From the NCBI GenBank assembly GCA_015232395.1, contig JADFZT010000046.1, positions 1 to 37,535 of the forward strand: DNA of 37,535 nucleotides, written 5' to 3'. The translations under genes were made by a program, and so were the position numbers. Of the stretch, positions 1 through 37,535 are shown piece by piece; position 1 is the stretch's first letter; every line of letters starts with the position of its first letter. Source of the DNA: Magnetococcales bacterium (lineage in GTDB: Bacteria > Pseudomonadota > Magnetococcia > Magnetococcales > JADFZT01). A model generated the notes under the pieces. The model saw nothing but the letters and a program-made list of their open reading frames with translations. It had not been told where the DNA came from and searched no databases.

Positions 1-77
1 TCAGCTCCCTGGATCCCCGCCTTCGCGGGGATGACGAGTCAGGGAAGAGTGTCCAATTTTGAGATAGAACTGCTATA
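1..77. repeat. Partial copy (right arm) of a palindromic MITE-like element
   Basis: The first 77 bases match the right arm of the complete element near 36.9 kb, with only a couple of mismatches. The match covers the GCCTTCGCGGGGATGAC palindrome half and the terminal TGCTATA, after which the two loci diverge. The left part is cut off by the window edge. The element is non-coding and ends exactly where the terminal inverted repeat of the other copy ends. Confidence 0.75.
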
Positions 78-103
78 TCAAGCTCAGGGTATCAAGCTCA
101 GGG
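76..103. repeat. Tandem 14-bp duplication
   Basis: The 14-mer TATCAAGCTCAGGG occurs twice head-to-tail, immediately at the outer edge of the MITE-like element. It may be a scar of insertion or slippage. The rest of the stretch up to the end of trmB at 216 holds no gene that I can support. Confidence 0.7.
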
Positions 104-215
104 AAAAGGGCTGCACAGGGGAGAGAGTGCTCTGGAAAAAGTCATGCAGGGGGAAATCAGGAAGGGGGACGGCTCAAAAAAACATCTTCTCAAACAACGC
201 AATACGGATAAAAAC

Positions 216-1010
216 TCAGCGCTTGGGGGGATCAGCCACTTTGGCATAGAGCAGATGATGGGTACCACGGCCTGCTGCCAAACCCTTTTCCTGAAACCGG
301 GTCTCGATCCACCCCTCCGGTTCCGGAGCAAAACAGCCAGACCCCACCTGGTTGGCAAAGCAGGGATGTTTTTCCAGCATCTCCAACATCCACTCCCCAT
401 ACTCCGCCCAATCCGTAGCGAGACTCAAAAGCCCCCCTTGCCGCATACCCAGAGCCAGGCAATCCAAAAATTCAGGTTGGATAAGTCTGCGTTTATGGTG
501 GCGTTTTTTGGGCCAGGGATCGGGAAAGTTGATGATGACGCGATCCAGACTGGTTGGGGGAATTTCCTCAACGATGGCAGACTGGGCAGGCTCTTTGGAG
601 ATGCGGACATTGGTCAGACCCGCAGGCTCCACCTTGCGGATCAACCCTGCCACCCCCTCCAAAAAAACATCGATACCAATAAAACGATCCCCTGGATATC
701 TCTTGGCCAGATCAGTCAAAAACAGACCGTTGCCGAAACCAATCTCCAATACCAAGCGACCCGAATCAGGATCCGCCCCCAGAAGCCCCATCAGCTCCCG
801 GCGATCCCCCGCTTTGGGAATCTGGTAGCGGGGCAAGGTGTCGAGAAGCCAATCCACTTCCCTGGTTTTCAGACGACCTTTTTTGCGCCCATGAATCTTG
901 AGCCGCCCTCTCTCCTCAGAAGCACCGGCATCCACCGTGAAATCATCAACCGGGTCACTCTCCCCCCTGCCACCCGAATCGCCTCCCTCTGCCCCAGCTG
1001 TTTCACTCAT
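216..1010 (-). CDS. trmB: tRNA (guanine-N7-)-methyltransferase
   Basis: TrmB uses S-adenosylmethionine to methylate guanine 46 in the tRNA variable loop. The 264-residue protein has the family hallmarks: GRKKGRLK before the core, the SAM-binding LEIGFGNG (about residues 88-95), and the catalytic/tRNA-binding NFPDPWPKKRHHKRR. The first 35 residues are acidic and Ser/Gly-rich, an N-terminal extension likely to be disordered. The ATG overlaps the stop codon of the upstream thyX by four bases (ATGA), so the two are probably translationally coupled. The family assignment is firm from the motifs. No clear terminator follows it. Confidence 0.95.
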   Translation of the reverse strand: MSETAGAEGGDSGGRGESDPVDDFTVDAGASEERGRLKIHGRKKGRLKTREVDWLLDTLPRYQIPKAGDRRELMGLLGADPDSGRLVLEIGFGNGLFLTDLAKRYPGDRFIGIDVFLEGVAGLIRKVEPAGLTNVRISKEPAQSAIVEEIPPTSLDRVIINFPDPWPKKRHHKRRLIQPEFLDCLALGMRQGGLLSLATDWAEYGEWMLEMLEKHPCFANQVGSGCFAPEPEGWIETRFQEKGLAAGRGTHHLLYAKVADPPKR

Positions 1011-1837
1011 GCCCCTTTACCGGACCGTTCCAAAAGTACCCGATCCATGGTCTCTCCCAGCAAGGGAAAGCGGGCTTTGAACATGTCGTAGGCGGCATCG
1101 GCAAAAACGCGGATTTCATACTGGGCTTCGGGCTTGCGGCGCAGATCGAAAAAATTCATGAGGGAACGAAAGTTGATGGTCCAGTAAAGATCGGAATAGG
1201 TGGAAACCGGCATGGCGTTGCGAAGCAGCTCCCGGGATCTGGCCCGATAAGGGTTACGCCCCCCCTGTATTTTGGGAATCTCCCCCCGCTCTTCGGCGTC
1301 ACTCACCCGCTTGCAGCTCTCTTCATACTCTTTCTGATAAAAGCTGTGGAGGGTTTCGATCAACGCCTCATAACGGGCCACCTGTTCCTCGTCCATCACC
1401 TCGAAGCCATCCACGGTGCGGGCCTGTTGGTCGGGGATATAAAAGGCCGGGATGGGCTGGCGGTAACGCTGGGAAAATTCGTTGAAAGAGCTGATCCGAT
1501 GACGCATCCACTGGCGAAAAACAAAGATGGGCGCGATCACCCGCCAACGAAAATGGACCGACTCGAAGGGGGTGCCGTGATTGTGGTAGAGAAGATGATA
1601 GAGGAGCTGCCTCTCCCGATCGGTAAAGTCAGCCAAACTGGAAACCCGCCGGTTGGTAGTGGAGATCCGGGCGGTGTTGATGATGGTGGCCTCATCCCCC
1701 CAGGAATCCTCCAGCTCGATAAAGCCAAAATTACCCACTTTCCGGGCAAACTCAGGGTTCAACCCGATCCGGGTCTCCATCTCCTGGGCCAGCTCCTGGG
1801 CGACCTCGGATTGAAAAGATGATGGCGTCTCTGGCAT
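1007..1837 (-). CDS. thyX: FAD-dependent thymidylate synthase
   Basis: ThyX makes dTMP from dUMP using FAD, NADPH and methylene-tetrahydrofolate. The diagnostic motif RHRxxSxNExSxRY is present as RHRISSFNEFSQRY. The flanking text also fits the family, with FRWRVIAPIFVFRQWM before the motif and an ELLRNAMPVSTYSDLYWTINFRSLMNF stretch nearer the C-terminus. The start is uncertain: an ATG at 1837 is listed here, and a TTG three codons upstream (1846) has a slightly better GAGACGG Shine-Dalgarno-like sequence. It overlaps trmB by four bases. No thyA is seen in the window, so ThyX may be the only thymidylate synthase here. Confidence 0.95.
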   Translation of the reverse strand: MPETPSSFQSEVAQELAQEMETRIGLNPEFARKVGNFGFIELEDSWGDEATIINTARISTTNRRVSSLADFTDRERQLLYHLLYHNHGTPFESVHFRWRVIAPIFVFRQWMRHRISSFNEFSQRYRQPIPAFYIPDQQARTVDGFEVMDEEQVARYEALIETLHSFYQKEYEESCKRVSDAEERGEIPKIQGGRNPYRARSRELLRNAMPVSTYSDLYWTINFRSLMNFFDLRRKPEAQYEIRVFADAAYDMFKARFPLLGETMDRVLLERSGKGA

Positions 1838-1883
1838 GGGAGTCAATTCCGTCTCTAGGGATATTTGGTTTTCATTAAAAGTT

Positions 1884-1913
1884 CAAAAGCCACTCGGTTG
1901 CGGGTGGCTTTTG
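1884..1913. terminator. Hairpin terminator downstream of the GGDEF gene
   Basis: A perfect 10-bp inverted repeat (CAAAAGCCAC / GTGGCTTTTG) flanks a 10-base loop. The stem has A-rich and T-rich ends, so it could act on either strand. It sits between the GGDEF gene (ending at 2027) and thyX. It probably separates the GGDEF transcript from thyX-trmB. Confidence 0.65.
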
Positions 1914-2026
1914 TTGTCTGAGGTATGGCCTGGGTAGCTGGTAGGGCCGGCTGTAAGATCTTTTCCCCATCACCCAGGTTGGATTCATCAACATGGCGCT
2001 TCAGCCAAATGGCAATCTGCCACCAT

Positions 2027-3052
2027 TCAATCCCAAAGATCCACATCCCCCTCGTCATCTTCATCCTCTTCTTCCAGCTTTCCTTGAGCCACGAGGGTTT
2101 GATAGACCTGGACCTGATTGCGACCATTTTCCTTGGCGTAATAGAGCGCTTTATCCGCCTTGTCGATGAGGGTGGTAGAGACTTCATCGGCGCTTAAAAT
2201 GACGGTACCGATGGAGACAGTCACCCGCCCAACCTGGGGAAAGGGATAGGCTGCGACCATGTTGCGAAACCGCTCCAGGGCGGCAAGCCCCTCTTTTTCA
2301 GTGACATCGTTGACCAGGACGATAAATTCCTCCCCCCCGAAGCGGAACAGAAAGTCGGATAGTCGGAAACACTGTTCCATCAACCGGGCAAAAAGAATAA
2401 GCACTTCATCACCAATCAAGTGGCCAAAATTGTCGTTGACCCGTTTGAAATGATCGATATCCAAAACCGCGAGATTGGCCCCCTTGTCTTCGTTATCCCG
2501 CCGCCGCTTGAGGCCCCTTTGATAGGCCATGAGAATTTTGTTGATTTTATCGTCGAAGGATTGGCGATTGAGCAGGCCGGTCAGGGGATCCCGTTCCTTC
2601 TTCTGGATCATGGAGATCTGGTTGCCAAAAATCCGCAAGAAAAAATGAACCAGCTTTTGGGTGCCTGATGCATACTTGTCACAGTCGAGAACCAGAAATC
2701 CCTGAAAATTATCTACTTTTATCGGATGAACCACCAAAATGGGGCCGTCCCCTGCCTGTTTCAGAACCACCTCCTGCCCCAAATCCATCGCCTCTGCCAG
2801 CCCTTCCACCTGGGACATCGGGATAAATTCTTCGTTAGGATTGAGCAGCAAGAGCACCTTCCACTGATTGCCCTCCCCCTCTTCAGCATTTTTCTCTTGC
2901 CGCCCCTGATAAAAACGAATGTTGGATACCGGCACCAGAATCGCCAGGTTTCTGACCAGAACATGAACCAGGCTCTGCTCATCCCCCTGGCCAGTCATCT
3001 CCACCACTGCCCCACGCAGGCGGGCATCAAATTTCAGAATATCCTCAGGCAC
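2027..3052 (-). CDS. Diguanylate cyclase with N-terminal GAF-like sensor domain
   Basis: This protein is predicted to make cyclic di-GMP from two GTP. The C-terminal half carries a GGDEF domain: DPLTGLLNRQSF at its start, LDIDHFKRVNDNFGH, and the active-site signature as GGEEF. The inhibitory c-di-GMP site is present: RLSD lies exactly five residues before GGEEF, so product inhibition is expected. Residues 1-150 look like a GAF-type sensor (ILVPVSNIRFYQG, VLDCDK). There is no signal peptide or membrane segment, so it is cytosolic. The last 20 residues are extremely acidic (EEEDEDDEGDVDLWD). The start is GTG with GGAAAGAG about seven bases upstream. No effector or phosphodiesterase gene is nearby. 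Confidence 0.93.
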   Translation of the reverse strand: MPEDILKFDARLRGAVVEMTGQGDEQSLVHVLVRNLAILVPVSNIRFYQGRQEKNAEEGEGNQWKVLLLLNPNEEFIPMSQVEGLAEAMDLGQEVVLKQAGDGPILVVHPIKVDNFQGFLVLDCDKYASGTQKLVHFFLRIFGNQISMIQKKERDPLTGLLNRQSFDDKINKILMAYQRGLKRRRDNEDKGANLAVLDIDHFKRVNDNFGHLIGDEVLILFARLMEQCFRLSDFLFRFGGEEFIVLVNDVTEKEGLAALERFRNMVAAYPFPQVGRVTVSIGTVILSADEVSTTLIDKADKALYYAKENGRNQVQVYQTLVAQGKLEEEDEDDEGDVDLWD

Positions 3053-3111
3053 GATTCAACTCTTTCCGTTGGCTTTACTTCATGATGACACCTGATTTTT
3101 TAGATCCAAAA

Positions 3112-4260
3112 TCAGTTCTCTTCAAGGGGTTGCATCTTTTTATGGGCTTGCAAAAGCAACTCCGGAATCGCCAGTCCCTGGGGGCAGCGGGGCAGACACT
3201 CCCCACAACGGCTACATTGATCCCCCTTGGCCCCGGGAATCCAATGGTCATTGGGCTTCATGAGACCATATCGAAACCGGGCGTGGGGGACCATATTGAA
3301 CGTATCCGCCATCTGAAACAATCGAAACATTTCCGGAATGTCGATCTTTTCCGGACACGGCAGGCAGCGGGTGCAGATCCCGCACCTGGAAAGGGGGGAT
3401 TGAGCGGTTTCCCGAGCCAGTGCCAGAGCGGCTTTGCGCTCATTCTCTCCCCAATAAGGGGGATTCCCCAGGCTGGTGAGATGAATATCCAGATGCTCCG
3501 GCAAACTCGGCCCGACACTCAAAATGTGCACCTCGGGCTGAGAGAGCAGCCAACGCTCATTATACTGTACCGGGTGTAGGGGAGAGGTGAGGGATTGGAG
3601 CTTGGCAGGGGGTGTATAGAGTCCCCCCCCTTTTTCATTGGGAGAGATAATAAAAACCCCCATATCCCGGGCTGCGGCCAGGGCGACCGCCACCCGATTG
3701 GCCGGTCGAAAAGCATAATAGTGGAGATTGACGAAATCGAAAGCACCGCTGGTGATGGCGTCGAACAGTACTGGTGGGGGGGCGTGGCTGGAAAATCCCA
3801 AATGCCCGATCAACCCCTCTTCCCGCATTCGCTCCAGGGCCTGAAAACACCCCCCCGGACGCAAAGCCAGCTCCAGATGATCCCGGGTATTGACCCCATG
3901 GAAGGCAAACAGCGCCACCCGATCCACTTTGAGTCGCTCCAAAGATTGCTCCACCTGCCTGCGCATCTCACCGGCACTCTCTGTGGGCTTGGCCTTGGTC
4001 ATGATGTGCCAATCCACCCCGGGTGGTCGAAGGTGGGGTAGGGTTTGGCCGATCAGGCGTTCGCTTTTGCCATAACCATGGGCGGTTTCGATGAGATTGA
4101 TCCCGACATCGAAAGCGGCTTGAAGAACCTCCCGGGTGTTTTCCAGGCTGTCGTCGGGCAGATGGTCGTGGGGCTCGTCCCAGCCGTGTAAAAAACGCAT
4201 GGTCCCGACACTAAAAACCGACAGGTCGAGAGCTGTCTTGCCAAAACGGCGGTATTCCAT
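3112..4260 (-). CDS. Aldo/keto reductase with C-terminal 4Fe-4S ferredoxin-like domain
   Basis: A 382-residue protein of the COG1453-type aldo/keto reductase group. The N-terminal 270 residues form the TIM-barrel reductase. HGYGKSE contains the catalytic Tyr, MTKAKP the Lys and FAFHGVN the His. The usual catalytic Asp before TA is replaced by Glu (LIETA). The C-terminal region carries two cysteine clusters, CGICTRCLPCP and CSRCGECLPRCPQG, typical of a 2x[4Fe-4S] ferredoxin-like fold, which suggests electron transfer to or from a ferredoxin-type partner. The start is ATG with AAGGGTGATCC just upstream. It lies about 100 bases after nnr on the same strand and may be cotranscribed. The substrate is unknown. 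Confidence 0.92.
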   Translation of the reverse strand: MEYRRFGKTALDLSVFSVGTMRFLHGWDEPHDHLPDDSLENTREVLQAAFDVGINLIETAHGYGKSERLIGQTLPHLRPPGVDWHIMTKAKPTESAGEMRRQVEQSLERLKVDRVALFAFHGVNTRDHLELALRPGGCFQALERMREEGLIGHLGFSSHAPPPVLFDAITSGAFDFVNLHYYAFRPANRVAVALAAARDMGVFIISPNEKGGGLYTPPAKLQSLTSPLHPVQYNERWLLSQPEVHILSVGPSLPEHLDIHLTSLGNPPYWGENERKAALALARETAQSPLSRCGICTRCLPCPEKIDIPEMFRLFQMADTFNMVPHARFRYGLMKPNDHWIPGAKGDQCSRCGECLPRCPQGLAIPELLLQAHKKMQPLEEN

Positions 4261-4363
4261 GGATCACCCTTCAGACCGTTGATTCGAGATCAAAAACAAA
4301 ACCCCGGAAAAAAGCCTCCCAGCCCCTCTTTCATTTTATACATTAAAATCAAACGACTGAGGA

Positions 4364-5926
4364 CTAAAACAGCAAATCATTCACCAGAAGACGCAAATGG
4401 GGCAGAAGATCCCGAGCCATCAAACCAGCCGGACCACTCTCCACAACAGCCGCATCAGCCGCCGCTCCATGGAGCCAGACGCCAGCACGCACCGCACTTT
4501 CAACCGGCCACCCCTGGGTCAAAAGCCCGCCGATGATACCGGTTAAAAGATCCCCACTGCCACCCGCCGCCAAGCCACTGTTGCCGCTATCGTTGATCCA
4601 GGCTTCCCCTGTTGGGGCGGCGATCACGGTACCGGCCCCTTTCAGCACCAGCCACACCCCCCACCGAGCCGCATGCTGACAGGCTACCCCCAGTCGATCC
4701 CCCTGAATCTCCACGACCGAACAGCCCAAAATCCGCCCCAACTCGCCAGGATGAGGGGTCAACACCAAAGGGGCCGAACGGGAACCGGCCAAGGCGGCAA
4801 TTTCATCAGCAGCCCCGGAAAAAACATTCAGAGCATCGGCATCCACAACCGTGGGCACATCCCAACGCTCGATAATTTCCAAGACGATACCATGGATGGC
4901 ATGGTTGATTCCCAAACCCGGCCCCAGGGCCAGGGCGTCCGGCTCCAGGTTGCAGTGACGAATTTTATCCACCGCTCCCGCCCCCAAACCACCCGTCTTG
5001 CCATCTTCAGGCAAGGGCAGGGTCATCGCTTCGGTGAGCTGAGTCGCCACCTGATCCTGAACCGACCGGGGAGAGGCGACGGTGACCAACCCTGGCCCGG
5101 TACGCAGCGCACCCGACGCCGTCAACACCGCAGCACCCGCCTTCCCCTCTCCCCCCGCCACCACCAACAAATGGCCAAAGCTCCCCTTGTGGCCCGCCTC
5201 GGGTCGCTGGGGAATCACCAGATCATCGGGCAAATTGCGGGCAACTCGATGTGCTGGAATATCGATAAATTTATCTGGAATACCAATGGGAACCGTCATC
5301 ACCTCCCCGGACAGCTCTGCCCCGGGATAGGTGCGATGGCCTATTTTTTCTGCGGCAAAAGTGACCGTCCAATCGGCCTGCAACGCCTCTCCCAGCACCT
5401 GACCGCTATCCGCCGATACGCCGGAGGGAATATCCACAGCGATCACCGGTTTGCCGGAGCGATTGACCCGTTGGAAAATCTCCCCGATCACCCCAGCCAC
5501 CGGTTTTTTCAACCCGGTGCCAAACACCGCATCCACCACTACCCCGGAATGGGCGAGGATGCCATTAAAAAATTCCGGCACCTCCTCCCCGGCGATTTCG
5601 ATCACCCGTCCCCGAAGATTTTGAAACACCTGCCAATTGATCCGGGCATCCCCTTGGAGCTGCTCCCCCCGACCAAACAGAATCACCTGGGCCGAGACCC
5701 CTGACATTTTGAGACGCCGGGCAATGACAAAGCCATCCCCCCCATTATTACCCCGCCCAGCCAGCACCAACACCCGGCGCTGTGGCAAGTCCGGCAGACG
5801 CGTGCGCAGCAGTTCCACCACCCCGGCCCCGGCGTTTTCCATCAACACCACTCCCGGCAGCCCCAACGCCTCAATGGTTTGGCGATCTGCTTCCCGCATC
5901 TGTTCACTTGTCAGTAGCTTGGTCAT
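4364..5926 (-). CDS. nnr: Bifunctional NAD(P)H-hydrate epimerase / ADP-dependent NAD(P)H-hydrate dehydratase
   Basis: This metabolite-repair enzyme restores damaged NADH and NADPH hydrates. The N-terminal epimerase half (YjeF_N, about residues 1-215) shows the nucleotide loop GRGNNGGDGF and DAVFGTGLKKP. The C-terminal ribokinase-like dehydratase half (about 225-520) shows GHKGSFGHLLVVAGG, VVDADALN, LTPHPGELGR and the anion-hole motif GLAAGGSGDLLTGIIGG. The length (520) matches bacterial fused Nnr proteins. It is the first gene of the minus-strand block. The 140 bases upstream separate it from the divergent NodI-like ATPase gene and should hold promoters for both. Confidence 0.96.
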   Translation of the reverse strand: MTKLLTSEQMREADRQTIEALGLPGVVLMENAGAGVVELLRTRLPDLPQRRVLVLAGRGNNGGDGFVIARRLKMSGVSAQVILFGRGEQLQGDARINWQVFQNLRGRVIEIAGEEVPEFFNGILAHSGVVVDAVFGTGLKKPVAGVIGEIFQRVNRSGKPVIAVDIPSGVSADSGQVLGEALQADWTVTFAAEKIGHRTYPGAELSGEVMTVPIGIPDKFIDIPAHRVARNLPDDLVIPQRPEAGHKGSFGHLLVVAGGEGKAGAAVLTASGALRTGPGLVTVASPRSVQDQVATQLTEAMTLPLPEDGKTGGLGAGAVDKIRHCNLEPDALALGPGLGINHAIHGIVLEIIERWDVPTVVDADALNVFSGAADEIAALAGSRSAPLVLTPHPGELGRILGCSVVEIQGDRLGVACQHAARWGVWLVLKGAGTVIAAPTGEAWINDSGNSGLAAGGSGDLLTGIIGGLLTQGWPVESAVRAGVWLHGAAADAAVVESGPAGLMARDLLPHLRLLVNDLLF

Positions 5927-6067
5927 GTTTCCAACCCCAAGAAAAAAGGTTCCATCTATTTATCAATCAGTTACTCTCAGAGAAAATCGCTCCGCTTGCC
6001 GATATGGATAGGAAACTGTCAAGATAGCAGAGATTTTCAGCGGACAAAACAACCGGGAAGGAATCTC

Positions 6068-6982
6068 ATGTCGCGCGTGATTGAAATCAGCGGCTTGCTG
6101 AAGAAATATGCTGGCGAAACGGTGGTGGACCGGATCGATTTTGACGTTCAGGAGGGGGAGTGTTTTGGAATCCTTGGCCCTAACGGCGCGGGAAAGTCCA
6201 CGACCCTGCGGATGATCATCGGCTTGACCCCCAAGGATGCGGGGGAGTTGACGGTTTTTGGTCTGCCCATGAGCCCGGAGCAGAAGGGGGTTCCGCCGCT
6301 TTTGGGGGTGGTGCCCCAGGAGGATAATCTGGATGTGGACCTGAGCGTTGCGGAAAATCTCCTGGTCCATGGCCGTTATTTTGGCCTCTCCACCTCCATT
6401 CTCAAAGAAAAAACCCAGGCGCTTTTGGAGTTTGCCCAGTTGACCAAGCAGGCGGATCAGCCGGTGCGGCAGTTGAGTGGTGGCATGAAACGGCGTCTGG
6501 TGATCGCCCGCTCCCTGGTGGCGGATCCAAAGCTGGTGGTGCTGGACGAGCCCACCACCGGCCTCGACCCCCAGGCCCGGCATATGATCTGGCAGCGGTT
6601 GCGGCAGCTCAGAGAGTCCGGCGTCACCCTGCTGCTAACAACTCATTATATGGAGGAAGCGGCCCAGATTTGTGATCGGATATTGATCCTGAACCACGGC
6701 AAGATTCTCGACCTGGACACCCCCACCGCCCTGATTGAGCGCCATGTAGAGCCGGAGGTGATTGAAATCAGAGGCAATGGCGCAAAACCCGACCCCAGCC
6801 GCTTCGAAAATCTCCCCTGCCGGGTGGAACCCATCGGCGACACCCTCTACTGCTACACCCACCGCTCCTGCGATGTCCTGGAGCCTCTGAGAGATGAACA
6901 GCACCACCTCACCTTCCTCCACCGCCCAGCCAACCTGGAAGATGTCTTCCTCAAGCTTACCGGGCGGGAGTTGCGGGATTAG
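6068..6982 (+). CDS. NodI-like ABC transporter ATP-binding protein
   Basis: ATPase subunit of an ABC-2 type exporter, 304 residues from an ATG preceded by a good AAGGA site (an in-frame upstream extension to 5996 lacks support). It has Walker A GPNGAGKST, Q-loop VVPQEDNLD, signature LSGGMKRR, Walker B LVVLDEPTTGLDP and H-loop TTHYMEE. The run GRYFGLSTSILKEK and the ARHMIWQRLRQL stretch match NodI-type ATPases closely. NodI pairs with the permease NodJ to export modified oligosaccharides in rhizobia, and homologues are widespread outside nodulation. The NodJ-like partner lies about 5.2 kb downstream on the same strand instead of adjacent. The substrate is unknown. Confidence 0.9.
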   Translation: MSRVIEISGLLKKYAGETVVDRIDFDVQEGECFGILGPNGAGKSTTLRMIIGLTPKDAGELTVFGLPMSPEQKGVPPLLGVVPQEDNLDVDLSVAENLLVHGRYFGLSTSILKEKTQALLEFAQLTKQADQPVRQLSGGMKRRLVIARSLVADPKLVVLDEPTTGLDPQARHMIWQRLRQLRESGVTLLLTTHYMEEAAQICDRILILNHGKILDLDTPTALIERHVEPEVIEIRGNGAKPDPSRFENLPCRVEPIGDTLYCYTHRSCDVLEPLRDEQHHLTFLHRPANLEDVFLKLTGRELRD

Positions 6983-7163
6983 GTGCCATATAGAGGTCAC
7001 TTTGGGGGCAGGTTTGGTGATTCCCGGATGACTGGGATAGCCTTCTGATCAGGCCACCCCCCTCCCCCTAATTTCCAAATCAATACGATGGGGACGCAAT
7101 ACCCGATTCCAACGCCCTCCCTCCTTGAAACCGACGCGGTTACCAGAAGGGAGGGAAATCGGA

Positions 7164-8390
7164 TTATTTCAAGCCCGCCTGTTGCAGGAGAGGTGTTTGG
7201 TTGGTCATTTCCAGATGATCGACTCGACTGCGCAGTGCCGCAAAACCGGCCAACGACTGTTGCAGAAGCGTTTTCAGGGTTTGGATTTCAGCAGCCTGGT
7301 TTTGGATGGTCTTTTGCTGATCCTGCACCACCTTGGTCACCACCGCGACGATATCCATGGGAGAGAGACCCTTGCGATTGGGCGTGGCCACAAGTTCGGG
7401 AACCTCCTCAGCGATAAAACCGACCTTGGGGTCATCCTGCTCGTTTTTGTAATTGAAGGTTTTGGGGCTCAACTGTGCCAAAGCCTCCCGGGCTGCTTCG
7501 CTGGAAAGATCGAAAATATTTTCCTTGAATTCCCGGCTGGAGGCATCGGTCCAGACACCCCCATCGGTAACGTAAGCACCGCTGGCCATGTGGAGGGGGT
7601 AGTCTGGTGAGGCGGTACCGATACCAAGGCAGCCATCGCACTCATCGTTGTAGCTTGAGTTAAGCCGCATTTTTTCGACCCCACTCTCCATAAAAACCAT
7701 ATGGCCACCATTGGTTTTCAGGGTCAGACTGGCGCTGTCGTTTGTTGCTTCAATATAGAGCTGGTTGTTGCTTTGATATATCTGCCCGCTGCTCCTCCCA
7801 TCACCGCTGGCAATGCTGATGACGCCAGGGGTACCACCATCAGCCGAGTCCCCAACCTGCAGTAGGGATTCCGGCGAGTCTGTTCCAATACCAACGTAGC
7901 CATCACTGGTGATCAACATATCCGGATCAATGCTCGGCCCGTGCTCGGTATTGAAATAAATCCCCCCCCCATCCTTCTCATTAACAATCGCCATATTGTT
8001 GGCAACTTCAGAATTGGGATAATCAGCACCGTAATACGACAACCAACCAGCATATGATCCATTATCTCGAAATCCGATATAGGTGCTATGGTCTGTGGCG
8101 TGAGAGTCCAGAACCACCCCAGCATGTCCGGCTGTATTCTTCACATAAAGCACATTGTCGTTACTGGAAAAATCGTCTGATCCAATACCGATGTTACCTG
8201 CTGTGTAATAAAGATCGTTTCCTGTCAAATCCAAGCAACGATCTTCCAGATAGGTAAAATTATCATTCACCTCGCTGGCATAGATGGTAGTGCCACTGGT
8301 GAAACTGTTCGGCACCGTTCCGGCATGAGCTGTGGTGGCGGCTGTGGTCAGAGATATGGCGGCAATCAGAATTTTTCCGTAATCATTCAC
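7164..8390 (-). CDS. Secreted tail-fibre-like protein with peptidase S74 chaperone domain
   Basis: A 408-residue exported protein with a signal peptide ending TTAHA. Residues 24-45 hold a short module, FTSGTTIYASEVNDNF, which recurs in the lectin gene downstream. The middle has phage-fibre-like GIGTxSP repeats (VGIGTDSPESLLQVG, LGIGTASPDYPLHMA). About residues 281-345 form an S74 intramolecular chaperone: DASSREFKENI with the Ser/Lys pair, LSPKTFNY and VGFIAEEVPELV. In the family this domain trimerises fibres and cleaves itself off. The last 60 residues are a predicted coiled coil. The start is GTG with GGGAGAG upstream. It probably encodes a trimeric surface fibre and is not surrounded by phage genes. 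Confidence 0.85.
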   Translation of the reverse strand: MNDYGKILIAAISLTTAATTAHAGTVPNSFTSGTTIYASEVNDNFTYLEDRCLDLTGNDLYYTAGNIGIGSDDFSSNDNVLYVKNTAGHAGVVLDSHATDHSTYIGFRDNGSYAGWLSYYGADYPNSEVANNMAIVNEKDGGGIYFNTEHGPSIDPDMLITSDGYVGIGTDSPESLLQVGDSADGGTPGVISIASGDGRSSGQIYQSNNQLYIEATNDSASLTLKTNGGHMVFMESGVEKMRLNSSYNDECDGCLGIGTASPDYPLHMASGAYVTDGGVWTDASSREFKENIFDLSSEAAREALAQLSPKTFNYKNEQDDPKVGFIAEEVPELVATPNRKGLSPMDIVAVVTKVVQDQQKTIQNQAAEIQTLKTLLQQSLAGFAALRSRVDHLEMTNQTPLLQQAGLK

Positions 8391-8463
8391 AGTGTTGCTC
8401 TCCCAGGATAGTCAACTAACACTATAAAAAGCATGAAGCATGATTGAATCTTTTCATACCCGA

Positions 8464-9054
8464 TCAATCAAACTCACAAATATAGTTTAATTCGGATGTG
8501 GAGCATGTCCCATCATTCCAAGTACCAGGCCCACTTCCTGAGTCACCTATCATAAGCGCACAGTCTTCCTCTCCTCCATTATCATTTGGTTCGCCATCGT
8601 ACCAATTTGTATAGGTGACTTCATCTCCTGTAACCCATGCAAAATCACCCTCCACCTCGTAATCATCTAAACCGATCCATGTATATCGATGTCCATTGGT
8701 GTGAACAATGTTGGAACTTTGAACAAGATTCATCACCTTTTCATTCTCTTCTTCCGATGAGATGGTTACGAGGTGACCACCTCTGTCTGAACAAGCAGAT
8801 ACTGCAGCATCATACGTTACCGCCTCTTCTCCAAGGGAATAGGCATGCGTTGCCAGTTCAGTGAGCAGATCTATTGTTTCTGCTTGGCTATTGACTGTTT
8901 CAACCAGCGTGTCAAAATTGGCATTCACCTCTGAAGAATAGATTGTTTCCCCAGCAGAGAATGAAAACGGCATTTCAATACTTTCAGCTTGAACACCGCT
9001 GCTGGCCAATGCAACGACTGCAGCAAGAATCAAGATACTTTGAGATTTACCCAT
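8464..9054 (-). CDS. Secreted C-type lectin-domain protein
   Basis: A 196-residue protein with a signal peptide (cleavage near GVQA-ES). Residues 27-50 repeat the FSAGETIYSSEVNANF module of its S74 neighbour. From about residue 70 it carries a C-type lectin fold: AVSACSDRGGHLVTISSEEEN, the WIGL motif, the EPN calcium/sugar motif (WYDGEPNDNGGEEDC), WNDGTCS and the terminal YICEFD. EPN in family members with known sugars favours mannose-type ligands. The four cysteines can form the two canonical disulfides. A GGGGGAAAATC Shine-Dalgarno sequence precedes the ATG. It is likely a periplasmic or extracellular adhesin. It is spaced 73 bases from the S74 gene and may be cotranscribed. Confidence 0.87.
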   Translation of the reverse strand: MGKSQSILILAAVVALASSGVQAESIEMPFSFSAGETIYSSEVNANFDTLVETVNSQAETIDLLTELATHAYSLGEEAVTYDAAVSACSDRGGHLVTISSEEENEKVMNLVQSSNIVHTNGHRYTWIGLDDYEVEGDFAWVTGDEVTYTNWYDGEPNDNGGEEDCALMIGDSGSGPGTWNDGTCSTSELNYICEFD

Positions 9055-9085
9055 GATTTTCCCCCAAAAAAAGTTTCAGTTTTTT

Positions 9086-10633
9086 TTATTGCCAGGGATC
9101 TGTTCCCCACTCCGCTGAATCCCAAAGGGTATTCCCACTGTCGTTGTCCTGAACGGTGACAACCACTTCATCGCTGTCACTGGCCCCATCATTGTCGGTG
9201 ACAGTCAATTCAAAGGTCAGAGCCTCATCTTCTGTCACATCAGGGGCGGTAAAGCTGGCCCTGGCGGTATCGGCATTGGTCAAGGCAACCGTGGTACCGC
9301 CCGTTTGCTCCCACTGGAATGAATCGACTGTCCCATCCTGATCACTGCCGCTGCCATAGAGAGTCACCGAATCCCCTTCACTCACTGTTTCATCGGTTCC
9401 AGCATCAGCCACAGGCGGCACGTTTTCCGTACCTTCGATAATCGTGACAGTAATGGTGGCGGGTTCCGAATCCTCGGTTGAATCATTGGCGACAAAGGTG
9501 AATGTGTCAGTACCAGTGGCATCGGTATTCGGCGTGTATGTGTAGGCCCCTGTCTGGGAATCGTTCATCACAGCGGTTCCCAAACTGCCATTGGTATCGA
9601 TGGAAAATGTGAGCGTATCCCCATCCACATCACTGGCACTCACTGTTCCGCTGGCGGCGGTATTTTCCGAAGTACTGAGCGTTCCGTCCTCGGCTACCGG
9701 GGCGTCGTTGACTGGGTTGATGGTGACGGTGACAGTGGCGGTATTGGAATCATCCGTGCCGTCGTTGGCTATGAACGTAAAGATATCCGTACCGTTGGCG
9801 TTATCATTGGGGGTGTAGGTGTAGGCTCCGGTCGAGGCGATGAGATCGATGGTGCCCAAGGAGGGGCTGCTGACAATCTCATAGGTCAGGCTATCCCCAT
9901 CCACATCGCTCGCTGAAAGGGAGCCGGTGGCCGCGGTATCTTCATCCGTGGTCAGTGTGCCGTCACTGGCTACTGGAGCGTTGTTCTCGACACCGGAAGA
10001 TTCCAGATCGAAAACCCGCACCAAAAAGACCGCCATCTCCGCCCGGTTGATAGTCAAACTTGGACAAAAGTTGCCTTCTGCACACACCCGGGTGGTATCC
10101 AGGGTGTCATCCACCCAACCTTCAGAATTCAACTGTTCGATAAAAGAACCGGCCCAATAACCACTGGAGATATCCCCAAACACGTTGCCTGTGGCAGACG
10201 GGGGTTGGTAGTCGGAGCCATATTTGGTGCGCAGTAGGAATATCGCCATTTCCGAACGGGTGATCTCCCGGCTGGGGCAGAAGCTGTCCGAGTCGCATCC
10301 GCTGGTGATCCCCAGCGCCGCCAGCCTCTCGACGAAACTGCCTGCCCAGAATGAAGCGGAAACATCGTTGAATGCATTTCCCGTGGCAGCATCCGGGGAA
10401 TAGCTGGAACCATACTTTGAACGCAGCAGAAAAATGGCCATTTCCGCCCGCTGAAGGTTTCTATCCGGGCAATAGTTATCAGCGTCACAGCCACTGGTGA
10501 TCCCCGTATCGGCCAGCGTCTCGATATGGTCATATCCCCAACGATCACTGGCCACATCGTCGAACGCCCATGCCTGGATGGACACAAAAAAAGAAATGAA
10601 AACAACAGAGCAGAACACCACCTTGTTTCGCAT
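9086..10633 (-). CDS. Surface protein with three S-layer-homology-like repeats, cadherin-like repeats and a PKD-like domain
   Basis: A 515-residue exported protein. The chosen ATG at 10633 has GAGAGGAAAAGTG before it and begins a clean signal peptide ending IQAWA. About residues 24-208 hold three SLH-like repeats, each with a Cys-x5-Cys pair (SGCDADNYCP, SGCDSDSFCP, VCAEGNFCP) and RAEMAIFLLR-type cores. Two Big_9/cadherin-like repeats follow (about 214-400; NxAPVAxDGTL starts, SASDVDGD calcium-type loops, GAYTYTPN, FTFxANDxT). A PKD-like domain follows (about 404-495; VADAGTDETVSEGDSVTLYGSGS). It may be a cell-wall- or surface-associated adhesive or structural protein. The upstream 260 bases are AT-rich and likely contain its promoter. 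Confidence 0.87.
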   Translation of the reverse strand: MRNKVVFCSVVFISFFVSIQAWAFDDVASDRWGYDHIETLADTGITSGCDADNYCPDRNLQRAEMAIFLLRSKYGSSYSPDAATGNAFNDVSASFWAGSFVERLAALGITSGCDSDSFCPSREITRSEMAIFLLRTKYGSDYQPPSATGNVFGDISSGYWAGSFIEQLNSEGWVDDTLDTTRVCAEGNFCPSLTINRAEMAVFLVRVFDLESSGVENNAPVASDGTLTTDEDTAATGSLSASDVDGDSLTYEIVSSPSLGTIDLIASTGAYTYTPNDNANGTDIFTFIANDGTDDSNTATVTVTINPVNDAPVAEDGTLSTSENTAASGTVSASDVDGDTLTFSIDTNGSLGTAVMNDSQTGAYTYTPNTDATGTDTFTFVANDSTEDSEPATITVTIIEGTENVPPVADAGTDETVSEGDSVTLYGSGSDQDGTVDSFQWEQTGGTTVALTNADTARASFTAPDVTEDEALTFELTVTDNDGASDSDEVVVTVQDNDSGNTLWDSAEWGTDPWQ

Positions 10634-11044
10634 CACTTTTCCTCTCAATAAAACAAATTTAACAAACCTCTTGTGCAGCCAACCCAAGATTAAATGATAA
10701 AAACTGTATGCAAGCAGGCAAAAATGGGCAAGAAAAATCTTTCGGCGTCACCCAGCACGGAACACTTTTTTTGTTATTTTTGCTCCCAAACCATTGTTTT
10801 TTTGGGTTTATTTAAAACACTAAAAATATTTTAATTCACCAAACAAGAAATCAGTTTGCCATCAAAACGGCAGGAAACTCTCTTATCCACAGGAAATGTT
10901 CAGAGGCTGTTTGGTGCGTTTGAAATGGAGGTCGTGTGACGAAATTCCAGCATTATTTTCCGATGATTTTTGCGTCTATTCCGGCAGAGGAAGGGGGGCA
11001 TACAGGGGGAAGCGGCAAATGATCAAACAGACTCTGCAATGGCT
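10634..11044. other. AT-rich gene-free interval
   Basis: About 410 bases with no supported gene. It is clearly AT-richer than its neighbours between 10690 and 10880 and contains a CCCAAA...TTTGGG hairpin (10785-10806). It separates the SLH/cadherin-like gene from the aspartyl protease gene, both on the minus strand. It therefore probably contains the SLH gene promoter and the end of the protease transcript. Confidence 0.5.
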
Positions 11045-12058
11045 CTACCACTCAATGGTCAACACATTTCCCGCCACCCGATACCCTTTCAGACGGTCAA
11101 AAAAGCGCATACCGAGGAGAGAGTTGGTCATGGGGGTGCCGTTGACGGTGGCGGGGAGGTTGGTCAGGGTGAGGTCGCCGATGCGCATCTCTCCCAGCCG
11201 CACCGAAGCGCCGGAGCCCCGGCCATTGGCGGTTTGATAGATGCGATTAAAGTGCAGTCGGTCAAGATCGAATCCCAACGCTTGGGCCGTGCTGGGGGTG
11301 AGGACGATATCACTGGCACCGGTATCCACCAAAAAACGCACCGGCAAACCATTCACCCGGGCCTCGATATGAAAATGCCGGTTGTCGGATTTGGTAAAAT
11401 GCATGGTGTTGGCCTCCCCCTGCCATCCCACCTGAGGCACCAACGTCCCAACAAAGCGATCCTTCACCTGCCGCAACTCCCCCCGATAGCCGTAGCCCAG
11501 GATCAACACCGCGATGACCGCCACCCAAATGCCCATCTGCCGCCACACCTGCAAACCCGGCCCCGAGGAGAGAAGCCAGCTCAACAGAAAGATGACCAGT
11601 CCGGCATGGTAGAGTTGGTCATTGTTGGCAGAGAGGGAAACCGGACCCGACCAGCGTTCGTGGAGCAGCACCGACACCACGGAAAAGAGCAAAAACCAGA
11701 ACCCAAAACGGCCCCAATACCCCAATCCTCCCCCTGCCCCTGCCGTACGCCGGTTGGCTGGGGAGGGTTTTGGAGCTTGGTGCCGGGAAGGATGCTCGGG
11801 GGATCCCTCACTCCCCGAATCAGCAGGAAAAACCAACACCCCCTCACCATGCATCTCCTCCAAAGCGACCAGCCAAGGGGTGGGATTGTCATAGGCCCCT
11901 TCCCCCAAGCCTGTCAGCAGATCCGAAATCCCCCGGCCATCCAGACGCTCCAGATGGGCACGCTTGGGCGCCACCACTTCCCGAAACACGGGGTGATGGC
12001 CGCTACGGGCGTGCAATAGCCGTAAACGGGAGAGAAAATCCGTTTCTGTTATCGTCAT
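11045..12058 (-). CDS. Membrane-anchored retropepsin-like aspartic protease (TIGR02281-type)
   Basis: About 337 residues from the ATG at 12058; a TTG at 12121 is an alternative, and neither has a convincing Shine-Dalgarno sequence. The C-terminal third is a single-domain clan AA protease: the catalytic motif FLVDTGASDIVL, then TANGRGSGASVRLGEMRIG and the closing NSLLGMRFFDRL. Three hydrophobic segments precede it (FWFLLFSVVSVLL, AGLVIFLLSWLL, WVAVIAVLILGYGY), so the protease domain is expected on the periplasmic side of the inner membrane. A cytosolic N-terminal segment of about 80 residues has no recognised fold. Such enzymes work as dimers; substrates of this family are largely unknown. It lies divergently against the NodJ-like gene. 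Confidence 0.85.
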   Translation of the reverse strand: MTITETDFLSRLRLLHARSGHHPVFREVVAPKRAHLERLDGRGISDLLTGLGEGAYDNPTPWLVALEEMHGEGVLVFPADSGSEGSPEHPSRHQAPKPSPANRRTAGAGGGLGYWGRFGFWFLLFSVVSVLLHERWSGPVSLSANNDQLYHAGLVIFLLSWLLSSGPGLQVWRQMGIWVAVIAVLILGYGYRGELRQVKDRFVGTLVPQVGWQGEANTMHFTKSDNRHFHIEARVNGLPVRFLVDTGASDIVLTPSTAQALGFDLDRLHFNRIYQTANGRGSGASVRLGEMRIGDLTLTNLPATVNGTPMTNSLLGMRFFDRLKGYRVAGNVLTIEW

Positions 12059-12159
12059 TTGGATCGGGCTTTGCGTCACGCGTCCAGACTCCTTTCCTGT
12101 CCCCTGCCATGGACCATTCAAGCCACCAGGTCACACCACTTTGCCGAAACGATACTTTC

Positions 12160-12945
12160 ATGGCAATATGCGCCGCCATGAGCCACCATCCCATACCTGG
12201 ATTCATTCAAGCTTGGCGGCGTCACTTTTTGGTCTGGCGCAAAACCCTGGCCGCTTCCCTGGTGGGGAGCTTGGGGGAGCCCCTGCTCTATCTCATGGGC
12301 ATGGGCTATGGCCTGGGGCGCTTTATTGGTGAAATCGATCAACTCCCCTATCTACTCTATGTCGCCTCGGGCATTCTCGCGGCTTCATCCATGAATACCG
12401 CCACCTTCGAAGCCCTCTATGGCGCATTCACCCGGATGACCCGTCAGAACACCTTCCACGCCATGCTGGCAACCCCCCTGAGCGTGGCCGACGTGGTAGC
12501 GGGTGAGGTGGTGTGGGCCGCCACCAAGGCTCTCATCGCCGGGTGTGCCATTTTTATCGTCGGCACCTTCCTGGAGGCCTTTCCCGCCGGGACCGCCATT
12601 TTTGCCCTACCGGTGGTCTTTTTGTCGGGCCTGGTCTTCGCTTCCCTGGGAATGGTGGTGACCGCCATCTCCCCCAGTTATGAATTTTTTCTCTATTATT
12701 TCACTCTGGTGGCCACCCCCATGTTTCTTTTTTGCGGGGTCTTTTTTCCGGTTGAAGGCCTCCCCGAAGGGATCCGCCTCCTGGTAACGATTTTACCCCT
12801 GACCCATGTGGTGGCTCTGGTCCGCCCCCTCACCACCGGCCTGCCTCTGGAAGGACTTTTCCTCCATCTGGGGGTTCTGATCGGCTATTTGGGGCTCTCC
12901 TTCTGGCTGGCAGTGGGTCTGGTGCGTCGGCGCATCCTGGTCTAG
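12160..12945 (+). CDS. NodJ-like ABC-2 transporter permease
   Basis: A membrane protein of about 261 residues with six predicted transmembrane segments. The N-terminal WRRHFLVWRKTLAASLVGSL, then the GEPLLYLMGMGYGLG, SMNTATFEALYGAF and GEVVWAATKALIAG stretches, match NodJ family permeases, and the C-terminus ends in basic residues (LVRRRILV). It should form the exporter channel with the NodI-like ATPase at 6.1 kb. The start is uncertain: ATGs at 12109, 12160 and 12178 are all in frame and none has a strong Shine-Dalgarno sequence. The next gene begins more than 200 bases downstream, so it probably ends its own transcript. Confidence 0.88.
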   Translation: MAICAAMSHHPIPGFIQAWRRHFLVWRKTLAASLVGSLGEPLLYLMGMGYGLGRFIGEIDQLPYLLYVASGILAASSMNTATFEALYGAFTRMTRQNTFHAMLATPLSVADVVAGEVVWAATKALIAGCAIFIVGTFLEAFPAGTAIFALPVVFLSGLVFASLGMVVTAISPSYEFFLYYFTLVATPMFLFCGVFFPVEGLPEGIRLLVTILPLTHVVALVRPLTTGLPLEGLFLHLGVLIGYLGLSFWLAVGLVRRRILV

Positions 12946-13177
12946 CTCGAATCAACATATTGAAATATAAAGGCTTTAACAATTGGTCGTCAGCAGCGTC
13001 ATCATAACGAGTGGACATTGGCTGTAGGTTGAATTACGATTTAGTGCTTACTTTTCGTGGAAAGAGGAGCGGTTGATATCAGGCTTTTTACACCAACGGA
13101 TCGTATGATTCAAAAACTATCCCACCCGGCCATGGACTCTAAATGGTTGGCGGGGAAAAAGAAAAAGAGAGGCAAAA

Positions 13178-13573
13178 ATGGCTGAACTTTTCTCGGCAGA
13201 GTGGATGCAAACCTATATGGATGAGTGGAACAAGGAGCCCGAGTTGGCTGGGGCTCTGGAAAAGATCGGATTCAATTCCACTATCGCTTACGGCATCGAT
13301 GGTGACGATACCCCCCGGGGTGTTCTGACAATTGAAAATGGTCAAGCGGTCAAAGGCGAAGCCTACAGCGACCAGGAGATCAACTGGGATCTGCGCGCCA
13401 GCCAGGAGAACTGGGAAAAATGGATCCGCAAGGGTCTCGGCATGATGGGGCTCGGCATGGCCTACACCTCCCGGAAGCTGAAATTCCAGGTAGGGGATTA
13501 CGGGGCGATGATCAAAGACCCCCGTATGGCTGGCCCCTTCATCAAAAGCTTTACGGTGATGGGACGGGTCTAA
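13178..13573 (+). CDS. SCP2 sterol-carrier-like small protein
   Basis: A 131-residue cytosolic protein with no signal peptide. The layout (TIAYGIDGDDTPRGVLTIENG, then a WDLRASQENWEKWIRKGLG helix and KLKFQVGDYGAMIKDPRMAG) resembles SCP2-type lipid-binding domains, where a beta sheet and helices enclose a hydrophobic pocket. Family members carry or present lipids or acyl groups. The ATG has AGAGGCAAAA in front. It is the first gene of the plus-strand block that continues with the RND adaptor, but a strong hairpin lies between them, so shared expression is uncertain. The SCP2 assignment is from overall pattern, with moderate confidence. Confidence 0.65.
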   Translation: MAELFSAEWMQTYMDEWNKEPELAGALEKIGFNSTIAYGIDGDDTPRGVLTIENGQAVKGEAYSDQEINWDLRASQENWEKWIRKGLGMMGLGMAYTSRKLKFQVGDYGAMIKDPRMAGPFIKSFTVMGRV

Positions 13574-13592
13574 CCAACCCATCCATAAGACA

Positions 13593-13628
13593 GTGGAAGG
13601 CCCTGGACTGGCTCCAGAGGCCTTCCAC
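13593..13628 (+). terminator. Strong hairpin after the SCP2-like gene
   Basis: GTGGAAGGCC pairs with GGCCTTCCAC, with an inner CTGG/CCAG extension and one bulge. It lies 20 bases after the stop codon at 13573. There is no T-run behind it, so it may be a weak or Rho-aided terminator, or an mRNA-stabilising hairpin. Confidence 0.5.
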
Positions 13629-13730
13629 GTCTGATAACCGCTCTTCGCTTCCAATCAGAAAATAGGGACCGCACCCCCTTTTACCCAGGGAAAGTGCTGA
13701 TTCCAAAACGTTTTTTAGGGACGGTGTTCC

Positions 13731-14924
13731 ATGATCAGGAAACTTTTCTTGACCGTGACTTTGCCTTTTGCCCTGGCTGGCTGGCTGATCACGCCACCTC
13801 AGGCAGATGCGGCCAACTCCTTCAACTCCAGTGACGTTATCACGGTGGGGGCCGGCTCCATCGGCTCCTCTACCACCCTGGGTGGAACGGTGGTGCCCCT
13901 GCGGGAAGTGGCTTTTTCCGCGCAGATGCCCGGACGGGTTGAATTTATTGCAGGTGTCGAGGGGGACTGGTTCCGCAAGGATACCGTTCTGGTGGCTCTG
14001 GATAACGACGATCTCCTGGCCCAGCACCGTTCAGCCCGGGCCGCCCTTTCCAACGCCGAGGCCAACTGGCGCAACGCCCGGGTTCAATACACCCGGCAGG
14101 TCTATTCCGGCTCCAGCATGAGCTCGGACAACAACGGCATGGGCATGCCCAGGATGTTTGACCGCTATTTCACCCGCCCCCTCACCGACATGATGGGAGC
14201 GGACAACCCGGAACTGACCCGGCGCGCCCAGATCTATGCCCAGGGCACCCAGATTGATGTCGCCAAATTCGGTCTGGTTCAAGCACGAGCCAAGCTGGAA
14301 GAGTTGGAAGCCCGCATCCGGGATACCAAATCCATCGCCCCCTTTTCCGGGGTGGTTGTCAGCAAGCACATCGAAAAAGGGGATACCGTGCAACCGGGCA
14401 TGCCCCTGCTGAGCTTTGCCGATACCCGTCACCTGCAGATCAAAGTGGATATTCCTGCGCGTCTGATGCCTGGCATCCGCAAGGATATGCGCATTCCTGC
14501 CAAGCTGGACGTGGGAGATACCCGAATCCAAACGCGGGTGGCCCAGATCTTTCCCATGGCAGATACCCAGCGCCACACAGTGACCGTCAAACTCGACATC
14601 CCCAAGGATGCCCCGGGTGGTCCCGGCATGTATGCGGAAGTGATGGTTCCGGACATCACCACACCGGTTAAAAATCTGGCCACTATTCCCCGCTCAGCCG
14701 TCGTTTGGCGAGGCAGTCTGCCGGCGGTATTTGCCATAAGCGACAGCAACAGCGAGCCGGAACTGCGGATGATTCGTCTGGGAGGTTTTGTGGACGATAC
14801 CACCGTAAGCGTCCTCTCCGGTCTCCAGTCGGGCGAACGGATTCTGGCTCACCCCCCCAGGACCAGCAGCATCAACTGGGATACCGGAAACACCTCCACC
14901 GGTCAGGGCTCTTCGATGAATTGA
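13731..14924 (+). CDS. RND efflux periplasmic adaptor subunit (HlyD/AcrA-type)
   Basis: A 397-residue exported adaptor with a signal peptide ending QADA. The order of parts fits membrane fusion proteins: a first barrel-sandwich strand (GGTVVPLREVAFSAQMPGRVEFI), the lipoyl half (VLVALDNDDLLAQ), a long helical hairpin (about 100-185), the return lipoyl strand (SIAPFSGVVVSKHIEKGDTVQPGMPLLSF) and a beta-barrel with the membrane-proximal domain to the C-terminus. There is no lipobox cysteine, so it is soluble or held by the signal helix. It precedes the RND pump gene by 164 bases and should bridge the pump to an outer-membrane TolC-like channel, none of which is encoded here. The hairpin carries an unusual Met/Asn/Gly-rich stretch (SSMSSDNNGMGMPRMF). 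Confidence 0.92.
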   Translation: MIRKLFLTVTLPFALAGWLITPPQADAANSFNSSDVITVGAGSIGSSTTLGGTVVPLREVAFSAQMPGRVEFIAGVEGDWFRKDTVLVALDNDDLLAQHRSARAALSNAEANWRNARVQYTRQVYSGSSMSSDNNGMGMPRMFDRYFTRPLTDMMGADNPELTRRAQIYAQGTQIDVAKFGLVQARAKLEELEARIRDTKSIAPFSGVVVSKHIEKGDTVQPGMPLLSFADTRHLQIKVDIPARLMPGIRKDMRIPAKLDVGDTRIQTRVAQIFPMADTQRHTVTVKLDIPKDAPGGPGMYAEVMVPDITTPVKNLATIPRSAVVWRGSLPAVFAISDSNSEPELRMIRLGGFVDDTTVSVLSGLQSGERILAHPPRTSSINWDTGNTSTGQGSSMN

Positions 14925-14950
14925 ATCTTTTCGTTTCGACAGAAAGATTC
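14923..14950 (+). other. Inverted repeat between adaptor and pump genes
   Basis: GAATCTTT and AAAGATTC face each other around a 12-base loop, starting at the adaptor stop codon. There is no T-run. It could modulate the adaptor:pump expression ratio. The rest of the 164-base gap shows no gene. Confidence 0.4.
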
Positions 14951-15088
14951 AAAGATTGCTGAAGAAGCGTTCCGACATCGGAGAGGTTGTCACGGCCCCT
15001 CTGACGTATCAGCTTGAAACCACCTGGGTGAGCGAAGCCAGGCCTTCGTTTTCTGACACCCTCAGAATGATTTGAGGATTGCGGCTTT

Positions 15089-18000
15089 ATGAGTACTCAT
15101 CTCGAACCACCCGATTCCGCATCGCCACAAGCCCTTCAGGCTCAAGAACCCGATCTGGGCGTTGCGGGGAAAATGGCCAAGGCCTTTATTCATTCACCCC
15201 TGTCGCCACTTTTGCTGTTTGCCTGTCTGGCCATGGGGATTTTGGGGCTGGTTTTTACCCCACGTCAGGAAGACCCGCAAATTTCGGTGCCCATGGTGGA
15301 TATCTTTGTCCGCTATACCGGTGCCTCGTCCAACCAGGTGGCCACTCTCGTAGCCAACCCCCTGGAACGGATCATGAGCGAAATTTCCGGGGTCAAACAC
15401 GTCTATTCCGCTTCCATGCGGGGTCAGGCGATGGTCACCGTGGAGTTTGATGTCGGCGAAGACATGGAGGAGTCCCTGGTCAAACTCCATGACAAGCTCC
15501 AATCCAACATGGACAAAATCCCTCCCGGGGTGAATCAACCCCTGGTCAAGCCCAAGGCGGTGGATGATGTCCCGGTGGTGGCCCTCACCCTCTGGTCCAA
15601 TGATGTGGATGACGGGGCGTTGAGAACCCTCTCTCTGGATGTGCTACAGCGCTTGAATGAGGTCAAGGATTCCAGTCAGGGCTTCATTATCGGGGGACGC
15701 TCGGAACAGATCCGGGTGGAGGTCTACCCAGAACGGCTTTCCGGCTTTGGTATCAGCCTTGATCAGATCGCCCAGACCATCAAAACCGCCAACAGCGAAA
15801 CGGGTGTCGGCAGCGTCGAAGCGTCCGACCTGGGATTCAAGGTCTATACCGGAGCCTTTTTGAAAAACGCCCAGGACATCTCCCGCCTGGTGGTGGGCAC
15901 GCGTCATCAAAGCCCCATCTATGTGCGTGATGTCGCTCGGGTTTTTGCGGGACCGGAAGAGACCAAGCAGATGGTCACCTACTATACCGGCCCAGCCTAT
16001 AAGGAGAACACAGAGAAGGCCAACGGCGCCCCGGCTGTCACCATTGCCATTGCCAAAAAGAAAGGCTCCAACGGCGTTACCGTGGCCAACAACGTATTGG
16101 CCAAAGTGGAGGAACTCAAAGGCCGCCTGATCCCGGCCAACGTCAACGTTTCCGTCACCCGTAACTATGGCGAAACCGCCAACGAAAAGGTCAACGAGCT
16201 GCTCTTCAAGCTGGTGGTCGCCACCACAGCGGTGACCCTTCTCGTCTGGATGACCCTGGGATTCCGTCCGGCATTGGTTACCCTGATCGTCATCCCGGTT
16301 GTGATCCTGATGACCGTCTTTTCCGCCTGGGTCATGGACTATACCATCGACCGGGTGAGCCTGTTTGCGCTGATCTTTTCCATCGGTATTTTGGTGGATG
16401 ATGCCATCGTGGTGGTGGAAAATATCTATCGACGATGGCTTATGGAGGATATCTGCTGCCACATCATTGCGGTGGATGCGGTGCGGGAGGTGGGTAACCC
16501 CACCATTATCGCCACCTTTACGGTGATCGCCGCCCTCCTGCCCATGGGATTCGTCAGCGGCATGATGGGACCCTACATGCGACCTATCCCGGCCCTGGGA
16601 TCGGTGGCGATGGTGCTCTCCCTGTTTGCAGCCTTTATCTTTACGCCTTGGTTGGCCATGCTGATCAAGCCGCCCATGCGGACCCTGCATATCTTTTCTG
16701 AAAAAGAGCACAGCCAGGCGGAATCTCTGGAAAAATTTTATCGCTGGCTGATCCCACCGATGATCAAGAGGCCTCTGCTGGGCTGGAGTTTTCTTGTGGG
16801 TCTTGTCGTCATCTTTTTCGCCTCACTGTGGCTTTTCCAAACCACGGATGTGACGGTGAAAATTTTGCCTCTGGACAACAAGCCTGAATACAACGTGGTC
16901 ATCAACATGCCCGAGGGGACTGCGCTGCCCAAGACGGCCAACCTGGCCCAGCAGATGACCGAGGAGATCCGCAAACGGATTCCCGAGGTGACCGCGCTGC
17001 AGACCTATGTTGGCACCGCCTCACCGTTCAACTTTAACGGCATGGTGCGCCACTATTATCTCCGTCAGGAACCCTGGCACGCGGATATTCAGGTTCAGCT
17101 GGTTCACAAAAGCAAGCGGGAACGCACCAGCCACGACCTGGCTGTTGAAACCCGCGCCTTTCTCACCCCTATTGCTGAAAAGATCGGTGGCAAAATTCAA
17201 GTTGTAGAGATGCCCCCTGGACCGCCTGTACTCCAATCCGTGGTGGCTGAAGTAACCGGCCCGGACGAGCAGACCCGCCGTCAGGTGACCGAAGCCATGA
17301 CGCGCATGTTTGAGAAGGCCAAGACCATTGTCGATGTTGATAACTATATGGAGGCCCCTTATCAAAACTGGCGCTTTGAGGTGGATACCGAAAAGGCTGT
17401 ACGTCGTGGGATTTCCGTAGATGCCATCAATCGCAATCTGGGTATGGCCATGGGTGGGGCCAGGCTGGGAGATGTCAAGCGGGGAACCGTTCTTGAACCC
17501 ACCTACATCGTGATTCAGGTTCCCCTGGAAATCCGCGCCAAGATCAACAGCCTGGCAGATCTCCCCATCTCCAACCCCCAGGGCGGCACCATTCCCCTGG
17601 GTGAGCTAGGCCGCTTTACCAAAGACCAGCAGGATGCCGTCATCTACCACAAAGATCTGAAACCCGTTGAGTATGTCACCGGTGAGGTGGAAGGACGACT
17701 GGATGCGCCCATCTACGGCATGGCCGAGGTGGAAAAACTACTGCAGGATTACACGACCCCGGACGGGGTGACCCTGTCCGGTGAATATCTCGGTCCCCCA
17801 GACACCTACATCCGTTCTGGATTTGAGTGGACCGGTGAGTGGACCGTCACCTTCGAAACCTTCCGGGATATGGGTGCCGCCTTTGCCGTCGCACTGGTAC
17901 TGATCTACATGCTGGTGGTCTATGAATTCGGCAACTTTACCCTGCCAGCGATCATCATGGCCCCCATCCCCCTGACCCTGATCGGTATCGTGCCGGGTCA

Positions 18001-18913
18001 CTGGATCATGGATGCCAAATTTACCGCCACTTCCATGATCGGTTTTATTGCTTTGGCAGGCATCATCGTACGCAACTCCATCCTGCTGGTGGACTTTACC
18101 CAGATGGAAATTTTAAAAGGGACCAGCGTTCAGGATGCGGTCATACTTTCCTGTAAGGCACGTACCCGGCCCATCTTGATCACCGCCTTTGCCCTGGTGG
18201 CGGGCTCCAGTGTCATCATCACCGACTTTATCTTCCGGGGCATGGCGATCTCCCTGCTCTTTGGGGTGTTGGTTTCCACGCTGCTGACCCTTTTGGTGAT
18301 CCCCCTGGGTTGCATCAGTGCCGAGTTTGCCTTTATCAAACCCGGCTCCCCTGGAGGCCCCCTGCCAGTCCCTGGAACAGGACCGGCCACCCACACCCCC
18401 CCCTCACCCAGCAAGAGTGAAAAAAAGGGCTTTTTTAGCTGGCTTGGGGGACTTTTCAGCAAGCGTCGGCAGGCACGACTGAAGAAAAAAATGGCCGTGG
18501 AAACCCCAGCTGTGCAGACCCGGGTCAATCACCTGGAAACCAAAAAAGCCGTGCCGGAACGCAAAGCACCACCACCGACCAAAACCGAGCCAGCCAAAGA
18601 GGCAGCGGCTCCTGAGAAGACTTCCCCGGCTGTGGCTGCCACTCCGGCTCCAGCCCCAGTCCCTGAGAAGGCCCAGGCTGCCAAACCAACGCCGTCTCCC
18701 GAGACGCTCATTCTCAGCGCATCGGCTCCGGAAACTGCTCAGCCAGCTGCACCAGCCCCGGCAAAACCAGCCGCTCAAAAACCGGCTCCCCGAAAGGCTG
18801 CTGCTAAAAAATCATCCGGATCCCAAAGGGCCAGCGCCAAAAAACGCCCCCCTGCCCGCAAGGAGGAACGTCGGGGGATTCGTCTTAAACCTGGTTCCAA
18901 GACCACTGAATAA
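15089..18913 (+). CDS. RND family efflux transporter permease with a long basic Ala/Pro-rich tail
   Basis: A 1274-residue inner-membrane RND pump; typical length is 1020-1060. The core has TM1 near residue 35, the proton-relay pair in TM4 (GILVDDAIVVVENIYRR, Asp437-Asp438), FTPWLAMLI at the end of TM6, a second porter half (VVAEVTGPDEQTRRQ) and the TM10 region VRNSILLVDFTQ. Transport is proton-driven; the substrate is not evident. After the last membrane helix (about residue 1083) comes a tail of some 190 residues: an amphipathic basic segment (GFFSWLGGLFSKRRQARLKK), then Ala/Pro/Lys-rich sequence ending in histone-like KKSSGSQRASAKKRPPARK. The stop codon lies inside the Shine-Dalgarno sequence of the next gene, indicating coupling with the secreted Tyr/Gly-rich protein. 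Confidence 0.93.
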   Translation: MSTHLEPPDSASPQALQAQEPDLGVAGKMAKAFIHSPLSPLLLFACLAMGILGLVFTPRQEDPQISVPMVDIFVRYTGASSNQVATLVANPLERIMSEISGVKHVYSASMRGQAMVTVEFDVGEDMEESLVKLHDKLQSNMDKIPPGVNQPLVKPKAVDDVPVVALTLWSNDVDDGALRTLSLDVLQRLNEVKDSSQGFIIGGRSEQIRVEVYPERLSGFGISLDQIAQTIKTANSETGVGSVEASDLGFKVYTGAFLKNAQDISRLVVGTRHQSPIYVRDVARVFAGPEETKQMVTYYTGPAYKENTEKANGAPAVTIAIAKKKGSNGVTVANNVLAKVEELKGRLIPANVNVSVTRNYGETANEKVNELLFKLVVATTAVTLLVWMTLGFRPALVTLIVIPVVILMTVFSAWVMDYTIDRVSLFALIFSIGILVDDAIVVVENIYRRWLMEDICCHIIAVDAVREVGNPTIIATFTVIAALLPMGFVSGMMGPYMRPIPALGSVAMVLSLFAAFIFTPWLAMLIKPPMRTLHIFSEKEHSQAESLEKFYRWLIPPMIKRPLLGWSFLVGLVVIFFASLWLFQTTDVTVKILPLDNKPEYNVVINMPEGTALPKTANLAQQMTEEIRKRIPEVTALQTYVGTASPFNFNGMVRHYYLRQEPWHADIQVQLVHKSKRERTSHDLAVETRAFLTPIAEKIGGKIQVVEMPPGPPVLQSVVAEVTGPDEQTRRQVTEAMTRMFEKAKTIVDVDNYMEAPYQNWRFEVDTEKAVRRGISVDAINRNLGMAMGGARLGDVKRGTVLEPTYIVIQVPLEIRAKINSLADLPISNPQGGTIPLGELGRFTKDQQDAVIYHKDLKPVEYVTGEVEGRLDAPIYGMAEVEKLLQDYTTPDGVTLSGEYLGPPDTYIRSGFEWTGEWTVTFETFRDMGAAFAVALVLIYMLVVYEFGNFTLPAIIMAPIPLTLIGIVPGHWIMDAKFTATSMIGFIALAGIIVRNSILLVDFTQMEILKGTSVQDAVILSCKARTRPILITAFALVAGSSVIITDFIFRGMAISLLFGVLVSTLLTLLVIPLGCISAEFAFIKPGSPGGPLPVPGTGPATHTPPSPSKSEKKGFFSWLGGLFSKRRQARLKKKMAVETPAVQTRVNHLETKKAVPERKAPPPTKTEPAKEAAAPEKTSPAVAATPAPAPVPEKAQAAKPTPSPETLILSASAPETAQPAAPAPAKPAAQKPAPRKAAAKKSSGSQRASAKKRPPARKEERRGIRLKPGSKTTE

Positions 18914-18925
18914 GGAGCCGTCATG
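18911..18925 (+). promoter_or_regulatory. Ribosome binding site overlapping the RND stop codon
   Basis: The sequence TAAGGAGCCGTCATG combines the pump's TAA stop with an AAGGAG Shine-Dalgarno sequence seven bases before the next ATG. This arrangement supports cotranscription and probable translational coupling. Confidence 0.8.
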
Positions 18926-20656
18926 CCGGTCAGGAATCGCAACCGATCCCCCTTGGCATCCCGTTCCCTCCTGACCCTCTGTGCCTTTTTTGGATTCATG
19001 GCCACAGAAAAGGCTCTGGCCTTTGAAGGGGCTCCCTGGTGGAATTCGGAAAACACCGGTCAAACCCAAGGGAGTGGTGAGTGGAGTTCCAGCGGCAGTT
19101 CGACCGATTCCGACTGGTCCCAAAATCGCAGTACCGGAGGTAGTACCGGCAGCTGGAAGCTGAGTGACGCTCCCCCTTTGGAGCCGGAATCCACCAGTCG
19201 AGAGGCCACAGCCAATACCTGGGGGGATACAGCCTCCAATCCGGCCCCCGCGTCCGGATTCGGCCCCTCTGGCTGGAATGAGGGTCAGGGCCAGGATTCC
19301 GGTTTTCCCTCTCCTGAGCCCGCTTCCAACTGGGACCATGTTCCCCCGCCTCCCCCTGGAGGCGATTTTGGAAACACCCAAGGGGATTCAGGCTTTGACC
19401 AATCCATCCCTGTGCAGACAGGCAGATTTGGTCATTCCATGGAGGGCAGCCCCTATTCTCCCCCCCATTCCGGCTCCGGCGGTGGCTGGGGTAGCTCGGA
19501 TTATCGAAACAACACGGAATTTTCCAGTACCTATCCTGCCCCCGATCAAGGGGGAAGCTATGGCCGTTATCCCGATGATCACAGGCAAGCTCCCTATTCC
19601 CCAGAGAGAGCTGGCGGCGGTTTTGGATCTGGAAATTATGCCTCCCAAGGTAGCCCCGTCTCTGCCGATTCCTACTCGACGATGGGGAGAGGTTATACCC
19701 CCGAAGCGGCTGGATCCGGTTACGGTTATCCCTCCCAAGGGGGCGGCTATCCCGTTTCTTCTGGAGGATCCGCCTATGCTAACCAACCCTACAGTGGTGG
19801 TTACGGCATTCCCCAGAGTCGAGGCTATCCAGATCAGGGGGGTGGCTACGGCATTCCCCAGAGTCGAGGCTATCCAGACACAGGAGGCCGTTACGGCACG
19901 CCCCAAGGTAGAGGCTATCCAAACCAGAGTGGGGGTTATGGTACTCCTGCCGGTGGTGGCTATCCAAACCAAGGGGGTGGTTATGGGGCTCCCCAGGGAG
20001 AGCCCGGCTACGGCTATCCTTCCCAGGGTGGCGGATATCGAAACCAGGGCAGTGGTGGTTATCCCTCACCCTATGCTGGATCCGGATACGGCCAACCGTC
20101 TCAGGGTGGCGGCTATTCCACCTATGACTCTCCCAGCGGTTATACCTCCCCCGGCCACTCGCGTCAGCAGGCCTTTGGTGGCAGGGAATATCCCACTTAT
20201 GATGGCTCCAGCTACCCCTCTCAAGGGCGTGGCAACTTCCAGTCTTACAATGAACCATCATCAACCCAATACGAATTTGACGGTTATCGGGACAACTCTT
20301 TCAGCTCTCCCCCAAATCATGACCTCCAAGGGGCTCCCCCTTCGGCCAATGAAGAAGGGATGCGCCGGGATTGGACCTTTACCAACCGCAATGCAGCACC
20401 GGTCAGAAGCACCTCCGGGTTTGGCTCCTCCAATCCCTGGGATACCCCCTGGAACTCCGCAGTCGACAAAGACTCCTCCTGGACCCCCAATTTTCAGACT
20501 CCCCCCAGGGATACGTTTTCTGAATCCCAAAACGCCTCCATCCCAGGAGGGGGAAGCAGCTTCGACACCTCTACCCATCCATCAAATTCAGAGAGCCCAG
20601 CCTCCACCTCAGTTTCTTCCGGGGAAAGCAACGCAAACAATCAGGATGGCAAATAA
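18923..20656 (+). CDS. Secreted Gly/Tyr/Ser/Pro-rich low-complexity repeat protein
   Basis: A 577-residue protein with a signal peptide (hydrophobic RSLLTLCAFFGFMA, cleavage near KALA-FEG). The mature chain is low complexity. Residues about 30-150 are Ser/Gly/Trp/Pro-rich. Residues about 240-430 contain degenerate repeats of the type GGYGIPQSRGYPDQ and GGGYPNQ, with a tyrosine every 4-8 residues. The C-terminal part is Ser/Asn/Pro-rich. No folded domain and almost no cysteine are seen. Regularly spaced Tyr in Gly/Pro context occurs in sulfur globule proteins, prion-like phase-separating proteins and structural matrix proteins. Its strong Shine-Dalgarno sequence overlaps the RND stop codon. 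Function is not known; I infer a structural or scaffold role. Confidence 0.85.
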   Translation: MPVRNRNRSPLASRSLLTLCAFFGFMATEKALAFEGAPWWNSENTGQTQGSGEWSSSGSSTDSDWSQNRSTGGSTGSWKLSDAPPLEPESTSREATANTWGDTASNPAPASGFGPSGWNEGQGQDSGFPSPEPASNWDHVPPPPPGGDFGNTQGDSGFDQSIPVQTGRFGHSMEGSPYSPPHSGSGGGWGSSDYRNNTEFSSTYPAPDQGGSYGRYPDDHRQAPYSPERAGGGFGSGNYASQGSPVSADSYSTMGRGYTPEAAGSGYGYPSQGGGYPVSSGGSAYANQPYSGGYGIPQSRGYPDQGGGYGIPQSRGYPDTGGRYGTPQGRGYPNQSGGYGTPAGGGYPNQGGGYGAPQGEPGYGYPSQGGGYRNQGSGGYPSPYAGSGYGQPSQGGGYSTYDSPSGYTSPGHSRQQAFGGREYPTYDGSSYPSQGRGNFQSYNEPSSTQYEFDGYRDNSFSSPPNHDLQGAPPSANEEGMRRDWTFTNRNAAPVRSTSGFGSSNPWDTPWNSAVDKDSSWTPNFQTPPRDTFSESQNASIPGGGSSFDTSTHPSNSESPASTSVSSGESNANNQDGK

Positions 20657-20882
20657 ATTGCATAAAATAACGGCACCCTTCGCTTTTGGGAAGAGAAATG
20701 CCGTATAGTGCAGGGTCAACCGAAAGTAACGGCTCTGGATGCGGTCAATTCGGCTCCCCCGAAATTGGGACCATGGCTCGAACGCCACTTTCGGCCAGGA
20801 GAGGTATGTTCTCTTCTTTTAAACTGACTTCGTCAAACTCACTTGCTTTCTTTTACAACGGACCCCGGGATTATCACTCAAA

Positions 20883-21878
20883 ATGCGGTCTATTCTCCTT
20901 TTGGCGCTCTGTTTTGTCACCGGTATCTGGGTACCGGGAGCCGCCTTTGCCCAAGGGGAATGGCCAATCAACTCCTACCGCCTGGAGGGTTCCCAAACCC
21001 CGGCCTCCTCCACGGATTGGAACCGGGACGAGGCCCAATGGAACTGGAACCGACCCAACTCCCGGCAATCCTCCGGCCCCCCCTCCACTGCGACCGGTAG
21101 CTGGGGATCACCGTCCAATGGCCTCCAAGAACCCACTGCACGTCCCTGGGGAGAGATACCCAAGGACTATGCCCCTGGTATCCCGGCCTACGAGCCAAAC
21201 GCCCCCTATTCCGAACCTGGCTGGGGTAATTACAACACACCACCCTCTTCCTACGACAGTGGCTCTAATACCGCACATCCATCCGACAGAGGTTCCAGCT
21301 ATCCCTACAGCAGCGGATCAGCCCCCAGCCACTCTTACGACCAGGGGCCATCTTACGACAACAGAGGATTTGGCGATTCCTATAGCAACAGAGGATCCGG
21401 TTTCTACGATAGCAGAGGTTCCAGCCAACCCGGTGGCTATGATACGGAACATTCCTACGGATATCCGTCAGGCAATCCATACGATTACCGTACCGAAAAT
21501 CCATATGGCTACGGCCCGGAAAATTCTTATGGATCAGAACCCTATCCCGGACACACCTATGCTCCCCGGGAGTCGGAACGATATCCTTCCGGAGAGTATG
21601 GCCATTCCCCATTGGGTATGGAATCCAGGCCCGGTTATTACTACGACACCCCCAGCCGGAATTCCCGTTACCCCTCAGGGTCCAGATGGAACGAACACCC
21701 TTCCCGGGAACTCAATCCCAACCGACGGGACTCCTATGACAGCCCTCGCAGCTACGATCCCTACGGGGGAGAGGTCAATCCCTGGTGGTTCCCAGGCTCG
21801 GAGCGTTCCCAGGTTCTACAATGGTGGCACAATCAAGGGGCACCCTCCACACCAAACCAACGATACCCGGGCTGGTAA
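20883..21878 (+). CDS. Secreted Tyr/Ser/Gly/Pro-rich low-complexity protein
   Basis: A 331-residue protein with a clear signal peptide (SILLLALCFVTGIWV, cleavage near AAFA-QGE). The mature part is Tyr/Ser/Gly/Pro/Asn-rich with loosely repeated SYDNRG, YGYPSGNPYDY and YPSGEYG blocks, and it ends with a Trp-rich stretch (NPWWFPGS, VLQWWHNQG). It is not clearly homologous to its upstream neighbour but shares its composition and architecture, so I infer a related role. It starts 226 bases after the previous stop. That gap contains no supported gene, and no strong Shine-Dalgarno sequence precedes this ATG. A different open frame runs through this gene but looks like a compositional shadow, except for its downstream end, which is the next gene. 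Confidence 0.82.
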   Translation: MRSILLLALCFVTGIWVPGAAFAQGEWPINSYRLEGSQTPASSTDWNRDEAQWNWNRPNSRQSSGPPSTATGSWGSPSNGLQEPTARPWGEIPKDYAPGIPAYEPNAPYSEPGWGNYNTPPSSYDSGSNTAHPSDRGSSYPYSSGSAPSHSYDQGPSYDNRGFGDSYSNRGSGFYDSRGSSQPGGYDTEHSYGYPSGNPYDYRTENPYGYGPENSYGSEPYPGHTYAPRESERYPSGEYGHSPLGMESRPGYYYDTPSRNSRYPSGSRWNEHPSRELNPNRRDSYDSPRSYDPYGGEVNPWWFPGSERSQVLQWWHNQGAPSTPNQRYPGW

Positions 21879-22557
21879 GGGAAACGATTATCTACCGGTT
21901 ACCTCTTCCTCCCTTTTCCGGAGCCAGTGGTTCCTGGCCCTGATATTTTTCAGTCTGGTTCAGCTCTCCCCCCTTCCAGCCCTTGGCGCTACCGATCTCC
22001 CGGAATTTTCTGCCAAGGTCACCCGCAGCCACTCCAAAGATCCCAAACAGGCCGGTAAAGGCAAAATGTTTGTCAGTCGTCTGGGTGTACGCACTGAGAG
22101 GGTCAAGAACAAAAAACCGCTGGTGATGATTCACCGCATGGATCAAAAGCAGCTCTGGGTTCTCTTTCCCGACAAAAAAGGCTATCTGGAATATCCGAGC
22201 GGAGAAATGGGCCGTCCCCCCCTGCCCCACGAAGCCAACAGCCCCTGCAAAACCGATCCCCAAATTTTCTGCAAAAAAGTCGGCAAGGCCAAAATTGCCG
22301 GGCGCCTCACCCAGCGATGGGATATTTTTACCAAAAGCACCGAGGGCAAAGGCAAGCGGTGGTTTGCCTCAATGTGGATTGATCCCAAATTGAAAATGGC
22401 CATCCGGGAAGAGTATGCCGATGGATTGACGGTGGCCCTGACCCAAATCCAGGAAAAAAAACAGCCCCAGAGCCTGTTTGCAATTCCCTCGGACCACACC
22501 CGCCTGAAAAGCCCCGAAGCAACCGCCCAACCGGCTGACTCAAAAAGGAAAAAATAA
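21736..22557 (+). CDS. Exported DUF4412/LolA-like periplasmic protein with unclear start
   Basis: The conserved part is residues encoded from about 21930 on: a hydrophobic signal-like segment (WFLALIFFSLVQLSPLPALGA) and a mature region of about 190 residues. That region contains KMFVSRLGVRTERV, MIHRMDQKQLWVLFPDKKGYLEY, a Cys pair (CKTDPQIFC), KIAGRLTQRWDIF, and IREEYADGLTVALTQIQEKKQ. This pattern of strands resembles DUF4412/LolA-like beta sheets. The reading frame has no ATG, GTG or TTG close to the signal segment. The nearest ATG (21736) overlaps the upstream gene by 143 bases and would put 60 residues before the hydrophobic stretch. A noncanonical start after the AAGGGA at 21877, a frameshift fusion with the upstream gene, or a sequence error are possible. 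The C-terminus is Lys-rich. Confidence 0.75.
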   Translation: MTALAATIPTGERSIPGGSQARSVPRFYNGGTIKGHPPHQTNDTRAGKGNDYLPVTSSSLFRSQWFLALIFFSLVQLSPLPALGATDLPEFSAKVTRSHSKDPKQAGKGKMFVSRLGVRTERVKNKKPLVMIHRMDQKQLWVLFPDKKGYLEYPSGEMGRPPLPHEANSPCKTDPQIFCKKVGKAKIAGRLTQRWDIFTKSTEGKGKRWFASMWIDPKLKMAIREEYADGLTVALTQIQEKKQPQSLFAIPSDHTRLKSPEATAQPADSKRKK

Positions 22558-22559
22558 CT

Positions 22560-22588
22560 CCCTGGGCCTTTTTTTACAGGCCACAGGG
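22560..22588 (+). terminator. Hairpin after the DUF4412-like gene
   Basis: CCCTG-GGCC pairs with GGCC-A-CAGGG (one bulge) around a T-rich loop, two bases after the stop codon. It is not a classical terminator because the T-run is in the loop. Confidence 0.4.
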
Positions 22589-22735
22589 GCGGGATGAGAT
22601 GATCCCCCACACACTCTGATTCCCCTCCAATCAGGCCCTCTTACCCCCACTTCGGCTCTGACTTCCCAGCTCTCGGATACCCTGTTCAGAGCCCCTGGAT
22701 CAAGTCGCCAAGATAAATTTAATGGCCGAATTATG

Positions 22736-22764
22736 TTGACTCCAGTCCAAGATCCATATATTAG
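22736..22764 (+). promoter_or_regulatory. Candidate sigma-70 promoter for the NDYSRRYG-repeat gene
   Basis: TTGACT, a 17-base spacer and TATTAG lie about 130 bases before the next ATG, in an AT-rich patch of an otherwise gene-free 336-base gap. This is motif match only. Confidence 0.45.
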
Positions 22765-22893
22765 ACTTTCATTATATTGGGTTCCTTGTCCATAGCTCAT
22801 GCTTGCTGGTAAAGTTCCCTGGGGGACGAGTGGCAGCATTTTTTCAACAATCGATCAGCCATCCCGATAACCGGTTACGCCATATTCGATGCC

Positions 22894-24000
22894 ATGATCC
22901 TATTTTTTTCTCAGCCCAGGCCCACAGGAGTTGGCAAACGCCTCTCCCGGTCGGCAGGAAAACTGACCATCGCTCTGACGGTCGGCTTTTTCGCCATAGC
23001 CGGTGCCCAGGCTCAGGATATGCAGGAAGACTCCCGCATGGGACAGCGGTTCGGCCAGTTTATGGGCTCCTTCATGCAGGAGATGCAGGGTTCTCCAAGC
23101 TCCATCTCTCCTGCCATGTCCCCTGGCTCCATGTCGCCGGGAGCCATGCCCCAGGAGATGGCCACCTCTGCCATGGGCTCTTCCAGCGGTGGCCCCTCAA
23201 CCAACACGCCTTCCACCACCGCCAGCGCCCCCATGGAAATGGCTGCTGCCGATATTCCTCAAGAGCACTCCCCTACCCAGGAAAAAAAATCCACCTCCCG
23301 GCAACGCACCACCTCCGGCTATCTCTATGACCCATGGGGATCGGGACACGAATGGGATCCCTTTCTGGACTACGATCCCTGGGGAGCCAACAGCTGGCAA
23401 GAGGGTGGAGAGTGGTGGCGCAATCAAAACAACCGCTACAACAGCCGACCCTTCGGTTACAACGGTGACTATTCAAGACCCTACAGTCACAACGACTATT
23501 CAGGGCGCTACGGTCACAACGACTATTCAGGGCGCTACGGTCGCAACGACTATTCGAGGCGCTACGGCAACAACGACTATTCGAATCGCTACGGTGGCTA
23601 CGACTATTCCAGACGCTACGGTAGCACTGATTATTTTAACAAATACGGCAACCGCAACTATTCGAGACGCTATGGCGGCTACGACCAACCGGGACGCTAC
23701 AGCCAGACAGAGCCTATCAGCCCCTATGACACCTATGGCGGTGAAGGCTTTGACGACAGCGATCCCTTGCTGGGCCCTTCCTACAACTCCTGGAACGAAC
23801 ACTCCAGTGATCAGTATGGATACGGCAGCGGCATCCCGTGGCGGGACAGATTCTACGGTAATGACCATAATACCTGGGATTACAGGGATCACCGTTCCAA
23901 CCGGAACGGCTGGGGAGGATGGGATCCTTGGGGGTTCGGATCGCCTTTTGGTGGCAACAGCTGGCCTTGGGATCGGGGATTTGGCAACGGGTGGTGGTAA
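22894..24000 (+). CDS. Secreted protein with eight 9-residue Tyr/Asn/Arg repeats
   Basis: A 368-residue protein with an N-terminal signal sequence (basic GVGKRLSRSAGK, hydrophobic LTIALTVGFFAIAG, cleavage near AQAQ). Residues about 40-120 are Met/Ser/Pro-rich with MSPGSMSPGAMPQEM-type runs. About residues 192-263 hold eight tandem 9-residue units of consensus DYSRRYGxN. The C-terminus is Trp/Gly/Asn-rich (WGGWDPWGFGSPFGG, ending NGWW). Tyr and Arg at fixed spacing in a disordered chain is the typical sticker pattern of condensate- or fibre-forming proteins. No enzyme domain is visible. Its position between other secreted low-complexity genes suggests a shared structural role. The start ATG lacks a strong Shine-Dalgarno sequence and could lie elsewhere in the same frame. 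Confidence 0.82.
   Translation: MILFFSQPRPTGVGKRLSRSAGKLTIALTVGFFAIAGAQAQDMQEDSRMGQRFGQFMGSFMQEMQGSPSSISPAMSPGSMSPGAMPQEMATSAMGSSSGGPSTNTPSTTASAPMEMAAADIPQEHSPTQEKKSTSRQRTTSGYLYDPWGSGHEWDPFLDYDPWGANSWQEGGEWWRNQNNRYNSRPFGYNGDYSRPYSHNDYSGRYGHNDYSGRYGRNDYSRRYGNNDYSNRYGGYDYSRRYGSTDYFNKYGNRNYSRRYGGYDQPGRYSQTEPISPYDTYGGEGFDDSDPLLGPSYNSWNEHSSDQYGYGSGIPWRDRFYGNDHNTWDYRDHRSNRNGWGGWDPWGFGSPFGGNSWPWDRGFGNGWW
23467..23682 (+). repeat. Tandem 27-bp coding minisatellite (8 units)
   Basis: Eight in-frame 27-base units encode the 9-residue DYSxRYGxN repeat. The second and third units differ by a single base, while outer units are more diverged, suggesting recent local duplication in the array. Copy number could vary between strains. 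Confidence 0.9.
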
Positions 24001-24121
24001 GTCGATCCACACCCCCTCCTCCCCCTCAGTGGAAGCTTGATCTGTTTTTTTTCTGTGCGATAGTGGTTTTCTGGTATCGTATCTTTAATGAGTAAGACGA
24101 CCTAATCTTAAGGAGATCATC

Positions 24122-24523
24122 ATGAAAAAATCGGCTCGTATGCTGACCATCGCCGCCTTGCTGGGTGGTGCCACTCTTTTGGTCGCCGACCAAGCCGAAG
24201 CATGGGGGGGATGGGGCCCCTGGAATAACGGCTGGGGCAATAATAACGGTTGGGGCAATAACAACTGGGGCAACAACTGGGGCAACAACGGCTACGGTAA
24301 CGGCAGCGGTCGTGGGAATGGTTCCGGCAAATTCAACTTCAGCATGGGCGGCGACGTCGATGGCTGGGCTGACAACGGCTGGAACAATGGCTGGAACAAT
24401 CTCTGGAACAACAACAACGGCTGGAACAATGGCTGGAACAACGGCGGCCCTTGGGGTGGTGGTCCTTGGGGTGGCGGTCCTTGGGGCGGCAGCCCTTGGG
24501 GTGGTGGTCCCTTCAACTGGTAG
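24122..24523 (+). CDS. Small secreted Gly/Trp/Asn-rich protein, sulfur globule protein-like
   Basis: A 133-residue precursor with a Sec signal peptide (MKKSARMLTIAALLGGATLL, cleavage near QAEA-WGG). The mature chain is almost only Gly, Trp, Asn and Pro: NNGWGNNN units, then GSGKFNFSMGGDVDGWADNG, then NGWNN units and five PWGGG-type repeats. The small size, export signal, aromatic residues in Gly/Asn repeats and the central FNFSMGG stretch recall sulfur globule envelope proteins (SgpA/SgpB) of purple sulfur bacteria, which coat periplasmic sulfur droplets. Trp largely replaces Tyr here. A very strong Shine-Dalgarno sequence (AAGGAGATCATC-ATG) suggests abundant expression. Homology to Sgp is inferred from composition, not from a decisive motif. 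Confidence 0.85.
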   Translation: MKKSARMLTIAALLGGATLLVADQAEAWGGWGPWNNGWGNNNGWGNNNWGNNWGNNGYGNGSGRGNGSGKFNFSMGGDVDGWADNGWNNGWNNLWNNNNGWNNGWNNGGPWGGGPWGGGPWGGSPWGGGPFNW

Positions 24524-24606
24524 GATTGACGCCACGGGCCAATCACACACTCAAAGTTGATCTGATCTTGTGTTGATACATCCTTGACCTCTCGGGGGAA
24601 ACTGAC

Positions 24607-24963
24607 ATGAAAAAAACATTGAGCGCATTGGCACTGGCGGGCCTGTTGGGAGGCGCTGTTCTCCTGACCGCCGGGGAGGCTTCGGCCTTCTGGTGGCCCG
24701 GCAACAATTGGGGTGGTCCCGGATGGGGCGGCTATCCTGGTGGTTGGGGTGGTTATCCTGGTGGTTGGGGTGGTTATCCCGGCTACGGCTATGGTGGCTA
24801 TCCAGGCGGTTGGGGTGGTTATCCCGGCTACGGCTATGGTGGTTATCCCGGCTATGGCTATGGTGGCTATCCAGGCTACGGTTATGGCGGCTATCCCGGC
24901 TATGGTTATGGCCAGCCTCTCCCTGCCACACCGCCTGCTACCTCGGCTCCAGCTACGGAATAA
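24607..24963 (+). CDS. Small secreted Gly/Tyr-rich repeat protein, sulfur globule protein-like
   Basis: A 118-residue precursor whose signal peptide (MKKTLSALALAGLLGGAVLL, cleavage near EASA-FWW) resembles that of its upstream neighbour. Residues 41-101 are eight tandem units of GGYPGGW or GGYPGYGY; a Pro/Ala/Thr tail (PLPATPPATSAPATE) follows. Tyr-Gly-rich repeat chains like this are typical of SgpC-type sulfur globule proteins, though also of other structural glycine-rich proteins. GGGGGAAACTGAC precedes the ATG. It is the last gene before a strong terminator. The pair probably arose by duplication of the exported leader, followed by repeat expansion. Confidence 0.85.
   Translation: MKKTLSALALAGLLGGAVLLTAGEASAFWWPGNNWGGPGWGGYPGGWGGYPGGWGGYPGYGYGGYPGGWGGYPGYGYGGYPGYGYGGYPGYGYGGYPGYGYGQPLPATPPATSAPATE
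24727..24909 (+). repeat. Coding 21/24-bp tandem repeats (GGYPGGW / GGYPGYGY)
   Basis: Eight in-frame units of seven or eight codons, nearly identical at the DNA level in the second half, indicating recent expansion. Confidence 0.88.
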
Positions 24964-25011
24964 ACTGGAAACTTTCGGGTTTCCCGTACTGAAACCCAAC
25001 CAGGCATGAGT

Positions 25012-25042
25012 AGGGGGGGCGAGCTTTTCGCCCCCCTTCTCT
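25012..25042 (+). terminator. Rho-independent terminator after the low-complexity protein cluster
   Basis: A GC stem of at least nine pairs (GGGGGGCGA / TCGCCCCCC) with a GCTTT loop is followed by the T-rich TTCTCTTTCC. It lies about 50 bases after the last stop codon. A smaller GGGTTTC/GAAACCC hairpin (24977-24997) sits just before it. Confidence 0.82.
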
Positions 25043-25066
25043 TTCCTGATGTGTCATCACGCTCAC

Positions 25067-25080
25067 TTGATCATTATCAA
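25067..25080 (+). promoter_or_regulatory. Perfect FNR/ANR-type box upstream of the ParA-like gene
   Basis: TTGAT-CATT-ATCAA matches the FNR consensus TTGAT-N4-ATCAA at every fixed position. A TAGGAT hexamer (25106-25111) could serve as -10 with the box near -44, close to class II activator spacing. Alternatively the box itself overlaps a TTGATC -35 with TACTAA 17 bases on, which would suggest repression. Oxygen-responsive control of the following genes is inferred. Confidence 0.6.
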
Positions 25081-25172
25081 AAAATGGCGTACTAATTTAT
25101 AGGTTTAGGATCCAGGGTAGTTGAGTGCGTTCAGGATCCGAACAGAGGGAATCCAACTTTCCCGGGAAACTT

Positions 25173-25820
25173 ATGGTCACCGTTATCGGAAATCTGAAAG
25201 GCGGCTGCGGTAAAAGCACCATCAGCTTCAATCTGGCCATCTGGCTGGCCATGGCGGAGGTGGATGTCATTACCTTCGACCTGGACCCCCAGGCGACCCT
25301 GAGCGATGCCGCCGAAGTACGCAAAGAGATGGGTGTGAAACCCGAGGTTCGGGTCTTCAGACCTGAAAGCGATCCGGACAAGGTGTTCAAGGAGCATCCG
25401 GGCGAAGTGCTTGTGGATGTGGGCGCTTCCAACCTGTGGGCCATGCGCCAGGCGATCTCCATGGCGGGCCGGGTGTTGGTGCCTGTACCTCCGAGTCAGG
25501 CGGATGTCTGGTCCACAGCACGGTTTCGAGATATGATCCTCGAAACAGTCGGCAGCAAGCCGCTGCCCGAAATCCTGCTTTTTGTGAATCGTGCCGATAC
25601 CCACCCCGGATTGAAGGAATCGGACGAAACGGAAGAGGCGCTGACATCACTACACCACGTGAAGGTGCTCAAAACCCGGATTCGGCAGCGCACCGCCTAC
25701 AGGCGTTCCTTTAGCGAGGGACGGAGTGTTTTTGAAATTTCCAAACGCTCCAAAGCGACCCAGGAGTTTCTGCAACTGGCCGCCAAGCTCTATCCCGATT
25801 TAGCTTCGGGAAAGAAGTGA
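25173..25820 (+). CDS. ParA/MinD-family ATPase
   Basis: A 215-residue protein beginning at the ATG that directly starts the Walker fold (TTG 16 codons upstream is possible). It has the deviant Walker A NLKGGCGKST with its signature Lys, switch I-like DLDPQATLSDA, and the VLVDVGAS Walker B region. The C-terminus is short, without an N-terminal HTH, so it belongs with the small ParA proteins that position plasmids, carboxysomes, chemoreceptor arrays and similar cargo rather than with chromosomal ParA. No parB and no origin features are nearby. The partner is probably the membrane coiled-coil gene 77 bases downstream. FNR-type control upstream suggests a role tied to oxygen level. Confidence 0.9.
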   Translation: MVTVIGNLKGGCGKSTISFNLAIWLAMAEVDVITFDLDPQATLSDAAEVRKEMGVKPEVRVFRPESDPDKVFKEHPGEVLVDVGASNLWAMRQAISMAGRVLVPVPPSQADVWSTARFRDMILETVGSKPLPEILLFVNRADTHPGLKESDETEEALTSLHHVKVLKTRIRQRTAYRRSFSEGRSVFEISKRSKATQEFLQLAAKLYPDLASGKK

Positions 25821-25897
25821 TGAAGCAGGTGATTCCCACGAAAAATATGGGAAAACAGTGATGAAGCAGGCGACTCCCAGCAAAAAGGGTATACCCC
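25816..25897 (+). repeat. Tandem 41-bp duplication with two tiny overlapping ORFs
   Basis: AGTGATGAAGCAGG starts two consecutive 41-base units (25816 and 25857) in the gap between the ParA-like and coiled-coil genes. Each unit contains an ATG that overlaps a preceding TGA (GTGATGA). The first tiny ORF (25820-25861) reads MKQVIPTKNMGKQ. The second (25861-25908) reads MKQATPSKKGIPHVG and runs into the next gene. They may simply be a duplication, or they may carry terminating and restarting ribosomes across the gap. Confidence 0.7.
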
Positions 25898-26566
25898 ATG
25901 TCGGATAATTATCATAACGTCAATCACTCCCACGAGGATATGCAAGGCGGCTTCGGCAGCCATGCGGACTGCAACAACTGCTTTTCCTCCATCCTCGGGG
26001 ACTTCACCCAAAGCTTCGATAAAAGCGCCAAGCGTTGGGAACTGATCGTCTATCCATCCCTTTTTGCTTTTATTATCCTGGCGATGTATGGCTTTTTCCT
26101 CATCTATAGTCTCACCCAGGATATTCGCACCATGGCGGTCTCCATCGACCCCAAAATGGGCCGCAACATGGGTAGCCTCTCCCTCTCCATCAAGGATCTT
26201 TCAGATAATGTGGAGCTGATGAGCACCCATCTGGAATATATCAGCGACAACATGGAAACCATGTCCGTGGATATGCAGACCATGTCTGAAAGTATCACCC
26301 ACATGACCGAAAATGTGGGAACCATGGACAGCAATATTTCCACCATGACCGGCGTGATGCAGTCTGTCTCGGTCAACATGGACTCCATCAACGGCACCAT
26401 GACCGAAATGAACACCGAACTCTCCTCCATGGGCCCCATCACCACCAATCTCACGTCTATGAATCAAGCCATCCAACACATGACCGCCTCCATGGGCCGC
26501 ATGGGTTACGATGTCAATCATGCCGCACGCCCCATGAGCTTCATCAACCGCTTCATGCCCTGGTAG
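25898..26566 (+). CDS. Single-pass membrane protein with Met-rich periplasmic coiled coil
   Basis: A 222-residue protein of unknown family. Residues 1-46 are His/Asn/Asp-rich and end in basic residues (DKSAKRW); a single membrane helix follows (LIVYPSLFAFIILAMYGFFLIY, about 48-70). The basic side before the helix predicts N-in, C-out. From about 75 to 205 there is a long heptad-like coiled coil with Met at core positions (DNMETMSVDMQTMSESITHM and similar). A short tail ends FINRFMPW. AAGGGTATACCCC precedes the ATG. The adjacent ParA-like gene suggests the cytoplasmic tail is the ATPase partner, with the periplasmic rod linking to an external cargo. This is inference; it could also be an unrelated structural protein. 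Confidence 0.85.
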   Translation: MSDNYHNVNHSHEDMQGGFGSHADCNNCFSSILGDFTQSFDKSAKRWELIVYPSLFAFIILAMYGFFLIYSLTQDIRTMAVSIDPKMGRNMGSLSLSIKDLSDNVELMSTHLEYISDNMETMSVDMQTMSESITHMTENVGTMDSNISTMTGVMQSVSVNMDSINGTMTEMNTELSSMGPITTNLTSMNQAIQHMTASMGRMGYDVNHAARPMSFINRFMPW

Positions 26567-26733
26567 CGGCCTAAAAACTCCCGTCGGACCCTCTATTAAA
26601 GGCTGATTCTCGTCGGCGACGGGGAGTTGTTTCCTTGCTGCTCCTTGCACAGAGAAGCATGGTTGATACCTGTCCTTGTTGCCATCATTATTTATTAAAC
26701 GGTTGCTACATGTTGTGCAATGACGGAAAGGGA

Positions 26734-26765
26734 GTGGTGGGCACACAAAGCGTGCCCACCCTACC
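26734..26765. repeat. Dispersed-type palindromic repeat
   Basis: GTGGGCAC-ACAAAGC-GTGCCCAC, followed by CCTACC. This resembles the short GGTGGGCAC/GTGCCCACC palindromes scattered through many proteobacterial intergenic regions. Only one copy is seen here. Confidence 0.5.
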
Positions 26766-27030
26766 GACTCAGGATAGCCTGTAATACCACACCCACCCCC
26801 ACCATCCCTTCACAAAGAATGGTCGTCGTTGGCCGTGCCATGCTTCTGAACCTTTTCCATATACCACCAACTTTTATATATATTTCAATATGATGCAGAA
26901 ACACACATTAAACAGAACAAAACAAAAACTGCTGCCACACCCCCAAACAACGTTGATATTGTGGATTTTTTTCGCCTAAAGGAGTTTTACCTTTTCATAC
27001 GTCTTCATACGTCCTGAATTTGACTCTCTA

Positions 27031-27046
27031 ATCACTATCAAGTGAT
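27031..27046 (+). promoter_or_regulatory. Possible operator palindrome
   Basis: ATCACT-ATCA-AGTGAT is a perfect dyad 65 bases before the start of the small membrane protein gene. The arrangement fits a dimeric regulator site, but the regulator is unknown. Confidence 0.35.
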
Positions 27047-27110
27047 CATCATCTGCATCAAAGAATGGTGCTGTGTGATCGGAAAAAAAAATGGTGTGAC
27101 GGAGAAAACG

Positions 27111-27368
27111 ATGGACATCCTACCCCTGATCAAATTCCTTCTTGAAAAAAAGTCTCCTCTACCCATGGCGGTCCTTGGGTTAATCGCCTTGGGTATTCAT
27201 GCCGCAAGCCCTATGGCAACCACCAATAGTGAGCTGTTTTTCCTTCTGATTATCATCCTGATTGGGGCAGGTATATGGATTCTTGAAAAATTTTCCGGCC
27301 TTAAACGTGACCAACCGGCGACCTCGCACACTATGTCGGAGGAAGAGCAGAACGGATCATCGTCATAG
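27111..27368 (+). CDS. Small two-helix membrane protein
   Basis: An 85-residue protein starting at an ATG with GACGGAG nearby. The in-frame upstream extension to 27042 is AT-rich and not protein-like. Two hydrophobic segments are visible (SPLPMAVLGLIALGIHAA and ELFFLLIIILIGAGIWIL) with a short Lys/Asp-rich end (EKFSGLKRDQ) and an acidic Ser-rich tail. No family is recognised. It ends 27 bases from the convergent PstS-like gene. Function unknown. Confidence 0.6.
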   Translation: MDILPLIKFLLEKKSPLPMAVLGLIALGIHAASPMATTNSELFFLLIIILIGAGIWILEKFSGLKRDQPATSHTMSEEEQNGSSS

Positions 27369-27395
27369 ATGAAAAAGAGGAGACTCAACCAAAAC

Positions 27396-28289
27396 TCAGG
27401 GGTTAATGGTCACGTAGCCTTCCGCTTTCAGTCTGGCCTGCCCTTCTGTACCGACGACCCACATCAAAAAACTTTTGAGCACCCCTTCAGGCTCTCCCAA
27501 CGTATACATGTAGAGGGGTCTTGCCAGGGGATAGGTTTTGTTGCGGATGGATTGGGCTGTAGGTGGAATGCAGGGACCTTGGTCGGTGGCCAGGCAGAGA
27601 GTTTTCAGTTGATCGCCTGTAACATAAGCCATGCCGCTATAGCCAATGGCGCAAGGAGTGGAGCTCACCTCTTTGATGACAGCGCTGGCACTGCCTACCG
27701 TATAGCGCTCTGGATGGAAGTGGCGACGCTTGCCCAGGATCGAATGTTTGAAAAAGCTGTAGGTTCCGGAATTGTTTTTACGGCTGATGCGCTTGATCTC
27801 CTGCCCCTGGCACCCAGGCACCGATACCTCCAAATCCGCCCAACTAGTGAAGCTGCCTTTTTTATCAAAAATTTCTCTCAATTGAGAGACACTGATGCCA
27901 TTCAATGGGTTGTTTTTGTGAACAACAATGCCAACGGCATCAAGCCCCACCACAAGCCCCATGGGGGGTTTGCGGGAACGTTTTCGAACCAGCCGGGCCT
28001 CTTTTGGCTTCATGGGACGGCTGGAGTTGGCAATCTCCACATGACCGTTGATGAGGGCGGCAATGCCGTTGCCGGAACCACCACCATACACCTCCAGAAG
28101 CACGCTGGAATCAACCTCGCCAAACCCTTCAGCCCAGGCCCGCACCGCCTTGATCATGGTGTCTGAGCCCTTGTTGCGCAGCACCTGCACATTGGGGTCG
28201 GAAAAAGCATGGGCACTGGGGCTCTGAAAAACCAACACCCCAACCAGGCCGGAAAAAAGCAGGGATCGCCACCCCGTCAAGGCCCTCAT
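27396..28289 (-). CDS. PstS-like phosphate/anion-binding periplasmic protein
   Basis: A 297-residue exported substrate-binding protein (signal peptide ending SAHA-FSD, no lipobox). Ligand-loop motifs of the PstS group are present: NKGSDTMIKAV, GGGSGNGIAALINGHVEIANSSRPM, and RKNNSGTYSFFKHSIL. IGYSGMAYVTGD is the usual C-terminal-lobe strand. Phosphate is the likely ligand, though related PstS-fold proteins bind other oxyanions or act as sensors. There is no pstCAB nearby. Its ATG overlaps the stop of the upstream ATPase gene by four bases, an unusual operon partner. Two non-paired cysteines (VPGCQGQE, SSTPCAIGY) are present, plus CLATDQGPC. Confidence 0.85.
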   Translation of the reverse strand: MRALTGWRSLLFSGLVGVLVFQSPSAHAFSDPNVQVLRNKGSDTMIKAVRAWAEGFGEVDSSVLLEVYGGGSGNGIAALINGHVEIANSSRPMKPKEARLVRKRSRKPPMGLVVGLDAVGIVVHKNNPLNGISVSQLREIFDKKGSFTSWADLEVSVPGCQGQEIKRISRKNNSGTYSFFKHSILGKRRHFHPERYTVGSASAVIKEVSSTPCAIGYSGMAYVTGDQLKTLCLATDQGPCIPPTAQSIRNKTYPLARPLYMYTLGEPEGVLKSFLMWVVGTEGQARLKAEGYVTINP

Positions 28290-30541
28290 CCTGCCACCAC
28301 CAGACTCTCATCTTCCAGATCACAGGCGATTACCCGGGCAAAAGCCCCGTCGGTTTCGCTGGTAAACTCCTGGGAAACGATCCAAATCTGGGTGAGTTGA
28401 TCGCTGATTCCCGGCAAAGCCTCCACCGCCTGCCGGAAGCGTTGCCGATCAAAAAAGGCAAAGGGCTCATCCAAAATCATAAACTGCTGCCCCTCAATGG
28501 AGCGGGCTACCAACGCCTGGGCCAGGGCCATACGCACCGCCAACATCAGCTGCAAACGCGCTCCCGTCGAGACCTCTTCCAGGTGTACAAAGTCATCCTT
28601 GCGGGTGGAAAAGGCCTGTACCCGCATGGAATCATCGATGCGCAGATGCTGGTAGCGGTTGCCGGTAAAGAGAGGGGCTGACTTGGAGATAAAACGCCTG
28701 AGTTCCTGATTGAAGGTTTCCGACATGCCCAGGCAGGTTTCGGCCAAGAGGTGGCGGGCCAGATTTCGCACTTCAATGTCATGTTTGTTTTGGGCGATAA
28801 TCTCTTCCAGGGCTTGAATACGCTCCCGCAAAGAGCGGTCTTCAGCTCGTCTGGCCTCTTCGTTGGCGATCTCCCGGTCCAGCTCGGCAATCCTGCTGCG
28901 AATCTCCTTGAGAAGCCCTTCCCGTGACGCCACCCCTGCAGCCAGCTCTTTACGGCAGGTTTCGTTTTGGCCGTCAAAGGTGCCCCGAAGCAGTCCGAGC
29001 TTGGCTCGAAACTGCCCTCTTCCCTCGGGATTTACCAGAGGGCGGCCATCGGTCTCGGACCATTGCTGAAGGTCGTTGGCCCAGGGGCTGTTTTCCAGCT
29101 TGGCGAGAAGGGCCACCCGTTTTTGCAGGGGTTGGGTGCTGGCGGCATCAATCACCCGCACCTTGTTTTCGTTCTCCTGAGTCTGCTCTTCGATCACCGC
29201 CAGAGCGGCTTCGCTCTTGGCAATCCGGCCCCGAAATTTAAACACCTTGAGCAGACTCATGATCGTGAACAGACCGAGTCCCCCACCCGCCACCATCAGC
29301 AGGAGGCCGGGGGCCATGGCTGGCAAAACAGTTTGCAACGATTGGGAGAGAAGCTGTGAAAGGCTGAAGTCGGGCATAAATTGCAGCAATCCCCAACCGC
29401 TCCAGGCGATCAGCGCCAGTACCAAAAATAATTTGGTCGCCAGGGCACTGCGCCCACGGCTTTTTTGGCTGGCCTTTATTTCAGCCTCCAGGGGGGCCAC
29501 TTCAGCAGCCCGAGGCAGACCGTCCCGCTCCTCGGAGAGCCCCTCCTCCCCCTCTTCCCCCAACCACCACCCCAGCCACTCCCGGGTGGTCTGCACCTGC
29601 TCCAGCAGGTTTTCTCCCGATTCGACGCGCGCCTCCACCCCCCCAAGCCAGCTATCCAGCTCCCCGCCGATGGTCACCGGCAACTCAGCCGGGCCACTCT
29701 CAATCACCGACAGCAGGGCCCCTTTTTTGGCTTTGAGGTCATTGATCTGGCCCCGCCACTGGTCGAGGGTGGTCTCCTCGCCACAAGCGGCCAACCCCAG
29801 AAGCGAGCCACTCACCCCGTTACCGGCATTTCGCAATCCCACGGAGAAGGTTTCCAGATTGTCGATCTGGGAGATCTGCTCCGACTCGTCGGCTTTTTCC
29901 CGGGCGTTGCGGGCTTGGAGTTCAGCCAATGCCTCCTCTTGAACGTTGAGCACCCCCAACCGATCCTGACAGGTTTTGCGCTCCCCTTGGGCGGTGGCGA
30001 TATTTTCCTCAGCGGTGGTGATCTCTCCCGCCAGATCATCCGCCAGATTTTCCAGCACATCCACCCCGGCCAAGGCCTTGATGGTCTCTTCCCGGATGGG
30101 CTGCACCCCCCCCGGCCTTTGAGCCAGATAGAAGGTATCCACATAACCGTTAAAATCGGTCCCTCCCAGCCGAACCATCGCCTCGGCTACCCCATCGACC
30201 CCCTGGGCCAGGGACTCTTCCGACCCCATGGGATGCAGTGTGGCCTCATGCTCCCCATCGGCGGAGAGATGGCGGATAACGGAATAGTCCTGGCCGTCCC
30301 GACCGACAAAATCGACCTGTACCCGACCCCGATGGGCATCCCATTTGACCGCCTTTTGCAGATGTTCGGCCTCCAGCACGAAGGTGCGTCCGAAGAGCGC
30401 CAGGCAGATGCTTTCCACCACAGCGGATTTTCCGGATTCGTTGGCACCCTTGATGGCGATGCCACCGGTTTCAGGCAGGTTGGTGAGTTCCAGGCGGGTA
30501 AATTTGAGGATATTTTCGGCAAAAACGTTGCGAATAATCAC
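28286..30541 (-). CDS. YhaN/SbcC-like SMC-type ATPase with internal membrane hairpin
   Basis: A 751-residue split-head ATPase. The N-terminal head has Walker A KGANESGKSAVVES, and FYLAQRPGG as the Q-loop region. The C-terminal head has the signature LEEVSTGARLQL, Walker B FMILDEPFAFFD and a D/H-loop region IWIVSQEFTSE. Between them are coiled-coil arms (about 175-330 and 430-600) interrupted by two hydrophobic helices (about 367-387 and 404-433), as in YhaN-type proteins, which predicts anchoring at the inner membrane. YhaN relatives usually pair with a YhaO/SbcD phosphoesterase, which is absent here. The start is GTG, overlapping the stop of the 69-aa gene (GTGA); the stop overlaps the PstS-like ATG (ATGA). 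DNA-end processing or envelope stress roles are possible. Confidence 0.88.
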   Translation of the reverse strand: MIIRNVFAENILKFTRLELTNLPETGGIAIKGANESGKSAVVESICLALFGRTFVLEAEHLQKAVKWDAHRGRVQVDFVGRDGQDYSVIRHLSADGEHEATLHPMGSEESLAQGVDGVAEAMVRLGGTDFNGYVDTFYLAQRPGGVQPIREETIKALAGVDVLENLADDLAGEITTAEENIATAQGERKTCQDRLGVLNVQEEALAELQARNAREKADESEQISQIDNLETFSVGLRNAGNGVSGSLLGLAACGEETTLDQWRGQINDLKAKKGALLSVIESGPAELPVTIGGELDSWLGGVEARVESGENLLEQVQTTREWLGWWLGEEGEEGLSEERDGLPRAAEVAPLEAEIKASQKSRGRSALATKLFLVLALIAWSGWGLLQFMPDFSLSQLLSQSLQTVLPAMAPGLLLMVAGGGLGLFTIMSLLKVFKFRGRIAKSEAALAVIEEQTQENENKVRVIDAASTQPLQKRVALLAKLENSPWANDLQQWSETDGRPLVNPEGRGQFRAKLGLLRGTFDGQNETCRKELAAGVASREGLLKEIRSRIAELDREIANEEARRAEDRSLRERIQALEEIIAQNKHDIEVRNLARHLLAETCLGMSETFNQELRRFISKSAPLFTGNRYQHLRIDDSMRVQAFSTRKDDFVHLEEVSTGARLQLMLAVRMALAQALVARSIEGQQFMILDEPFAFFDRQRFRQAVEALPGISDQLTQIWIVSQEFTSETDGAFARVIACDLEDESLVVAG

Positions 30542-30747
30542 GAGCCCGACCCTCCAGCAGCGGTTTTTCCACTCTGTGACAGCCGCCCCTCCACAAACGC
30601 CAGCACTTCATCGTGCAACGCGCTGTCAAAGGTGGGGTCGAGTTCCTTCAGCCGCTTGACCTCCTTGGCACACAGGGATTGGAAGGCCGTCTTGGGATCT
30701 TCCACCTGAAATCGTTCAACACCTTCCGCAATATTGGCTGTCGTCAT
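30538..30747 (-). CDS. Small protein coupled to the SMC-like ATPase
   Basis: A 69-residue cytosolic protein starting at the ATG at 30747 (a longer in-frame start exists at 30840). It is largely helical (IAEGVERFQVEDPKTAFQSL, EVKRLKELDPTFDSALHDEV, LAFVEGRLSQ) with a Gly/Ser tail. No family is recognised. The GTGA overlap with the SMC-like gene implies translation in a fixed ratio, so it may be a partner subunit. Between it and the next upstream gene lie about 230 bases with no gene. Confidence 0.65.
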   Translation of the reverse strand: MTTANIAEGVERFQVEDPKTAFQSLCAKEVKRLKELDPTFDSALHDEVLAFVEGRLSQSGKTAAGGSGS

Positions 30748-30976
30748 CGCGCTCACCCTATCCTCAAAGTCTGCTTGATTCTCCAGCCACCCCCCCCCGG
30801 AAGGCCTTGCCCTTGCCACATCCCCTACTTTATATAGCATTTTGCCCTTTACCGATCAATCTCGGTGAAGCCCTTATAAAAAAATTCACCCTCTCCACCA
30901 ATCCCGGCAGCACCCCCTGTTTTTTCCAACGTTACCCCCACCAAACCGCTGTCACCCAACCGGACACCCCTCAAAC

Positions 30977-32125
30977 CTACACCACCCTGACCGGTGCAAA
31001 GCCATTGCCGGGCTCACGAAAATTGGTCACCTGCCCCTGATAGAGACGGGCGGCAACCCCCAAAACCTGGTTGCGATAGACATAAAGACGCAGGTCGGTT
31101 TTCATCTCCCGCCCACTCTCCGGACATGGCGTCAACGAGGGGGGCACCAACCGCTGCACCAGGGTCTCTTCCGGGGGCAGGGTTTTATAACGTTTTCGCG
31201 TCATTTTGCCCCCCAGCAGCACCCCTCTGCTACCGTGGGAGGTGACTGGTTTCAACACCCATTGACGGCGCTCGGCCCAAAGCTGATCGGGTTCAAAATC
31301 AGCCAGCAGCCGGCTTTCAGGCACCACTTCGGTCAACTCGGCGATCACCTTGTCAGCCACCCCCAGGGATTTGAGCTGCCCGGCATCGGACCAGATAATC
31401 AAACGGCGTTTATCCCCCAACAGCCCATAGGCCCTGGGGTTGGGGCTCAAGCAGACTTTTCGGGCCAGATAGGCCTCACGCAGCCCGGCCAGCTCCGGGG
31501 TTTCCAGATAAAAATCACAGTGGCGGTTATAGACCATATCCACTCGATTATCCCGATGCCATACCCCTTCAGCCCCCATTTTCAAGCGGCTGGGATCCAC
31601 CACCACCGAGCGCACCCCGTCGTGCCAGAAAAGCCCCTTCAACGCCTCCATCTCCCCATAAAGAAACTGCTTTTCAGGGGCATCATCCATAATGGCCACC
31701 ATTCGGGGCAGAGGCTCACGCCCCTGACTGAAGAGATTCATCTCCTCTTCAAAAGAGCTGAGCATCCGCCGCTGATGACGGGATTGGGCCTGAAAATGGT
31801 GGGCGGAAAAATGGGGGCCTGCCGGAAATCCGGGAAAATGGGCCCGATAGGCAAACAGGCCACCACCGGCATTGGTATTGACCTCGATCAGGCGGGGGCC
31901 ATCATCGGTGAGGTGAAAATCATAGCCCATCATCACCGCGTCGTGGCCGGGGTCAAACCGGGCCACCTCAGGCAAGGAGGCATCCACCAGCTGTCGATAG
32001 CTCTTTAGCCCCTGAACGTGAAAAATATGGCGCACACAACGCACCATCGCCCCCAGCTGATGCCGGGGAAGCAGGACGCCACAAGGGGCCAGGCCCCGAC
32101 GATCCTCAGAAATGGATTCCGTCAT
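30977..32125 (-). CDS. ATP-grasp-like protein of unknown substrate
   Basis: A 382-residue cytosolic protein that resembles the circularly permuted or glutathionylspermidine-synthase-like ATP-grasp group. Signs are YDFHLTDDGPRLIEVNTNAGGG with an acidic metal/ATP site, VDMVYNRHCDFYLE, LLGDKRRLI, and RQWVLKPVTSHGSRGVLLGGK as the nucleotide-binding Lys/Gly-rich loop, followed by an LVQRLVPP strand. Such enzymes join a carboxylate to an amine using ATP. The substrate is not evident. AAAGGTGACTCCCC precedes the ATG. It lies 40 bases after the HcaT-like transporter and probably shares its transcript. This is a conserved-type hypothetical protein, with moderate confidence in the fold. Confidence 0.7.
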   Translation of the reverse strand: MTESISEDRRGLAPCGVLLPRHQLGAMVRCVRHIFHVQGLKSYRQLVDASLPEVARFDPGHDAVMMGYDFHLTDDGPRLIEVNTNAGGGLFAYRAHFPGFPAGPHFSAHHFQAQSRHQRRMLSSFEEEMNLFSQGREPLPRMVAIMDDAPEKQFLYGEMEALKGLFWHDGVRSVVVDPSRLKMGAEGVWHRDNRVDMVYNRHCDFYLETPELAGLREAYLARKVCLSPNPRAYGLLGDKRRLIIWSDAGQLKSLGVADKVIAELTEVVPESRLLADFEPDQLWAERRQWVLKPVTSHGSRGVLLGGKMTRKRYKTLPPEETLVQRLVPPSLTPCPESGREMKTDLRLYVYRNQVLGVAARLYQGQVTNFREPGNGFAPVRVV

Positions 32126-32165
32126 GGGGAGTCACCTTTGGAATGGATATCCGAAAAAGAACAGA

Positions 32166-33371
32166 TCATGCCCCGGGGCCTTTGGCTTGGGTATCGACCA
32201 TGGATGGAGCCAGAGCTGTCACCTGGGCGGCGGCATCGAACCCGGCGCAGGAACGCAGGCTGGCAAAAATGCCCAGAGCGGCGGCCGCGGCCATCAGGGC
32301 AAAGAGTTTTTCCGCCCCCACCAGATCGAACAGGTAGCCCGAAAGGACCAGCCCCCCGCCCCCACCGATCCCGAAGGAGAAGGCCGAATACCACGCTTGG
32401 GCTGTGGCCCGGGAGTGCACGGGGGCCATTTCGAAGGTGCGGCGTACGGCGGCGATATGGAACGAAGCAAAGGTGGCTGCGTGGAGAATTTGCCCCAACA
32501 CCAAGAGGGGCCAATAGAGGGTGAAGGCGTAGATCCCCCACCTGAAAAAGGCCAGCCCCAAAGAGCCAGACAGCACCAGCGCCAGACCAAAACGCCTGAG
32601 CAGCTGTTTGGACCAGAGCATCACCGCCACTTCCGCCACCACCCCCAAGACCCACAAAATGCCGATGGCGGTTTTGGAATAGCCATGATTTTGCAGGTGG
32701 ATGGACATAAAACCGTAATAGGCCCCATGGGAAAATTGCATCAGGAGGGTGGAAAAATAGAACCACCGCACCCGAGAGAGGGAAAAGAGCTTGGGCGGGA
32801 CTTGCTGGGAGGCGCTCCGGGGAGGGGGTTGAAAAACCGGCAGTGCCAGGGTCAACAGGGCGGTCAAAAAGAGCAGAGCCGCCAAAATCGGCAGCACGGG
32901 CGCCATCCCCCAACCATCGATCACAGGCCCCATGCCCAGTGCCAGGACGATAAACCCCACCGATCCCCATAGCCGAATCCGCCCGTAATCCCAGCCTCGC
33001 CGGGTGACGGTCTCCATGGTGGTGGCTTCCACCAGAGGCAGGGGACCGGCGTGAAAAAAACTGAAAATGATGGTGGTAAAGATCAAGAAGGGAACGCTGG
33101 AACCGGCAAAAAAGAGGCAAAAGGCCACAAAAGTGGCGAAGGAGGTGGCCACGGTGACCCGCTGCCGGGAGCTGCCATCGGCCAAGCGACCCCATACCGG
33201 CGGCCCCAGCACCTTGATGCCCAGCGCCAGGGCCATCAGCCAGCCGATGGCTTGGGAGTCCGCCCCCAGGTTGGCCAGATAGAGGGGCCAATAGGGTATC
33301 CACACCCCCAAAAAGGCGAAAAAGAGGGCGTAATAACTCCCGAGAACCCCGTAGATCATTCGACGACGCAT
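32166..33371 (-). CDS. HcaT-like MFS transporter
   Basis: A 401-residue major facilitator protein with 12 predicted helices; ATG at 33371 is listed (GTG at 33377 is possible). The first helices (YYALFFAFLGVWIPYWPLYLANLG) and the loop GRLADGSSRQR fit the LacY/HcaT (MFS_1_like) group. The RIRLWGSVGFIVLALGMG stretch and the GYSKTAIGILWVLGVVAEV stretch match the same family. The substrate may be an aromatic acid or nucleoside-like compound but is not determinable here. It lies 82 bases after the DUF2782 gene and 40 bases before the ATP-grasp gene, a probable three-gene transcript. Confidence 0.85.
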   Translation of the reverse strand: MRRRMIYGVLGSYYALFFAFLGVWIPYWPLYLANLGADSQAIGWLMALALGIKVLGPPVWGRLADGSSRQRVTVATSFATFVAFCLFFAGSSVPFLIFTTIIFSFFHAGPLPLVEATTMETVTRRGWDYGRIRLWGSVGFIVLALGMGPVIDGWGMAPVLPILAALLFLTALLTLALPVFQPPPRSASQQVPPKLFSLSRVRWFYFSTLLMQFSHGAYYGFMSIHLQNHGYSKTAIGILWVLGVVAEVAVMLWSKQLLRRFGLALVLSGSLGLAFFRWGIYAFTLYWPLLVLGQILHAATFASFHIAAVRRTFEMAPVHSRATAQAWYSAFSFGIGGGGGLVLSGYLFDLVGAEKLFALMAAAAALGIFASLRSCAGFDAAAQVTALAPSMVDTQAKGPGA

Positions 33372-33452
33372 ACCCACCGATTCCCGGGGACACCGCCCCA
33401 GGCCAATGAAAACGTTTAAAAAACAACGAACCGGAAGGCGCGCAAAGGGGTC

Positions 33453-33909
33453 TCAAAAACGACCCAAAACCCATTGGGGCACAATCAGGCGGGAGCGATA
33501 ACCCATAAAATGGCTTTCAAACAGACCGTCGCCGTTGGTATCAATGAGATAATAGGGCACGCCGCCAAATGGAATGACTTCATATTGAAAAATCGCGCCG
33601 TTGGTGATGAACTCCAGCACTTGGTTACCGGCGGCATCCTCATATTTGCGGATGACTGTTTCCGGGCCGGGAACGTCCGGATCGACATCTTCCCGCAACT
33701 CGGAAATCAGGGGGCCTTTTTGGGGGACTTCATATCCCCCCTCCTTCACCCCGTCCGCTTCTGTTTCACTGGAAAAGGCGGGCTGGGGAACAATCATCCA
33801 TGCCAGGGCCAATATCACAACCCCGGCCCAGACCGGCCAGAGCCGATTTGGGGAGATTGCGGATGGGCATGGCTTTCCAAGCGCGCCAGCAAGGGTTATC
33901 ATCTGCCTC

Positions 33910-33911
<2 letters not shown>
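33453..33911 (-). CDS. DUF2782 exported protein
   Basis: A 152-residue protein with a membrane-anchor or signal segment (WAGVVILALAWMIVPQPAFS). The conserved C-terminal domain has ETVIRKYEDAAGNQVLEFITNGAIFQYEVIPFGGVPYYLIDTNGDGLFESH, with the PYYLxDxxGDG core of DUF2782. Proteins of this family are commonly found beside polA, as here. Function unknown; localisation is likely periplasmic or inner-membrane anchored. The ATG at 33911 overlaps, on the opposite strand, the polA ATG, sharing CATG. A start further inside (33899) is possible. Confidence 0.8.
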
Positions 33912-36696
<2,785 letters not shown>

Positions 36697-36712
36697 TTCT
36701 GCCTGTTTATTT

Positions 36713-36955
36713 TATAGCAATTCAAATCAAGAATTGGACATATGCCGCTACACTTTTGCCGTCATTCCCGCGAATGCGGGAATCCAGGGAGTCTGGCGCA
36801 AATTTTTCCAAATTTTGCATAACTTTCAGCAAAACACCGGCCTTTCTTGAAGATTTGGTTTTTCCTTGAGGGCAATGATTATCTCCCTGGATCTCCGCCT
36901 TCGCGGGGATGACGAGTCAGGGAAGAGTGTCCAATTCTGAGATAGAACTGCTATA
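36713..36955. mobile_element. MITE-like palindromic element with terminal inverted repeats
   Basis: About 243 bases, non-coding. Ends are TATAGCA and TGCTATA, extended imperfectly over 27 bases (ATAGCAATTCAAATCAAGAA versus ATAGCAGTTCTATCTCAGAA, the right end read in reverse). Inner palindrome halves GTCATTCCCGCGAATGCGGG and CCGCCTTCGCGGGGATGAC face each other, so the whole element can fold into one long hairpin. Ends with TA suggest a TA target duplication, as in IS630/Tc1-type MITEs. No transposase is present. It directly follows polA and could act as its terminator. Confidence 0.75.
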
Positions 36956-37013
36956 AAACAAAACAGCTCAATACAATCACATTTCTCGAATACATTTTTT
37001 CGGGAGACGAAAG

Positions 37014-37328
37014 ATGAGTGGTGGAAACTGGTCGTTAAGCCCTGCCAATTGGAATCCAGACAGCACTGTTTTATATTTTCTTCCAGCTATTCTGGCATTG
37101 ATCGCACCATCCATCATTTGCGGTTTTCAACACCATTTACTTTCAATCATATCGAGCCTTGTTGGATGTTTGGTTGTGATTGGCATCTATGGAGGGAACC
37201 TGTTAACCGTACCAGCCGTGATCGTCATCGCGCTCGAAGGGTGGGGTTGTTTTAAAGAGTGGCTTCTCGAAGGAAACGAAGAAACTGTCTTTCTGATCAA
37301 TCAACTACGGTCATTGTTTACAGTCTAA
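37014..37328 (+). CDS. Small membrane protein of unknown function
   Basis: A 104-residue protein with a good Shine-Dalgarno sequence (GGGAGACGAAAG before ATG). Three hydrophobic segments are visible (STVLYFLPAILALIAPSIICG, LLSIISSLVGCLVVIGIYGG, VPAVIVIALEGWGCF), followed by KEWLLEGNEETV. It contains three scattered Cys. No family is recognised. It follows the MITE-like element by about 60 bases and lies in sequence somewhat AT-richer than polA. Confidence 0.65.
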   Translation: MSGGNWSLSPANWNPDSTVLYFLPAILALIAPSIICGFQHHLLSIISSLVGCLVVIGIYGGNLLTVPAVIVIALEGWGCFKEWLLEGNEETVFLINQLRSLFTV

Positions 37329-37535
37329 ACATCCAGGCTTTCCCGTTCGTCCCCCTTGATCCATTCGCCGCAGCCCGTCAGACGGCCCTGTCAATCCGTT
37401 CCCGAAATGGTTTGCAACCACGAAAGATAGGGTTTGGCGGGTTGTGGTGCTGGTTTCATGCCTGGGTTTCTGACGGGTAGACACGGAAATTTGTAAAATC
37501 CCGTTTTATAACGGGATGTTGTGCAGGTTATCCCC
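37329..37535. other. Gene-free end of window with a short palindrome
   Basis: No supported gene. An 8-bp inverted repeat (ATCCCGTT-TTAT-AACGGGAT, 37498-37517) could be a weak terminator or a regulatory dyad. Context beyond the window is needed to say which. Confidence 0.4.

Follow-up and report, generated by a model that had tools for sequence, protein, structure and literature searches.

We put roughly even confidence in the following reading of an RND exporter and secreted low-complexity gene region in a Magnetococcales bacterium: that it forms the central part of an envelope module conserved in sulfur oxidisers, one that is positioned by a ParA ATPase, moves a hydrophobic ligand and serves the assembly of sulfur globules. 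The evidence consists of the composition and order of the genes, the predicted folds of two proteins, the homology of two others to sulfur globule proteins (Sgps), a motif at the end of a tail on the pump and the linkage of this tail to a ParA gene. The region was analysed within a stretch of 37,535 nucleotides, referred to here as the window, from a genome of 4.94 Mb; 48 genomes represent the order.

To our knowledge, the formation of sulfur globules, their siting in the periplasm and their inheritance by daughter cells are unsolved, and only the coat proteins are known. If true, the reading would provide the first known globule-assembly apparatus and, as far as we know, the first case of a ParA ATPase placing an efflux-type pump.

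Gene content of the window

The features of the module are listed in Table 1, with signal peptides called by eye and a crude hydropathy rule. A first-pass annotation of the same DNA had placed the stop codon of the RND gene inside the AAGGAG of the first low-complexity gene, and the TAA (18911-18913) indeed shares two bases with this presumed ribosome-binding site of LC1 (18912-18917). The succession of the RND gene, five secreted low-complexity genes and a DUF4412 gene on one strand up to a terminator was equally borne out, as all open reading frames lie where they had been placed, and the DUF4412-like assignment agrees with a PF14371 match over the Pfam cut-off. The five low-complexity proteins (LC1-LC3, Sgp1 and Sgp2) match no family in Pfam or NCBIfam. 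They had been taken for one cluster of like proteins; two are Sgp-like and the other three are different. Moreover, the real unit is longer on both sides than the interval from the RND gene to Sgp2 that had been proposed, with ORF131 and the adaptor at its 5' end and ParA and ORF222 at its 3' end. The SCP2-fold gene, the downstream ParA and coiled-coil genes and the RND tail motif had been missed.

Table 1. Features of the module and their positions in the window
Feature	Position	Strand	Evidence or remark
SCP2-fold protein ORF131	13178..13573	+	cytosolic; no Pfam match; fold prediction and conservation
RND periplasmic adaptor (MFP)	13731..14924	+	TIGR01730 and HlyD_D23 over cut-off
RND permease, 1274 aa, low-complexity C-terminal tail of ~190 aa	15089..18913	+	ACR_tran E 9e-149
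RRGIRLK motif, end of RND tail	18869..18889	+	recurs in cassette RNDs
LC1, secreted, G/Y/S/P-rich	18923..20656	+	ORF list; ribosome-binding site overlapping RND stop
LC2, secreted, Y/S/P/N-rich	20883..21878	+	ORF list
DUF4412 protein, LolA/RseB/LprG-like fold (predicted)	21880..22557, start codon uncertain	+	PF14371 over cut-off; fold
LC3, secreted; N-terminal RFGQFMGSFMQEM motif common to some relatives	22894..24000	+	ORF list, loci compared
Sgp1, probable sulfur-globule-protein homologue, 133 aa	24122..24523	+	profile score against shuffles
Sgp2, probable sulfur-globule-protein homologue, 118 aa	24607..24963	+	profile score against shuffles
Terminator-like hairpin	25012..25038	+	strongest such site in region
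ParA, ParF-like ATPase, signature lysine (LKGGCGKST)	25173..25820	+	NF041546, PDB ParF 4dzz, alignment
ORF222, membrane-anchored coiled-coil protein, end NRFMPW	25898..26566	+	conserved beside ParA, A. vinosum included

The ACR_tran permease, which is of the AcrB/HAE class, and the MFP adaptor together identify an RND tripartite exporter. A cognate outer-membrane factor, frequent and not universal in the operons of such exporters, is not found among the cassette genes of the window. In the DUF4412 frame, the signal peptide is not closely preceded by an ATG, GTG or TTG. The closest in-frame ATG (21736) falls inside LC2, and translation may start within that gene or at an unusual start codon. 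The terminator-like hairpin stands between the Sgp genes and ParA.

With regard to the DNA 5' of the module, three secreted surface-type genes on the reverse strand (7164-10687) encode a protein with SLH domains and Ig/cadherin repeats, a C-type lectin and a protein that bears an S74 endosialidase chaperone. An ABC-2 type permease gene (12289-12945, forward strand) precedes ORF131, and similar permeases are found upstream of ORF131 in several relatives.

Conservation of the cassette

The full order of the unit is SCP2-fold ORF131, adaptor, RND, LC1, LC2, DUF4412, LC3, the two Sgp-like genes, ParA and ORF222. A homologous order was found in 37 Magnetococcales loci, as far as their contigs extend, with RND identities of 67-73% across the order and a mean column identity of 76% for ORF131 over 51 loci. 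Homologues of DUF4412 adjoin homologues of Sgp1 and Sgp2 throughout the order, and 28 of 36 loci have one or more Sgp-like genes after DUF4412. In 29 of 32 loci from 8 Magnetococcales families, a secreted open reading frame starts between -30 and +120 nt from the RND stop, and several of these loci present a fused TGATG stop/start. These close starts, together with the same order in other classes, indicate a coupling of the RND and secreted genes beyond chance. In one genome of family f9 (L121), the block Sgp-Sgp-ParA-ORF222 lies intact on the other side of ORF131.

Outside the order, a sample of the phylum contained ORF131 in only 2 of ~350 genomes, one of which (G290) carries the full set of ORF131, adaptor, RND, LC1, LC2, Sgp, DUF4412 and ParA. 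A scan of 84,980 species genomes returned 315 ORF131 relatives, the best 80 of which belong to Magnetococcales and mostly sulfur-oxidising Gammaproteobacteria, among them Thiodiazotropha, Thiomargarita, Halobeggiatoa, Venteria, Thiotrichaceae, Sedimenticola, Ectothiorhodospiraceae and Chromatiales. In most of these relatives the adaptor and RND genes lie 3' of ORF131 and, on contigs of sufficient length, DUF4412, ParA and ORF222 come next. Beyond Magnetococcales, the cassette is present in ~40 gammaproteobacterial loci and a Rhodospirillales genome. Many of the gammaproteobacterial loci are ordered RND-LC-LC-Sgp-DUF4412-ParA, the adaptor and ParA being ~50% identical between classes that share the order, and in two loci (L136 and L183) the RND and ParA genes are separated by only 41 bp with no gene between them. 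The coupling of the RND to secreted genes that had been proposed from the window is therefore reproduced when gene neighbourhoods are compared, as the homologues co-occur across classes; that they would never do so in other genomes had been named as grounds for abandoning it. A plasmid search with an Sgp as query gave no match, and the cassette contains no regulator gene.

The use of ORF131 alone as a marker of the cassette was dropped, as it has two subtypes, the low-scoring one of which (in A. vinosum and others) sits elsewhere; given this remote subtype, the RND and its tail were taken as the marker instead. In genome G385 (L113:10587-10985), an ORF131 homologue directly follows a NiFe hydrogenase large subunit gene, without an RND cassette. 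A longer DUF4412 paralogue of ~329 aa (G000:C28:36201-36959, L120) occupies another locus in most genomes of the order.

The RND tail and the ParA gene

Full-length cassette RNDs comprise ~1190-1490 aa, compared with ~1020-1070 for solved RNDs. The additional length is a variable low-complexity tail, capped by the motif RRGIRLK at 7-33 residues from the C-terminus. By a strict definition the motif is present in 75 of 81 distinct cassette RNDs, and by a loose one in 78; it is absent from 5 full-length related RNDs outside the clade and does not occur in ~2000 other open reading frames outside the cassette RNDs. The proposition that the RND clade is always tailed was rejected, as untailed members (L242-L269, for instance L243, L246 and L251) are 60-68% identical to the window pump and mostly accompanied by an adaptor, without ParA, DUF4412 or ORF222. 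These served as the control set.

Among 37 RND-clade loci in the order of the Chromatiaceae genome G426, ParA is adjacent to 12 of 13 tailed RNDs versus 1 of 24 untailed ones (p 9e-8, a value that ignores shared ancestry). In the one untailed locus that has ParA (L254), bases of the tail are masked, and the single tailed exception (L270:7326-11495) bears RRGIQVK and has no ParA nearby. Some genomes hold both tailed and untailed RNDs. In these sequence comparisons, the tail is strongly associated with a neighbouring ParA. The tailed RND thereby has the feature looked for in the dedicated partner of a ParA positioning system, a conserved basic motif on a tail that tracks the ParA gene.

The ParA protein matches NF041546 with an E value of 5e-38, below the curated cut-off of this family, and PDB ParF 4dzz with an E value of 3e-9. 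The deviant Walker A with its signature lysine (KGGxGKST) is invariant in 20 ParA sequences and places them in the ParA/ParF family. ORF222, which adjoins ParA, has one membrane helix, a Met-rich coiled coil and a C-terminus, RPM.FIN.FMPW, that is retained even in A. vinosum (RPMQFMNGFMPW).

Homologues of sulfur globule proteins

A profile of the cassette Sgps matched exactly two loci in Allochromatium vinosum DSM 180 (G455), with E values of ~1e-20 each, and none in genomes G036 and G010. By size and rank the two loci fit SgpB and SgpA: one encodes a protein of 12.61 kDa (SgpB is listed at 12.6 kDa) and the other a 127-aa form (SgpA is listed at 13 kDa). As this first profile included the window proteins, a second, independent one was built without any Magnetococcales and tested on 500 shuffles. 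Sgp1 scored 77.3 against a shuffle maximum of 53 and Sgp2 100.9 against 76.8, and retaining the signal peptide left both above every one of the 500 shuffles. With the composition correction of HMMER on, the scores are only 20.0 bits for Sgp1 and 18.2 bits for Sgp2, so that the homology is supported but modest. In the same shuffle test LC1 was clearly separated, while LC2 and LC3 were not clearly so. Furthermore, Sgp1 and Sgp2 resemble Sgps in their small size, their MKK..A-x-A starts and their Gly/aromatic-rich mature part.

On this sequence evidence, Sgp1 and Sgp2 are probably homologues of A. vinosum SgpA/SgpB. The sulfur globule coat that the first-pass annotation had named, beside a surface matrix, as an example of a self-assembling material is thus supported for the last two genes, and this support does not extend to LC1-LC3. 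Two further Sgp-like genes at other places in the genome (G000:C66:5680-6081 and G000:C48:5770-6168; L072 and L073) have no cassette adjoining.

Predicted folds of the putative carriers

AlphaFold2 was run with alignments of the window and the loci of relatives, and the models were searched with Foldseek. The DUF4412 model (pLDDT 93) has LolA as its top match (E 2.5e-8, TM ~0.5) and also matches ependymin-related, RseB and LprG structures; the protein is thus predicted to have the half-open beta-barrel fold of LolA. ORF131, for which a Pfam search gives no family, was modelled with a pLDDT of 94, and its best match is sterol carrier protein 2 (2cx7, TM 0.77), which predicts an SCP2 fold. Characterised SCP2-fold and LolA-like proteins hold hydrophobic ligands, as do RND pumps of this class.

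Allochromatium vinosum and the link with sulfur oxidation

In A. vinosum DSM 180, the cassette at 2.013-2.022 Mb comprises the adaptor, a tailed RND, a secreted Trp/Pro protein ending in PWDWPR, DUF4412, ParA and ORF222, and the SCP2, SgpA and SgpB genes are not beside it. The EF-P gene near this cassette is Alvin_1754 (PMC11267869).

Magnetotactic cocci often hold sulfur globules (PMC6783814), and DsrA is found over the cut-off in 42 of the 48 Magnetococcales genomes. Since nearly all carry both the cassette and DsrA, the order alone is uninformative on their linkage. Elsewhere, DsrA exceeds the cut-off in 26 of 34 sampled cassette genomes; 8 fall below it, one of them with fragments. Counting tailed and untailed members alike, the RND clade occurs in 128 of 133 DsrA-positive versus 4 of 14 DsrA-negative genomes of the G426 order (p 3e-9). 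ORF131, whichever its subtype, is present in 128 of 133 versus 3 of 14 of them (p 1e-10); both values ignore shared ancestry. The cassette is present without DsrA in a member of the Competibacteraceae (L161) and in G015, and part of it in G010, where the RND runs off the contig edge. Given the cassettes of G015 and G010, the link with sulfur oxidation is a statistical one.

Proposed function and rival explanations

The identity of the ligand, its delivery to globules, the physical binding of ParA to the tail and the positioning are what we infer from the genes above. The cytosolic SCP2-fold protein would offer a hydrophobic ligand to the RND-adaptor pump, which would transfer it into the periplasm, where the LolA-like DUF4412 carrier would take it over. 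The secreted Gly/Trp/Tyr-rich proteins, Sgp1 and Sgp2 among them, would coat the periplasmic sulfur deposit that receives the ligand. By analogy with the engagement of ParF by the ParG tail, the ParF-like ATPase may engage RRGIRLK at the end of the disordered cytosolic tail of the pump, and in placing the pump it would set the site of the deposit. The shared gene set may accordingly be machinery that builds and places sulfur granules. Several observations weigh against this reading: the SgpA, SgpB and SCP2 genes of A. vinosum lie apart from its cassette, L136 and L183 have no gene between RND and ParA, several cassette genomes have no DsrA over the cut-off, an outer-membrane factor gene is lacking and, in the window, a strong terminator divides the Sgp genes from ParA. 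A more specific version, in which a ParA-positioned RND machine builds, feeds and partitions the globule, its tail docking on ParA, the SCP2 and LolA-like carriers passing on a lipid or organic sulfane and the Sgp coat coming from the same locus, is offered tentatively, at somewhat less than even confidence.

The same parts could serve a general envelope transport of lipids or other hydrophobes, of the membrane-lipid or hopanoid homeostasis type, ParA-placed and not specific to globules, with the Sgp genes as passengers. SCP2, LolA-like and RND proteins all suit lipidic ligands, and the cassettes of L161 and G015 lack DsrA; nevertheless, Sgp genes lie within the cassette in distant classes and are kept with ParA in the rearranged family f9, and we regard this explanation as rather unlikely. 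The AcrB/HAE class of the permease would also fit a ParA-placed efflux of toxic hydrophobes from sulfidic habitats, such as organic polysulfanes, without any building of globules. This seems improbable, as drug pumps do not usually share a cassette with dedicated SCP2, LolA-like and secreted coat proteins, and the lack of a regulator gene speaks against it as well.

LC1 is tightly coupled to the RND gene, which could mean that the pump assists in bringing the low-complexity proteins to the cell surface to form a matrix there. We know of no protein exporters among RND-adaptor pumps, and the RND as exporter of the LC proteins was rejected on this knowledge of the family. The LC and Sgp proteins carry Sec-like signal peptides of their own, which makes export by the RND unlikely, and SgpA-C are periplasmic (PMC10386293); the probability of this alternative is very low. 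Finally, synteny may last within an order, and the gene order could have been retained by descent with no functional link. It recurs, however, in several classes at ~50% adaptor and ParA identity, and the tail motif tracks ParA, so that we give this explanation hardly any credence.

Comparison with known systems

A search of the open literature, with subscription papers outside its scope, returned no description of sulfur globules with RND or ParA, of DUF4412 with RND or of ParA cargo with efflux, in agreement with the first-pass annotation, which had recognised no described system in this grouping. As each part comes from a known family and the combination matches no system known to us, we regard the assembly as new and its parts as familiar. 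If the membrane pump carries a docking motif for ParA, ParA positioning would extend to envelope transporters. The module connects magnetotactic cocci, lucinid symbionts, giant sulfur bacteria and purple sulfur bacteria, and its presence in the genetically tractable A. vinosum makes the system testable.

The HAE-type tripartite pumps AcrB, MdtB and MexB have the permease and adaptor families in common with the cassette, which differs from them in its long cytosolic RRGIRLK tail, its linked ParA, SCP2 and LolA-like genes and its lack of an outer-membrane factor. The DUF4412 protein shares its predicted fold with the LolA/LolB/RseB/LprG superfamily; in contrast to Lol lipoprotein sorting, no LolCDE-like gene is seen among the identified cassette genes and no lipoprotein-sorting genes adjoin DUF4412. 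SgpA and SgpB of A. vinosum, like the window Sgps, are small and Gly/aromatic-rich, with a Sec-type signal peptide and a GDF-M-MS block, whereas the window Sgps contain more Trp and Asn and are encoded in linkage with the RND-ParA cassette, the A. vinosum sgp genes lying elsewhere. Another globule protein gene, that of SgpD (Alvin_2515), adjoins a hydrophobe/amphiphile exporter and reportedly forms a transcription unit of its own (PMC10386293). This locus resembles the window in having a globule protein gene beside an RND-type exporter, but SgpD does not belong to the low-complexity coat proteins, and by its tag number Alvin_2515 is far from the cassette near Alvin_1754.

With regard to ParA, an arginine finger on the flexible tail of ParG stimulates the ParF ATPase (PMC7308502). 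ParF-ParG and McdA-McdB likewise combine a ParF-like ATPase with a partner that bears a basic motif on a disordered tail; the proposed partner in the cassette would differ from theirs in being a membrane pump and neither a DNA-binding nor a carboxysome protein.
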